Shown here: positions 1 through 64,000 of the stretch, in pieces
How positions within the stretch are numbered: position 1 is the stretch's first letter
How the letters are laid out: every line of letters begins with the position of its first letter
Assembly (NCBI GenBank): GCA_963971425.1
Contig: OZ020517.1
Location: forward strand, 436,501-500,500
DNA from: Bryoerythrophyllum caledonicum
Lineage: Eukaryota > Streptophyta > Bryopsida > Pottiales > Pottiaceae
Direction of reading: 5' to 3'
DNA length: 64,000 bases
Translations under genes and position numbers: made by a program
Notes under the pieces: model-generated
Database searches by the model: none
The model's input: only the letters and a program-made list of their open reading frames with translations
What the model was told of the DNA's origin: nothing

Positions 1-92
1 AACTCACGAATGTGCGCCTCCCAGACCGCCTCAAAGTCCTTCGTCACGTTGTTCTGCGCGATGCACACCTGCTTCACCGCAATCCAGATCCC
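1..92 (-). CDS. Possible partial exon of an unidentified host gene
   Basis: On the minus strand an open frame runs off the window edge and reads GIWIAVKQVCIAQNN followed by VTKDFEAVWEAHIREF. It is preceded by a plausible acceptor (..GAATCAG at 93-95). The composition looks like ordinary protein, not low complexity. A GTGAGT donor on the same strand near 278 could belong to an upstream exon, but the two do not join in a clean frame. I do not recognise the family. It could also be chance or a retrocopy remnant. Confidence 0.25.
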
Positions 93-711
93 CTGATTCC
101 AAGTTCAGATCCATCTACATCCGCCGTACGCACCTACACACCACACCACGCCCGTCACGAACAACCCCGTCAATCGAATTTCAATGCAGCTGCACCTGAA
201 TGAGACGCAACCCTAACATGCTCTCTCCCATCCCGAAACAACGACCAAGAGTGAGGCAAACAAACCAGCGGCACTCACCAATCACAGTGCCGAGGGAGGC
301 GGCCTAAAGGATGACATGAAATCACAAGCCAACCGGAATATACGTGCCCCGATCAGCTCAATCTTCTGCCATCGAACTGTACACCACACCGTTCGAGCTC
401 CCAAGGCGGCCGCCAGCGTGCACGGTGCATCCTCTTCCTTCGAAACCCCGTCTCGCTAAGTCTTTTTGTAGGAGCCTACACCGCCCTCGTCACTTCCGCC
501 AAGCCTTTGTACACACACACTCTAATTTGCCAACACCGCCGCGCCGCGCCCCACGTTCCCACGCGCTCCTCGCTTCCGCGCCTCTTCAGCTGCCCATTCC
601 TGAGTTGCGCGCCCTGTGACTCCACGCCTTGTGCCTCCACGCAAGTCCCGCTCCCATTCCTGTGCTGCGCGCCCTGACTTCCCCAGCTTCTTCGCCACTT
701 GCTTCAACGAC
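93..711. other. No supported gene; C-rich unique-looking DNA
   Basis: Only short shadow frames are present. Around 550-680 two related C-rich segments (cattcctg(t/a)gttgcgcgccctg) form an imperfect direct repeat of about 70 bases. Nothing else is interpretable. Confidence 0.4.
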
Positions 712-1012
712 TCTTCTTCTTCTATTCTTCTATTTCTTTTTCTTTTTCTTTTTCTTTTTCTTTTTCTTTTCATTCTTTTCCTTCTTTTTCTTCTTCTTCT
801 TCTTCTAATTCTAATTTTTTATTTAATTTTTTTTTATTCTTCCTCTTCTAATTCTAATTTTCTCCTTCTCCTTTTTCTTCTTCTTCTTCTTCTTTTTCTT
901 CTTCTTCTTCTTTTTTTTCTTCTTCTTCTTCTTCTTTTTCTTCTTCTTCTTCTTTTTTTTCTTCTTCTTCTTCTTCTTTTTCTTCTTCTTCTTCTTCTTT
1001 TTCTAATTCTAA
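712..1012. repeat. Polypyrimidine microsatellite (TTC/TTTC)n
   Basis: About 300 bases are almost purely C and T on the plus strand. They start as TTTTTC units, pass through TTC and end as mixed TTC/TTTTTC blocks. Long mirror-symmetric purine-pyrimidine tracts like this can form triplex DNA. The long leucine/phenylalanine-rich frame across it is an artefact of the repeat. Confidence 0.9.
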
Positions 1013-2385
1013 TTTCACATTTTCAAATTATAAATTGTAAATCTTAAATCCTAAATTCCAAACTCTAAATTCTAAATCCTAAATTCTAACAGTTTTTCCA
1101 TTTTTTCTTCTCACTAATCTATATTTTCGCTCCTACTATTTGACCTCACACCACATAATACCACTACTCTTTTGCACTATTGAAAACAAGTTTTCAAGAT
1201 GTGGAGGTTAAAAAATTGACAATTCACTCGATATTTTATTGTGAACTTAATATGTATAAGATTGATAATCCAGATGGTCAATAAGAAGGTTTCCACCACG
1301 TGATGTTGTAAAAAGAATAAAAAGTTAAATAATACGAAGATCTCTAGGTTTACATAGAAAATAAGAACTTTTTCAGGTACCTTGCCCGACAATATGTGAA
1401 AATGGTTGACCTGGGCAAAAAAAATTGCACTAAATTCAAGAATCTTTTATTAACATCTTCAAAGAAGGTAATATTCTCTATATGTATGAAAAATCTCAAT
1501 GTGAATAGAAACTTCTAGCAAAAAATTTGGAGTTGCCCAAAGTCTCCATTTTGACTTTGAAGGCTAATAAATGTCATTTCACGAAACCAATTTTTTTTTT
1601 TTAAATTCAGAAATATCTTATTAGGGACAATCTAGATAAAAATTTCAGAAAAGAAGTTTTTTTACCCAATTTTAGAAACCTGCCCAAAATCAAAATTGTC
1701 TCTCCAAGGGACACTTGGTCATTTAGGGATAATCACTACTACTTAATGTAATGCTACCATGAAGTAGTGTTATTTGTTTTGATATTATGGAAAAAACAAT
1801 TCTTGTCTTTAGGGAAAAACAACATAATATTAATCCAAGTCAAACATTGTTGTGCCCAATGCCAGTAATAATGTTATGTACATCATAAGCACCAACTAAT
1901 TTAAATTGAATTTATCTAAATATGGATAAAGAGCGGTAAATATGTTATCTAGGTCCACAGTAGCTTTAATCCCTTAATTTTAAGAATTGTAATTATAAAT
2001 TTCAACCATGGAAACATGTCCGAGATTTGCAAAAGCCCACCTCGAGTGTTTAATCATATAGGGGTTAAGAAAAATCCAGTATCATTTTAATGTTATAATG
2101 ATGACGTCACTGTTCAATAAATTTGTACACGCTGATGTCAACCCTAATTCTATGAATATGAATTGACAAATTTGAAGTTGCTACATTTGAACTTTTCTAA
2201 GAATACTAGTCCACGGTAATAAGGGCCTTCAAAAAGTTCAAAAATTTGAAAAGTTCTCGTGAAGAAACCCTAAACCATCTATCTAAACCAAAAATAGCAA
2301 ATATATGCCTTAGTTTTAAATTTTACTAAAAAAAGACCACAGTATAAAACCCCTTTAATGCAATATGTGCACATGAAATGTAAGA
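1013..2385. other. AT-rich stretch without a recognisable gene
   Basis: The first 80 bases hold degenerate AAATCCTA/AAATTCTA octamers. The rest is AT-rich, with no long frame, no terminal repeat and no similarity I can see to the other elements in the window. If the large palindrome-bearing transposon extends leftward, this may be part of it, but its left terminus was not found here. Confidence 0.4.
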
Positions 2386-2389
2386 TTTT

Positions 2390-2445
2390 CTGCTCTCTTT
2401 TTCTGCTCACCGCTCTCCGCTCACCGCTCACCGCTCACATACGAG
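2390..2445. repeat. CACCGCT heptamer mini-array
   Basis: Four to five tandem copies of a CACCGCT-like heptamer are present. A related array in the opposite orientation (AGCGGTG) lies near 45615-45640, so the two may mark related promoter or LTR sequences. They occur about 43 kb apart and no other similarity between the loci was seen. Confidence 0.6.
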
Positions 2446-2769
2446 CTTTTCCCAAGGGTATCCCGAGGGTATCTCGGGAGCACCACACGGCCACAGGGTT
2501 TCGACCCTCACGGCTTTAGGTGCACCCATGAAGTCCAACAAAATCTGGGCGCGAGCATTTTTTTCTCCTCATTTGGTTGCTCACCAGGTTTTCTGTGTGT
2601 TCTTCTCCGCGTTGTTGTTTTGTGCATTTTGTGCGTTTATTTGTTGGTTCTTCGTTGAGACTTTGTGGTTTGTGTTTGTTTCGTTAGCGAGAGGGTTTGT
2701 TAAGTTTGTGATAGGGTTTGTTAAGTTTGTGATACTGTAGCGCTGAGTTTAGGCTTTCGTGCGCAATTT

Positions 2770-3579
2770 ATTGGAGGTTAGGGTTTCCTGCGGATAGGGT
2801 TTGTAGGACGTGCGATTTTGTGTTGTGTGAGTTCGCGTATATTGTAGCGCTAGAGTTTAGGGCTGTTTGTGTGAGAGTGTTTGAGGTTCTGTGAGTTTGT
2901 GAGAGTTTGTGTGAGTGTGTGAGTTTGTGTGAGTTTCTCTGAGTTTCTGTGAGTGTGAGTTTAGGAGAGTTTCTGTGAGCTTTTGCGAGTTTCTGTGAGT
3001 GTGTCTGAGTCTCTGTGAGCACGTAGAGTCTGAAACGGCCGTGCGCGGAGGATTGACGCGAACAAGGAAGAAGACTTGCAGCAATTTCAGTCCAATTCCT
3101 CAGTTTTAAAGGTAAGTGCACTCATTCATTCTTGCATTTCTTTTGATATTAGTGTAGTTTTGCTTTAGATATGATGTATTGACACATTATGATAGCATTG
3201 CTTTTGATGTATGTGTGAGAAAATAGATGAGATTGTGTCTTCAATGTGGTGGTTTGAATGTGGTTGTTTGTGGATATTTGTCGTGGTTTGTGCTAGTTTA
3301 AAAGTGCTGGTTTGTGCTAGTTTAGATGTGCACATTGAAGTCAATGTTGTGGTTTCAATTGCTAAGTTCAATGTGCTGAATTCAATGTGTTGATTTCATT
3401 GTGCTCATTTCAAAGTGCTGATTTCATTGTGAATGATTTCAATGTGAATGATTTCAATGTGTTGGTTTCAATGTGCTACTGTGATTGATTTTGTGTGTGG
3501 GTTTGTTAGTGTTGTTGCAGGACGTCTAGTTCCAGCAGAATTAGTCTGGGATTAAGGTTCGTAATCAATGGCTGAAAGG
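2770..3579 (+). other. Probable 5' leader exons and leader intron of the ParB/MTase-like gene
   Basis: A GT-rich leader (degenerate GTGAGTTT repeats, about 2855-3010) ends in a strong donor, AAAG|GTAAGT at 3112. The matching acceptor TTGTTGCAG|G is at 3520. The second leader exon, 3521-3579, contains the only good start, ATG at 3569 (Met-Ala-Glu-Arg), and closes with AG|GTAAAA. The intron 3112-3520 carries TTTCAATGTGCTG-like repeats but none of the TTTAGCTCGA palindromes found further down. This is inferred from splice signals only, and no transcript was available. Confidence 0.5.
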
Positions 3580-3687
3580 TAAAATCCATTTTCTCACCCA
3601 GCAGCCCTAAACCCTACGCCTTCAATATCATAGAACGAACAAAGAATATCCACAAACTGCAATAAATAAGCTCTTCAAAGAACACAG

Positions 3688-4160
3688 TTTAGCTCGAGTC
3701 GAGCTAAAGTGGAACATCGATATTGCACTAATGTCCACACTTTAGCTCGACTCGAGCTAAAGTGGGCCTCTACTGTGCACTATTGTCCTCACTACAGCTC
3801 GAGGTAAGCTCAAGTTGGCCTCTACTGTGCACACTGGGCCACACTTTAGCTCGAGTCGAGCTAAAGTGCGCCCTCCAGCATGCTCTATTGGCTACACTTT
3901 ACCTCGACTCGAGGTAAAGTGTGACCAACAAAGCACGCTGGAGAGCGCAATTCAGCTCGATTCGAGCTAAAGTGTAGACAGTAAAGCACAGTAAAGGCCC
4001 ACTTAAGCTCGAGTCGAGATAAAAAACCGCTAACTACGTCTTTGGTTGCGCTAACGCCGACTCTAGAAAAAGTAATCATAAATACAACTCCTGAACTCTG
4101 AATCAAAAAATACATGAAATTCCAGAAAAGCCATCACACTTTACCTCGAATCGAGCTAAA
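3688..4160. repeat. Cluster of eight TTTAGCTCGA-type palindromes in intron 1
   Basis: Copies lie at 3688-3708, 3738-3764, about 3791-3815 (decayed), 3842-3868, 3894-3922, 3951-3971, 4003-4023 and 4140-4160. Spacing is roughly 40-60 bases, then looser. The copy at 3894-3922 has the arm TTTACCTCGA with the matching change on the other side, so it is again a perfect palindrome (29 bp). The sequences between the copies share a loose theme (tactgtgcac, cactattg), which suggests that the array grew by duplication of ~55-bp units. Confidence 0.9.
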
Positions 4161-4496
4161 GAGTAAGACAGAGAACATAAACAACAACTCAAACACAACA
4201 ATATTCGGACTCTAATCATTCCAGAAATAAAGTATACCAATGATAACTATGACTTAACTCATGTCAACTTCTCGTTCACCTATCACAAGTGTGCAAGAGC
4301 TTAAAAACCGCTCCAACCACTTGAGAGCCTCGATGAGTGAGGTTCGTGATTGATTGAAGCGGAACTGAAGCTCTTCCACAGTTCTGAGAGTTGAAAGAGA
4401 AGTAGCCATAAATTAAATTAAAAAGTCTAGTGATGTCGTTTGAATGATCAATGATTGTGTCAGGTCTAATCAGCTATGCATTCTATGTATAAGCAC

Positions 4497-4844
4497 TTTA
4501 GCTCGAGTCGAGGTAAAGATGAAGCTAAAGGATGAATACAACAATGTTACAGTCCTGTATTTGCAGTCTAGTATCTCAACTCATGTCTACTTTTCGTTCA
4601 CCTCTCATAAATCGTGCAAGTGCTTCAGTCCCGCTCAAACCACTTGAGAACCTCTAAGAGTGAGGTTCGTGAGTGATTTGAGCGTGAATTGAAGCTCTTC
4701 CACAGTTTTGGGAGTTGATCATGAAGTAGGCATGAAGTGATTTAAAGGGCCTAAGATAATGATCGAATTGAATATATTATGTTGCAGACTATTATTCACA
4801 TACTTGTATTTCACTACACTTTAGCTCGAGTCGAGCTAATGTGT
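4497..4844. repeat. Two further palindromes in intron 1
   Basis: 4497-4517 is near-symmetric (one arm GCTCGA, the other CGAGGT). 4816-4844 is symmetric over 29 bases except for one outer pair. Between them, 4560-4740 partly repeats 4250-4400 (cttctcgttcacc.., cacttgaga.cct), so the intron contains a ~300-bp direct duplication around the palindromes. Confidence 0.8.
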
Positions 4845-4914
4845 GCCCTCGGCGTCCTAATCGGATGATCATATGAGAAATCTAATATCTGTGCTCTGTT
4901 TCGTGTTTGTGCAG

Positions 4915-6361
4915 GTCTGAGAAGGACAGGATGGTGTCTCAGCTGCAGCACTTCTTCCAGCCTAAGCCCGTCGACATTGATGATGACGATGGAGACGACA
5001 ACAACCACTTGGATTGTTGGGAGCTGAAGGACCCATCAATGACACTGAAGTGGACGCTACTGTGGGCGACCTATACGGATCATTTAGTGTTTGGTCAGAC
5101 CTTCGTTGGTCCTATCGTCGATCCCCAGCACATCGACTTCAAGGCGAAGATTACTGATGTAGTCCACGAAGACAACGATCACGTTAAGTTGTCGTGTGAG
5201 ACGACCACTGAGTCCTTAGATCCGTATTTATTTACTATCGTAGTGGACAATAGTTCATCTCCCTTCTGTATCCACGATTTAGTCGATTCTCTTAGGTCGT
5301 CCAAATTTGATGAAATTGTAGCTCAGGTCGAGCATGAGATCTCTCTTAAGAAATGGGAGACTAGTAGCGGACAGCCGCTGAAAGCAAAGGCTGTAGCTAA
5401 TAAACTGCGCGTCATTCTATCTAGAATGAGTACCTTTGCCGCTCTAGATAAGGCCAAGAATATCGCGGCAAGACGACCGATAGAACTATCAACGGTTTCG
5501 GGGGCCGTGACCAGTAGCCAGGACATGAGTCAAGCGTCGGTACCGGTGAGAACACCAGGTGCGAGAACAAGCCGAAGCACCCTGCGCAATACGCTGTCTG
5601 CTTCCCCCGTGAAGAAGCGGTCAGCTGCCAAGAAGCCGGAGACCTCTTCAAGAAAGAAGTCGAAACTCGTATCAGAGGAGGAGTTAGCCAATTCGATGGC
5701 CTCTGCACTCTCGGAGCTCCCTAAGGCGCTCGGATACGGAGAGACAATCGACTACAACAACGTCCAACAGATTTACCAGAAATTCTGGACGGAGTGTTAG
5801 AGCTGCTTCTTCAAAGGCGACCGAGAGATGAAGATCGAGCTTGACGTGATGAGGTTGCATAATGCACCTCCAGAGTGGACGATCCGTGCGTTCGAACCTC
5901 GAGGCATGGAGGAGTTGAAGCATTACTACCTCCAAATGCCCGACAAGACACAGAAGCAGACTCTTTGCGTCATGCCGAAGCTCGACGCTATGCCGACGAC
6001 TCTTGAGGAGCTCAACGACTGTGACTACTACATCATCAATGGCCAGCACAGCGTTGCTGCCTCAAAGGAGATGATAAACGGCAACGTCCCGGAGGTTATG
6101 AGAAGGCACTTCCGAACATGGCAATGTTACATTGTCTGGACTCAAGATCCAGAGAAGCTGAGGAAGATATCCGCATATTATAATCGCGTGAATCACTTGG
6201 TCCAGTTCAAGCCGACGTGGGCAACCAATATCCTCGGCTCTCGTGCTTTGTGGATCCAAGCTGGTAGACCAATGCCCAAGCACTCCGCCACGGGCGTTCG
6301 AGGGTCTCACAAGTCAGGTCGGAGAACTGCAGCTGAAATGGCCAATGACAAGAGGTTTGAG
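4915..6361 (+). CDS. Exon 2: N-terminal region plus ParB/DGQHR-like domain
   Basis: Acceptor TTTGTGCAG|G at 4914 completes the arginine codon begun in exon 1. The first ~300 residues start with an acidic patch (DIDDDDGDD) and a globular unknown segment. They end in a lysine/arginine/serine-rich tail (SPVKKRSAAKKPE) that could be a nuclear signal. After an in-frame TAG at 5798-5800 the frame continues unchanged. The region 5828-6361 contains DYYIINGQHSVAASKEMI, which resembles the signature loop of ParB-like and DGQHR proteins (known to bind nucleotides or DNA), followed by RTWQCYIVWTQDPEKL and an N/Q-rich helix. The exon ends GAG|GTAATA. An alternative is that 4915-5800 and 5828-6361 are two proteins in one mRNA, but there is no intergenic signal. 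Confidence 0.6.
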
Positions 6362-6384
6362 GTAATATATCTTAACCAAGGTCA

Positions 6385-6510
6385 TGCACTTTAGCTCGAC
6401 TCGAGCTAAAGTGCAAATTCGCTCTGTATCTGTACAGTCATCTGTATAGATAATGAGTCGTCATTGTCTACTCTTGGTATGCAAGTTAGCTCGAGTCGAG
6501 CTAACTTGCA
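6385..6510. repeat. Two perfect 31-bp palindromes in intron 2
   Basis: 6385-6415 and 6480-6510 are each perfect 31-base palindromes with an odd central base (C and G respectively). Their inner halves are identical (TTAGCTCGA), but the outer arms differ: TGCACT in one and TGCAAG in the other, each mirrored exactly on the far side. Compensated differences of this kind show that the symmetry itself is maintained. They sit 65 bp apart in a 227-bp intron. Confidence 0.95.
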
Positions 6511-6588
6511 GTATTTGGACGCTACTGGACATGTTTGTATTCCTGCTTTAATTGTAAACTCAAACGACCCTTTTTATATTCTGCGCAG

Positions 6589-7406
6589 CCATTTCTTAAC
6601 GCGGTTCGTGAGCGATTCGCAATGATTGACGTTGCGAAGAGCCAGGCGGCGCTCAAGAAAGCCGGGAAGGCGAAGGAGCTCTCAATTACGAATGAGGTGA
6701 AGATCATCACCGCGACAGATGAGACCTTCAAGCTCTGGTCGGACGTCATCTCTTCCGCGGTGCATGGCGACCTCATCAACGTGGATTCGACTTCGATGCC
6801 CTTGGCAAAGTTCAAGGACGCGAAGTCTTGGGTGCCGGAGAAGGATGGGGTCCTTACGCACGAGTTCTTCAAGTTTCTCGGCAATATGACCGAAGCCGAT
6901 CACGCGAAAATGTGCAAGCACATTCTCAATCGATCAGGGCCATCTCGGAAACTGCCCTACCCTAAGGTGGTTATAAAGATGCCGAATTCTACGCTGGAGG
7001 ATTGCTACACGGCCCGGGATTGGGTGGATCGGAGGAAGAGGAAGGAGGTCGCTCGGATGGAGCTTCAACTGATCAGGCCGGAGCTGGCCTTCTTCAACAG
7101 CGCTGGAGGGTACAGTCGTTCAAACTGGCGGACGTTCAAAAGGAACTACAACGTCAGCAAGGCCTCAAAGCGTGCCCTCTTGGATTGGGGACCACCGGAT
7201 TCGTACTACGCAAACTCGAGGCAGACGCAGTTTCGCAACTGCAAATGTGAAGATCTCTCTCCGTATGCGAAGGAGTTCTTCAGAGTCTTCATCGATGTGC
7301 GGTCGCGGTTCGTTCCACCTGTGGGAGCCCTACACTTCCGTTCTTACAAGGCGGCAACAAATTCGCTCGGGACGTGGCCTTCGCATTTGTGGCGCAACCT
7401 GGGATG
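6589..7406 (+). CDS. Exon 3 (5' part): methyltransferase-like region with GPPD motif
   Basis: Acceptor TTCTGCGCAG at 6588 joins ..RFE to PFLNAVRERFAMIDV. The segment is alpha/beta in character and contains ALLDWGPPDSYYANS at about 7170-7210. This is comparable to the catalytic DPPY (motif IV) of N4/N6 DNA methyltransferases, but with the final aromatic replaced by Asp. In beta-class enzymes motif IV precedes motif I, and that is the order seen here, since an FGGTE segment follows at 11830-11850. The reading frame is interrupted at 7406 by an inserted element. Assignment to DNA methylases is by motif inspection only, and the altered motif may mean loss of catalysis. Confidence 0.5.
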
Positions 7407-7934
7407 TGTGGAACTCCGTTTCCACATGTTGCCGAAAGTTAACTTTAAATCCGGTTAAAACAAAAAAAATTAGTTAAGTAGTTATGATGGTTTCCACTAG
7501 AATTCATCCAATAGTCGTCAGAAAAGAATAATGACGGATGGATCAGGTTGCGAACCCTAATTAAGCCAAAATCTGTTAAAATCGGAGCCGGAGCAGTTAC
7601 CGGTTTTCCGGGGCGGACAGTTATTCGGAACCGTCAGCCGGAACTGTCGCCATCAACTGTCATCATGACTCCGTACTAACTGCCGGACTACTTAAGGCTG
7701 GGATTCGGGAGGAGAACTCTTTTCTTCTCCATTCCTTCGTCGCGTACAGGATTTTCGTCTTCAGGCTTTCTTCCTCTCCCTCTTTCACTTCCTCGCTCCC
7801 GGTTCCAAAACTCTGACCGTTAGGGTTTGAAGCTTAGACGGATAGAATGGACGTGCGTCCGTTAGGGAGTGCTTTTGTGAGGACGGTGCGTGCAGGGACT
7901 ACCTTGAGAGACGGTGAGGATTTAGGAGGCCCTC

Positions 7935-9995
7935 ATGAAGACTGTACCGATGGCAAAGAAGAAGAGGACGGATAGAGACGGGCGCGGCAAAAGAGACGAA
8001 GAGCCGGCCGCGGGACTTCCCCCTTTGGCCCGAGTCCTTCTGGACATCCCCGAAGACCTGGACGAATTCAACCTCCTGAAGTCGAGCCTGAAGACTATGG
8101 GGTGCGAAGGGTTGCTCGAAGTCCCCTGGGGTATGCGGGAGGAGATCTACGTCCAGGAGCTTATCGGCGCTCCGGACAAGAAGTACTAGGGGTTACTGAG
8201 AGCCCATCCGGAAAACTGGGGAGTTCCGGAATGGTCCCAGGCGTACGACTTCCGGGGCGGACGCACCAAAGTGGTGGAACGGCGAGACGAATTCCTGGTG
8301 GACGAATTTGCGAGTTCGGCTGACCCAAAGGACGGCTACAACATGCAGGACCTTCGGCATCTGGACGCCCAGCTCGTGCTAGGGTTTTTAAACCCTATTT
8401 TCCATCCGGAAAAACCAAAGCGGGTGGTGGCGAAGTGGGCCTGCACCTTCCTCGGGGCGCTCCGGAAGAAGATAGTAGTGGATTGGGGAACGCTTATGAC
8501 GGACATGATCAACCGTCTAGTAGCCAACCTCCAGAGGGTGAAGAAGACGGCAACACCCTTGGCCTCCTATGTGGTGCACCTCTATGCGCACCACCAGCAA
8601 CTCACTACGGCGGAAGTCCGGAAGTACGATACCGTCTTCAACTTCCAGAAGTACGGAGGGGACGAGTCTGAAGAGGAAGAATCCGGAGAGGGGGAGCCAG
8701 CGTCGGAAGCAGCCACCACCAGCACTCCGGAGGGCCGGAAGGTCCCAAAGAGACCTCGGGGGAAGGAACCTGCGACGGAGAGTCCGGGCATCCGAAGCTC
8801 CTCTGCATCATCCGGAGAAGACGAGTCTGGACCCTCAGAAGGGACCAGCCGGAAGAGGAGAAAGGTGGACCGGGACGACTCCAAGGGCCAGCTCAAACTG
8901 ATGGATGAGCTGACCCGCGACATTGGCTGGAGGGTTGGGCTCCTCAAGGAGACCAACTACATCATCACCAGCAGCGTGGAGCAAATCTTCCGGAGTCTGG
9001 GCGTCGAACGGCTGGAGGACGCCATTAACCGGGTGGAAGAACTCCGGAGCCGGGAGGTGGGCACGAAGGCGTTGCACACTCAAATCGCCTCTCTATACAA
9101 GGCAAGTAACGATATGGAGAGGAAGATGAAGCAGTATCTAACAGAGGCGGCTGTAGCGGTGACGGCCCGGAAACTGGCCGAGGAGAAGGCCAACGCTTCC
9201 GCAGCGGCTTTACTGGAAGTCCGGGCCTTCTTGGACCTACCGGTCGACGTGGTCAACCGAAGCCGGCTCTTCACCGAGTTGGTGGAGAAGAAGGAGAAGG
9301 TCACTCGGGCCAACATCATCCGGTTCCTCTTTGACCAGGCTGACAAGATGGGAAGGACCTGGGAGCAGATGAAGGTGCTAGTCAACAACATTGTCGTCGA
9401 ATTTCTGGAAGAACCTGCAGCGCCTGGACCGGAAGGCACGCCGACCCCAACTCGAACAACAGCCACTCCGGAACCACCACCCAAGACCACCCCAGCGCCG
9501 GGAACCTCCGCGAACCCGGAGTCCCTGGATACCCCGCCACGGACACCGGCGGAAGGGATCGTGCCCCCTAACCCGAGTACCAGCGAGATCCTGAAGACAC
9601 TTCCGGATCTCCTGTCGCCACCCACTATGCGGCTTCCAGATCCCCCGACAGAGGGCGGCCTTCCAGCTCCTCCAAGGTCAGTGTCACGAAGGTTAGCATC
9701 CGGAGCCAGGAGTCCGTCCGGAAGCTACAGGGACTTGGTCCAAGAGACCGGGTCAGTTTCCGCGGCAGGCACCCCAGCACCTCCGCTTTCGGAAGGATCT
9801 CCGGCCCAGCCCCCTCTACCCCCGGACGCCCGGTCTCCAGGGGTGGTTGTTCCCTCACCAACCGGCCCAGCCAACAGGAAGACCAACCTTTCGCCGGCGG
9901 CTTCAAAGAAGGCAAAGGGTAAGGCGCGCGTTCCGGTGGAGAGTTCCCCCTCCCGCCGGAGTGGGAGAAATCGGGGTCCCGGTGCTCCTACTTAG
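7935..9995 (+). pseudogene. Gag-like / plant-transposon-type protein of the TGTGGG element (one in-frame stop)
   Basis: A frame of about 687 codons has a single TAG at 8187-8189 and is otherwise open. The N-terminal ~230 residues form a conserved helical domain shared with the two other copies (MGC.GLL...WG, RAHPENWGVPEW, LRHLDAQLVLGFLNPIFH, KPKRVVAKW). The layout resembles the 'putative plant transposon protein' domains found in gag-like ORFs. Next come an acidic/basic linker with a possible nuclear signal (SRKRRK), a coiled-coil-prone stretch (about 8890-9400) and a Pro/Ser/Thr-rich tail with many TPxP repeats. No CCHC knuckle, protease or polymerase is present. The ATG at 7935 and another at 7950 are both possible starts. 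Confidence 0.6.
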
Positions 9996-10813
9996 GGTAA
10001 AACTAGGTTGTAAGTTTCTTTTTGTTAAACACTTTTTCTCAGGGTAAGAGTCCGGATCAGCAGCGACTAACGATGGGGCCCCAAGTGCACCCGGCTGCTA
10101 CCGGAATCAATAGCCAGGTTTTGTTAGAGAAGGAAGTCCGGAGTCCAGGAACTGTTCCGAGATTTTAGGATCTGAGATCCGATCTGGGACTTTTCCGGAT
10201 TTCTTGGATCTTTTAGATAAGATCTAGCGGATTTTCCATAATCATAGGTAGAAGGAAATCTGAATTTAGAGAATTCAGAGAGTATTTAGTAGGAGGTTTT
10301 TGGGAAAAAACCTTCGTCTTGTTCATCTCACTCGGAAATATACGTTACCATTTGCTTCACCAGATTTGCTACCTTGTGTTTTTGTGGGGCGTATGAATCC
10401 TGTGAGTGACGGATCCTTTCTGGAGGGTGTGGTTGTGTGAGGACTTTTCCGGACTAGAATAACTCACTTATTTTGCCGGAGGGGGAAGTTATCGAGGGTA
10501 GTGTCAGGAGATCGCCCGGGAGAGCTGGAGAGAACTATTGCAGAGGTGTTCTTGGTAGTTCCCAGGGTCCGGAAGTAGCCAGGAGGGGAAGAGATGAACT
10601 GCAGAGGTGTTCCTGGTAATCTCTAGTTTGCGCGGGAAACCGCGCTAAACTGATCTCCGGTCAATACCGGAGTTCTCCCCTAAGAGAGGAAGAAAAAGCT
10701 TGATACCAGTACCTAGATAAAGTAACCATAGCGAACCGTGAGTCTCTGATCCGGAAAATTACAGTCATACCCCCCGGAATGCCGTTGTAGCCGGGTTAGT
10801 CTCTGTGTGACCG

Positions 10814-10835
10814 CATCCGGAAGGCCTTCCGGATG
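10814..10835. repeat. Perfect 22-bp palindrome conserved between TGTGGG elements
   Basis: The half-site CATCCGGAAGG is followed by its exact reverse complement. The same 22 bases occur at 51795-51816 in copy 2, in the same relative place near the 3' end and with conserved flanks (GACCG before, TCGTGAGAGT after). It lies downstream of the coding frame. Confidence 0.9.
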
Positions 10836-11320
10836 TCGTGAGAGTCGAAGTCCGGCAACAACAGTCAAATTACCAGTTAGCATAGTAGGAAGAGTGTTGT
10901 TTGGTCACTCTAAGAATCCGGACAGTGGGTACCTAGCCACTTTAAGTCACAGGGTAGTGGGAAACCCAACCACTTACACAAAACCGGGTCAGTGGACTTC
11001 GGCCACTCGTTTAAAAACTCCAGGAGACTCTCTGAGGAGGAACAGAGACTAATCAAACCACCCTCCTGATTTCCGGAAACCCAACTCCGGAAACCATTGT
11101 ATAGTATCCGGATCCGGACGGACCCGGACCTAATATAAGTGATAGAGAACTATAGCTAATTCGTAATTGTATTATTTCGGTAAGACTAGTAATCTGGGGT
11201 ATTGGAAGAAGACATTTAGGTCTCTGTGGGAACGAAACCGGAGCGGTTACTCTGGGAAGCTCTTAGTGACGATTAGGAGCATTCCGGAGGAATACTGTCT
11301 CTACGAACTGCAACAGGGTG

Positions 11321-11870
11321 CAATGTGAAGCTCGGCATCATCGACTTTCGGAACATCCCCGGGTTCTCTATGACGGCAACGTCGTCGTTGGAGAGGCCCT
11401 TCTTCGACGAGTTCATGACGATGTTCGCATTGAAAGGGCAGCCTCCACTCACCGATCTTCCAGCCTGGCTCTTCATTTGCGGCAACAAGCAATCGCACCT
11501 TCAAGTGACAGCGTTTGCTGAGGGCCTGTCCTTGTGCCATGCCTATGATTTTCTGCAGTCGAAGTATCTTCCCTCCGAGAACGAGCGCCTAGGAGGTTAC
11601 CAGCCAAAGACCATCAACGCTCTCGACCCGGTTCGGCTCCTCTTTCTCTTCAAGAGGGAGCTTACAGTGATCTCGGCCATTAAGAAGATCTACGCAGCTC
11701 CAGAGCATGTCTTGTACACGAAGCTGCGCAAATACAACGAGCTGGCGTACTCCATGAATTTAAACGAGCTTAGGATGGAGTTCTTCATCAAGGTCCTGGA
11801 GCTGTTCTGCAAGAAGGGGGATTCTGTTGTCCAGCTGTTTGGCGGGACGGAATTACTGACTACGAGTGTG
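11321..11870 (+). CDS. Exon 3 (3' part): methyltransferase-like region with FGGTE motif
   Basis: This continues the frame broken at 7406 and ends at GTG|GTAAGC (11870). The last 25 residues read VLELFCKKGDSVVQLFGGTE, which resembles the glycine-rich SAM-binding motif I (D.F.G.G) of DNA methylases of the beta class. The preceding ~150 residues (LPAWLFICGNKQSHLQ..) are unassigned. Confidence 0.5.
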
Positions 11871-11883
11871 GTAAGCATCCCTG

Positions 11884-12119
11884 CAGTTTAGCTCGACTCG
11901 AGCTAAACTGTTGATACCATTTCTGACTCGTGCGTAGTTTCAATGAGGTCATGCCTATGCTGTTGCGTGACACATTAGCTCGAGTCGAGCTAAAGTGTCG
12001 GCTTTTACTTGTATGATTTTCTAGAAGTCATCACTACGTTCGTATCCTTTATAGTTGTAATAGCTGAGTTTTTGTGCCATCAATTGTTTGTATTGAGTTT
12101 AACTCGACTCGACCTAAAT
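11884..12119. repeat. Three palindromes in intron 3
   Basis: 11884-11910 is a perfect 27-bp palindrome whose arms start CAGTTTAGCTCGA. 11969-11999 is symmetric over 31 bases with one mismatch. About 12097-12119 is a decayed copy (TTTAACTCGACTCGACCTAAA). All three lie inside the intron between GTAAGC (11871) and GTGTGCAG (12148). Confidence 0.9.
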
Positions 12120-12148
12120 TGAATCTTGTTCAATCCATTGGTGTGCAG

Positions 12149-13088
12149 ATGTTGGACCTGGAGGCATTATGCATTTCACACGACACCGATGAGCAGGATC
12201 TCGATGACGCCGTGGAGGTCGCGTTGACGTTGGATTGGGCCAATCACGTCAACGCGGAGATCTTCCCCGAGCTTGGAGAGGCCGTTGGAAAGGGGAAGGG
12301 GAAAGCCATTGTTGACCTCGGCGAAGAGGAGGAAGATGCGGAACCAAGCGTCGTGGTTGCGTGCCCGATCTCGAGCACCGCCACTCCGGAAAATGAGTCC
12401 CAGGACGACTTCGTTGACGCTACTCCGCCTGAATATCAGAGTGCCTCTCAATCTGAAGCTGGAGACGCAATCGCTTCCTCGCGACAATGACTCGACTTCC
12501 CGGAGTTGGATTCGTTGGAGATTTCCGACAGGCCTCATTCAGCTCCCACCTTGGGCGCTTCATCCGCTCGTCCGGCGGCCAAGAAGAGGAAGGTCGCCAA
12601 CGCGAGCGGACACTCTCCGTTGGCTGTTGCGAGCAGCGCTCAGGATGAGAGCAGGTTGCCCTCCCTTGAGAAGAAGCTCGAAGAGGAGGCCACCCGAATG
12701 AGGCTGATGGAGCAACGGCTGGCGGAGCGCGACGAGGAGCTCAGGGATCTGCAGCGAAGGCGTGACGATGAAATGAAGAGGGACCAAGATCAGAGGCATG
12801 CCGAGATGATGCTCATGATGTAGAGATTCATGTCGGCTAATTTGCCTGCTGCCGCCACGACACCGCCCGTAGTTAATGCTGCGATCCCCGTGCCTCCCGC
12901 CTCACCGGACGGCAATTCTGGGAGTACGTCTCGCGATTTGCAGCTACCATCTCCGTCGGGTACCTCCCCCGTTTCCAGTGGGGCTCAATTGCTTCCTGTT
13001 CTCCCATCCCCTTCGATCCGCCCCTCTTCCCCCCCGAAGTCGCCCGCTCGGGACGAATCTATCCATGATGTCCGCAGCTCATCGTCAG
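12149..13088 (+). CDS. Exon 4: acidic, coiled-coil and Pro/Ser-rich linker
   Basis: The exon opens right after the acceptor (MLDLEALCISHDTDEQD..). It then contains an acidic stretch (GEEEEDAEP), a basic cluster (AAKKRKVANA, a plausible nuclear localisation signal), a strongly heptad-like region (LEKKLEEEATRMRLMEQRLAE, about 12665-12800) and a Pro/Ser-rich tail. In-frame stops TGA 12488 and TAG 12821 interrupt it. It ends TCAG|GTTAGT. Confidence 0.5.
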
Positions 13089-13192
13089 GTTAGTGTAACG
13101 TAGTTGCGAGTGTACATAGTCAGATCATTTTGTAAATGTCCAATTTTGTACTCCAGTATATTTTTGTGAATATTACAGTGCAGGGCGAGCAC

Positions 13193-13213
13193 TTTAGCTC
13201 GACTCGAGCTAAA
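13193..13213. repeat. Palindrome in intron 4
   Basis: One complete 21-bp copy (TTTAGCTCGA, central C, exact mirror) sits about 70 bases before the acceptor at 13284. Confidence 0.9.
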
Positions 13214-13701
13214 CTGCTTGAAATCTAACCACTGTGTCCTCTGTGTGCAACCTCTGATAGGGTGCAGTTGTTGAATTTTTTCAGATCTAAGTTTCGGTGA
13301 TGACGCGATTGCTCACCCAGTCATAGATGAGGTCGTCCAAACTGCAGTCCCAGTCATAGAAGAGGTCGTCCAAGTTCCGCCCGTGCTCGTAGACGAGATC
13401 AATCATGATTCTGCTGTCCCGGAGCCTCCTCTTCTTGTCCCAGAACTGTGCCTCCACATGGATGTCGGCCACTGCGGGCTCCTTGACAGCATGCAGAATT
13501 CGTTGGGATCGATGGGTGCCCGAGACGAAATGCTGCGGGACGATGAAGTTCTCGAGGTATTCTTCTAACTCTTTTTGATCTCCACTCTTTCCCCATTTCA
13601 CTCCTCCCCCCATTAACCTCTTTTGTTCTACGTATTGTTGATTTGTCGTTGTTATTGAATCTGTAGTAATATTGGTCGTTCTCCTGGCATTTCCGAACCA
13701 G

Positions 13702-14496
13702 GTCGGCGAGGCATCAATAAGTGGTGCCAGTAATTTAGAAGAAATACCTAGAGTCCGTTCTGATTCCGATGGCAGGTGGTTAAATATTGTGCTGGACCTC
13801 AATGGGGTTCTATACACGTGTGAGCCGTCGTGGCAGGCCAGAGGATCCAGGAACTCAATCCCGTCCATTCACTCGGCTTCGCTGCCGGCCGAAGTAGGCC
13901 CTAAACTAGTTCAAGTGGGCCCTGGTTGTGTTGAATTCCTCACGAAGTTGTCTAAGATTGCCACCATCACGATCTGGAGTTCGATGATGGAATCTACAAC
14001 ACGTCAGATATCTCAATATCTTTTTCAGCATAGTTCTTCGTACCCTCTTAGGATCTTTGGTCAGGAGAGTTGCGATAGGGTTCCCGAACGTAGAGTCGGT
14101 AGCAGAATTATCTACATGAAGGAATCTGGCACTTAGAAGGACATCTTCTTGAAGACCTTATCGAGCCATCTCTTCAATAGGTTGGGCCGTGAGTATACTC
14201 CGGCAAATACGCTTGTCATTGACGACAACCCGATTAAGCACATGCTCAATTTGTCGGAGAACGTCCTTCTTCTTCCATCATGGTCGCACAAACATGTTGG
14301 CGCGAAAGACGATTCTGTATTGTTGGAGGAATTGTTGCCATATCTCTTTGACCTTCATCAGTTTTCGGGTGGCCTAGCACAATACCGGGCCGAACATCCC
14401 TCTGGCCGGGAGATGTTTTATAATGATCAGAAGACGTGTGGTCAGTCTGCAAGTATCTGGAACGCAATCCAAGCCTATCAGAATCTCCGCTCTTAA
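13702..14496 (+). CDS. Exon 6: FCP1/NIF-type HAD phosphatase-like domain
   Basis: Acceptor CGAACCAG|GTC follows a short exon 5 (13285-13556). The domain shows NIVLDLNGVLYTCEP (the HAD nucleophile loop with the second Asp replaced by Asn, as in many plant DLNG-type members), FLTKLSKIATITIWSSMM and NTLVIDDNPIKHMLN (the IDD motif of FCP/SCP phosphatases). After an in-frame TAG at 14134 the frame continues to a natural TAA at 14494. Plant proteins of this kind are known as NLI-interacting-factor-like. Loss of the second Asp makes catalysis doubtful. Confidence 0.65.
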
Positions 14497-14524
14497 TGCC
14501 ATTGGGAACGCTTAGATGCCTATT

Positions 14525-14552
14525 ACACTTTAGGTCGGGTAGAGCTAAACTG
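14525..14552. repeat. Decayed palindrome downstream of the HAD exon
   Basis: CACTTTAGGTCG... and ..AGAGCTAAACTG flank a partly scrambled centre. This is the first copy after the stop codon and lies 29 bases downstream of it. Confidence 0.6.
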
Positions 14553-14767
14553 TATCGATTGGCTGCAGCTCGATTTTGTAAATTTTGTAGGACCATTTCT
14601 GTGTATATATTTTTTTTGATAAATGATACTTAGTTGTTTCACCACTTTGTTTTGTTGTGGGGATTGGATACCTACTGCTGATGGAATGTCGTGCTATTTT
14701 GAATGATTGGAATTTTCATCTATTGTTCTAAGGTATGTGAGTGTCGCTGTGGTTAATATTTCTACAG

Positions 14768-15619
14768 GGCTGTGAGTGTCGGGCGTCCGTGGATTCCTTG
14801 CTGGGCCCAGAGGAGTTTGTCCTTTCTCTTCGGAGTAAAGGGCTTTTGTTGCACTCTGCTGCAACCGCGCAATCAACCATGGATTATTCGACCATGGCAG
14901 TGGACGACGGAGTTGTTGAGAGCCCTATTGCGCGGGAGCCAATTCATGAAAGGAACAACTCACCTTCGCCGCAGTGGCCTCGTTCAGTTCCTGGGTCCCC
15001 GCCTTTAAATCCGGATAAATGTACTCCAGCAAAGCGTATTCTCTATGACGGTTTAAGGGATGGTACTTCCCAACGCTTGCTTGCGGTGCGTGTTGTGATG
15101 ACCTCCAATTTATTGCAGTATTGAGATGTTTTGGCCTAGACAATTTTGGTTTGTTGTTGAGCTACATTGCACTAATGTAGTTTTGGTTCATTTGAGCTTG
15201 TTTTTTTTTCGTTGGAGGTTAAATGTGCTCTGTGGATCTTTCCTTCTGCATTTTAGCTCCATTCGACCTAATTTGCGCTAGGATGTATCTTAATGATTCA
15301 ATTTTCATGTGTGTTGTGTAGGAGTGGTTGACCTAAAGTGTATTTCTTTGGATTGTGTGTGGCGCCTACTGTGCAGGAACCATCCGTTAATTGTCTCCGT
15401 CCCCGTACTCTTTCAGGAAATGCTGCTAGAAGCAAATGCTCTCCTTCCCCCACCCGCCGGCACTCGCTGCCCAAATCAAACAGTGATGAGGTGCATAGGC
15501 GGGGTTTGCAACGTCTTCTAGAGAGTCCATTAATGCAAGAGAATGGCGCAACATGGACAAGGCAACGTCAGAGGGCTTTTTTGAAGACGCGTATAGAGGC
15601 TTATGGTGGAACTCCGTAG
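14768..15619 (+). CDS. Two-exon unknown gene or 3' exons of the fusion gene
   Basis: Acceptor TTTCTACAG (14767) opens a frame GCECRASVDSLLGPEEFVLSL.. that ends at GCG|GTGCGT (15085). Acceptor TACTGTGCAG (15376) opens the second block, EPSVNCLRPRTLSGNAARS..., ending with TAG at 15617. The protein is Ser/Pro/Arg-rich with a basic, helical C-terminus (TRQRQRAFLKTRIEAY). I do not recognise it. The intron holds a decayed palindrome (15248-15276), so it belongs to the same transposon. An AATAAA lies at about 15701. It may be an alternative 3' end of the fusion gene. Confidence 0.4.
15248..15276. repeat. Decayed palindrome in the last intron
   Basis: The copy reads TTTTAGCTCCA and its imperfect mirror TTCGACCTAATTT. 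It is the rightmost member of the family within the large transposon. Confidence 0.5.
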
Positions 15620-15865
15620 ACCATTTGATTAGTGATAGGACGATTGTGTTTTGGCTCGGGGTGAACGAGTGTTGTTTGTAACTTTTTTCATGAAGTTTTG
15701 AATAAAGCTTGGAATAATGGTATATGCTTCTTTTACCGTTACCATTTTTTGGGACATTCGGCTAATTTGGTCCATCCATGTAATGATATATAGTATTCTT
15801 GGTGCATTGTCGATATGCTTTGCACCTACGATTGTCTATATATATTGATACTTCAAAGATCATAT

Positions 15866-15910
15866 ATCTTCAAAATCATGGAAATCTCCCAATCTAACGA
15901 ATATGGTGTT
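15866..15910. repeat. Right terminus of the large transposon
   Basis: Reading inward from 15910 the end is AACACCATATTCGTTAGATT, then GGGAGATTTCC and CATGATTTTG. Both ends of the MITE at 19121-19524 begin with AACACCATATT(C/T)GTTA and carry the same GGGA...TTCCAT segment. Confidence 0.75.
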
Positions 15911-17884
15911 GGAGGTGTTCGAGTTGATCGGAACACGGCGGCTCAAGGCATACATGGAGGATGAAAAGCAGAGGTCCAGCATTGCACGGAGATTTTCTTT
16001 GGATGAAGAGGATTTTCAAATGGATGGGGTTCGAATGTCCGGGTTCCGGGAGCACTACCAGCCCCGGGTTAAGGCCCTTCTAGAGGTTTTGTGCCTAAAG
16101 AAGACTACCACACATCCAGCCTGAACCTGCTTCAATACTTGTATGAAGCAGTCCGAGCCAAGTAGGAGGTGTTAGACTGGGCATCGCTGGTACTCACTAA
16201 CTTCCGCCGAGTTCTCGATCACGCACGCAAGAGCATGAAGGAGATTCCAGGTGCGCAGCTGATTGAGGCTATTCTTCGGCGGTGGTTTCGAGCTGATGGA
16301 GAGCCTTTTTCCACCGGAGTCGGCCCTTCCCGGGCAGCCTTGGAATCAAGCGACGACCAGGAGGTGGAGGATGAGAGTCAGGAGACTCACACGGAGACTC
16401 CAGCCCCCACGGAGAGGATGATCACGGGCACCTCCCGGAGTTACGGTGACTCCAAGGATCGGAGGGTGATCGAGGTGGAGACAGGACCAGGGACAGCGGT
16501 CTCTACACCGATTCCTTCAGTCACCCGGGAGCGCCCCAGACCTGACCAGGACCTAGAGGTCATTCAGGAGCCCCACATCGTTGGGCAAGCCCGGGTTGGG
16601 TCATCCTTGGACACCGACCAGTTACGCAGCCCGAACTCCACCGATGGGATGGATTTCCACGAGAGAGGTACCTTGGAGTAGGGAGAAGTTGACTCCGGCT
16701 CGAAGCCACTCCAGGAAGTTACAGCCGCGGCCGACCATACCCCGGACATCACCAACCGCCAGCCATTGGAGTCCCTGGGTGAATCCTTGCATCCGACCCC
16801 AGACCCGGTGATGGTTGACATGCAGACCCTGACGATTGCTTTGGAGCAGAATTTGACGGCGGTAATTCAACTTTGTAACCTTCATGTTGAGCAGCAGGCC
16901 CAGACCGTACCCTGGCCAGAGTATAACCGGCTCCAAGATCGGATGGGCACATTAGAGGCGGAGCTGACCCGGACACGCCAGGAGCTGGAGGCATCCCGGC
17001 AAGCAAAAGCGGCCAACTCTGCTTCCCGGCTGAGGCGCCTGGAGATTGAGATGCTGGTGAACGCCCGGCTAAAGGCTCACGACCAGTTGGTGTTGGATCA
17101 CTACTTTTTGGTGGAGGATTACCGGCGCTGGGGCTTGACTCCACTGACTCACCCAGGTATGCCGCTCAGCCATATGGGTCCTTCTCACCGGCTGTTGTGG
17201 GATTCTTGGAAGCACTACACAGATGATGTTGCCCGATACCGCTGATACCTGAACCAGTTTTCAGCAGCCTATCCGGTCTTCAATTTTTTGGCTGGAGACC
17301 TAGAGTCGCAGCAGGAGTCTGGCCTCATCTTGACCCAGATGCCTACCAGTGGCAGCACAGCGGCCCCTTTTGTAGTGACTTCGGATGGCGGATACATGTA
17401 TGCCTATCCCCCACAGACCTGGGAGGGCTTCCACAGCCACTACACCCCAACCGTGCCACCTAGACCACCCCAAGTGTCTGACCCTGGGAGCTCCGGTGTT
17501 CAGACTCTGGATGATGGGCCACCGAGCAACCTCGACGACAGCCACCAATACACCCTATGCACGTCGCAAACTGGCGATCAAGCTCTGTCAACTGGCCTGT
17601 CTCCTCAGGGTTGGGGCCCGGCATGGGTTTCAGTTGAGGTATGCCCTCCTCCCGGAGCAGTGACACCCCGCGGCATCTCCAGGGCAGCGGACAGAGGTAC
17701 TTGGAGTTCGGCTGCGACACCAGGCATTGGCGCCCCTCGCGACATCCCGGCGTTGTTTTCTTTCCCAATGGCTAGGAGTACACTAGTGACACTTTTTTTG
17801 AAGGGTGTTAGCCGGAAGTCCCTTCCTCCCAAATTTTATTTTTTGAAACTTAGACTTTTTTCCGGCGACACTTACTTTCACTAG
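15911..17884 (+). pseudogene. Gag-like protein of the LARD element, with stops and a frameshift
   Basis: Readable blocks are 15911-16121, about 16140-16678, 16682-17241 and 17246-17884. They are separated by stops (about 16122, TAG 16163, TAG 16679, TGA 17243), with a frame change near 16100. An N-terminal helical region (ELIGTRRLKAYMEDEKQRSS.., FREHYQPRVKALLEVL) and a Ser/Glu-rich linker are followed by a clear coiled coil (MGTLEAELTRTRQELEASRQ, about 16940-17060) and a Pro/Gly/Ser-rich C-terminus. The architecture (helical domain, coiled coil, proline-rich tail) parallels the TGTGGG-element protein, but no close sequence match is visible. Confidence 0.55.
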
Positions 17885-17937
17885 GAGCCCTAGACTCTTG
17901 AACATCGAAGGGCCGATGTAGTTTAGAAGGGGGATAA

Positions 17938-18494
17938 TGTTAAGCGGAGAATTAGGATTAGAAGGCTCGGGTAGTAATTTTCATTTTTGGACACCGGTTG
18001 AGTTTTTAGCTTCCCAGTGGATGAACCTGACCAGGCGGATGATTTCCTTCATGGACAGTTTTTCATCCACTAGGTTGGCCGAATGAAACCTGGCCAGGCG
18101 GATGATTCCGTCCTGACCATTTCATCCGTCATTTGGATGAACATGGGTAGTCGGATGACTTTCATCCAGCCTAGTGTTCATCCGCTGGATGATTTCACTT
18201 AGGGTTTGGTGCACATGGAGGAGGAGCTTGGAAGCTCTCTCTCTCTCTCTCTCTCACACAGTTGCAACTTGGAGCTAGAGCTTAGACACATTAGGGTTAG
18301 AGGAGTTTTGGTGGGGTTTTGAGGTCACATTGAGTTGGAGAGACTTTGCCATGTACAAACTATGACTTAGCCAATAAAATCCGACGTGATTTGAGTTTTT
18401 ACAAGGAGTTTTGAGCAAATCAGGGTTTCTTAGGGTTTCTAGGGTTTTTAGGGTTTATGTAGAAGTGAGTTTGTAGATCAACCTCCCTTTAACA
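17938..18494 (+). repeat. 3' LTR of the LARD element with TCATCC repeats
   Basis: It starts TGTTAAGC and ends CCCTTTAACA. Between about 18010 and 18195 the motif TCATCC or its complement GGATGA appears roughly a dozen times, in phrases such as CCAGGCGGATGATT and TTCATCC. A (CT)n run lies at 18235-18255. AATAAAAT at about 18376 could be a polyadenylation or TATA-like signal. Confidence 0.75.
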
Positions 18495-20765
18495 CCATTT
18501 ATCACAAGCATTTTGGAGGAGGTTGCTGGCCATGAATGTTACACTTTTATGGATGGATACTCGGGATACAATCAGGTGTCCATTGCTTTGGTGGATAGAC
18601 ACAAGACGGCATTTACAACGCCGTGGGGGACGTTTGTTTGGCATGTTATGCCATTTGGCCTTTGCAACGCCCCTACCACCTTCTAGAGACTGGTGATGTC
18701 TATATTCTCTGATTTGTTGTACAAATCGATGACCGTATTTATCGATGACTTTAGTATACAGTCGCACAAGGAAAATCACTTGAAATTGGTCAAAGAGAGC
18801 CTTGAGAGGTGCAAGAGGTCGCAAATGGCGTTAAACCCTAAGAAGACTTACTTGGCTGTGAGTAGAGGCGTGTTATTAGGCTATGTGGTGAGCAAGGACG
18901 GAAGGGAGCCAGAGCCAGAGAAAGTGAAGGTTAAGCCTTAAGCCACCAATCAATGTGAACGAGGTCCAACGAGTGTTGGGTCATGTGGGTTGGTATCGTG
19001 AGCTCATACATGATTACGCCACTATTACTCTATCCATTACTAAGTTGTAGCAAAAGAACAAGTTCAATTGGACGCGAGCATGTGAAGTGGCTTTTGGCAA
19101 TGTGAAGGAGATGTTGAGCAAACACCATATTCGTTAATTTGGGAGATTTTCCATCTCCCAATTTAATGACAATTTAGGTCGAGTCGACCTAAACTATACC
19201 CACAGATTAGGTACTTCACTGAAACTGGACAAAACAACCAATCATTGAAATATTCAAATGGCCATAACTTACTCAGATTTTGTTCAAATTGGGCATGTGA
19301 GGTGTTTTTTGACATCTACAGATACATCAGATGTCAAAAAACACCTCATATTCCCAATTTGGACAAAATTTGAGTAAGTTATGGCCATTTGAAAATTTTG
19401 ACAATTGGTTGTTTTGTCCAGTTTCAGTGATGTACTCAATCTGTGGGTACAGTTTAGGTCGACTCGACCTAAACTGTATTTTCCCAAAATCATGGAATTT
19501 TCCCATTATAACAAATATGGTGTTAGCACATATCCTGTGTTAAGACCTCCACGATGAAGGATGCCATTTCATGTTTATTGCGACGCCAGTGCTCTGGCAG
19601 TGGGTAGTTTTCTTTGTCAACCAGTATAGGAAGAATCCAAGAGTCGCGATTATCCCATTGCCTATGCCAGTAGGTAGTTAAATCCTGCTGAAAAAATTAT
19701 TCCACCACAGAGAGGGAGTGTCTTGCGATGGTATTCTCAGTTAAGAAGTTTCAACACTATCTTCTCAGTCATGAGGTAGTTTTCTATGTGGACCACATGG
19801 CGATTAAATACTTGGTCAACAAACCAGAGTTGAGCGGTAGATTGACAAGGTGGGTGTTACTACTTCAAGAGTTTGATTATACAGTCGAGTATAAGCCTGG
19901 TTTGGCTCACAAGCACGCTGACCATCTATCTAGACTTTTGGAGGATCTAGAAACCTCTTCTATCGATGATGATTTAGTAGATGAGGCCTTGTTTCTAGTC
20001 ACCGCGCGTCCGTTGTGGTATTCAGGGATTGTCGAGTTCCTCACCACCCAACAGTTGTCTCCCGAGTTATCCAAGGAAGAGCGTCGGAAGATTCGTGTGA
20101 ACAGCAAGCACTTAGCGGTGTTGGAGAGCTGCCTCTACAGACGAGGATTGGATGGCGTTCTGAGACGTTGCGTATTGGAAGGGGAGGTTGAGTCGATTCT
20201 CTCAGCGTGCCACGACAGTGCTTGTCGTGGTCATTTCTCTGGCCAATTAACTGGACAAAAGATCTTGCGAGCTAGTTACTTTTGGCCCACTCTATTCGAG
20301 GATGCTCACATGTACGTGAGGAAGTGTGATGCTTGTCAACGTTTTGCTAGAAACGATCTTCATATGCAATTATCCTTGTATATCTCGTTGCCTCTAGTCC
20401 CCTTTGAGAAATGGGAAATAGATAATGTGGGCAAAGTCCACCCCCATTCGTCGCGACGGATGGCTTACATTGTAGTTGCCACAAAATACCTCACCAAATG
20501 GACTGAGGCAAAGGTAGCTCGCTCCAACGATGCGAAGAATGCGGCAGTGTTCTTGTTTGAGAATGTGATTACCAGGTTTGGAGTTCCTAAAATTCTATTT
20601 AGTAATCGTGGTACTCACTTTCTTAATGAAGTGATTGAGGCAATGACAGAGAGATTTCAGATTGACTATAGGAAAACCACTCTCTATCACCCTCAAACAA
20701 ATGGCCAGACTGAGAGAGTCAATCAAACCCTAATACCGCAGTATGGCTTGGCCCGTACTTGGTGA
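18495..20765 (+). pseudogene. Ty3/gypsy pol remnant: reverse transcriptase, RNase H, integrase
   Basis: The RT block 18495-19120 has TFMDGYSGYNQVSIA, KTAFTTPWGTFVW and MPFGLCNAPTTF, plus FIDDFSI as the FxDD active site. RNase H (19529-19930) includes CDASALAVGSFL and YSTTERECLA. Integrase (about 20050-20765) has a partly recognisable zinc region (GHFSG..., KCDACQRFARN) and a core in which the second catalytic Asp is Asn (FSNRGTHF). It keeps the Glu region (HPQTNGQTERVNQTL). Stops at 18684 and 18939 and others, and the abrupt end after 20765, show it is dead. A MITE splits it at 19121-19524. Confidence 0.85.
19121..19524. mobile_element. 404-bp foldback MITE related to the large palindrome-bearing transposon
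   Basis: Two arms of about 190 bp are near-perfect reverse complements around a centre at about 19322. Ends are AACACCATATTCGTTA and its complement TAACAAATATGGTGTT. Target duplication AGCA (19117-19120 and 19525-19528): deleting the MITE plus one AGCA restores the gypsy frame as EMLSTYPVLRPP. Each arm carries one palindrome of the TTTAGGTCGA type (19173-19193; 19448-19478, the latter a perfect 31 bp). It has no coding capacity and is presumably mobilised by an autonomous relative of the large transposon. Confidence 0.9.
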
Positions 20766-23174
20766 CTAAGGTATTTTTAAACAACTCTCTCCAACTGGAA
20801 ACGTTGAATGGTCAACGTTTCCCCACAAGGACATCGGGCAACAGGTGTAAAGAATATAGAACTTGAGGTCCAGCACGTTCAAGCAAAGCCCCTCATGCCT
20901 TGTAACAAGGGCAATTCGAATGCTTGCATGGCAAAGTAACAGTTTTTACTAATTTGAATGTGTAGCAAGAAATTCTGAATTCGCCCCTGATGGTCGCCAA
21001 TAATGTGAGCCCAAAACTTGGTTCACATTTGATTTTAGACCAACTTGTTAGAAATTAGTGAATTAGTTTGGAAATTAGTGAATTAGACGTGGTTAGTGAG
21101 TAGGGAAGCTTCAAAATATCATCGAATTAGTGTTATTAGAAGAATTCGGTTGTTCATAGAAGGATTAGGTGCACAAAGTTGAAGAGACAAGGAACCACGG
21201 AAGTGGATTCTTATTAGTGTTAGTGGTTGCATTTAATTAAAAGATTAGTTTAGTGAAGAAGAAGAAGAAGAAGAAGAAAAAAAAAAAAAAAACAAGAGAA
21301 GGAGGAGGTAAATTGTTGGTTTTTAATGATCTAGAACTTGGATTTGGGTGTATGAATAGTCAAACTTGATGTTTAAATGTGTTTTGAACACATTGGTGTG
21401 GTTGATTCTGTTAGAAACGCTTTATTTTAAGAGCTTTTGGCATGTCCAGCCTTAAAATTGGGTAAAGGTTTAGGTTGATTGTGGGCCCTTGATCTTGATT
21501 AGGGATTGTTAGATTCAAGGGTGGAGATGTGGCCGCCACCCTTGAGGCTCTTTTTCTTGTAGAAGAGGGCTTGGTTGGCCAAGCTCTCTCTCTCTCTTCT
21601 TTCCTTGGTCGAAGCCATGCGAAATTTTTTCCCTTCCCGTTAGTTTTTTTTAGCTGCAGTTGATTGCATGTTGCAAAGTAGATATTTGATATTATGGCGT
21701 GAAATTCTATAATTAGTTAGGACTTGTTGTTAGCTTTCTAGGAATACCAAGCACGTTTTGTTTGGAGCAAGGACGAAAGAGTTAGAGCGGTTTTAGTGAC
21801 AAGAGGTCTTGCTGACGTTGCAGCAAACTTGGAGCCAAGATTTTCAGGCCGTAAAGATCTTGAAGTTGAATTTATGAAGACACCAAGAACGTGTGAATCT
21901 AAGCAGCGACGAAGGAGTTACGGCGGTTTTAGTGACAAGGGGTCTAGCTGCCGGCCAGATCTTGAGGGCAGTATTTGAGTCTTGACGAGCAATTGCTCAC
22001 GGGTTGCAACGGTTCTGGAGCCGAGATGGTTAGGGCGTGAAGATCTTGAAGTCGTCTTTCCAAGGACAACAAGCAAACGTGAATCCAAGTTACGACGAGG
22101 AAGTAACAGCTGTTTTGGTGACAAGGGGTCCTGCTGCCCTTTTTGACCTCTTTTAACACTTGAATTCAATTAATTGTTTTGTTATTTGATGGTTTTGTGT
22201 CGTTGGGAGTTGAAATATGAATGTGTTGGTGTGATTGAAGTGTAAGTGTGTTGTAGTGGATGATTTTTGATGGTTTTGTGTCGTTGGCAGTTGAAATATG
22301 AATGTGTTGGTGTGATTGAAGTGTAAGTGTGTTGTAGTGGATGATTTTTGATGTTGTTTGTATTGAAAGGGGTCTAGTAACTCGGATTTTTACTCAATGA
22401 TGAGATGGAAAATAGATAAATATTAAAAAAAATAAAAAATACCAAAAGTCAAAGTAGAAATCGTTGGGGTAAAAGTAAACTTCTAACTTAGTTAAAAGTT
22501 TTAACCTATGAATAAAGTATAACTTATCTAGGTAAAATTAAGTTTCTTGAGTTAAAATTATTTACTTAGGTAAATTTATTTACTGTGAGATAAAAGTAAG
22601 TTACTTGAGTTAAAATTGTTATTTTAGGTGAATATATTTATCGTGGATTAAAAATTAAGTTACTAAACGTAAGTTTTATTTACTTTGCGTGGATGTTAAG
22701 ATATGAATTGTGTGGGTTGTGTATCGGCAAGTAGAATGTGAGTGAAGTTTAACCCCCACTACTAAACCTAAGTAAGGGGTGTTGAATTTTCACTCACACA
22801 CGACCCCGCCTCCCCTAAATCCTCTTTCTCTATGGTCGTGCAAACACTCTCCGACTACTTTAGCAACCTCTTCATTGACAAGACCAACGACTTGAAGCCT
22901 GCACTAAGGAGACGAAGCACCATAGCGGTGATCAACTTCTCTACTATCTCGCACCTTTTGCTTACTCTCCCTCCCTCTCTTGCAACACAATCTTGCCTTG
23001 TTTGGATAGTGTCCCCTTGTTATGTTCCGTGCAGAATGTCCATACAACAGTGCGCAACAGAAGAAGCCAAAGCTCCCCTCTTCGGTAGCTGTAAAGCAAA
23101 GCGGTGCGGCAACACAGTAGGCGTGTCTGCTTTGACAATTTGCTGCACTCTAGACTCCGACGGCCTTTAGTACA
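20766..23174. other. Gypsy 3' region and repeat-rich non-coding DNA
   Basis: 20766-21000 looks like the tail of the gypsy element. TGTGAGCCCAAAAC at 21005 could start its 3' LTR. A (GAA)n/A-run lies at 21260-21292 and a CT run at 21580-21600. Three related blocks share GGTTTTAGTGACAAGRGGTC (about 21790, 21925 and 22110), which indicates degenerate tandem units of 135-185 bp. An imperfect hairpin at 22738-22799 has arms GTGAGTGAAGTTTAACCCCC and its complement. 22360-22740 is AT-rich without a gene. The frame at 22832-23170 has no recognisable content. Confidence 0.5.
22188..22349. repeat. 81-bp tandem duplication
   Basis: Two adjacent units start GATGGTTTTGTGTCGTTGG at 22188 and 22269. They are identical except for one base soon after the start (GGGAG against GGCAG). 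Confidence 0.9.
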
Positions 23175-23432
23175 ATGGCGTCAGAGAGGCAAGAGCGAGA
23201 AGAAGAGTTCTCCAGGATCAAGAATACTGTATCCGATTATTGCCTGCCCCGAAACCTTGAATTCTACACGGGCAAACTGGCGACCACCGGCAGAAGGACT
23301 GCGAAGAGACAGACAGGCCCCCTTGGGATCAACAAAGTTTTTCGAAAAAAGAGTGACCTTCCCAGTGATTGCATTACGAAGAAGAGCGCACACCAAAGAC
23401 AGAAGGAAGGTGCACCAGCAACCCATAGAATC
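23175..23432 (+). CDS. Possible first exon of an unknown basic protein
   Basis: ATG at 23175 opens MASERQEREEEFSRIKNTVS.. and the frame stays open to a possible donor ACAAG|GTTTGT at about 23432. The segment is Lys/Arg-rich (TGRRTAKRQTGPLG, FRKKSDLPSD). No partner exon could be joined with confidence. The unknown frame at 25108-25848 is the nearest candidate. It could equally be a chance frame. Confidence 0.25.
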
Positions 23433-23489
23433 ACAAGGTTTGTCTTGGTTTACAATAAATTAATATTACTTATATATATTATAAGTCAA

Positions 23490-24535
23490 GACATAATGGG
23501 CACCTCTATACCAAGGTGCTTATTCGACATTTTTTTTTTTTTGGTTTCAAAGTTAGTTTCTTCATGTCTCCTTATATAGTTGGTTATCTTAAATATAAAG
23601 ATAAACAAACTACGCAAGTTTCCATACAAGACAAAATGGGCACCTCTATACAGTCGGCTCTCTATAAATGTTACTCGTCGGAAGCGGGATTTTTGGTAAC
23701 ACTTATGAAGTTATAACATATAACATTTATAGAACTAGATACCGACGATTAGTAACACTTACAAAAATAACACTTATGAAATACAATACCGATGGTTAGT
23801 AACATTTAAAGAAATAAACTTATGAAACTTGATAGTGATGATTAATAACATTTAATGAAATAACACTTGCAAGACTTCAAAGAAAAATCCATAACATATA
23901 GAGAATATGAAAGCTGAAAATTCAAAAAATATAAACCATAATGCAACTAAATTCAACTCATCTAAACTCAACTAAACTCAACTAAATTCAACTAAACTAA
24001 GCTTTATCAAAGAAAGAATCCATAGTGGATTGATGGATATCTTCCATATGGGCAATTGCCACATCTTGCATAAGAGTTTGAACCAAGTTGATGCGTTTCA
24101 TCTTTGCTGAAGGAATTTCTTCACAATATAAAGTGCACTGTCAAATCCAACCACCTTGTTTTCCGCATCATTTATAACCTCATTTGTAACAATGAGGTTA
24201 TAAATGATTTTGCCAAATGATGTTTTTGCCAAATGTAACACTTATAGGATCATTTTAACAAAGGGGGGAGCGGAACATGTTATAACACTTAACATATAAC
24301 ACTTACTAGTGTTGATTTTGAGGTTTTTTTCGGGAGCGAGATTTTTAGTAACACTTATGCGATTCTGACACTTATAGAGGTAACATTTATAGAGAGCCGA
24401 CTGTACCAAGGTGCCTATTTGGCCCCACCTCTTTTTTTTTTTTTTTGTTCAGAGTTACCCTCGTCATGTCTCCTAATTATTTTTGTTATCTTTGAATATA
24501 AAGCTAAACAAACTATGCAAGTTTCCATGTCCTAA
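23490..24535. repeat. 140-bp tandem duplication, second copy split by a MITE
   Basis: Unit 1 is about 23490-23629 and unit 2 about 23630-24535 including the MITE. Both read GGGCACCTCTATACCAAGGTGC, a T-run, CATGTCTCCT, then AATATAAAG.TAAACAAACTA. Unit 1 keeps the uninterrupted CTCTATACCAAGG, so it acts as the empty-site control for the insertion in unit 2. Confidence 0.85.
23651..24403. mobile_element. 753-bp pogo-type MITE
   Basis: Terminal inverted repeats CAGTCGGCTCTCTATAAATG are flanked by TA on both sides (23649-23650, 24404-24405). The body is AT-rich with many TAACACTTAT/ATAAGTGTTA units and the phrase GGGAGCGAGATTTTTAGTAA. The pogo element at 26355-29630 shares that phrase, the CAGT...TA end structure and the AAGTGTTA repeats. 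It has no coding capacity. Confidence 0.9.
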
Positions 24536-25107
24536 CGCGAAATGTTGTCCCTCTTTACGTTTATTATGCTACTCTTGTATAATCAAACCAGACAGTTACA
24601 TGTGGACGAGCGCACCTACACATAATTGATGATCCAGAAATTCTAGAGCATGAAAGAGATTAGCAGGTTGATCTTTGAGATTGCATGTGAGAATTTTCAG
24701 CTAGGACTTGCGCTGGCATGGGTCGTGCAATTCAATGGTCATTGCTTGTGGGCCATGGAATTTTCCAAGGGGCGGAATTACGGCCTTTGGGAAAGCACTC
24801 CTTTCAGATCATTGGAAAGCTTTCCCTTCTATTTTAGGCCACTTTCTACACAGTTGTTCCTTGAAGAGAACGCGAAGTAAGTGGGTATCCGTGAAGAGGT
24901 CTAGAGTTCAACTAAAAGCGCCTGAGGTGATGCTTATTGGTTGCCAAGTATTCTTCATCTGTAGAGCCTGCATCGCTCCAAAGCGCAGTTTGCATCTTTT
25001 CATTTTCAAGGATAAGTTGTTGTCCTTAGTTGTAACATAACTCAGCAAACAGAAGACTATGCTTTATACAATTGTGAGCAGGTCATTGCAATTCATATAT
25101 ATTAATT
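24406..25107. other. No supported gene
   Basis: The end of the 140-bp duplication is followed by a mixed-composition region. Short frames at 24650-24880 and 24708-25040 overlap in different frames and neither shows a recognisable domain. Confidence 0.3.
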
Positions 25108-25848
25108 TTTGGGGTCTGCGAGAAGCAATCCTTCATCAAGAACGGCATTGCGAAATACATTGACTTCTGGAAGACCGGCATGTCCCGCGACAAGCGATAT
25201 GCCGAGGATATGGCTCCCTATATTTCGTACTGGGAGCATATTCTACATCTTATTTCTGGTCCACTGCAACCAAACCCGGAGTCTGTTCATGAAGGATTCT
25301 TGCCTATATCGGACTGGACTCGAGACCATGCTCGCAGCTCTACCGGGCCCATTGACGTCAATGGCATTCCCAACATTACTCATGAGGATGACCTCAATCC
25401 ATATCATTTCTGTGGCCCTGAATTGAGCCGTCCAAAATTGTCCTTCAATCCATATCGAGACGTTTTACTTGGGGATTTTGTTCTCTGTCGTCCAAGCACC
25501 AGACATTACCTTCCTGTCTGGATGGGCCGAGTTTTTGAGTGCGTGAATCTTACTCCAGGAGATTGCTATGGAATGTTTAAAGTCGAATGGTGGATACCTA
25601 TGACAGGGAAAAAAGAATCCAAGAAGGTTGTCGCCAGGGAGTGCTAGACCGGGAGATGGCAAAAGGAACCTTGTCTTCCTGAGGTAGTGGACTGCAAAAT
25701 CGTTCTGTACTCTCACCGCTTTCCATCCCATTCAAAGAAAGGTCCGCCGAGTTTCCACCGTATTCCGCCGGAGGCATGCAGCGCTGCAATTGCATCATTG
25801 GAGGCTGTTGGCGTTTCAGTTAATTGCGGTGATGAATGTGTCGACTGA
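25108..25848 (+). pseudogene. Unknown protein fragment with a barrel-like C-terminal domain
   Basis: One frame reads VCEKQSFIKNGIAKYIDFWK.. through to a TAG at 25645, and resumes in frame (TGRWQKEPCLPEVVDCKIVL.. SLEAVGVSV) to about 25848. The middle contains LLGDFVLCRPSTRHYLPVWM, GRVFECVN and MFKVEWWIPM. This pattern of alternating hydrophobics and Trp resembles BAH- or chromo-type barrels, which often form the C-terminus of plant transposon-associated proteins. No catalytic motif is present. The family is not recognised. Confidence 0.4.
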
Positions 25849-26352
25849 TTTTATTTTCATTTTGCTGCCACCCGATGGATTTCACTCACATTCTTCTGTA
25901 CGACTCATTTTGGGAAGGATCTTGCTTCTTGTTCCTGTCACTTACTTGACTCCATTTTTTGTTTACCTCCCTGATTTTGTGTTTATACTGAGAACATTCC
26001 TGTCGGTTGCCCACCGATAATTGATCACCATTTCACTCAAAATTTGTTTCAAGATAGTTCCCGAATGGCTGAATTAGATCAGAAGTGTGTTTCAACTATT
26101 CATTTTGAATGGTAGTATGGATGTTATGTCGGCGGCCAACCAATGAATTAATTCTTTTGTAACCACCTTATATCTTATTATATTCAAATTCAGTCTCTTT
26201 TCAGACTCTAATCCCCTCGCAAATGGATGTGTGTTCTGTCGATTGATTTGAATCCTCTTTTTTCTTGACGTCATCCTCCTCCACATTATCCCTTCTGTAT
26301 TTACTAGCTCGGCTGCCAGCCGGTGAGTGTGTCGTCAATGACACTTTCATGG
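25849..26352. other. No supported gene; AT-rich
   Basis: Only short frames are found and no repeat structure was noticed before the pogo terminus. Confidence 0.3.
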
Positions 26353-26354
26353 TA

Positions 26355-29300
26355 CAGTCTACCCTTTTTAAATGATACCTCTATAAGTGTTATTCCTCGA
26401 TAAGTGTTACGAAAAATCTCGCTCCCGAAAAATTAACACTACTAAGTGTTATGTGTTAAGTGTTAACACATTCTCCGCTCCCTCCTTTGTTAATTTCACC
26501 TCGATAAGTGTTATTTTTGAGAAAAACGACATTATACATCTAATACATCGAGGCCATATTTATTTACACACTTTTATCTATAATCCCATAACTTTTGTAC
26601 TTAACTTGTTGCATTTTCTATTGAAATATGAAGTGGATATGGAGTTTAGGGTCTCTTTGGTTGAATGTCATTTAGTGTTTGAACATTGGAGGGGGTTTGG
26701 AAGAGGTTTTTGGGAGAATTTGGCGAGTTGAAATTGGAGTCGGGACAGGGAGTTAAGAGTAGGAGTCAGGAGGCACGAGGTCTGCAGTCGAAACAGGGAC
26801 AAGTCGGAACAGGGAGTCAGGTCCAGGGAGTGTGCAGTCAAAAACAGGGAGTCGGGGTCCAGGGGGTCGGGGAGGGGAGTCGGCAGGTTGGGGCAGGGAA
26901 GGGAGTCGGAGTAGGCAGGGGGGGTCGGGGACAGTTTGCTGTGTTTTCTTTTTCTTTTTTTTAATTTTTAAAAATCTATTGTTGAATTAGTTGGTGTATC
27001 GGATCATGTGGATCAGTTGAATCACTTGGTGTATGTGCTGCATTTGATTCATGTGGATCTGTTTTCAAAACATTGGGAATCTGCACAAACTGTAGGTATG
27101 TTGTATTTTTTGAATTCTAAAATCTTATTACTCATTGTCCAGCAGGTAGTTTTAGGGTAAATGATTGATTTTGTGTCTTATCACGCCCTACTAATTTTCT
27201 CCTTTGTGCTTTTGAAGGGTTAAACTTTCGAGTGGATTAGTGGAAATATCCATTGAAGAACACGGTCAAAGTTCAATTAAGTCGAATTTTACTCCTGAGC
27301 AATTTAAGGATTCTATCTTGCGAGTGAAGTAGAACATATTGGCCGTGAAGGAGCACATTTGTTTTTTTGGCACAAAAACATACCAAAGTTTGAATTGTGA
27401 GTCGGGAGAGTCTGGGAGGGGAGTGGGGAGAATGATACTGCAGGGAGGCGAGTGGGTTTAGGATTTAGGGTGGGTAGTCTGGAGAGGGATAGGGAGAGGG
27501 GGGCCTCAATCAAAGATGAGTTTACCAGTGTCTAGCATTGGGCGTCCGCCAAGAGTTGCCACGGTCAAGGGCCGTGAATTTACATTACATGAGCAACAGG
27601 AGATCATTTCTTATCGTGAAGAGATATTGGCTTCGGGTCACAAAATTACCAACAAAGCATTATGTAAGTGGGCGAATATGAAGTTCAACAATATTGCTTC
27701 TCAAGTCACGATTGGTAGATTGTTGAAACGGAAGACATCGGTGACTTCTATTGGTTTGGGTGATATGGGTACTTCCAAGCGTATGAGGAAGGCACAATGT
27801 CCGGAAGTAGAGACGGTGACTTTCAATTGGTTTGTGAGAATGCAAGAGAATGGTGTTGCATTATCGGATGATCTTGTGATAGCTTCGGCAAAGAGATTCT
27901 ATGCATTATTACCGAGAGATGAAAGTGAGAAGGAACTTCAGTTTTCGAATGGGTGGGTTGAGAAATTCAAGAGGAGATTTCAGATCAAAGGTTTTGTCCG
28001 TCATGGAGAAGATGCTTCAGCGGATACTTCGCCAGCGGTTTTGCAGCAGATGGAGCATATCAAGGCTATAGTATCTACATACGACATTAAAGATGTTTTT
28101 AATATGGATGAGACTGGTCTTTTTTACAGATTAGAGCCTAATCGAACTCTAGCTACAAAACGAGTGTCTGGGAAGAAGAAACAAAAAGAGCGCATTACGG
28201 TGGCTTTGACTGCAAATGGGGATGGAAGCATTTGTCTTCCTCCATTAGTTATAAATCAGTATTTGAAACCACGAGCATTTACTTCAAGGCATATTTCAAA
28301 TCCAGAAAACTTGGGCATTACGTGGTTCGCGAATAAGAAGGCATGGATGACAACAACAATCTTTGAACAATTTATTATGGATTTTGAAAGGAAGATGGTG
28401 TTGGCAGGAAGAGAGAAGGTAATTCTCCTTGTTGATAATTTCTCTGGTCATCAATTGCCAACTGTAGCTTCACGGTTGAGGGTGACAAAACTTTTATTTT
28501 TGCCTCCAAATACAACAAGTCGTTTCCAACCTATGGATGCAAGCATTATAGCCTCTTTTAAGGCTCATTACAGGAAATCAGTGATAGAGCATCAATTAGA
28601 ATGTGTTATGGCAGAAAAAGAATTCAAAATTGATGTGTATCAAGCAGTGATTATGGTTGAAAGAGCATGGCGTTTTGGGGTTACAGCTCAAACAATTAAG
28701 AATTGTTGGAGCCATACGGGTATTTTTTCCAATGTTGTAGTGAATCAGGAAGAAGAAGTTAGCCGTCTGACAGAGGTTGCTGAAGTGGCGGCCTTGCTTG
28801 AGCGATTAACATTGTTATCATCTGAGACTGAAGAAGATGATACTATGGAGGCTCAGGAGTTCATTAATTTTGAGCTCGAATTTGATTTGAATAATCCTTA
28901 TCAACCCACTGATGAGGATATTTTAGACTATCTACCCATTGAAGATCAAGATTGTGATTTAGATGAGGATATGATAGATGTTGAAGATGTGATAGGGTTT
29001 AATGATGCAGAGCGTTGCCTTGAGACTGAAGAATTTCTTGCAACAAGGATCGGAGAATGTTCATTCGGATGTGAAGAATTTACAAGATCTACAGAAGAAA
29101 ATTTGCAATTGGCGCATGAAAGATTCTCGGCAAACCACAATAGATTCTTATTTTGAATCAACATAGTTGATTTACTATTCATATTTTTTTGTACTTTCGC
29201 TATTTAGTTTTATAAAAGTTTTGAATCTATGTTTGACGTCTTACAAATTGAATCTTTGATATTTATATGCAATTATTTTCTAAGTATTCTAAATATTTAA

Positions 29301-29630
29301 AACTATATTTGAAGTCTTATAGAACTTGTGTTTTTTAATATTTGTTACACATTCTTTTTTGAAGTATTGTAAAATTTTTAAATCCATGTTTGAAGTCTTA
29401 GAAATGTGTTTTTTCATAAGTATTGTTCACTCATTTTTTAAGTATTATAAGTTTGATACCTCGATAAATGTTATAAATTTATTTCTCATGGCTTATAAGT
29501 GTTATTCTCAATATGTGTTATAAATTTTTTTTCCAAAATTTATAAGTGTTATTTTCGATAAGTGTTATACCTCGATAAGTGTTATGCTTTTGGCCGCTCC
29601 CGAGGAGTATCATTTAAAGAGGGTAGACTG
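26355..29630 (+). mobile_element. Complete Tc1/mariner-pogo (Tigger-like) element
   Basis: Ends are CAGTCTACCCTTTTTAAATG on the left and the complement with one mismatch on the right. TA target duplications lie at 26353-26354 and 29631-29632. Subterminal ACCTCGATAAGTGTTAT-like repeats occur near both ends (about 26391 and 26497 on the left; 29552 and 29567 on the right). A G-rich leader (26740-26935) with many GGGAGT and GGGG runs precedes the transposase. Intact termini, TSD and an open transposase frame make this the only element here that looks autonomous and possibly active. Confidence 0.93.
27516..29156 (+). CDS. Pogo-type transposase (DDD), intact
   Basis: The 546-residue open frame starts at ATG 27516 and ends with TGA. 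It cuts and pastes its own element at TA sites. An N-terminal Psq-like helix-turn-helix (TLHEQQEIISYREEILASG..TNKALCKWA, residues ~22-70) is followed by a CENP-B/Tc5-type second DNA-binding module (NWFVRMQENG..FSNGWVEKFKRRFQIKG, ~100-160). The DDE_1 catalytic core has D198 in NMDETG, D307 in LLVDNFSGH and D341 in FQPMDASII, 34 residues after the second, giving a DDD triad. The C-terminus is very acidic (DEDILDYLPIEDQDCDLDED), as in many Tigger-like proteins. Length is typical of the family. No stop or frameshift is present. Confidence 0.95.
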   Translation: MSLPVSSIGRPPRVATVKGREFTLHEQQEIISYREEILASGHKITNKALCKWANMKFNNIASQVTIGRLLKRKTSVTSIGLGDMGTSKRMRKAQCPEVETVTFNWFVRMQENGVALSDDLVIASAKRFYALLPRDESEKELQFSNGWVEKFKRRFQIKGFVRHGEDASADTSPAVLQQMEHIKAIVSTYDIKDVFNMDETGLFYRLEPNRTLATKRVSGKKKQKERITVALTANGDGSICLPPLVINQYLKPRAFTSRHISNPENLGITWFANKKAWMTTTIFEQFIMDFERKMVLAGREKVILLVDNFSGHQLPTVASRLRVTKLLFLPPNTTSRFQPMDASIIASFKAHYRKSVIEHQLECVMAEKEFKIDVYQAVIMVERAWRFGVTAQTIKNCWSHTGIFSNVVVNQEEEVSRLTEVAEVAALLERLTLLSSETEEDDTMEAQEFINFELEFDLNNPYQPTDEDILDYLPIEDQDCDLDEDMIDVEDVIGFNDAERCLETEEFLATRIGECSFGCEEFTRSTEENLQLAHERFSANHNRFLF

Positions 29631-29632
29631 TA

Positions 29633-30899
29633 CACTAACATCAATACCTCTTCCGCCATTCAATCAGGGTCAATTGGGGGCCGACAAGATAGACAATAGG
29701 GTTACGGGCAGAATCTCCAGAGTTCCAAGGAGAACTTAGGTTTGGCTCAGTAAATGAACTCACCACCCTAAACCGAGTGCATATTATGTCAAAGTTGCCT
29801 ATTTTTGCAATTTTATGTCCGGATTTTCACATCAATTTTGGCTTAAGGTTCTTCATTTCCGTCCATAATTCACCGTTTTTTCCATATTTTGTTAAATATC
29901 CGTTATGTCAATTTGCAAATAAGGACATACAAGTAGACATTTGAACATTTTTGGAAGGGCCTATATTTCAAGTGGCCAAGTTTTGGAATTGTAGAAAAAC
30001 ATTAACCCTCTAACACCGCGGGATTTCTGACAACAATGGTGGAGAGGCCCATTTTGGGCATCTTTGGCGTTAAAGGGTTAAAATATGCAATTTATGGAAT
30101 TTGGATATTTTGATGGAATTTGTTTGACCCCTCCCCTTGTCTACTTACTATTCTTATTTCACCCCAATTCAAGAGGTTGAAATCTTGGTACCGAAACTCT
30201 CAAAAAGTGTTGCCATGTAAACATTTAGGAGGCCGTCACCCCTTAGACTTTGGCCTCAAGTGCAAGGACCGAGTGACCTATTTTGTGCTTTGGTCCAATT
30301 AGACTGCTAGAATCGCTCAACCTCTCAAACTCAACCCAGGTTAGTGTGAAGAGCTCCAGACCTGACCAAAACTTGAAAGTGTGCAGTGTCCATCCAAAAC
30401 GCAGTCCCAAGCAAGTTGGAGGCTACGCAAGCTGTAGCCTTTCCACGTTCTCATGCACGAGCTGAAAGCCGCACCCAGATGGCAGATGTGTGGATGGAAT
30501 CACTAGAATCGTTGGAAAATTGTCCATCTGTGTACAGATATTCATGGTCGGCAGAGTCTGGATGACTTCTCAGGTGTTATTCCCTTTTGTCATATCCTGT
30601 GAGGTGCACATCGTGCAACAATTTGACAGTTTCAAACGGTACTAAAAGTATCCACAATGAGGATAATTCAAGCTTGTTGCCAGTTTGCGGCTTGTGGACA
30701 TGATGAGAGAGTAGGCAATCATATCAGCATCGACATTTGTAAGGTGTCGTAACGTATTGGCGAGGAATATGTATATGATTCTCGTTGTCCTGGTCACGGA
30801 AAACAACGTCTTGAAAAGTAACTGAGCACACCATCTTTGTGAGCAGATGAACGTGATCGTCTTCGCTGGATTGCGTGCTATTGGTGGGATGTTGTGATT
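29633..30899. other. No supported gene
   Basis: AT-rich to about 30100, then mixed. A short inverted pair TTAACCCT...AGGGTTAA lies around 30003-30081. Other frames lack recognisable content. Confidence 0.35.
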
Positions 30900-30908
30900 G
30901 ACTGAGCC

Positions 30909-31590
30909 CCCGGTCACTACAATCAATCCGGGTTTGCGGTGTCAGGGCCCGGTTTTAGGCCTGACACCGCGAAGAGCGGCCCTTCTCCCATAGCGCCTTT
31001 TCGCCTTTCTTCCCACGATAACGTCCACTCTCGCCCACATTTTTTTCGCGCTGCCCGTATCTGTTATCGGCATTCTCGCCGATAGCCCCTTCTCCCCCCG
31101 CCTTCTTCGGATCACCGAAAGCCACTTCTCCCCCGCCTTCTTCGGATCACCAAAATCCCCTTATCGCCCGGACACGTGTACTCCAGGGGAGGGACCCGTC
31201 CTTCTCGGCGGTTGCGAACTGCCATCCGCATCGTTTGTTTCGGCGTCATCTTTGGCACGATCATTGTGCCGTGTAGAATCCTGCCGGAAGGGGAGTGATT
31301 GTCTGCGCCTGAATTGAGTTCCTCGATCTCAATCTCCCCATACAAGATAGGTCGAATGGAGATTCTAGCGAGACGGCGCCTCCAACCGTTGCCGATAACG
31401 GGGCAGCAGAGAGGAATTGGAGGCGTCAAGGGAGGAAGAAAGAAGCTGGCGTGCATGAGAAGGGGGTGGAGGACCTTGATGCCGCGTTTAGGGTTGGCCC
31501 GCATGCAGACTACCTAAAGAAACACGGTCACAAGGTTCTTCGGATGCGCGATTCGGAGGAATGCAATCCAAGCTTATCGCCTACATTCCT
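30909..31590 (+). repeat. Left terminal inverted repeat of the Mutator-like element
   Basis: It begins CCCGGTCACTACAATCAATC and runs as the reverse complement of 43033-43779 to AAGCTTATCGCCTACATTCC. It contains a decayed copy of the transposase first exon: the ATGGAGTTCCTCGATCTC of the right arm is TTGAGTTCCTCGATCTC here. Because that copy has lost its start, only the right arm can begin the transposase. Confidence 0.9.
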
Positions 31591-32535
31591 TCAGATTGTA
31601 GGTCCAGGCTACTCGGTTTAGGCGGCGTAGGCAATAATCATCATTACCATCACCGTCACCATCAACATGAAACCCTAAACCAGGCATGGCAAAGTTTTGT
31701 GTGGCGGCACCATTCCAGCACTTTTGAACTGTGTTTTTGCCGTCTAGCAACATATCCAGGAAGTCCAAGCTCTACGTCAGCGATCGCTACTTCAAAACCT
31801 TGAAATCGCCGAAGGAACTTTTCGGTAAGTTCCCTGCCTTTCTTGCTTTTTATTTCATTCCATTTCGGTAAGTTCTCTGTCATTCTTTCTTTCCATTTCT
31901 TTTCGGTGATGGATACGGTCCTTCTTCCATTCCATTTCAAACGTGGGGCGTTGGAAAGTAAGCTGTGTGAAGATGTAGGATATTTTGCAAAGCGTCGAGG
32001 TTTAGGGTTTCAGGGTTTTAGGGTTCCCGATAATCGTTTTTTGCGATAAGGTTTCATGTTCGTGAATGTCCTCCCTCGCAGAACCGTAAAAATGCCAAAG
32101 CGGCCGGGGTGTTTCTGCAAGGCACTATTTGATGAGATCCCGATGGAAAACAGGAAAGGGATTCCGCCCACCTACAACAAGGAAACGGGGAGGATCGAGC
32201 AACTATTCGTCATTGAGAACGACCACATTTGGCGCGATAGCTGGGAGGTGATGGAGGCGAGGGCACCTATCCTCGAGCAGCATGGACCGGACTCGCCCAT
32301 CGTACCCAGTGGACAAACCGGCCCCAAGCAGATACTGTGCGTACATTGCAACACGGCACACCAGAAGCACAGGTTCAACCTCCACCGCAACCATGCATTG
32401 TGCGAAGGGAAGGGGAAGAAGGGCGTGAAGATGCCGTCATATCCCAATTTGGGCGTCAGGGATGTGGCAAACTTTGTGGCACGACTTTGGGATTGCGGGT
32501 TGTTGGAAGATGCAATTCAGATATTTGGCACCATA

Positions 32536-32688
32536 GACTACAAAAAAACAAGGGGATAAATGACTTGGCCATACAGTCATTGTGGACAATGTTGACTGCA
32601 AAATGAGTACAAAATGACTGTTTTGTAACTAATATTGTCCACAATGACTCTATGGCCGAGTCATTTATCTCTTTGTTTTTTTGTAGTG
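32536..32688. mobile_element. 153-bp CACTA-type MITE
   Basis: Inverted ends read CACTACAAAAAAACAA (the leftmost base is G instead of C), then GGGATAAATGACT.GGCCATA and (G/T)TCATTGTGGACAAT on both arms. The 3-bp target duplication is ATA (32533-32535, 32689-32691). Removal restores the reading frame as FGTI/EPIATKRRPRKAV. The CACTA ends and 3-bp duplication are typical of En/Spm elements. Confidence 0.88.
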
Positions 32689-34254
32689 ATAGAGCCGATA
32701 GCCACGAAGAGGAGGCCTCGGAAGGCTGTTGATAATGAAGGAACCGATTAGTCGACACCCAATAAAGCGCGGCAAGAGGGTGGCACAAGCGGCACAGGAG
32801 GGCCCTCCGCAGAAGCGTACCGCGGCGCCTTCTCGGAAAAGACCTCCGCCCCCGAAAGCTATGTCCAGTGACGATACTTCTTCCTCGGCAGAGTCGGGAG
32901 GAGATCACAACACAGATCATGAGGCCGATAACGTAGGGACTCTGGCTGTTTACGCCGAGAAGGGCGGTCTTTGGTCTGGGGATGATGCCTCTAGAAATTC
33001 CGGTGTCGAGAACCCGATATCGAAAGTCCGGAAGGCCGCACTCGTGCCGGCGCAAAAGAGCAATTCCTCCATTGTTCTCCGGAAGGCAAAGCTTGCGAAG
33101 CAGGCTGTATTGAAGAAGAAGGTGGCACAAACTGAAGAGGCCACGAAGAAGGCAAGATTTGAAGAGTCCACGAAGAAGACAAAAGCATTCGGGCCCCCAG
33201 CAACGGCGAAAAGGCTTACGGGAATGTCTATGGAAGAGACCGCTATGGCGAGAAGGCATCGATCCCCACCGGCGCAATAGCGGTTGAGAGAGACGAGTTA
33301 TGCCGAGAGACCCTCTGACTCTGACGAAGGGACGCTGATAACCTCGCGCGAATCCCCCCCGTCCTCGGCCCTGAAGGAATTTCGACAGCCGCTGACATTG
33401 GCCAACATACTTCGGGCACGCTCTGATGAAGGTGCGAATCCCGATAAGCGCCTCATTCTGGCGGCGAAAGGTAGCAGGGAGCAAGATTTGGAGTTGGAGA
33501 GGGCCGAGATGATACGGCAGGTGCAAGAGGACGCTGAGCGCCTTTTCCCGCTTCAGATGGTGCTCTCCCCCAAAAGGAAGGTATCGATAACGCCGCTGTA
33601 TCTACTCCTCAAGCATGGTCTGCTCGACAGTATCACGATGGACAGTTTAAATTCCAAAGATGAGCTATTGAAGTACGTCTTGTCCTTGGTGGAGTCTGGA
33701 GGCCACCAGGGGAGGTTCCACCAGGCTCTCGGTGCCTGCATTTCCGAAGGGGTCAGTTTTGCCGATAACGATGTTTCGCTTCCATAGTTGACGATCCTTT
33801 GCAACCTGGCAAAGAATCACGATGGCGGTGCGTTGCAAGAGCTTTGGAAAGAGGCACTGATGGGAACGTGGGCATACATGATGCACGAGAAGGAGTGCGT
33901 CGAGTTAGAAGCTAGGTTGGCAGCCGAAATGGAGAACACAAAGCGGTTTAGGAAGAAGTTAGTCGAGGTCGAGATTAGTAAATTTGATGCCGAAAGGGCG
34001 GTGGAGAGAGAGGCTATTCGATGGGACTTCAACAACCTCTTCGGGTATTGCGCGATGAACTAATTTCTTCAACCATTGCTGCACCCACTGCCATGAACGC
34101 ACAACATTGACGAGGCTCGAGAGGTCGTGCACCGTCTAGCACGGATTAGAATCGAGAGTGTCCCGTCCCCTGCTCGAGCTATGTTTGCAACGGACTCTCT
34201 CGGGTGTAAGTTTTTCCTTCTCGCCACAAACTTGTCCCTTAACGTGTCTTCTCG

Positions 34255-34318
34255 TTCCTTATCGTCTCTTATCGTCCCTTATCGTCCCTTATCGTCTCTT
34301 ATCGTCCCTTATCGGCTG
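34255..34318. repeat. TTATCGTCCC decamer array
   Basis: Six tandem, slightly variable units (TTATCGTCTC/TTATCGTCCC) end in TTATCGGC. The array lies in an intron just before the acceptor at about 34340. It is the densest cluster of the element-wide TTATCG motif. Confidence 0.9.
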
Positions 34319-35809
34319 ACTTGACTTCGTTGTTTTTCAGAGGCCGGAATATGTGCAACCGTAGCGTAATCCCCGAGCCTGCCAGCATTGCAATGTACGT
34401 GGATGCTTCAGAGACTAATTGGGATGGGCCGTCTCAAATGTACGAAGTCTTGAGTCCCTTCCTCTTCGGAAGGAACGCATCCAAACTGCACCTCCCGATA
34501 TCGCAGGCGTTCTCGCGGCTCCGCGACAATAAGCACAACGGGCGAGATTCTGTGTTACGCTTCATCGCAATGGTCCATGCTCGCACTGTCGTGGACACGG
34601 CAAGGAGTCATCCAGAGGACTTCGTTCGATAGTGGTGTGCTGTCGATAAGGGTACCTACGAACATTGGGATACCCTGGACGAGAACTGCTTGGCAAGGGA
34701 GGATCTGCACTTCATGTATGCCGGCTTTGTTCCACGTAAGATTTATCCGATAACCCCGTCATTCATCTAACTGTTTTCTTCTCCATTCTTGGTATCTCCG
34801 TTATTTCCCTGTGACTAAACGATAAACCTTTTGCAGGCACTGTAGATCCTACCGGGGCCCGCGAAAGGAAACTTGCAGAGGCAGATTGCAAGAACGCTGT
34901 GTCGCGTCTGGTGAAAAGAGAGTGGGATCGGGGAGAAGGGCATCCAATGACTTCACATGACGAAATTCGGCGGGAGACATCTACCCGAACAAAGGACCTC
35001 GAGGGTGCAGCCACCCTTCTTCACATGGACGAAGGAACCTCAAATGAATTCTGCGTCCAGAATCGGCACCCGAGGAGTAACAACGACGAAGGATTCTCCG
35101 ATAAGGGTCTGGAAGACGTTACGGAGGAAGCACAAGAGGGGCCTAGCGATGAAATACGTCAGGGAGGTGTTCTCGATAGCCTCCAGGAAGAGCCCGCTTC
35201 TACAATGGTGAAGTCACCTGGTCGTCCCGCCGATAACCCATCTCACATGGAGTTTTCGTGGACATAAGTAATGAATGACCCTACCCTCGGCATTGCGGAG
35301 TCTTCACAGTCGCCGGTGGGGCTATCTCAATTCGAGACCCCAAGTCATCATATTGTGTTTGGGGGTACAGGGGAGACGGAACCCGGCATTAAATCCCACC
35401 GTCTATCGTTCCCTCTGTCGAGTCAAGGTATTGAAAACCTGGACACTACTGACAGTCCCCCGGTTGTTCCCGAGGAGCCTTGCGTGGCACCCTTGGAAAC
35501 TCATTCAATCCCCGAGAATCCTCCCTTTTCGGCATCCGATTACGCTTCTCCGCCACGGCCCGATAACCCTGCTAGCCCGCTAGTGCCCAATAACTCTGCT
35601 AGCCAGCCAGTGCCCGATAACTCTGCTAGCCCGCCAGAGCCCCATAACCATGCGAGTCTGCTACAACTTGTTAAACCTCCTCCTCCGCCTGATAGCCCTG
35701 CTCTGATTTCTGAGCCCGATAACCATGCTCCTTCGTCGAAGCCCGACAACCCTGCTCATCCGCCAAAGCCCGATAACCCTGCTCCTCCACCAGATTCCGT
35801 TAAGCCTGT

Positions 35810-38208
35810 TGTGAGTGGCCAAAGTGGGCCCTCACTCTTTTTTCTTTGTTTTTTTCGAGTTTTTGATAGTATTGACCCAATTTTAGTTAAAGTAGTAGTC
35901 AATCCATCTACTAGAGTCAAATTCCTAGAGTAATAAACTTAGTGCCATGATGTCACACTACGGTTCGTATTTTTCCTCTTCCCTACTAATATGCTTGAAA
36001 GTGTAGTGGAAGTGGAGTGGGAATGAAGAGAAAGATAAAAAAGGGAAAAAAAAGGTCCTTGGAAAATGACTAAAAATTGAGAAATGGGACAAAAATTATG
36101 GAAAAAATTGAGAGAGTGTCTCCTAGCAGGTAGAAGTAGTGGTAAAATTTCTAGAAATTTCCGAGTTGAATTACTATTTAATTCTAGGGGTTGACTAGTT
36201 AGTCGACGGGTTGACCACTCGGAAAAAATACTTAATGAACTCCAAAAATGCTAGGAAAATTTGTGTAGACTAATTAGGGTGCTAGGAGTCCAGCTATGTG
36301 GTTAGTTTTTGAAGTTATAAGTAAATTGCAAATCATCAGTAGATAGTAGTAGATCTAGGGTAATGGTCGTTAAAAGATCAAAAGGAAAAGAAAAAAAAAA
36401 GGGGAAGAAAAGAAAAGAAGGTGGTTGGGTGTGCTTCCCCATGCACATGCCACATGACAATTCTTGCCACCATGGAATTAATTTTAGGGAGGCTTGTCAG
36501 GAGCAAAGCGGCGAGTTAATGCTAGTAATAAACTAAAAACATGCAAAAACGGCTGTAAGTGGCCAATCCTGCACTTCTGTGAGAGGTCATGGGCTGCCTC
36601 ATTTAAACTAAGCCAGTCTTGTCGGGGAAGAAAAACGAGAAAGACCAAAAGAAAAAGAAAAAAAAAGAAAAAAAGGAGAACCAGCCAGGCTGAGTCGCTG
36701 GCGAGAGAGCTGGGGTCACGGGATTTTCGGGGGGCCGTTTTTTTTGGAGCGAGGAGGAGCTCCTGCGAGCAGGAGAGAGGGCTGGAGCTCTCGTTTTTTG
36801 CTTTGGGTTGGGTTTGTTTTGTTTGGTGGTTGGTGGTGTGTGCGCCCTGGGCGCGAGGGAGAGCTGGCCTCTCTGTTTTTTTTTCTTTCTTGGAAGAGCT
36901 CTGTGGGGAGAGGCGCGCTCTGAGCGCGTGAAGGAGGTCTCGTGTTCGGGGAGCTGGAGGAGGAGCTCCGGCGCGAGAGAAGAGCTGGACTCTTCTGTTT
37001 TTTTTTCTTCTTCGTTTTTCCTGTGCGAGGCTCCTGTGCGAGGAGAGTCTCTCGTCTTTGTGGTGAGCGCACCGGCTGCGCGCGAGGAGGGTCTGCGCCT
37101 GCCTGCGCGAGGATGTCTCGTGTTCGGGGAGCTGGAGGGTGAGCTCCGGCGCGAGAGAAGAGCTGGACTCTTCTGTTTTTGTGTGTGTGCGCGGGGATCG
37201 GAGCTGGGGCTTGCACGAGCTGGGCTCTGTTCCGGAAGGCTGCTCGGCGAGGGGCGCACCTGTGCGCGCAAGGGTCCGTGATTGTGATCACGAGGTCTGG
37301 CTCTGAGCACGGGAGAGAGAGCCGTGTTTTCTTTTTTTTTGTGGTTTTGAGAGAGCGCGCTGGAGTGCTCCTGCGGTGGGAGCTTCGGTGTGGAGGCGCT
37401 GTTGAAGGTCGGCGTTGGTGATCGTGGAGCCGTGTGTGCGCGCGGTGGTGTGAAGGTGCCGCGAGCTGAGAAGACTCGAGCTGGAGGATCCAGGCGAGAA
37501 GAGGCTGCGGCGCTCGGACCAGGGAGTATTTCCTGGGTGAAGCTACCTTCCCTAATTCCTACCTGCATGCGGTCGTTGCGGTTTCCTTCTTGTGTTGATT
37601 GAATTTGTGGGATCTCTAAACTTGTGCGGAAGCGCTGGAGGATTTTTTTTGACATTAGGGTTCCAAAACTTGGTGATGATTGCTCGCTGGCCGATGCAAG
37701 AATGCTGATGCTTGTAAGTTGGTGCTTGCTGGAATCGTTGAGAATTTGGTGAATGGTGTTCCCAATTGAATGATGTGTGAGCTCATGAGGAAGCTGTGAA
37801 TACTTGTTGTGGTTGTTGGGTCGCCGCTGTCCGTCTGTATGTGGCAGTCCTCAAGGTCTGGTTGGACATTCTGAGGAGTCCATCGTCAAGAGCACGAAAA
37901 ACTAATAAGATTAGAAGTTGAAAACGCTCAATTCGGAGTTAATCCTAGGAAGTTAAGATGTTTTAAAAAAAAAAAAACAAAACCTGGGACTCACAGGGAC
38001 TGTCTGCTGCGACTGCTGGTGGAGGCCGGTATCAATCTCAAATTAGGTATTTAGTGTTTTAACCAAGTTGGAATTGAGCTGGTGATCATTTTAAGAAGAA
38101 ATTTTTTGGTATTCGGAGTCCCGAATCAATAGATAAAGGCTGCCGAAGTTGCTGCTCCAACCAGGGTCTGGATCAGGCCTGATCAGCTGACCTAAACTAA
38201 AAAAAAAA

Positions 38209-38239
<31 letters not shown>

Positions 38240-38582
38240 CAACAAAAAATTAAAATAAATAAATAAATAAAGAATAAGTAATAATAATCATAATAACTAA
38301 TAGCCATAATAATTAGATAACAATTAATTAATTAACTATTCATACCTATCTAATTTATCCAGAGTTAAGCCTTTAAATACCAAGGAGGGTTAATCGAGTT
38401 CACTTAACTGGATTAAGATAATAGTACTATTGATTTCTAAATATATAAATGGATATGCCAAGATCCAAATCCAGTAGAAATTAGGGTTTACAGTTAAGCA
38501 TAAGGAATGGTAAGTGGTGTAACAATAGGACCTCGTAGGTTTAAAAATGGATTCTCTTAGGGGGTTTATTTTTGGGCTTACA
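35810..38582. mobile_element. 2.77-kb solo-LTR-like insertion
   Basis: TGTGAGTGGCC...GGGCTTACA is flanked by a perfect 5-bp duplication CCTGT (35805-35809, 38583-38587). Removal restores the frame of the proline-rich repeat (..DSVKPVPPPKPDSP..). No internal duplication large enough for two LTRs and no gag or pol frame is present, so a long solo LTR is the simplest reading. It contains a G-rich section (36690-37500) with repeated GAGCTCCGGCGCGAGAGAAG units near 36960 and 37140, several A runs and an (AAT)n run at 38207-38235. The motif CGATAA, frequent on both sides, is absent here. Confidence 0.8.
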
Positions 38583-38999
38583 CCTGTTCCTCCGCCAAAG
38601 CCCGATAGCCCTGTTCCAAAGGAGATGGACCCCGAGGAGATCAGACTGGCATTGCGCTTTATCAAGGAAGCACAAGAATCTGGGATGACTTGTATTTGGG
38701 TTTATCCTGGACTCGAAGAGCGTCTTCAGAACGGAAGGGAAGGACAAAAGGCGGCGTATATGTGCATGTTGGAGGAGAATCGCGGAGTATGTACGTCAGA
38801 CTGTGTGTCCTGGGAGAAAGAGCCCTCGCTCTGCTACAAAGCCGAGGAGCATGACGCATCCACGATAGAGAAGAACCTCAGTATTATTGTGGAGGTCCTA
38901 AAACTCAGGTGAGTGTCGTCATCTATGTTATCGTATTCTCCGACACTTGTTGTTTATCGGCACCTATTGTCTAACGTCCGCTTTATTCTGAATTGCAGG

Positions 39000-39893
39000 C
39001 CTCGTTTCATTCACCCGAAGGACCTGGCTGGAGGTATGAGGTTTTTTGGTCCAGACCTTTGGCAAGCCGTGGATGTCTCGCTTGCACTACAGGACTGGCA
39101 TTGCATGCTAAAGGACAAGCGGGAAATGGAAGGCACATTTCTGGATTTCCTCCTTAGGCATGTCGTCTACCGTGCAAAGGAGCATGTTCGAATCCAGTAT
39201 CATCACACGCACAACTGGTTATCGGCAACCTTGCGGTGCTATCTGGCGGATGAAGGGAAGGACTGGGATGACATTGTGAGCTTTCTCAGCCGCTCGTTTT
39301 GTACGACCACCAAGACGCCGAATACCCTTATCGTCCCTTACCACGATAAGGGTCACTGGAGCGTTTTCGTCCTGTTCGAGCAAAGGCGAACGTATCACCT
39401 GGACCCAGCGAAAGGTATGCATAAGGGTCGGGAAGTGGACAATTTTATCTTCCTTGTGCACATGGGATGGGCAAACGCAAAGGGCGTGAGGATCGGATCT
39501 CGAAGTTGGACTGAATGGCAGAGTCGATCGCCGATAAGGTTGCCTCTGCCTAATCAGAAAGAAAGTTGGGAGTGTGGTTTCATGACAAGCTTGGCCTTCT
39601 GGCAGTACCTTATCGCACGTGGTGGGTGCAAAGAGGCGGAGGAGAAGACCGTGACAATGGGGACAAAATATTTGGACTGGGACGGGAAGAAGGCGTACCG
39701 ATGGTTCATGGAAGCGCTCTACACGGAGATTGTCGCACCGCTTCCATTCCATGATGCCCTTAATCTGTGGACAGGATACGGTGGAGTTCGGAAGCGGAAG
39801 TCCGGACGTAGTTTTCGTGGAAGCCGGTACAGAGACGGCGAAGAAGAAAGAAGTTCCAGTTCTCGGTATTTCGGAGACAGTGGGGGATTGTGA
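39000..39893 (+). CDS. Ulp1/SENP-type cysteine protease domain exon
   Basis: The exon follows acceptor GAATTGCAG (38999) and joins KLR to PRFIHPKDLAGGMRFFGPDLW. Core order is WL.ATLRCYLADEG, the LIVPYHDKGHWSVFVLFEQ strand-helix with the catalytic His, YHLDPAKG with the Asp, LPNQKESWECGFMTSLAFWQ with the oxyanion Gln and nucleophilic Cys. All four active-site positions are intact, unlike the surrounding gene. Capture of Ulp1 domains by Mutator-like elements is known in many plants. Confidence 0.85.
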   Translation, partial: PRFIHPKDLAGGMRFFGPDLWQAVDVSLALQDWHCMLKDKREMEGTFLDFLLRHVVYRAKEHVRIQYHHTHNWLSATLRCYLADEGKDWDDIVSFLSRSFCTTTKTPNTLIVPYHDKGHWSVFVLFEQRRTYHLDPAKGMHKGREVDNFIFLVHMGWANAKGVRIGSRSWTEWQSRSPIRLPLPNQKESWECGFMTSLAFWQYLIARGGCKEAEEKTVTMGTKYLDWDGKKAYRWFMEALYTEIVAPLPFHDALNLWTGYGGVRKRKSGRSFRGSRYRDGEEERSSSSRYFGDSGGL

Positions 39894-40390
39894 TCTTCAG
39901 GGCTTCAACGTGCTCACAAACCCACCAGTGACTCGAGGAAGGCGGAAGAAGTCAACTTCGCGGGAAGGGGCAAAGAAGAAGGCAAAATCGAAGGGCACCA
40001 CAAAGATGAAGAAGTAGGCGATAAGGGGGGGGTGCTGTACAGAGCCGATAGACTCCAGAAATTTGTATAGATTAATAGGATGTTGATGTTGTACATTTCA
40101 TTCATTGTAAATGACAAATTTTTTGATAGCATACATAAACGGAATCTGAGACCCACTTGAGGCCTCTAAGCAGAACTTAAGATCCAGTCTTTGCCGATTA
40201 TATTGAATGTCGAGTCTTAACTTCATAACTAAAGAAATATCACTTCAGTGGAAATTTCAAGAGATGCATGGAACTTAATCTAAGAGCATCTTATCGGCTA
40301 TATTCCTTCAGGAGAGTACTAATGGTTATCGGCGCAAAAACCAGCTAAAATCCTTTGCCCTTTATACTCAACCTTATCGGAGCCGATAAC

Positions 40391-43300
40391 CTAAGTTGTT
40401 TCTTGAGTTAGTCTTTCGCTAGCTGGAACAAACCTCACCCGAAAACCTCTCGAATCCACGAAGTCATGCAACCTTCGGAGCCTCATTCCAAGACCGTCCT
40501 CATTTGTGGGGAATGGTGCAGCTATCTCCTGGAGTGGATGAAGCATTCCGGCTTCGATTTCAGCCTCCAACCTTGAGAGGGTGGCGTCGGTGTTGCGCAA
40601 AGCTGCATCCAAGTGCCTTGCCAGCAACGGTTGCCGATAAGCCTTGTCGAGTAGCTTCACGACAAGCTGATGCATACGGTCAAAGTCGCATATCCATGTC
40701 TCCCCTAATTCTCGAAGGTTGGAAGCCATTGGGATTACATCTCCGGTTTCGGTATCGGAGGAGACACCATTATCGGGGAAGCCCTCGGTATTCGGGTGTC
40801 GACCATTGTCTTGGCGGAGGAGATTCGTCATTCCACCTTGGATTGTGCCACGAAGGGAGCCCAGATATCTAGCAATTTTTCCCTCCGCCAGGTCCGGTCT
40901 TGTCATTTTCAGGACCTTAACCTGGTGCTTACAGATGTTACCTTTCTGGGAATGAACACATTGGCAGATGGCCCATTCGGTACACGGATTGTATGCCGCA
41001 TACGTAAGGTGTCTCCTATTCGAGGATTTAACGTATGCAGGACCTCCCAACCACTCGGGCAAGGTGACCACATTATCGGAAATTGTATTTGCTTGGTTGA
41101 TTGCATAGACCATGATCTGCCGTTGCCTCTTGTTCTTAATAAGCCCGTTCAGCTTACATCAGTGACTGTAATCATACTTCTCGATGACATTTCCTGTGAG
41201 CTCATAAATAAGCCAGTCCATCCTTCGGCTGATAAGTTTCCTTTTGAATTGCCGGAGTACTGCTTTCATGTTAGAATGGTATGATTCGATTGCTGCAGTG
41301 GTGTCCTAGCCAGCATGGGGGATTTTCCGGTCTCCCACAACCCACATTTTGATTTCGGGAGTCATTCCTTGTCGAAGTACTTCCAGTATGCATCAGCGTC
41401 TGGCAAGAGAGCCTTAGCTTCGTCGTAGACGTGCTGCACCCACTCTACCAAATTCCACACCTTATCGCTGGGAGCTCTCGTGGAAGGGTCTTGGAAGTCA
41501 CTTGGTGTCTCCGATACGTACATAAGTGAGCCCACAATTCGCAAGGCTCCGGCCCTTGTCTCCATGTCTTTCAACTTAGCACATGCATTCTTCTGCCACG
41601 CTCGACGAACATGCCAGAGACATAGAAATAGATGCAAGTGCGGCCAAACCTCCCTGCGATAACCCAAGGTGCCGATAAGTACAACTCGCTGAAGCCCGTC
41701 ACCCAATAACGTAAGAATGCTAAATCGCTTACCGAAGAAAGTTGATCTCATTATCGGCGTCGTCAAGTACAAAGGCAGCGGGTCTCCAGTCCGGCCTTAT
41801 CTGCACCAACTTCTGCTTCAGAGCGCGCATCCAAGGCAGAAGATCTGTTTGTTTGGATTTCGCAATGATCACGAAAGCCACTGGAACCCCGTTTCTCCAC
41901 TCGTCGAATACCATCATCGTGAAGAGCGGATACTGGACACGCAAACAAGAAATTAAGCGGTATGGGAGTGAGTGCTCCTAATCTCTAGAAGGACCTTACG
42001 CGAACCACAGTATAGGTATGTGTACCTTTTTGTTGTTCGTTGTGAATGTTCCGTCTATAGGAATAATGTTTTCGTGACTGTATTTCAACATCATGTGCCT
42101 CTGAAATGGGGTTTGAATCCCAATGACGAAGGATACGTTATCGGCATTGAGTACTCCGTCAACCTTGCTGCCCGGGTCTTGATAGTAAAAAATCGTACCT
42201 CGGTTTTCTCTTACCCACATTCTCACACTCTCAGTGTCGTTGTCGTGTTTCTTGTATAGTTCCTGCGCACGGACTCCGCATATGTTGCGGATGTCCTCCA
42301 TGCTAAGGAAACAATCCCGAGAAGGCGTAAGAGTGCCCTCATCGCGTGCCTTCAGTACCAGCTTCTGGTGCTTCTGTATTATAGCTGCCATCGGAACTTG
42401 CTCCTCAAATTGCCTGAGAACCCAAAGCCTTACTTCCTCCGACATGTACTTCCGAAAGCGGAGCTTTCTCCTCTGCACATTGTCCTTATCGTGGACAATA
42501 AGGCCCTGTGTGTCGACATGTTCTGAGCAAAAGTACCCTATCTCGGCGAAATATGGGAGGAAATAGTACCTCTTTACGTAGAATCGACATTGGCAACCCA
42601 CTTTCATAGACCCCCCCTCCTTCGCATCCGTGGCACGAAGGCCTTTCTGGCCAGCGCCGGAAGTAAGTTGTTTCCCTTTTTTATTGTATTTCGATGGCGT
42701 TGGTGTCATTTTGGGCGTGATAGGTTGGATCTTGTCCCTGTTATCTTCGGGACTGTATTGACAATGCCATCTGCTTATCGGCAATGACCATTAGAGATAC
42801 GTGCAATACTCAAGAGATATTACGGCACAGCCGATAAGTAGATCTACCGTGCATATCGTGATATCAGAGGTCAAGATTCACTTACCGCTGGTACTCGATG
42901 TGGCAGTTCCACCCATAGTGCCTCTTCTCGCCGACGTTTGTAGGGTCGTTCTTGTCGCAGACGAAGGTAGTCTCGACGTCCTTTCGGCCAGACTGCTCAC
43001 CCTCTACGAAATCCAAGACCCTATCCTAGGGAATGTAGGCGATAAGCTTGGACTGCTTTCTCTTAGATGATTGCGGATCCTCTACAAACCTCGTATCATT
43101 CTCGGCCTCCATGTTCCACCTAAGACATTTCCATGTCAAAATTCCTGGAGGAGGGTTCTGTAATGAATCGCGTATCCGAAGAACCTTGTGACCGTGTTTC
43201 TTTAGGTAATCTGCATGTGGGCCTTCCCGAAATGCGGCATCAAGGTCCTCCACCCTCTTCTCACGCACGCCAACCGGTTTCTTTCTCCCTTGACACCTCC

Positions 43301-43409
43301 ATTTCCTCCCTGCTGCCCCGTTATCGGCAACGGTTGGTGCCGCTACCGCGCCAGAATTCCCATTCGGCCTGTCGTGGATGGGGAGATTGAGATCGAGGAA
43401 CTCCATTGA
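40391..43409 (-). pseudogene. MURA-type transposase (DDE, SWIM), disrupted
   Basis: Transcription starts inside the right TIR: MEFLDLNLPIHDRPNGNSG at 43409. Exon 1 runs to a donor ATCGAGTACCAGCG|GTAAGT near 42885. Later exons carry a FAR1/GCM1-like Cys/His module (VGCQCRFYVKRYYF..GYFCSEH), the first catalytic Asp (IPIDGTFTTNN), the second (FVLDDADNE) and the CxxH segment (FLCLWHVRRAW). The Glu follows (AAIESYHSNMKAVLRQ, about 41290). A SWIM zinc finger (CQCVHSQKGNICKH, about 40985) and a C-terminal helical tail ending near 40391 complete it. Stops (for example TAG after KLIAYIP) and a few frame breaks show decay. Introns at about 41950-42000 and 41695-41735 have good GT-AG ends. It mobilises elements with CCCGGTCACTACA termini. 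Confidence 0.8.
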
Positions 43410-43779
43410 CGCGGAGACAAGCACTCCCCTTCCGGGAGGGTGCTACACTGCACAAATGATGGTGCGAAAGACGGCGCCGTACGAAACGATGTGGATGACA
43501 CTTCACGCCGGCAGCCGCCGAAAAGGACGGGTTGTTCTGGAGTACACGTGGCGGGGCGAGAAGGGGCTTTCGGTGATCCGAAAAAGGCGGGGGGAGAAGG
43601 GGCTATCGGCGAGAATGCTGATAAAGGATACGGGCAGCGCGAAAAAAATGTAGGCGAGAGTGGACGTTATCGTGGGAAGAAAGGCAAAAAGACGTTTGGG
43701 GAGAAGGGCCGCTCTTCGCGGTGTCAGGCCTAAACCCGGGCCCTGACACCGCAAACCCGGATTGACTGTAGTGACCGGG
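43033..43779 (-). repeat. Right terminal inverted repeat of the Mutator-like element
   Basis: It mirrors 30909-31590 with roughly 85-90% identity by eye, plus a segment of about 110 bases absent from the left arm. It holds the transposase promoter, 5' UTR and first coding exon. Confidence 0.9.
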
Positions 43780-43788
43780 GACTGAGCC

Positions 43789-44037
43789 CATCGAAAACAC
43801 AGGGGGTGTTGCTCATGGAATAACAGTAGGTGCAGCCTCCAACATCATCTCAAACAATGCGGACTACGTCTGCGTGGGTTTCAAGCAATGCGCGCATGCA
43901 TGATTCTCGAGTGCATAATAATCTGTGTAGATTGAGCTTATTCATATACAAACAAGCCAGTATAAGTGGTGCGCCTGTTTAGTTATGGATACAACTAGAT
44001 ACAACTATAATCTTCTATCCCAATCTTCTAGATACAA
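43789..44037. other. Flank of the Mutator-like element; short direct repeat
   Basis: Unremarkable sequence. A ~31-bp unit (CTAGATACAACTATAATCTT CTATCCCAAT) is duplicated at 43992-44057, just at the broken end of the gypsy gag. Confidence 0.5.
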
Positions 44038-44349
44038 CTATAATCTTCTATCCCAATCGGCAAAGGAGTTGGGTGGGTTGTTCATATACCACTCGTACGC
44101 GGCGTCTTTCAAGGTACATGAGAACCACACGAAGTAGTATCTAGCATCGGTAATGAGACATGTGGTGAGAATTTCTAGGAACTGCTCCACATGGGCTGAA
44201 GGGTCCTCATCCTTAGTTCCCCTAAAGATCAGCAAGTTAGGAGGTAATGGGGTGGCTTGCAATCCTACGGGTACTACAATGGACAAACCTCTTGGCTGTA
44301 CGAAGGGGTTGATAGGGATTAAAGGGGGTGGTGCTCCTCCAGTTGCCAT
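44038..44349 (-). pseudogene. Ty3/gypsy gag fragment
   Basis: The fragment reads MATGGAPPPLIPINPFVQPR.., LLIFRGTKDEDPSAHVEQFL, DARYYFVWFSCTLKDAAYEW and NNPPNSFADWDRRL. This is the classic retrotransposon-gag core (DP..HV..F, L...A..WY, F.dW). The frame stops abruptly at 44038, so only the N-terminal capsid part remains. It is not joined to the gypsy pol at 18.5-20.8 kb, being on the other strand and 24 kb away. Confidence 0.85.
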
Positions 44350-46093
44350 GATAGGGGTTGGTTGAAGGTCCGCCCATTGGGCGGTGGTTGTGGTATTTGC
44401 CGAATCAAATGAGGTAGAAGGAGAAGATGGGGGGGGAACAAGAGAGGGGCTGGTAGGGTTTCTAGATGCACCTCCAAGAATCCGTTGAAGGGGTCGATGG
44501 TGTCGTCGGTGGGTTCCCTAGACCTACTCCTCCGTTAGTTTTGTGCTTCCAAGGGTGGGGTAAGGGGTAGTTGTTGAAAGTTGGAACCTTGTGGCCGGGA
44601 CATCTACCCTAAGATATGGTTCCCAATTTCATGCTCCTTCTTGGGTGTGGGTAGTCATCATTTAAGGCTCCAAGGTACTATCTAAGCGAGATACCACGCT
44701 CTAGTTTAGATTGTGCAAGTAACGTCTAGTATATGACCCTTGCCTATATTGGGATAGCCGTCATTTACTACACCTGAATCACCGTCCTATCGCGATCTGA
44801 TGGTCCTCTTCCTACTCATACATGACTTGGATACGATTTTTAGATTTTCATTTTAAGTTGTCGGGGTCGCCACCGAAGAATCATGCCTTAACAAACTCCC
44901 CCTCATGGGAAGGAAACAAGTACTTAGTAGACGGCTAACCAACTAAAGAGTGTCTCCACGAATATCACTCCGTGCAAAACTATTCCTCAATTGGCGCCAC
45001 ACGAGACAAATCCCATTGTGGAGGCCGGGGCTACCCAAACACTAACTCTTGGAAGGTGATTTCATCCTTGGTATCCATTGGTATCCCCCATAGGTATCAT
45101 CCCCGGTATCTCCTTGGTATCTTCCTTGATATCCCCCTTTCACCTTTCAAGAACTAGGTTGGGAATTACCTACTAGGAGGAAAACAACCCAAGACGAGAC
45201 GAAAAACACCCAATGTGTGTTACATTCACCGTGAAGGAGGACGTACCTTAATGCGACGCCAGCCACCCTGGCACAATTAGTCAAAAACCACGACACCGCG
45301 GACCTAACGAGCACAACAAGTCCTAGTGGCCAACTTCTAACCAATTATCTACGGTTAAGAGGTGGAGTACTCACCTTGATGCAACTCCAGCCATCCCACA
45401 CATTAGAGTGTTCGATAAGTGCATAAACCGTTAATCAAATTGGCCAACCCTAATTGGATCGATACGCAAGGTATGGGAGGGTTAGTTAAGGTCATCTTGA
45501 GGGTTCAGAAGTACCTTAAGCCTATTTAAGTGCCCCTAGTCACTTCTACGTAAATGTCGCAGTTCTTAATGCCATAGAGAGCAAGAAGTTGATCGCTTGA
45601 GCGTTCGGAGAGCAGTTGCTGTGAGCGGTGAGCGGTGAGCATGGAAGAGCATCGAAAGTTAAAAGGTGTTCCCAAAAACTTGAAGGAAGGCCTAAATCCG
45701 TGGACAATAGGTAAAGTAATGGCAATGCCTTACACAATTCCTACCTATAACCGTGTGAAGAGAGGCGAACAACATGTGGAAGTTATCAATCCTAATACCA
45801 TGGATTGAGGTTGAAATGCATGAAATATGACAAGTTCTGCTGATTTGAAGACTACATTTCAACACGTTTAATTAGCAAATGGGTACAAGCAAATAGCAGG
45901 AAATGCGCTTAGACAAGTACGAAGTCCAAACAATACATATAGAAAGAGCTAGCCAGACATGAAAATGAATGGAGTTGTCAAGGTTGTATCCAGTGGAAAA
46001 GGAAAACATGATAGATGCATAAATTGCATTCATAGTGCAAATATTAGGACATGCATGCTAAAAAGTTAGCAATTCAAAATAGAAACAACGGTT
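44350..46093. other. 5' leader/LTR-like region of the gypsy fragment; no gene
   Basis: On the minus strand TGGCGACCCCGACAAC (44857-44872) looks like a gypsy-type primer-binding site, which would put the LTR at higher coordinates. A matching LTR boundary could not be fixed. TATC.CC.TTGGTATC repeats occur at 45070-45130, and the AGCGGTG heptamer array lies at about 45615-45640. Confidence 0.4.
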
Positions 46094-47283
46094 CTAACTA
46101 GAAGAACTATCGCTACCTTCTATTGCTTCATCATCTATATACTTCAAGACACCAAGAGAGAATTTTCGTCTCTTCCGGACGATTGGAGGAGAATGTAAGG
46201 CACACAAGGCATGCGCAAAAGTATCGGCAATATATATACATATATACTGCCCATACATAATATATGTAATAATATATTTATGTATAATCAGCAAAAATAT
46301 ATCAAATTTCCTATAATTTATCCTATTTAATTATACCAAAATGTACTTTTCTATAATTCTATCATTTCTTTGTACTATTTACTCTATCTATACTATGAAT
46401 CAAATTCTTTTGCCTTACACCCCTCTCCCATCTTATAAAAAAATGCTCTCTATCATTTCCTTTTCTTTTAGCTTTTGATACTTTTCATATGTAAAGACAT
46501 TTTCTAGAAAAGATGTAATATACAATGACACAAGCTTCTAACATTTTTATTATTGCCAAAAACTAACTCTTCTTATTGAATTGTAGCACACCTTTTGTCT
46601 CTAGCTCACTTATGAGCCAAGTCACCAGCGCTTTTGCCTTGCCCTCAGTTGAACCCAACTGATCTCAGGTAACTACTCTAATTTCAGGTACTCTCTGAGG
46701 ATCCTATCTATAGGGCTATGCATAGTGATCTCACCTTCAACGCACAAATGCCAATGAACCCACGCTGGACAATAAAATCACTCCATCATCCATCACAACT
46801 TGGCCAAAAAAAAACAAGTTACTACAGACAAAACTAGCTTGACAAGGTTTCGACAGAAACAAAACAAACAGGCAAAAAAATTTAGGGGTTGAACAGGCCG
46901 TTCTAGTCGTTGGCGCCTTGGAGCTCCCTCCGCTGGTGCCCATTCTGGCCATGTGCCTTGGAGGAATCAATGTATTGTGTGTTCCTTTCACACTAGGTGG
47001 AGCGAGTGCCACATCATCGATCTTAGCAGCCACAATGAAGATTATCCAGCAAACGGTTCCATCGACCCGCAAATGAAACACAGCAAACCAAACATCAGAG
47101 TTCTGCAACGGTCCCAAAATCAGAAGACATGCAAACTATCAACCTTTGTCTAAATCACTACGATTTTACACTTGAGTCACCTTCCATTAAAACATGGTCG
47201 GAACATGGTACACACTAACTACTCACTCTCTCAAGTAGGTTGCAACAGGATTCCGTGACCCCAGCATCCCTCACCATACCTCA
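46094..47283. other. AT-rich intergenic DNA, then PPR 3' flank
   Basis: 46230-46330 is very AT-rich (TATATA runs). No gene or repeat family was recognised. Confidence 0.4.
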
Positions 47284-49428
47284 TCACCAGTAATCACCAC
47301 ATGAGCAGACGCCATCTTTAAAATGGTGAAATCGATTAGCATCCCTCACTATGATCTCTCGTCCCTCCACCTTTGAGATTAACTTAGTTGCTCCATGACA
47401 ATCGGTGCACACCCGAAGGTTCTTGAATACACGAATAGGATTTCCAGGGGGTGTATGCATCAGCCCATACACAATTGCCAACTTCTCACTGTGAGAGCAA
47501 ATATCAAGTTCTTTGTCCTTCATGTTCTTGTTCTTCAGCACTAGCCGGGTATCAGGAATGTACCCTTCAGCCTTTATTTTCTCAATCACTTTGTCCTTGT
47601 TTTCATATATCTCCTTGCATTCTGGATGAGATGAGTCAGCTACCAAAAAATCATGAATCTTGTTATCGACTTCGATCCAGCTACGTCCTGGCTCCTTGCG
47701 AATCCCTCTCTCGCGCATCATAGTCCGCACCCATGATACCATGTCCCACTTTCCAGCTTCAGCATAGATGTTGGAAAGGAGAACATATGTAGCAGCATTT
47801 TTCGTATCCAATTTTAGACATTCTTTCGCAACAAGTTCGCCCAACTCTACGTTACCATAAGTTCTACAAGAACCAAGCAGGGCTCCCCAAGTTGCTGCAA
47901 CAGGTCCAACTGCCATGTTATCAATGAAGAGCTTTGCTTCCATCAAGCGTCCTGCCCGCCCCAGGAGATCCACCATGCAGTTACAATGAGCCACATCGGG
48001 TTCAATGCCGTAAACTTGTGTCATAGCCAAATACTGGGAACGACCTTCATCAACAAGGCCTGCATGACTGCATGCTGACAGAACTGCTACAAATGTGACC
48101 GTATCAGGCTTCACACCGTGTGCAGTCATTCGTCTAAAAACCTCCAAAGCGTCCTGCCCAAGACCATGTTGTGCCAAGCCATAAATCATCGCATTCCATG
48201 ATACAACATCGCGCACCTTCATTCTGTCAAACACCACTCGTGCATCATCAATGCTACCACTCTTTGCGTACATGTGAACAAGCGCATTGCCCACACGCAC
48301 ATCCAACTCAAGCCCTGAATCCATGGCATGCCTGTGAATCTTCTTCACCCACTCCAATGCCCCCTCGCTTGCACACGCGTTCAAGATGCTCAAAAAAGTG
48401 ATTGCATCTGGCTTACAGCTCTCTGTCTGCATCTGAAGAAACAGATCATATGCTTCATGCCCACGCCCATGTTCTGCGAATGCGCCTATCAGCGCAGTCC
48501 ATGATACAACATCGCGCACCTTCATTCTGTCAAACACCACTCGTGCATCATCAATGCTACCACTCTTTGCGTACATATGAACAAGTGCATTGCCCACACG
48601 CACATCCAACTCAAGCCCTGAATCCATGGCATGCCTGTGAATCTTCTTCACCCACTCCAATGCCCCCTCACTTGCACACGCGTTCAAGATGCTCAAAAAA
48701 GTGATTGCATTTGGTTTGAACCCTTCCTGTTCCATTTTTACCATAAGTCGATATGCTTCCTTGCCATTTCCACTTTGTGCGTAAGCTCCAATCATCACAG
48801 TCCAGGAGATGATATCATGATTCATCAGGTTATCAAAAATGCGCCTTGCCTCGTTGATGGACCCACACTTTGCATACACCCTAAGAAGGGCAGTCCCCAC
48901 CCGCACATCTGATTCAAGCCCACCATGTCTAATGCATGCATGAACTTCTTTGCCCCATTTCAACGCGGACAACCTGGCACATGCCTTCAAGATGATCATG
49001 TAAGTACCCGCATTTGGCTGCACACCTTCGTGGCACATTCCCCTAAAAAGTCTCATTGCATCCTCGACATGCTTGTGCTCCACATAACCTGCGATCATGG
49101 TATTCCAACTAGCACCACTCTTTTTCACAAGTGCATCAAACACACAGCGTGCCTCCTGCAATCTCCCACATTCGATGTACAAATGCAGGAGGGTGTTCAT
49201 CACATGTGCGTTTTGTTCCATTCTGCTTTTGATGATGCAATCATGAACCTGCTTGGCTGCCATAAGGTCTTTTTGCTTCAAGCACCGCTTCAAAACTTTA
49301 ACATACATAAAAGAATCTGTAAAAAGGCCTCGTTGCAGACGGTTCATCAGAACCACAATCGCTTCACTCAAGGTATTCGCAGTTTGCACATGCATATTAC
49401 TACCACCTTGCGCAATTTGACCCAACAC
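47284..49428 (-). CDS. DYW-type pentatricopeptide-repeat protein (organellar RNA editing factor)
   Basis: The intact single-exon frame of 714 residues is typical for PLS-class PPR proteins. Tandem PPR motifs (S/L/P types such as VSWTALIGAFAEHGRGHEAY, PDAITFLSILNACASEGALE) cover residues ~40-510. They are followed by E/E+ motifs (TWGALLGSCRTYGNVELG, YVLLSNIYAEAGKWD) and a DYW deaminase domain. The cytidine-deaminase signature is present: HSEKLAIVYGL with zinc His/Glu, then CTDCH, and the C-terminus CSCGDYW. Such proteins convert C to U at specific sites in plastid or mitochondrial transcripts. No obvious cleavable transit peptide can be called by eye in the N-terminal 40 residues. Two 101-residue repeat blocks (48197-48407 and 48500-48710) are almost identical. 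The sequence strongly recalls moss proteins. Confidence 0.95.
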   Translation of the reverse strand: MLGQIAQGGSNMHVQTANTLSEAIVVLMNRLQRGLFTDSFMYVKVLKRCLKQKDLMAAKQVHDCIIKSRMEQNAHVMNTLLHLYIECGRLQEARCVFDALVKKSGASWNTMIAGYVEHKHVEDAMRLFRGMCHEGVQPNAGTYMIILKACARLSALKWGKEVHACIRHGGLESDVRVGTALLRVYAKCGSINEARRIFDNLMNHDIISWTVMIGAYAQSGNGKEAYRLMVKMEQEGFKPNAITFLSILNACASEGALEWVKKIHRHAMDSGLELDVRVGNALVHMYAKSGSIDDARVVFDRMKVRDVVSWTALIGAFAEHGRGHEAYDLFLQMQTESCKPDAITFLSILNACASEGALEWVKKIHRHAMDSGLELDVRVGNALVHMYAKSGSIDDARVVFDRMKVRDVVSWNAMIYGLAQHGLGQDALEVFRRMTAHGVKPDTVTFVAVLSACSHAGLVDEGRSQYLAMTQVYGIEPDVAHCNCMVDLLGRAGRLMEAKLFIDNMAVGPVAATWGALLGSCRTYGNVELGELVAKECLKLDTKNAATYVLLSNIYAEAGKWDMVSWVRTMMRERGIRKEPGRSWIEVDNKIHDFLVADSSHPECKEIYENKDKVIEKIKAEGYIPDTRLVLKNKNMKDKELDICSHSEKLAIVYGLMHTPPGNPIRVFKNLRVCTDCHGATKLISKVEGREIIVRDANRFHHFKDGVCSCGDYW
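48197..48710 (-). repeat. Near-identical internal duplication in the PPR gene (303-bp period)
   Basis: 48197-48407 and 48500-48710 differ at three positions in 211 bases, all transitions and all silent. Other PPR repeats in the gene are far more diverged, so this is a recent duplication or gene conversion of a three-motif PLS unit. Confidence 0.95.
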
Positions 49429-49770
49429 TCTTGCACTTTCACATGCACTGGCTAATTTTCCATCGTTGCCCTTGGGTTGCCTAGTTCATCAACAGATTCA
49501 GCATTAGAGCAACCTCAAGCAGAAACCACCAGTACACAAAGTGAACAATGCAAAGCAATTGATGTACTGTACAGAAAAGTTGCATACATGCATCCTCAGC
49601 ATACATCACAATCTTCACATTTCTACCACAAAGACCAATCCCACCACACGTGCAATTAAAAAAGCAAAGAAACACAAGCAAGAGTGGCACAATCCAAATC
49701 CTCAACATAACTCAAATCCCAGATTTAGGTTGCACTGCTGTCCTTATCATTACAGATTAACATGCTCGTG
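49429..49770. other. Intergenic between the PPR gene and OSB fragment
   Basis: No frame of interest. It contains the PPR 5' flank and the OSB 3' flank, both genes being on the minus strand. Confidence 0.4.
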
Positions 49771-50247
49771 CTAATACCTTTTCCCTTGTGCAGCGCCTTC
49801 AGTGCATTTGGTGGTACATGTAGCATAAGATTGCAACCCCACCTGAGCCACGGGTTGGAACTTCACCCATTCTGGAGTAAAACAACCATCTATCCAAAGC
49901 GGTTTCCCTGTCACCTTATGTTTCAAGTCAGGTGACCTCACATTCCTCTACACACACCACCCAAGAATCAGATATAGGAAAACCTGACTAATACTTACTA
50001 ATCTCTCCTCAACAGTTGACAATCCAGGAATACATCTTTCTAACTACAACGATCGACCCCAAGCATGCCAGAAACAAAGCCATGGTGATACCTTATGAAT
50101 CCTGTAGTCCCACCACCGAGAAGGACCCGCAAAGTACTCCCAAAGTCCATCAACCGTCTGCGAATTCTCTACAACAAACTTCATCCATGTCGGTCCATCT
50201 TTCCAGAAGGGACGCATAATAGTTTTTAAATAATATCTCATGATTTG
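49771..50247 (-). CDS. OSB-type organellar single-stranded DNA-binding protein, C-terminal exons
   Basis: Exon A (50092-50247) reads MRPFWKDGPTWMKFVVENSQ.. LWEYFAGPSRWWDYRIHK and ends AAG|GTATCA. Exon B (49771-49947) follows acceptor TGTGTGTAG with RNVRSPDLKHKVTGKPLWID, then PEWVKFQPVAQ, and stops with TAG. The WWDYR..K....PD.KHK.TG..LWID pattern is the PDF motif of plant OSB proteins, which bind single-stranded organellar DNA and restrain recombination. Upstream exons encoding the OB-fold and transit peptide were not found, so this may be the end of a gene with long introns, or a fragment. Confidence 0.65.
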
Positions 50248-50388
50248 CTGAATTGTACAAGAGGTGGATTGATTGAGTGGAGCTCAGACTTCAGATTAAC
50301 GAGAAGAAGGATTGAGTGATTGACGAGAAGCTCAAACTTGGGTGCAAACGATTGAAGGTTTAGGGTGGATTGATTGAGTGGAGCTCAG

Positions 50389-50425
50389 ACTAAACCCTAA
50401 ACCCTAAACCCTAAGCCCTAAAACC
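50389..50425. repeat. Interstitial telomere-like repeat
   Basis: Three to four units of the plant telomeric heptamer (AAACCCT on this strand) are followed by degenerate ones (AAGCCCT, AAAACCCTGAACCC). They lie between two partial direct repeats (GGATTGATTGAGTGGAGCTC at about 50264 and 50362; GCTCAAACTTGGGTGCAAACGA at about 50330 and 50440). Confidence 0.8.
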
Positions 50426-51288
50426 CTGAACCCAAAAAACGCTCAAACTTGGGTGCAAACGACACAATTCACCTTCAGATTGACGAGAAGAAGGATCGTC
50501 AGATGTGGATGAGAAGCTCCAAGGAAAAGATGCCCACAAGTCAAACCTACGCCCCAGCAGCAGTGAAGGCAAGCCACCTCTCGCTCTTCCAGCTCCCTGG
50601 TGCAACATTTTAGCCTTCAGGTACCAATCAATACATTATCAACCTAGGAACTGAGAGACTCATCAAGCATTCGAGACAGAGTAAGATACAAGTAGAATAT
50701 ACAACATTTGTCACTATCTGGGCAACTAGTAACCTAAGATTTCAAGCTCTCGAGAAATTTTGAAGACCCACTGTAGCTTTGATTCATGGTTTAAAAATAA
50801 AAATGTGGCAGTTTGACACATGTTCTTCCGTGCATTTAATAATTCAGCAACACATTACAATTTTGCGCAACCGTATAAATTCATGCCCACTGTAACGCCC
50901 CAGCAAGATGGCTTTTGTGTAAAGTCACACAATTGATTCCTGTTTATCAGTATTTTATTTTTATTTTTTTCTCTTTCATCAATTTGCTAGATACTTATCC
51001 CAGCACAACTAGAGAATGTTATTTTCGGACAGCAAAACCTAGTGACAAGGGGCATAAATACTCTTTTACCAACCTCAATGTACAAGAAATTTAACTTACA
51101 AACTAAGCACTACATTGCCACCCAAAAAAATTGCTACACTTATATTAGAAATAAATGACCAATTTTGAAAAAACACTACAACATTTCACGATACAAAACT
51201 ACTTCTATTGTGAGTGTACATTCCTAGGTTCATCAAGCTCTTAAGAGGGTTAGCTTTAAACACAATCGAGAACTAATGAAGGAGCCGG
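50426..51288. other. No supported gene
   Basis: This is the OSB 5' flank, followed by AT-rich DNA up to the target duplication ATAAT at 51289-51293. Confidence 0.35.
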
Positions 51289-51794
51289 ATAATTGTCGTA
51301 GTTTGCAGAGTCAGTATTCCTCCGGAATGCACTTAACTGCCACTAAATGCTCTCCAAAGTAAACCACTCCGATTTCGTTCCCACAGAGATCTAGTTATCC
51401 TTTCAAATTACCCAAAAATCACTAATCTATTCATCGCCAAGGTTAGTTAATCTAGTCAGCAATAGTTCGGAACTCTCCGGATCAAAAACCCAAGCAAATC
51501 TTCCGGATCTAGTTTCCGGAAGGTACATATAGTTGTTTCCGGAAATGGTTTCCGGGAACGTGGAGGGTAGTTTAATTTACCTCTGTTCCTCCTCAGAGTG
51601 GCTTCCGGAAGGTTTAAACGAGTGACCAGAAGACCACTGATCCTATTTTGTGTAAGTGGCCGGATTCCCCACTGCCTTGTAACTTTAAGTGGCTAGACAC
51701 CCACTGTCCCGGGGTTTATAGTGACCGGACAATCACTCCTTTTCTAATTAACTAACCGGTGATAGGGTGTTGGTCCTAGACGTAACTCTCACGA

Positions 51795-51816
51795 CATCCG
51801 GAAGGCCTTCCGGATG
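51795..51816. repeat. Perfect 22-bp CATCCGGAAGG palindrome, copy 2
   Basis: Identical to 10814-10835 in copy 1 while the surrounding sequence has diverged, which points to constraint. Confidence 0.9.
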
Positions 51817-52742
51817 CGGTCACACAAAGGGACGACCGGACTACAACGACGTTCCGGTAGTACTTTTGTAGCCCTACAAAGATAGGGATATAGTTTCGCT
51901 TGGGAGGACTCCTTCTTAGACTCACATAGCAGGTTCTTCCTATCGTGGGGGGTGAACTCCGGTTTGGACCGGAATCCGGGTTCATACGGGCTATTCCGTA
52001 CCCTAGAGACTACCAGGAACACCGCTGCAATATATCTCTTCCCCTCCTGGTTCTTCCGGACTCTGAAGGTGACCAGGAACACCTCTGCAATCTCCTCCAG
52101 TTATTCCGGACACTCCCCTGCTGTCTATCCAAGTCGGTTCACTCCTTGACACAACACAACATCCTTTGCTTCGAAGAACTTGCACAAAACGTACTACAAC
52201 AACGGACCTTGAACCTCACACGTAAAATAACTCTCTTCACAAATACTAGGTAGCAAATCCAGAAAAGCTCTGAAATATATTCGACGTAGAGGAAAATAAA
52301 CAAGGTGATGAGTTATCCAAAACTCATCAACTAAGTACAAAAAAACGGTTCCTAAATTAAGGCTTATCCTATCTACAAGAAATCCGGAGGATCTTATCCC
52401 GAAAAATCCGGAAAAGAGAATCTCAGATCCTATTTTCCCGGGTCCGGATTCCGGACTTCCGAAAAGTACGCAAAATTCCGGAAAGGTACAAGTTTCCGGA
52501 AGTCCTAGTTTCCGGATTAAGTAGCCGGGTGCAACTTTGGGCCCCATCGTTAATCGCTACTTAGGTCCATCACTAAGCTACTAATACTAAAAAATCTAAC
52601 CTACCTATGGGGGTGATCCAACATTCTTGAATCGAGGACTGGTTCGCCTCGTGGAAGTCTCTGCCTTGGCTTTGCCGGCCCTCCTTTGCGGGGGTGTAGT
52701 GGCTGGCGGAATGTCTTGTGATCCGGCTCCGGAAGTAGGTAC

Positions 52743-54593
52743 CTATGATGCTGCCGGTGGAGCGGGATCGGAGGTGGAATCCAACACAATGGTCTTCGGA
52801 GCTTCCGCAAAGCCTTGGAATTTGTCTTCGGGAGTGGGAAGATCCGTCGCCAATCGCCTAGCAAGTGGTGGAGTGGACTTCCGTCGTCCTGACGACGGAG
52901 GAGTAGGTGCAGACCGGATGGGGGAAGGGGTTACGTCCGGACTCACCTCTGCTAGTAACTCCGTCCAGTGTGTTCCGGTACCTGTTTTCGGGTTTCCGGG
53001 AGGGCTGCTGCTTACATGTGCAGTCGGCTCCGGTTGAGTCAAGACCTCCTTCTGCTTTCCGGAAGTCTCCGGCTGTACGCTTGAGGGTCCGGGTTCGTCC
53101 GGAGAGGTCCGGATACGGACCGGAGCTGTGAGGTCTTCCGGAGCTTGAATGCTCCGGTTCTCCGGCCCTTCAGTGGTCATGTTGGCCACGAGTTCCTGCA
53201 TGCAAATCCATGTCTTCTCCATCTTCTTGTCGTGGTCGTGCAAGAATCTTGTGATCTGGATCCGGTTCGTGTTGCCTTCCTTCTCCAGCTGCTCCGTGAA
53301 GAGAAGACTGCGGTTGACAGTGTCAACCGGAAAGGCTAATGCTGCGCGTACCTCCGTCAGGGCCTGTGCTGAAGCGTCTGCTCGATCTTCCGCCTCCTTC
53401 AGCTTCTTCCTGGACTCAGTTAACGCTATAAATGTTTCGTCACACGTGGCGGCAAACTTGTCTCGGCTCCGGATGATAGCAGCCTGCTGGATCTCCAAGG
53501 CCTGAAGTCGGAGCTCATTCTTCTGTAGCTCTTGGATTGCTGTCGGTATCTCCACGACCCGCTCCACCTTCAGCTCCCTCCGGATGCCGTCCAGGACGTC
53601 TCTCAACCTTGATTCAGATTGGCACACGAGCACCGCACGCCAACCAACATGTTGAATGAGTTCGAGAAGGTCGGGTCCGTCAAGTCCAACGAGGTGTGGG
53701 GGCTCCGCCGGAGGAATGCGACCTTCATGTGGAGTTTGCCTAGGGTCTTGCGAAGGTTGCCCACCCGTTGGCTGAATCGACGTGGGTGGTCCCGGTGTCG
53801 ACTCTCTGGGTACGGACCTGCTCCTCTTCCGGTTTTGGGGAACCGTCTCGGGCAATGAAGTCTCCGCGTCCTCCACAACCTCGGTGTCATCCACTGGTTC
53901 CGGACCTCTGTAGTTATGAAACTCCAGCAGCAACTCGTACGCGTCTTGTTCCTCCGGGGTGAGCACATCATATTGTGCGTAGAGATGAGTGAGGTACGAG
54001 GGGAGTAGAGTTCCGGCCCTCTTCGACTTCTGAAGTCCCATAACCATCCGGTTGATCATCTCGCTCATAAGCGAGGCCCAATCTACACTAAACTTTTCCC
54101 TCATTGAACCTAGTATGGTGGTGGCCCATTTAGACACCACCCTTTTAGGTTTCTCCGAGTGAAAGATAGGGTTCAAGAATCTCACCACGATTTGCGCGTC
54201 TTGATGACGGAGGTCGTCGGTGCTGTAGCCTTCCTTGGGGTCGGCTTGCCTTGTGAATTCGTCCCCGAGTATATCTTCGCTCCGTTCCGCCGTCTTGACG
54301 GTTCCGCTGCTGAAGGAGTAGGTACGCCGCCACTCCGGAATACCCCAAGTTTCGGGATGAGCGCGGATTGTGCCATCGTACTCGTTGTCCGGCGTCCCGA
54401 GCAGCTCCATCGCCAGTTTCGGATCCTTCGCACCCCACGCCACGTCGAGAAGTCCGCGGCAACCCATGTTGGTGAGGTAGTGCTCGAGGACGGCCTTCTC
54501 CTCCGGGTCTGTCGGTATGATCGGTACTACCCGTTGAACCGCCGGCTGCGTCGTCGTCCCCCGAGTAGTTCAGGAAGGCTCTCCTTCCGCCAT
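52743..54593 (-). pseudogene. Gag-like protein of TGTGGG element copy 2 (one early stop)
   Basis: From a start at 54593 (MAEGEPS) there is one TGA at 54570-54572. The frame is then open for ~600 residues, including an internal Met at 54467. The conserved helical domain matches copies 1 and 3 (MGC.GLLDVAWG, TIRAHPETWGIPEW, FLNPIFHSEKPKRVVSKW). A Pro/Arg linker, a coiled-coil region with repeated Lys/Glu/Ala heptads and a Pro/Ser/Thr-rich C-terminus follow. Start codon, domain order and length agree between copies, so the protein was selected for at some time. Function beyond a structural or nucleic-acid-binding role is unknown. Confidence 0.65.
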
Positions 54594-54642
54594 TTCTGCA
54601 GAATCTCTCACCGTCCCTCCGGTACCACCTGCACGCACTGAC

Positions 54643-55059
54643 TGTTGGAGTATAGTGTTGCTCGTAGTTATTACGGCATAGTAAATAGTTGTATTGAGGT
54701 AGAATGAAAGGGCGGGAGTAGAATGGGAGAAAATGGAGAGAGGTGTATTGGCACATGTTGCACATGGGCAAGGCAAAGTCAAAAGAGAAGGACCAACCCA
54801 CTTGTGTTGACTTAGCCAAGTCAAAGTAGGGGCATGAAAAACAAGTGGGTGGTGGCAAAAGTCTTTGGGCGGCCATGACGCCCATGTGGGTTGTAAAGAC
54901 ATGGAAGTTGCATGAGAAGGCACTAGGAATGTGTCTTGTGCACTGGTATAAGTAAAGGCCTTCGAAAGAAGGCAAACATCTCATTCCAAGCATTGTTTGT
55001 ACTACCTTGTGTGTATCTTTGCTAGTGCAACCATCTCTCTTCTTCTATTTACTTCAATA
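54643..55059 (+). repeat. 5' LTR of the copia element
   Basis: It starts TGTTGGAGTATAG and ends ATTTACTTCAATA, so the usual final CA is TA; both LTRs share this. A TATA-like TATAAGTA at 54947-54954 is followed by AGGCCTTCGAAAGAAGGC. Both are also conserved in the diverged copia LTR at 63534, which supports a promoter there. Confidence 0.95.
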
Positions 55060-55073
55060 GGTTATGGGCCCAC
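55060..55073 (+). promoter_or_regulatory. Primer-binding site complementary to the anticodon arm of initiator tRNA-Met
   Basis: GGTTATGGGCCCAC is the exact complement of GTGGGCCCATAACC, the anticodon stem-loop of plant initiator tRNA-Met. Drosophila copia and yeast Ty5 are known to prime from such a tRNA half instead of the tRNA 3' end. The same 14 bases follow the LTR at 63948-63961. Confidence 0.85.
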
Positions 55074-55139
55074 TCATACGAGTTGCTAGTGAAGAGTTAT
55101 AGTTGCAAAGTTGTGTGGAGGAGGTCACTTGTGTCTTTT

Positions 55140-55800
55140 GTGTGTTGGAGGAGTTCAAGGGCTGATTTGGAGCCAAGGAGATGCACAAGGATTGATTTGG
55201 AGCTTTGGAGGTGCACACCGGCTTGTTTGAAGCATTGGAGTGCACAAGAGCGAATTTGGAGCATTGCAGGTGATTGGGAAGGCACAAGAAGTTGGGAGGA
55301 GCGGCGGTGGTACACATTCAAGAGTTTGAACCTTGTAAGTGTTCAACCATAGTGCATGTGCTTGTTTACTCTCTAAAAGTGCTGATTTGAGTGAAGGAGG
55401 TGCTTAGATGCACATTAGAGTTTATGTGAAGCTCATTGAGGTTATTGAAGTCCCTATTTGCATGTATGAGCAAATGAGGGGCTGATTTGATTAGATGAGG
55501 TGCAAAGGTGTCCATTTGAGTCTTAAGCGATTGGATTTGAGTGTTTGAGTTGCACCTTGCACGTTTGAGCTTAGAAGAGACTTGTTTGATTGATTTGAGT
55601 GCAAACTTGCACATTAGAGTCTTGAAGAGGTTGATTGGAGTCTGTGAGTTGCCTAGGTGTGTATTAGAGCTCTAAAAGGGCTAATGTGAGTTTTTGAGGT
55701 GCTTGCATGCACATTGGAGCCTAGAAGGGGCTCATTTGAGTGATTGTGGTGCATTTGTGCACATTGGAAACTAGAAGGGGCTGATTTGAGTGTAAGAGTG
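55140..55800 (+). repeat. Degenerate repeats in the copia leader
   Basis: About ten loose units of 50-90 bases share GCTGATTTG(A/G)AG..., GAGGTGC and TGCACATT(A/G)GAGYCT. They lie between the primer-binding site and the gag start. They have no coding frame of their own and vary in spacing. Confidence 0.75.
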
Positions 55801-55805
55801 TAAAC

Positions 55806-57798
55806 ATGGCCACATTTGAGAACGAGAGTGCGAGGGTCATTGACAAGTTCAAAGGGGACAACTTCAACCTTTGGAAGTTCAAGATGGAGATGGTGTTGGA
55901 GTCCATGGACCTTTGAGAGATCGTTGAGGAGAGCGAGGAGCCTCCATCATTCGATGATGAGCCAAAGGTGATAAAGGACTACAATCGGCGTGTGAAGAAG
56001 GCCATGTTGGTGATTGGGCTCAATTTGGTGGATAACCAACTTGCCCACATCAAGAATTGCAAAGGACCAGCGGAAGCATGGAAGACATTGTGCAACATCC
56101 ACGAGACGAAGAGTTTGTCGAACATCCTCTTCATTCGCCGCAAATTCTTCACCATCAAGATGCAAGAAGGTGATGACTTGTTGACCCACATCAATTAAGT
56201 GAAGGCCCTCGCGGATCAACTCACATGCTTGGAGGTCCCCGTGAGAGATGAAGATGTGGTCATGACCTTGCTTGAAAGCTTGCCACCTTCATTTGAGAAC
56301 TTGATCACCGCGTTGGAGACCTTACGCATGAAGGATCTCACCATGGAGTTTGTAGTGGCGCGAATGATGCACGAAGTATCCAAGCGCAAGGAGAAAGAGC
56401 CCCATGATGACGATACGGCTTTGGTATCAAAGCAAAGCAAGTCGGGCGGCTCATCTTCTCGTGGCGAGCCAAAGGTGTGTTACAATTGCGGCAAACCGGG
56501 CCACATTGCACGAAATTGTTTTAAGCTGAAGAAATGAGAGCGCGACAATTTGAATCAAGCAAAGGAGAAGGAAAATGCCAACCATGCGAAGGAGGATGAT
56601 GACTGCATTTGCAACTCAAGATGGACCTCATTCCATGTCGTTGTATAAGTGGATCATGGATTCGGGCGCCACAAAACACATGACACCACATAGGGCGGCA
56701 TTTGACACATATGAGGTAATTACCTCGCGCAACGTGCATTTGGGTGACGATAGTGTTGTGGATGCCATTGCAGTAGGCTCCATTGTTGTGGAAGTGCATG
56801 TGAGGGGATGTGCGAAGAGGATTACCCTCAAGGATGTCCTCCATGTGCCAAAATTGCAAGCCAACTTGCTCTCGGTGAGCAAGCTTGTCATAAGTGGAAT
56901 GAAAGTGCAATTCAATGTCGACGGGTGCACTTTGAGAGCACCAAACGGAGATGTACTTGCGGTGGCACCCCGGGAAGACAACTTGTACCAAGTGACCTTC
57001 AACAAGGTGTTTGAGGCGGATGCGGCCAACTTGGCACAACCATCAACGAAGCGTGATTCAATGGAGCTTTGGCATCGTCGACTTGGACATTTGAATGTGA
57101 GAAGTGTGCGGTTTCTTCAAAGTATGGTAAGTGGTTTGACCCTTGACAAGGAGGAAGCTTCTATGTCCTTTTGCGAAGGATGTGTATATGGCAAACATCA
57201 TAGGGCACCATTTCCAAAGGATGGAGGAACTCGTGCATCCAAGCCTTTGGAGATTGTGCACTCGGACGTGTGTGGTCCAATGAGGACCATGTCGATTGGT
57301 AGATCAAGGTACTTCGTCACCTTCATTGATGATTTTTCAAGGAAGGTGTGGTTGTATACGTTGAAGACAAAGGGGGAGTGCCTTGAGAAGTTCAAGGAGT
57401 TCAAGGCGCTTGTAGAGACGCAATCGGAGCACAAGATCAAGGCGTTTTGATCGGACAATGGTGGGGAGTTCATTTCTAAGGCCTTTCAACGTTTCTTGAA
57501 GAAGCATGGCATCGAGAGGCAATCATCAACTCCATTCACGCCCGAGCAAAATGGAGTTGCCGAGCGTGCCAACCGCACCATTGTGGAGATGGCAAGGAGC
57601 ATGATTCATGCTCAACACCTCAAGTTTGAGTTTTGGGCGGAAGCGGTGACGAATGCGGTGTACATTCGCAATCGGTGTCCAACAAGGGCTCTTGTCACCA
57701 TCACACCACAAGAGGCTTGGAGCGGTCGCAGGCCATGCATAGCACACATGCGAGTCTTTGGTCGCATTTGCAATGGTGCCACAAGCCAAGAGGGGTAA
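55806..57798 (+). pseudogene. Copia gag, zinc knuckle, protease and integrase, with stops and frameshifts
   Basis: ATG 55806 opens MATFENESARVIDKFKGDNF. Stops lie at TGA 55914, TAA 56196 and TGA 56535. The nucleocapsid knuckle is CYNCGKPGHIARNC (about 56480-56520). The frame changes near 56600, after which the protease region shows MDSGATKHMT. Integrase has H..H..C..C (LWHRRLGHLN..., CEGCVYGKHHR), Asp in DVCGPM, Asp in SDNGGEF and Glu in GVAERANR, with TGA at 57448 just before the second Asp. Another frame change occurs near 57766. The three catalytic residues and the knuckle are conserved, but the polyprotein is interrupted. Confidence 0.9.
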
Positions 57799-59836
57799 GC
57801 TCGATGCAAAGGGCACCAAGTGTTTGTTTCTTGGCTATTGTGAGGGTACGAAGGCATATCGCCTCATGTGTGTAGAGACGGGGAAGATCATTCGAAGTCG
57901 TGATGTAGTCTTTGTTGAACATAGCACTAGCGTTGGTCATGGTTTGGCGATGAGTCCAAGTGGGAGTGATACACCGCCGTTGGTGTTGGTGGACGAATCT
58001 CCAAACCAAGCTTCCACAAAAGATTGTGAAGGTGGTGATGCAAAGAAGGAGGAGCAAGCGCATGCCCAAGAAGAAGGTGTAACGGAGGCACCTTCGTCAA
58101 CGCCAACACCAAGTGTTAACGAAGGGGAAGGAAGTGTTGAAGAGCCTCGGTATCCACGAAGGGAGCGGCGGGCGCTTGGAGAGTGGTGGATGAACCACAT
58201 CTTGCCACAACATGAAGTGGAGCGAGCCAACGTGGCACATCTCGATGATCCATTGAACATGTGCGAAGCTATGCAATCGGAGGATGCGAGCAAGTGGGAG
58301 AAAGCAATGCACGAGGAGTATGACTCACTCATAGCAAATGGCACATGGGAATTGGCTCCCTTTCCAAAGGATCGCAAGCGAATTGGGTGCAAGTGGGTGT
58401 TTCGCACGAAGAAGGACGCTTCGGGCGAAGTTGTGCGCCACAAGGCAAGATTGGTGGCGAAAGGATACTCTCAAGTGGAAGGTGTTGACTTCCTTGAAAC
58501 CTTTGCGCCCGTTGCCAAATTCACCACAATTCGGTGCATTCTTGCACTTGGAGCGGCTTTGGACATGGAGATCCATCAAATGGATGTGAAGACGGCGTTC
58601 TTGAATGGCGAGTTGGAGGAGGAGATCTACATGGAGCAACCCCATGGTTTCGCACAAGAAGGCTTTGAGCATCTTGTGTGCAAGCTCAAGAAGTCGCTGT
58701 ACGGACTCAAGCAATCACCAAGGGCATGGTATCAACGAATCGACTCCTTCTTCACCAAAGAAGGCTTCACAAGAAGCCAAGCGGATCACTCGTTGTATAT
58801 CAAGCAAACAAGTGAGTATTTGTTGATAGTACTCATCTATGTGGATGATTTGATCATCTTGGCTAGCCTTATGGCAATGTTGGCGTGGCTCAAGGCGAAA
58901 CTCAAGAAGGAGTTTGAGATGAGCGACCTTGGAGAGTTGAGGTACTGTATTGGAGTGGAATTTGAGAGGGATCGCAAGGCACGCACCATCACTATGAGCC
59001 AACGGAAGTACATTGAAGAGGTACTCAAGCGATTCAACATGGAAGAATGCAAGCCCATTGGTACCCCACTTGACGTAAATGTCAAGTTGTTGAAGCTCTC
59101 GGAAGAAGAGTTTGAGGCCATTCAAGGTGAGATGGAAGGCGTACCATATAAGGACGGAGTTGGGTCTTTGATGTATGCGATGGTAGGCACAAGGGCGGAC
59201 CTTGCATTTGCGGTGAGTTTGGTGAGCCAATTCATGTCAAGGGCCGGTCCGGCACACTGGAGTGCGGTGAAGCGCATCATGCGGTACTTGCAAGGTACCT
59301 TGGATTTCAAGTTGTGCCTTGGCGGTGACAACATCACCTTGAGTGGGTATTGCGATGCGGATTGGGCGGGAGATGTGAATGAACGGCGATCGTCAACAGG
59401 GTACGTGTTCTTTGTTGGAGTTGGTGCAATCTCATGGAATTGCAAAAGGCAACCCACCATTGCCTTGTCCACAACGGAGGCGGAGTACATGGCCACTAGC
59501 CAAAGCACAAAAGAGGCCATTTGGCTTCGCAAGCTATTGGGTGATGTAGGGTTTGTTCAAGAAGGAGCAACAACGATCATGTGCGACAATCAAGGGTGCA
59601 TTGCTCTTGCAAAGAATCCCACACACCACTCACGTACAAAGCACATTGATGTGCAACACCACTTCATTCGTGAGAAGTTAGAGAGTGGTGAGATTTGTTT
59701 GAAGTATTGTCCAACGGAAGACATGGTGGCGGATGTGTTGACGAAGGCACTTGCGAAGGAGCGGCATCAAAGATTGGTGAAGGCGATGGGATTGCGAGAA
59801 GGTAACGACTCCCAAAGTGGGAGTGTTGGAGTATAG
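57758..59836 (+). CDS. Copia reverse transcriptase and RNase H (open frame)
   Basis: The frame is open from about 57767 to TAG 59834. It covers the integrase C-terminus (GTKCLFLGYCEGTKAYRL), a linker rich in Glu and Pro, and the RT (WKAM-like EKAMHEEYDSLIANGTWEL, VRHKARLVAKGYSQ, HQMDVKTAFLNGELEEEIYM, SLYGLKQSPRAWY, LLIVLIYVDDLIIL with the YVDD active site). RNase H follows (GYCDADWAGD, ALSTTEAEYMA, MCDNQGCIALAKN, HIDVQHHFIRE). The frame runs 13 bases into the 3' LTR. It needs fusion to the upstream part for expression. Confidence 0.92.
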   Translation: MVAFAMVPQAKRGKLDAKGTKCLFLGYCEGTKAYRLMCVETGKIIRSRDVVFVEHSTSVGHGLAMSPSGSDTPPLVLVDESPNQASTKDCEGGDAKKEEQAHAQEEGVTEAPSSTPTPSVNEGEGSVEEPRYPRRERRALGEWWMNHILPQHEVERANVAHLDDPLNMCEAMQSEDASKWEKAMHEEYDSLIANGTWELAPFPKDRKRIGCKWVFRTKKDASGEVVRHKARLVAKGYSQVEGVDFLETFAPVAKFTTIRCILALGAALDMEIHQMDVKTAFLNGELEEEIYMEQPHGFAQEGFEHLVCKLKKSLYGLKQSPRAWYQRIDSFFTKEGFTRSQADHSLYIKQTSEYLLIVLIYVDDLIILASLMAMLAWLKAKLKKEFEMSDLGELRYCIGVEFERDRKARTITMSQRKYIEEVLKRFNMEECKPIGTPLDVNVKLLKLSEEEFEAIQGEMEGVPYKDGVGSLMYAMVGTRADLAFAVSLVSQFMSRAGPAHWSAVKRIMRYLQGTLDFKLCLGGDNITLSGYCDADWAGDVNERRSSTGYVFFVGVGAISWNCKRQPTIALSTTEAEYMATSQSTKEAIWLRKLLGDVGFVQEGATTIMCDNQGCIALAKNPTHHSRTKHIDVQHHFIREKLESGEICLKYCPTEDMVADVLTKALAKERHQRLVKAMGLREGNDSQSGSVGV

Positions 59837-60240
59837 TGTTGCTCGTAGTTATTACGGCATAGTAAATAGTTGTATTGAGGTAGAATGAAAGGGCGGGAGT
59901 AAAATGGGTGAAAATGGAGAGAGGTGTATTGGCACATGTTGCACATGGGCAAGGCAAAGTCAAAAGAGAAGGACCAACCCACTTGTGTTGACTTAGCCAA
60001 GTCAAAGTAGGGGCATGAAAAACAAGTGGGTGGTGGCAAAAGTCTTTGGGCGTCCATGACGCCCATGTGGGTTGTAAAGACATGGAAGTTGCATGAGAAG
60101 GCACTAGGAATGTGTCTTGTGCAATGGTATAAGTAAAGGCCTTCGAAAGAAGGCAAACATCTCATTCCAAGCATTGTTTGTACTACCTTGTGTGTATCTT
60201 TGCTAGTGCAACCATCTCTCTTCTTCTATTTACTTCAATA
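59824..60240 (+). repeat. 3' LTR of the copia element
   Basis: It has the same ends as the 5' LTR. The four differences are two in GAGTARAATGGGWGAAAA, one in GGGCGKCCATG and one in TGCAMTGGTAT. Confidence 0.95.
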
Positions 60241-60740
60241 CTGACCTCACCACACACTCTCTTTCTCGGAACTCTTCTGTTCTAAGGAATTCAAGAAGAT
60301 AGGACGCAAGGAGGAAGAGAGAACAGTAAGCCAAGAAGTGGGGAGTGAAACCTAACTTCTTGCTTTAATACTTGCGGCGGTGTACGGACGGCCGTTATGC
60401 TCATGATGGTGGTTCCGGCTCCTGACCGGTTCCGGGTCCGGGTGACTTTTGGTTCCGGTACCTTCCGGTTCCGGGGATTTCCGGAGCTCGTCCTCCGATT
60501 CTGGAGATTTCCGGATTAATCCGGAGGTAAGAGTCACTTCTGGTTCCGGATCTCTTAGGTTTCCGTAAATTCCTAAGAGCTTTTAGGGATCTTAGAAATT
60601 TCTTATTGGGCTTATTTCCTATTTCTCTTTTCTATGGTCTAAACTTATCTCTCTACCATTCTAATACTAAATTTTTTTTTTGTTTGCAGGATTTAAAGGT
60701 TAACTTCCGGAACCGTGTGGGAAGGGATTCCCACAATAAT

Positions 60741-62338
60741 GAAGTATTGTACTTTGTGAGTTCTTTACTAATGACGAAATTACCATCTCTAGTGTGACAA
60801 GAATGGCAAGTATAAAATTACATCCAACCCACAACCACACTGTCTGCAACAACCTGGAAGGCAAACTCACGGGGGGCTAAACGGCTCTATTGTCTATAGA
60901 ATGTGCATTCTGGAGAAATTTTTCCAAAACTTAAAGTTTTTTTAAAAAATAAGCAAAGATTGATCTCAAACCTGCGGGTAGCTTAACCAATCCGCAACAA
61001 GCGCGAGATGCACGCTGAAGCTAGAGCGCTGCACGGCCCGAAGCTCCTCCTCACAGCATTTGCAAGCCTCCTCCACGGTCAGCACTACTACCATCGGCAC
61101 CCCTGCTCTAATAAAATATCGGATTCCCTTGGAATACAATGCGATAATTGCAATCGTGTTGCTGCAACCCACAAGAAGGCAACCCAACAGAGGAAGATTA
61201 CATAGCGTTAGCCAGGGCTAATGTTTCGAGGGTTAAGCCCCACTTCAGCCCCCCTCCACAACATTCGGAAAATCATGGGTGTTCTTTGATAATTGGACTT
61301 TAGACCCCAAAAATGTTCACCTTGGTTGGACTAAAGTTTGAACCTTTAGCCTTAGCTAAAGTTTCATGTATTGTCTAGGGCTACTCTACTTTATATTAGC
61401 CCCAAGTAATCTTTCTCCTATTAGCCGGGTCTAATGCAATTGTATTGTAATGCAATTCCTCTATTAGCCAGGGCTAATTTGTGTCTTTGAAATGGCTCAT
61501 GAGGTGATTGTGAATGCTAACAAGTGATGCAATGGCATTGAGCCAAATGGACCAATTAGTAAAAAACCTAGAGAACCAATAATAGTAACAAAAGTTTCAA
61601 TTATTATAGAAATTATAATAAATACAAATTCTATGTGTCATTAGTTCTACTATACATACGACTACCTACTATACCTACTGCTTCATTCATAATATCTACA
61701 ACTATTTGTAATTTACATTTGCCCTGTAAAAGATTACAAAACTCAAGGAACTAGATATCTGAAAAATTGACAGTAATCTGACCTTGTATACTCCTCTAAA
61801 TTGAACTGTGCTCCTCCATAAGGCCACAAACTCAACACGGTCGCTTATCACAACAGAAAAGAAATCAATTGAAGAGCTGCCAATCGAAGAGCAAGTGTGC
61901 GATAGTTCCAGCTTCAAGCCAGATGAGGCTACTAGGGTGGCTGTTGGATCCTTCTGGAAGTCTCTAAAATCATTAGCCCTGTCACAACACAAAGGAAATC
62001 AACATCCTTGCACGACTAGACTCGAATTAAGACACTGGACTAGAATTCACCGTACAATGGAGAGGGTAATATCATCGACATGAAGCTCAAAAGCTGCTAG
62101 CTTTGTGTGCAAGCTGCCCACAAAGAACTTTTATCCACACTGACAATGTTCCGGGTTCGAGAGTTCAACTTGGAAGGTCATTATGGAAGTTTGACAGAAT
62201 GCGCGAGCTGACACAGAAAATGAAAATTCCATTTTCGGTCATTTTCACAATCCATTTTTATAAATTTGTGTATTATTTTATTAAAATTAAACTGGTGATA
62301 GATTTTTTGACACCAATTTCATAAATATGTAGGGAACA
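60741..62338. other. Possible host-gene exons on the minus strand, otherwise non-coding
   Basis: Exon-like segments are seen at about 61774-61983 (ANDFRDFQKDPTATLVASSG.. ALWRSTVQFRGVYK, ending AAG|GTCAGA) and about 60978-61169 (NTIAIIALYSKGIRYFIRAG, VPMVVVLTVEEACKCCEEEL, ending CGCAG|GTTTGA). Both have plausible acceptors (GTTGTGACAG, TGGGTTGCAG). Their phases do not match directly, so an intermediate exon would be required. I do not recognise the protein. Between them lies a region with repeated TTAGCC.GGGCTAA phrases (61205-61480). Confidence 0.3.
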
Positions 62339-62343
62339 TGTAT

Positions 62344-63533
62344 TGTGGGAAGCCGTTCCCACAAGGTTCCGGAGTTATCCTTAATAAAATGGATAAACAA
62401 AAAAATTAGTGCTAGAATCGTTAGAAGTAGGAATAAAAGCCTCGCAGAAATTAGAAAAAGGAAATAAGAAACCTAGGTGACGATTCAGCTTCCTAAAAGG
62501 CCTAACGACAGGGTAAACCGGAATCCGGATGACCGGCCCCGGCCGCGCATATCCGGAACTTTTCCGGAAGGACCCGGACCTCCGGAGCTGTCCGGATCAT
62601 CGGGAATTCTTCGACACGACCCGGAAGCCGGAACTATCATAATGACTGTAACGGCATACCGTTGGCATCCGTACCATGTCAGAGGTATAAAGAGGGGTGC
62701 CAGGAATAGTTGATTACACACTTCTGCCTTTGTCGTTTTGCGCGCCCTCTTTCTTTCTCTCTCTCTCTCGCTCTCCTTCCCTGGTGCTTCTCACGTGCTA
62801 TTGGTAGTCCGGAAAGGGTTTTTGGTAGGAGTGCTTTCTGTGAGGACGTGCGTGCAAGTGCAACCGGAGGGACTGTGAGAAGTAGTAGGACGGTCTGAAG
62901 GACCAGATGGAAATCAGGGGCACCTGGGTGGCGCTGGCAATCCAGAGAGTTACACCCATCATCCCGACAGACCCCGACGAGCAGCTGATCCTCGAGCACT
63001 TCCTCGGCGAGATGGGGTGCGAGGGACTCCTACGCTTCTCGTGGGGAATGAGAGATGAGAGGTTCGTAACAGAACTATTGGGGACCCCGGACAACACCTA
63101 CGACGGGACTATCCGCGCTCATCTGGAAACCTTGGGGGTTCAGGAATGGCGGAACACTTTCAAGTTCCGGAGCGGCACGGTGACGACGACCGAACGAAGG
63201 GATAAATTCTTGGAGGAGGAGTTCGTACACGAAGCGCACCGCAAGGAAGGGTTCAATGCCAATGACCCGTGCCATCAGGAGGCATAGATTGTGATCCGGT
63301 TCCTGAACCTTATCTTCCACCCAAAAAAAACGAAACAAGTCATCTCAAAGTGGGCAGTAACATTCCTTGGAGCGATGAGGGGGAAAATCACGGTCGACTG
63401 GGCACCATGAATGAACGACATGATCACCAGGATGGTCAGAGGCCTCCAGAAGGTGAAAAAGTCCGGTACGCCTCTACCCTCTTACTTTGTGTACTTGTAT
63501 GCGGCCTATGAGGTGTTAACACCTCCGGAACAA
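62344..63533 (+). mobile_element. TGTGGG...ACA element, copy 3 (5' part)
   Basis: The left end TGTGGGAAGCCGTTCCCACA matches copies 1 and 2. The 5 bases before it are TGTAT, the expected target duplication, whose partner lies outside the window. TCCGGA-rich leader, CT-rich run (62745-62775), then coding. It is cut at 63533 by a copia LTR. Confidence 0.8.
62907..63533 (+). pseudogene. Gag-like protein of TGTGGG element copy 3 (truncated)
   Basis: MEIRGTWVALAIQRVTPIIP, MGCEGLLRFSWGMRDERFV and TIRAHLETLGVQEW continue the conserved domain of copies 1 and 2. In-frame TAG at 63285 and TGA at 63408 interrupt it. The copia LTR removes the rest. Having three copies in one window allows the conserved N-terminal ~230 residues to be delimited. 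Confidence 0.65.
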
Positions 63534-64000
63534 TATTGGAGTATAGAGTTGCTTGTAGTTTTACGATACTGTAAATAGTTAATCGAGATAGATTTTGGGG
63601 GAAAGTAAAAGGGGAGAAAATGGGGAGAGGTAGAAGAGCCACATGTTACACATGGCATTGGCTAAGTCAAAGGATAAGGACGAGCCCACTTGCTTAGACT
63701 ATACGAAGTCAAAGATAAGATAGGAAAGTCAAGTGGGTGGTGGCAAAGTCTTAGGGGGCAGCCATGAGATCCATGGGGGATGAAGTCACTTGGAAGTTGT
63801 TCAAGAAGGCACTAGGAAGGTGCCAAACAAGTGGTATAAGTAAAGGCCTTCGAAAGAAGGCAATATCTCACTCCAACCATTGTTTGCAATACCTTGTGGT
63901 ATATTCTAGCTTGTGCAACCATCTCTCTACTTCTTCTAACTTCAATAGGTTATGGGCCCACTCATGTGAGTTGCGAGTGTAGAGTTTTGTTGCATTTAGT
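63534..64000 (+). mobile_element. Second copia element, 5' LTR and leader start (runs off the edge)
   Basis: The LTR 63534-63947 starts TATTGGAGTATAG and ends CTAACTTCAATA. It aligns along its length with the LTRs of the first copia element but is clearly diverged. GGTTATGGGCCCAC follows at 63948-63961, then the same leader start (TCAT..GAGTTGC.AGTG). It is inserted in TGTGGG element copy 3. Confidence 0.9.

Follow-up and report, generated by a model that had tools for sequence, protein, structure and literature searches.

Long palindromic sites as a conserved sequence family of a two-gene moss DNA transposon

The plant transposons En/Spm and Ac/Ds carry subterminal repeats to which their transposases bind, and transposon-borne binding sites are already known. 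KorB, a relative of ParB, silences promoters from distant operators, as described in the accessible part of PMC11790492. In one survey, the most common eukaryotic ParB fold was that of sulfiredoxin (PMC12704722, accessible part). In the Sola superfamily, Sola1 has been reported from the moss Physcomitrella (PMC9033089 and PMC10741241, accessible sections), and some Sola2 elements have captured an additional gene (PMC3627910). Template switching is described in the available portion of PMC8794818 as inverting the loop of a hairpin without leaving a trace in the stem. Here, we describe palindromes that are a conserved family of DNA sites, numbering some thirty in each copy of an ~18-kb, two-gene moss DNA transposon. 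Together with a protein of the element that is predicted to have the ParB clamp fold, they suggest, short of proof, that a plant mobile element carries a clamp-and-site system like those of plasmids.

Our starting material was a 64-kb stretch of moss DNA (C4:436501-500500), referred to as the window, which contains one truncated copy of the element and one small relative:

2454..15910, plus strand, ~18-kb DNA transposon, a truncated copy that retains the gene 1 side; blastn alignment with copies E1 and E2 ends at 2454
15900..15910, minus strand, terminal inverted repeat AACACCATATT of the large element
3569..14497, plus strand, gene 1 model with exons 3569-3579, 4915-6361, 6589-7406, 11321-11870, 12149-13089, 13286-13557 and 13703-14497
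5801..6361, plus strand, gene 1 region homologous to a predicted ParB fold, motif NGQHSVAAS
7407..11320, plus strand, LTR retrotransposon inside a gene 1 exon, placed by a break in homology to other copies; flanks GGATG/GGGTG
13705..14493, plus strand, NIF/FCP1-like phosphatase domain (PF03031) near the C-terminal end of gene 1, E 5.4e-9 and 5.5e-5
19121..19524, MITE, a non-autonomous relative that shares these termini and has AGCA as its 4-bp duplication

Searching the window with TTTAGCTCGANTCGAGCTAAA at up to three mismatches gave 19 matches, compared to none in 100 shuffles. Seventeen lie between 3688 and 15272 and two in the MITE (19173 and 19453), and a degenerate palindrome centred at 3803 raises the number in the window's element copy to 18. 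Each site is built from two inverted half-sites TTTAGCTCGA flanking one free base. The sites are as follows:

3685..4026, array of seven palindromes in intron 1, centres 3698, 3751, 3803 (degenerate), 3855, 3908, 3961 and 4013
4137..4163, palindrome in intron 1, centre 4150, pattern match
4494..4520, palindrome in intron 1, centre 4507, pattern match
4817..4843, palindrome in intron 1, centre 4830, pattern match
6385..6415, palindrome in intron 2, 31 bp, 15/15 pairs, centre 6400
6480..6510, palindrome in intron 2, 31 bp, 15/15 pairs, altered outer arms (TGCAAG), centre 6495
11884..11910, palindrome in intron 3, centre 11897, pattern match
11971..11997, palindrome in intron 3, centre 11984, pattern match
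12095..12121, palindrome in intron 3, centre 12108, pattern match
13190..13216, palindrome in intron 4, centre 13203, pattern match
14526..14552, palindrome in the 3' flank or an intron, right after the stop at 14494, centre 14539
15249..15275, palindrome separating the final two exon-like stretches, centre 15262
19170..19196, left subterminal palindrome of the MITE, pattern match
19450..19476, right subterminal palindrome of the MITE, pattern match

The first-pass annotation had counted about 17 copies between 3.7 and 15.3 kb and otherwise only those of the MITE, which agrees with these numbers. It had also placed all of them in the introns or 3' flank of a single gene. Their non-coding position was borne out: with 5,395 nt of the window element assigned as coding and 3,490 nt as non-coding, none of the 18 centres falls within an inferred coding exon (P 5e-8 under random placement). 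Inferred introns hold 17 of the 18 (10, 2, 3, 1 and 1 per intron), and two inferred introns have no palindrome. Confinement to the introns of one gene did not hold, because related copies carry intergenic and flank sites. Within the array of intron 1, consecutive centres are 53, 52, 52, 53, 53 and 52 bp apart, a mean of 52.5 bp or 5.0 turns of 10.5 bp. Much of this array is also covered by a 221-bp inverted repeat (3798-4018, 110-nt arms, 78% complementary), and its spacers are partly inverted copies as well.

Across the 437-Mb genome the pattern has 17,453 matches, compared to 10 for the reversed pattern. The exact places listed, at least 79 distinct ones, all fall within the initial 21 Mb of contig C1, and 76 of the 79 have another listed one no more than 18 kb away; of the three solitary places, the one compared (L002) is element sequence. 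All places compared were element copies or MITEs. The palindromes are common genome-wide, but the refuting condition of the first-pass annotation, abundance unconnected with the element, did not apply, and the link to elements with AACACCATATT ends, proposed earlier from the window, was upheld. Copies E4 and E5 have both ends and measure 17,771 and 18,086 bp. In each, the terminal inverted repeat begins AACACCATATT at both ends and extends for ~29 bp with mismatches, and the target duplication (ATTT in E4, TATG in E5) is present on both sides. The window copy has its right terminus at 15900-15910, which reads AATATGGTGTT; its gene 2 side is missing, and homology to other copies stops at 2454.

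Across the element copies, 33 sites, each aligned in at least four of them, lie in the introns and 3' side of gene 1, between the genes, and upstream and downstream of gene 2. The intergenic sites are pairs spaced by 69 bp, an array with 47-bp spacing precedes the gene 2 reading frame and is probably intronic, and a 72-bp-spaced pair lies downstream of gene 2. Different copies carry sites at the same positions; all but the window copy and the MITEs come from contig C1, E2 and E3 are 97% alike, and the choice of copies with exact sites biases the set toward intact palindromes. The MITEs are represented by 30 loci, the window's own included, from 40 places scored among 1,809 first-look candidates. 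A perfect 4-bp duplication of no fixed sequence was found at 26 of the 30 loci, and one site is centred ~60 bp inside each end at all 30. The window's MITE has a second small palindrome in its end (19139-19161, TTGGGAG...CTCCCAA), and the large element has a similar one at its gene 2 end.

Translations of the gene 1 exons match copies E2-E4, and four introns were verified in E3. Exon-like conserved stretches continue beyond the gene model at 14768-15086 and 15379-15620. In the window, gene 1 is broken by in-frame stops at 5798, 12488, 12821 and 14134 and by the LTR insert, and the PF03031 match is in two pieces, one on each side of an in-frame stop. The stops at 5798, 12821 and 14134 are TAG where E3 has glutamine, as a C-to-T change in CHG context would presumably give. 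The structure predicted for the Physcomitrium homologue P0002 was compared with the PDB, and through homology to it the gene 1 region can be assigned a predicted ParB CTPase fold; the region that follows, examined for an HTH domain that would read the palindrome, is helical and modelled with low confidence. No ParB model was matched at E up to 10 when 5 proteins were searched against Pfam and 4 against NCBIfam, and hhalign gave 0.1%. In the gene 2 protein, presumed to be a DDD transposase, the candidate acids are conserved at D415 in 30 of 30, D540 in 29 of 30 and D582 in 30 of 30 sequences. In the model, two of the three directly follow strands and the third lies in a helix, and this part gave no PDB match.

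Elsewhere in the window, a lone ORF stretch at 25135-25626 resembles the C-terminal portion of the protein encoded by gene 2 (tblastn E 2.5e-9). The LTR insert at 7407-11320 and the stretch at 51294-54569 are two copies of one retrotransposon family in opposite orientation (inverted matches 77-98%), and an uninterrupted pogo/Tc5-type transposase ORF occupies 27462-29153 (PF03184 E 2.5e-39, PF03221 E 1.6e-12). Long inverted repeats (87-92%) at 30896-31554 and 43165-43792, ~12 kb apart, delimit a unit that is probably a Mutator-like element; by their motifs, its ORFs look like a SWIM zinc-finger protein and a Ulp1-like protease. On the minus strand, 47284-49485 holds a 733-codon ORF with a 303-bp-spaced internal duplication (91% identical), presumably a PPR protein of the DYW type.

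Conservation outlines the sites. For 11 single sites of the window compared in other copies, with the window excluded, identity reached 0.97 at 4-9 bp from the centre in both directions. It was 0.92-0.94 within 1-3 bp of the centre, 0.90-0.92 at a distance of 10-13 bp and 0.75 at the centre itself; at 14-15 bp it was 0.92 on one side and 0.75 on the other. The flanks had 0.71-0.83 per bin, ~0.79 overall, and within the compared intron stretches conservation was highest in the core. High identity in the half-sites, compared to 0.75 at the centre, indicates constraint on the half-sites but not on the centre. Conserved letters, a free centre, two-fold symmetry and the helical spacing of the first array point to a dimeric protein on duplex DNA, and we consider it very likely that the sites are bound by some protein of the element or the host.

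We propose that a dimeric protein encoded by the element binds the palindromes. The likeliest binder would be the product of gene 1, by a margin somewhat better than even, with its region predicted to have a ParB fold; given that fold, the layout would resemble parS sites or KorB operators. Loading could occur at scattered sites and at two arrays, one of which lies in the first coding intron of gene 1 and the other ahead of the gene 2 frame. Once loaded, dimers or clamps might keep the element together or control its genes. Non-coding positions would be where such sites can accumulate, and tandem duplication may give rise to new ones. An alternative that we judge rather unlikely is that the gene 2 protein or a host factor is the binder and the sites serve as transposition enhancers, like subterminal repeats. 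MITEs, which lack both genes, keep one site near each end at all 30 loci, and one locus (L001) has sites on both sides of gene 2, which speaks for this alternative. However, the end-nearest sites of E4 and E5 are ~320-650 bp inside the element and have 2-4 mismatches, and the majority of sites lie deep within it.

The two arms of the sites vary together to a degree. Differences in one arm had been said to be usually matched in the other. At positions -13 to -1 of the 20 window sites, 7 cells were changed alike in both arms, 4 differently and 32 in one arm only, so that "usually" fails, but matching changes exceed permutation (7 versus 2.5, P 0.007). The excess is 4 versus 1.4 without the MITE (P 0.04), with P 0.05 when 3803 is also left out. 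Between the consensuses of the 33 sites, covariation is strong: arm matches at positions -15 to -10 were 158 of 198, compared to 126.6 by permutation (0/5,000). Sites in arrays share an origin by duplication, and their alignment across copies may be wrong; a hand-picked set of 19 sites, one per array, agreed (86/114 versus 66.9, 0/20,000), although permutation leaves in the descent of one site from another. In these 19 sites, position -2 also covaried (15/19 versus 12.0, P 0.008), compared to 15/57 versus 13.9 (P 0.43) at control positions -18 to -16. Symmetry had further been proposed to be maintained independently of sequence, which was not supported, as the core is best conserved and covariation is mainly at the outer positions and -2. 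Arm covariation, with 17 of 18 window sites in inferred introns, would suit RNA hairpins acting in pre-mRNA, through splicing, retention or small RNAs. We regard this as improbable, since the sites also occur in intergenic space and MITEs, two inferred introns have none, and core letters are conserved even at the centre-adjacent bases that a hairpin would leave unpaired.

Changes private to one copy affected one arm in 240 cells, both arms alike in 9 and both arms unlike in 4, of 3,291 cells in rows with at most 8 of 37 differences from the site consensus, a limit that also applies to the within-site-shuffle and centre-flip counts. Given that these changes are mostly one-armed, symmetry is mainly a property of the sites in their ancestral state, and present copies mostly lose it in single arms. 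When two further copies were included, 13 changes were alike, compared to 7.9 by within-site shuffle (P 0.018), in a set of 35 sites of which two are apparently misaligned. The centre changed between C and G in 28 of 191 rows over all sites, where arrays may be misaligned. At non-array sites this occurred in 8 of 99 rows, compared to 41 of 2,500 other C/G positions there (P 4e-4), and the eight rows represent about 5 to 7 independent events. In E3, the last single intron site has a flipped centre while its unequal outer bases stayed in place. The excess of flips may be a trace of hairpin-type events. The first-pass annotation had offered a hairpin or a dimeric protein site, and the protein site is the better reading, with such events as a possible addition.

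These flips and matching changes, and the mechanism described in the available part of PMC8794818, are what could be expected if cruciform or hairpin template switching kept accidental palindromes symmetric without function. We think this very improbable as the whole explanation. It leaves unexplained the constancy of core letters between sites, copies (0.97 versus 0.79) and genomes, and the footprint weakens it; no flip was seen at the centres of 60 MITE sites, and copy-specific changes are mostly one-armed (240 versus 9). Under the proposal of a protein-bound core, outer arm positions that the protein does not read could be kept symmetric by hairpin template switching during element activity. 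We also consider it extremely improbable that the palindromes are a small mobile repeat in its own right that inserted into non-coding parts of the element. Such a repeat would account for the many copies and their non-coding positions in the window, but sites occupy the same positions across element copies, 76 of the 79 exact places listed have another within 18 kb, and none of the compared places is outside an element or MITE.

Among described transposons, Sola is one of the closest to the element by its reported features. Both have a 4-bp target duplication (26/30 MITEs, E4 and E5 in the moss), and the moss terminal inverted repeat and size are within the Sola ranges (11-1124 bp; some elements >15 kb) given in the accessible sections of PMC9033089 and PMC10741241. 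A DDD-type acid pattern, as in Sola, is a candidate feature of the putative moss transposase. In contrast, a ParB-fold gene and palindrome arrays are unmentioned for Sola in the accessible parts of these two papers and of PMC3627910. As proposed for the moss element, En/Spm and Ac/Ds have multi-copy short sites for the element's own protein, but these are short motifs near the ends, whereas the moss sites are long palindromes across 18 kb, with helical spacing in the first array. In the open-licence papers searched, no plant transposon turned up that combines a ParB-fold gene of its own with long palindromes in such numbers. Template-switch maintenance of hairpins predicts compensatory changes and traceless loop inversion in perfect stems, as seen at some moss centres; that work, in the available part of PMC8794818, is on RNA genes, whereas the moss stem letters are conserved too. 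With many sites, many copies and readable centre flips, the site family is a testable case of how long palindromes keep their symmetry.

The CTP-dependent DNA clamps of the ParB-parS, Noc and KorB-OB systems, which load at palindromes, likewise combine a ParB-fold protein, predicted in the moss, with multi-copy palindromes on one mobile element. The KorB operator given in the accessible part of PMC11790492, TTTAGC-G-GCTAAA, has the outer halves TTTAGC/GCTAAA of the moss site, to which TCGA is added on each side of the centre; this match is short and may be due to chance. The moss system differs in being eukaryotic, in having a site of 27-31 bp compared to 13 for KorB (from the sequence given) or 16 for parS, and in the altered nucleotide-binding box of its ParB-fold protein. 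As a speculation that we hold to be doubtful, the element could carry a eukaryotic system of the ParB-parS type, in which a transposon-encoded, nucleotide-switched clamp loads at some thirty sites, including an array where each of the two genes begins. From these sites the clamp would spread and, like KorB on plasmid RK2, silence or tether the element. Should the element's own ParB-fold protein load at the palindromes, a mechanism of bacterial chromosomes and plasmids would be at work on a transposon in plant nuclei.
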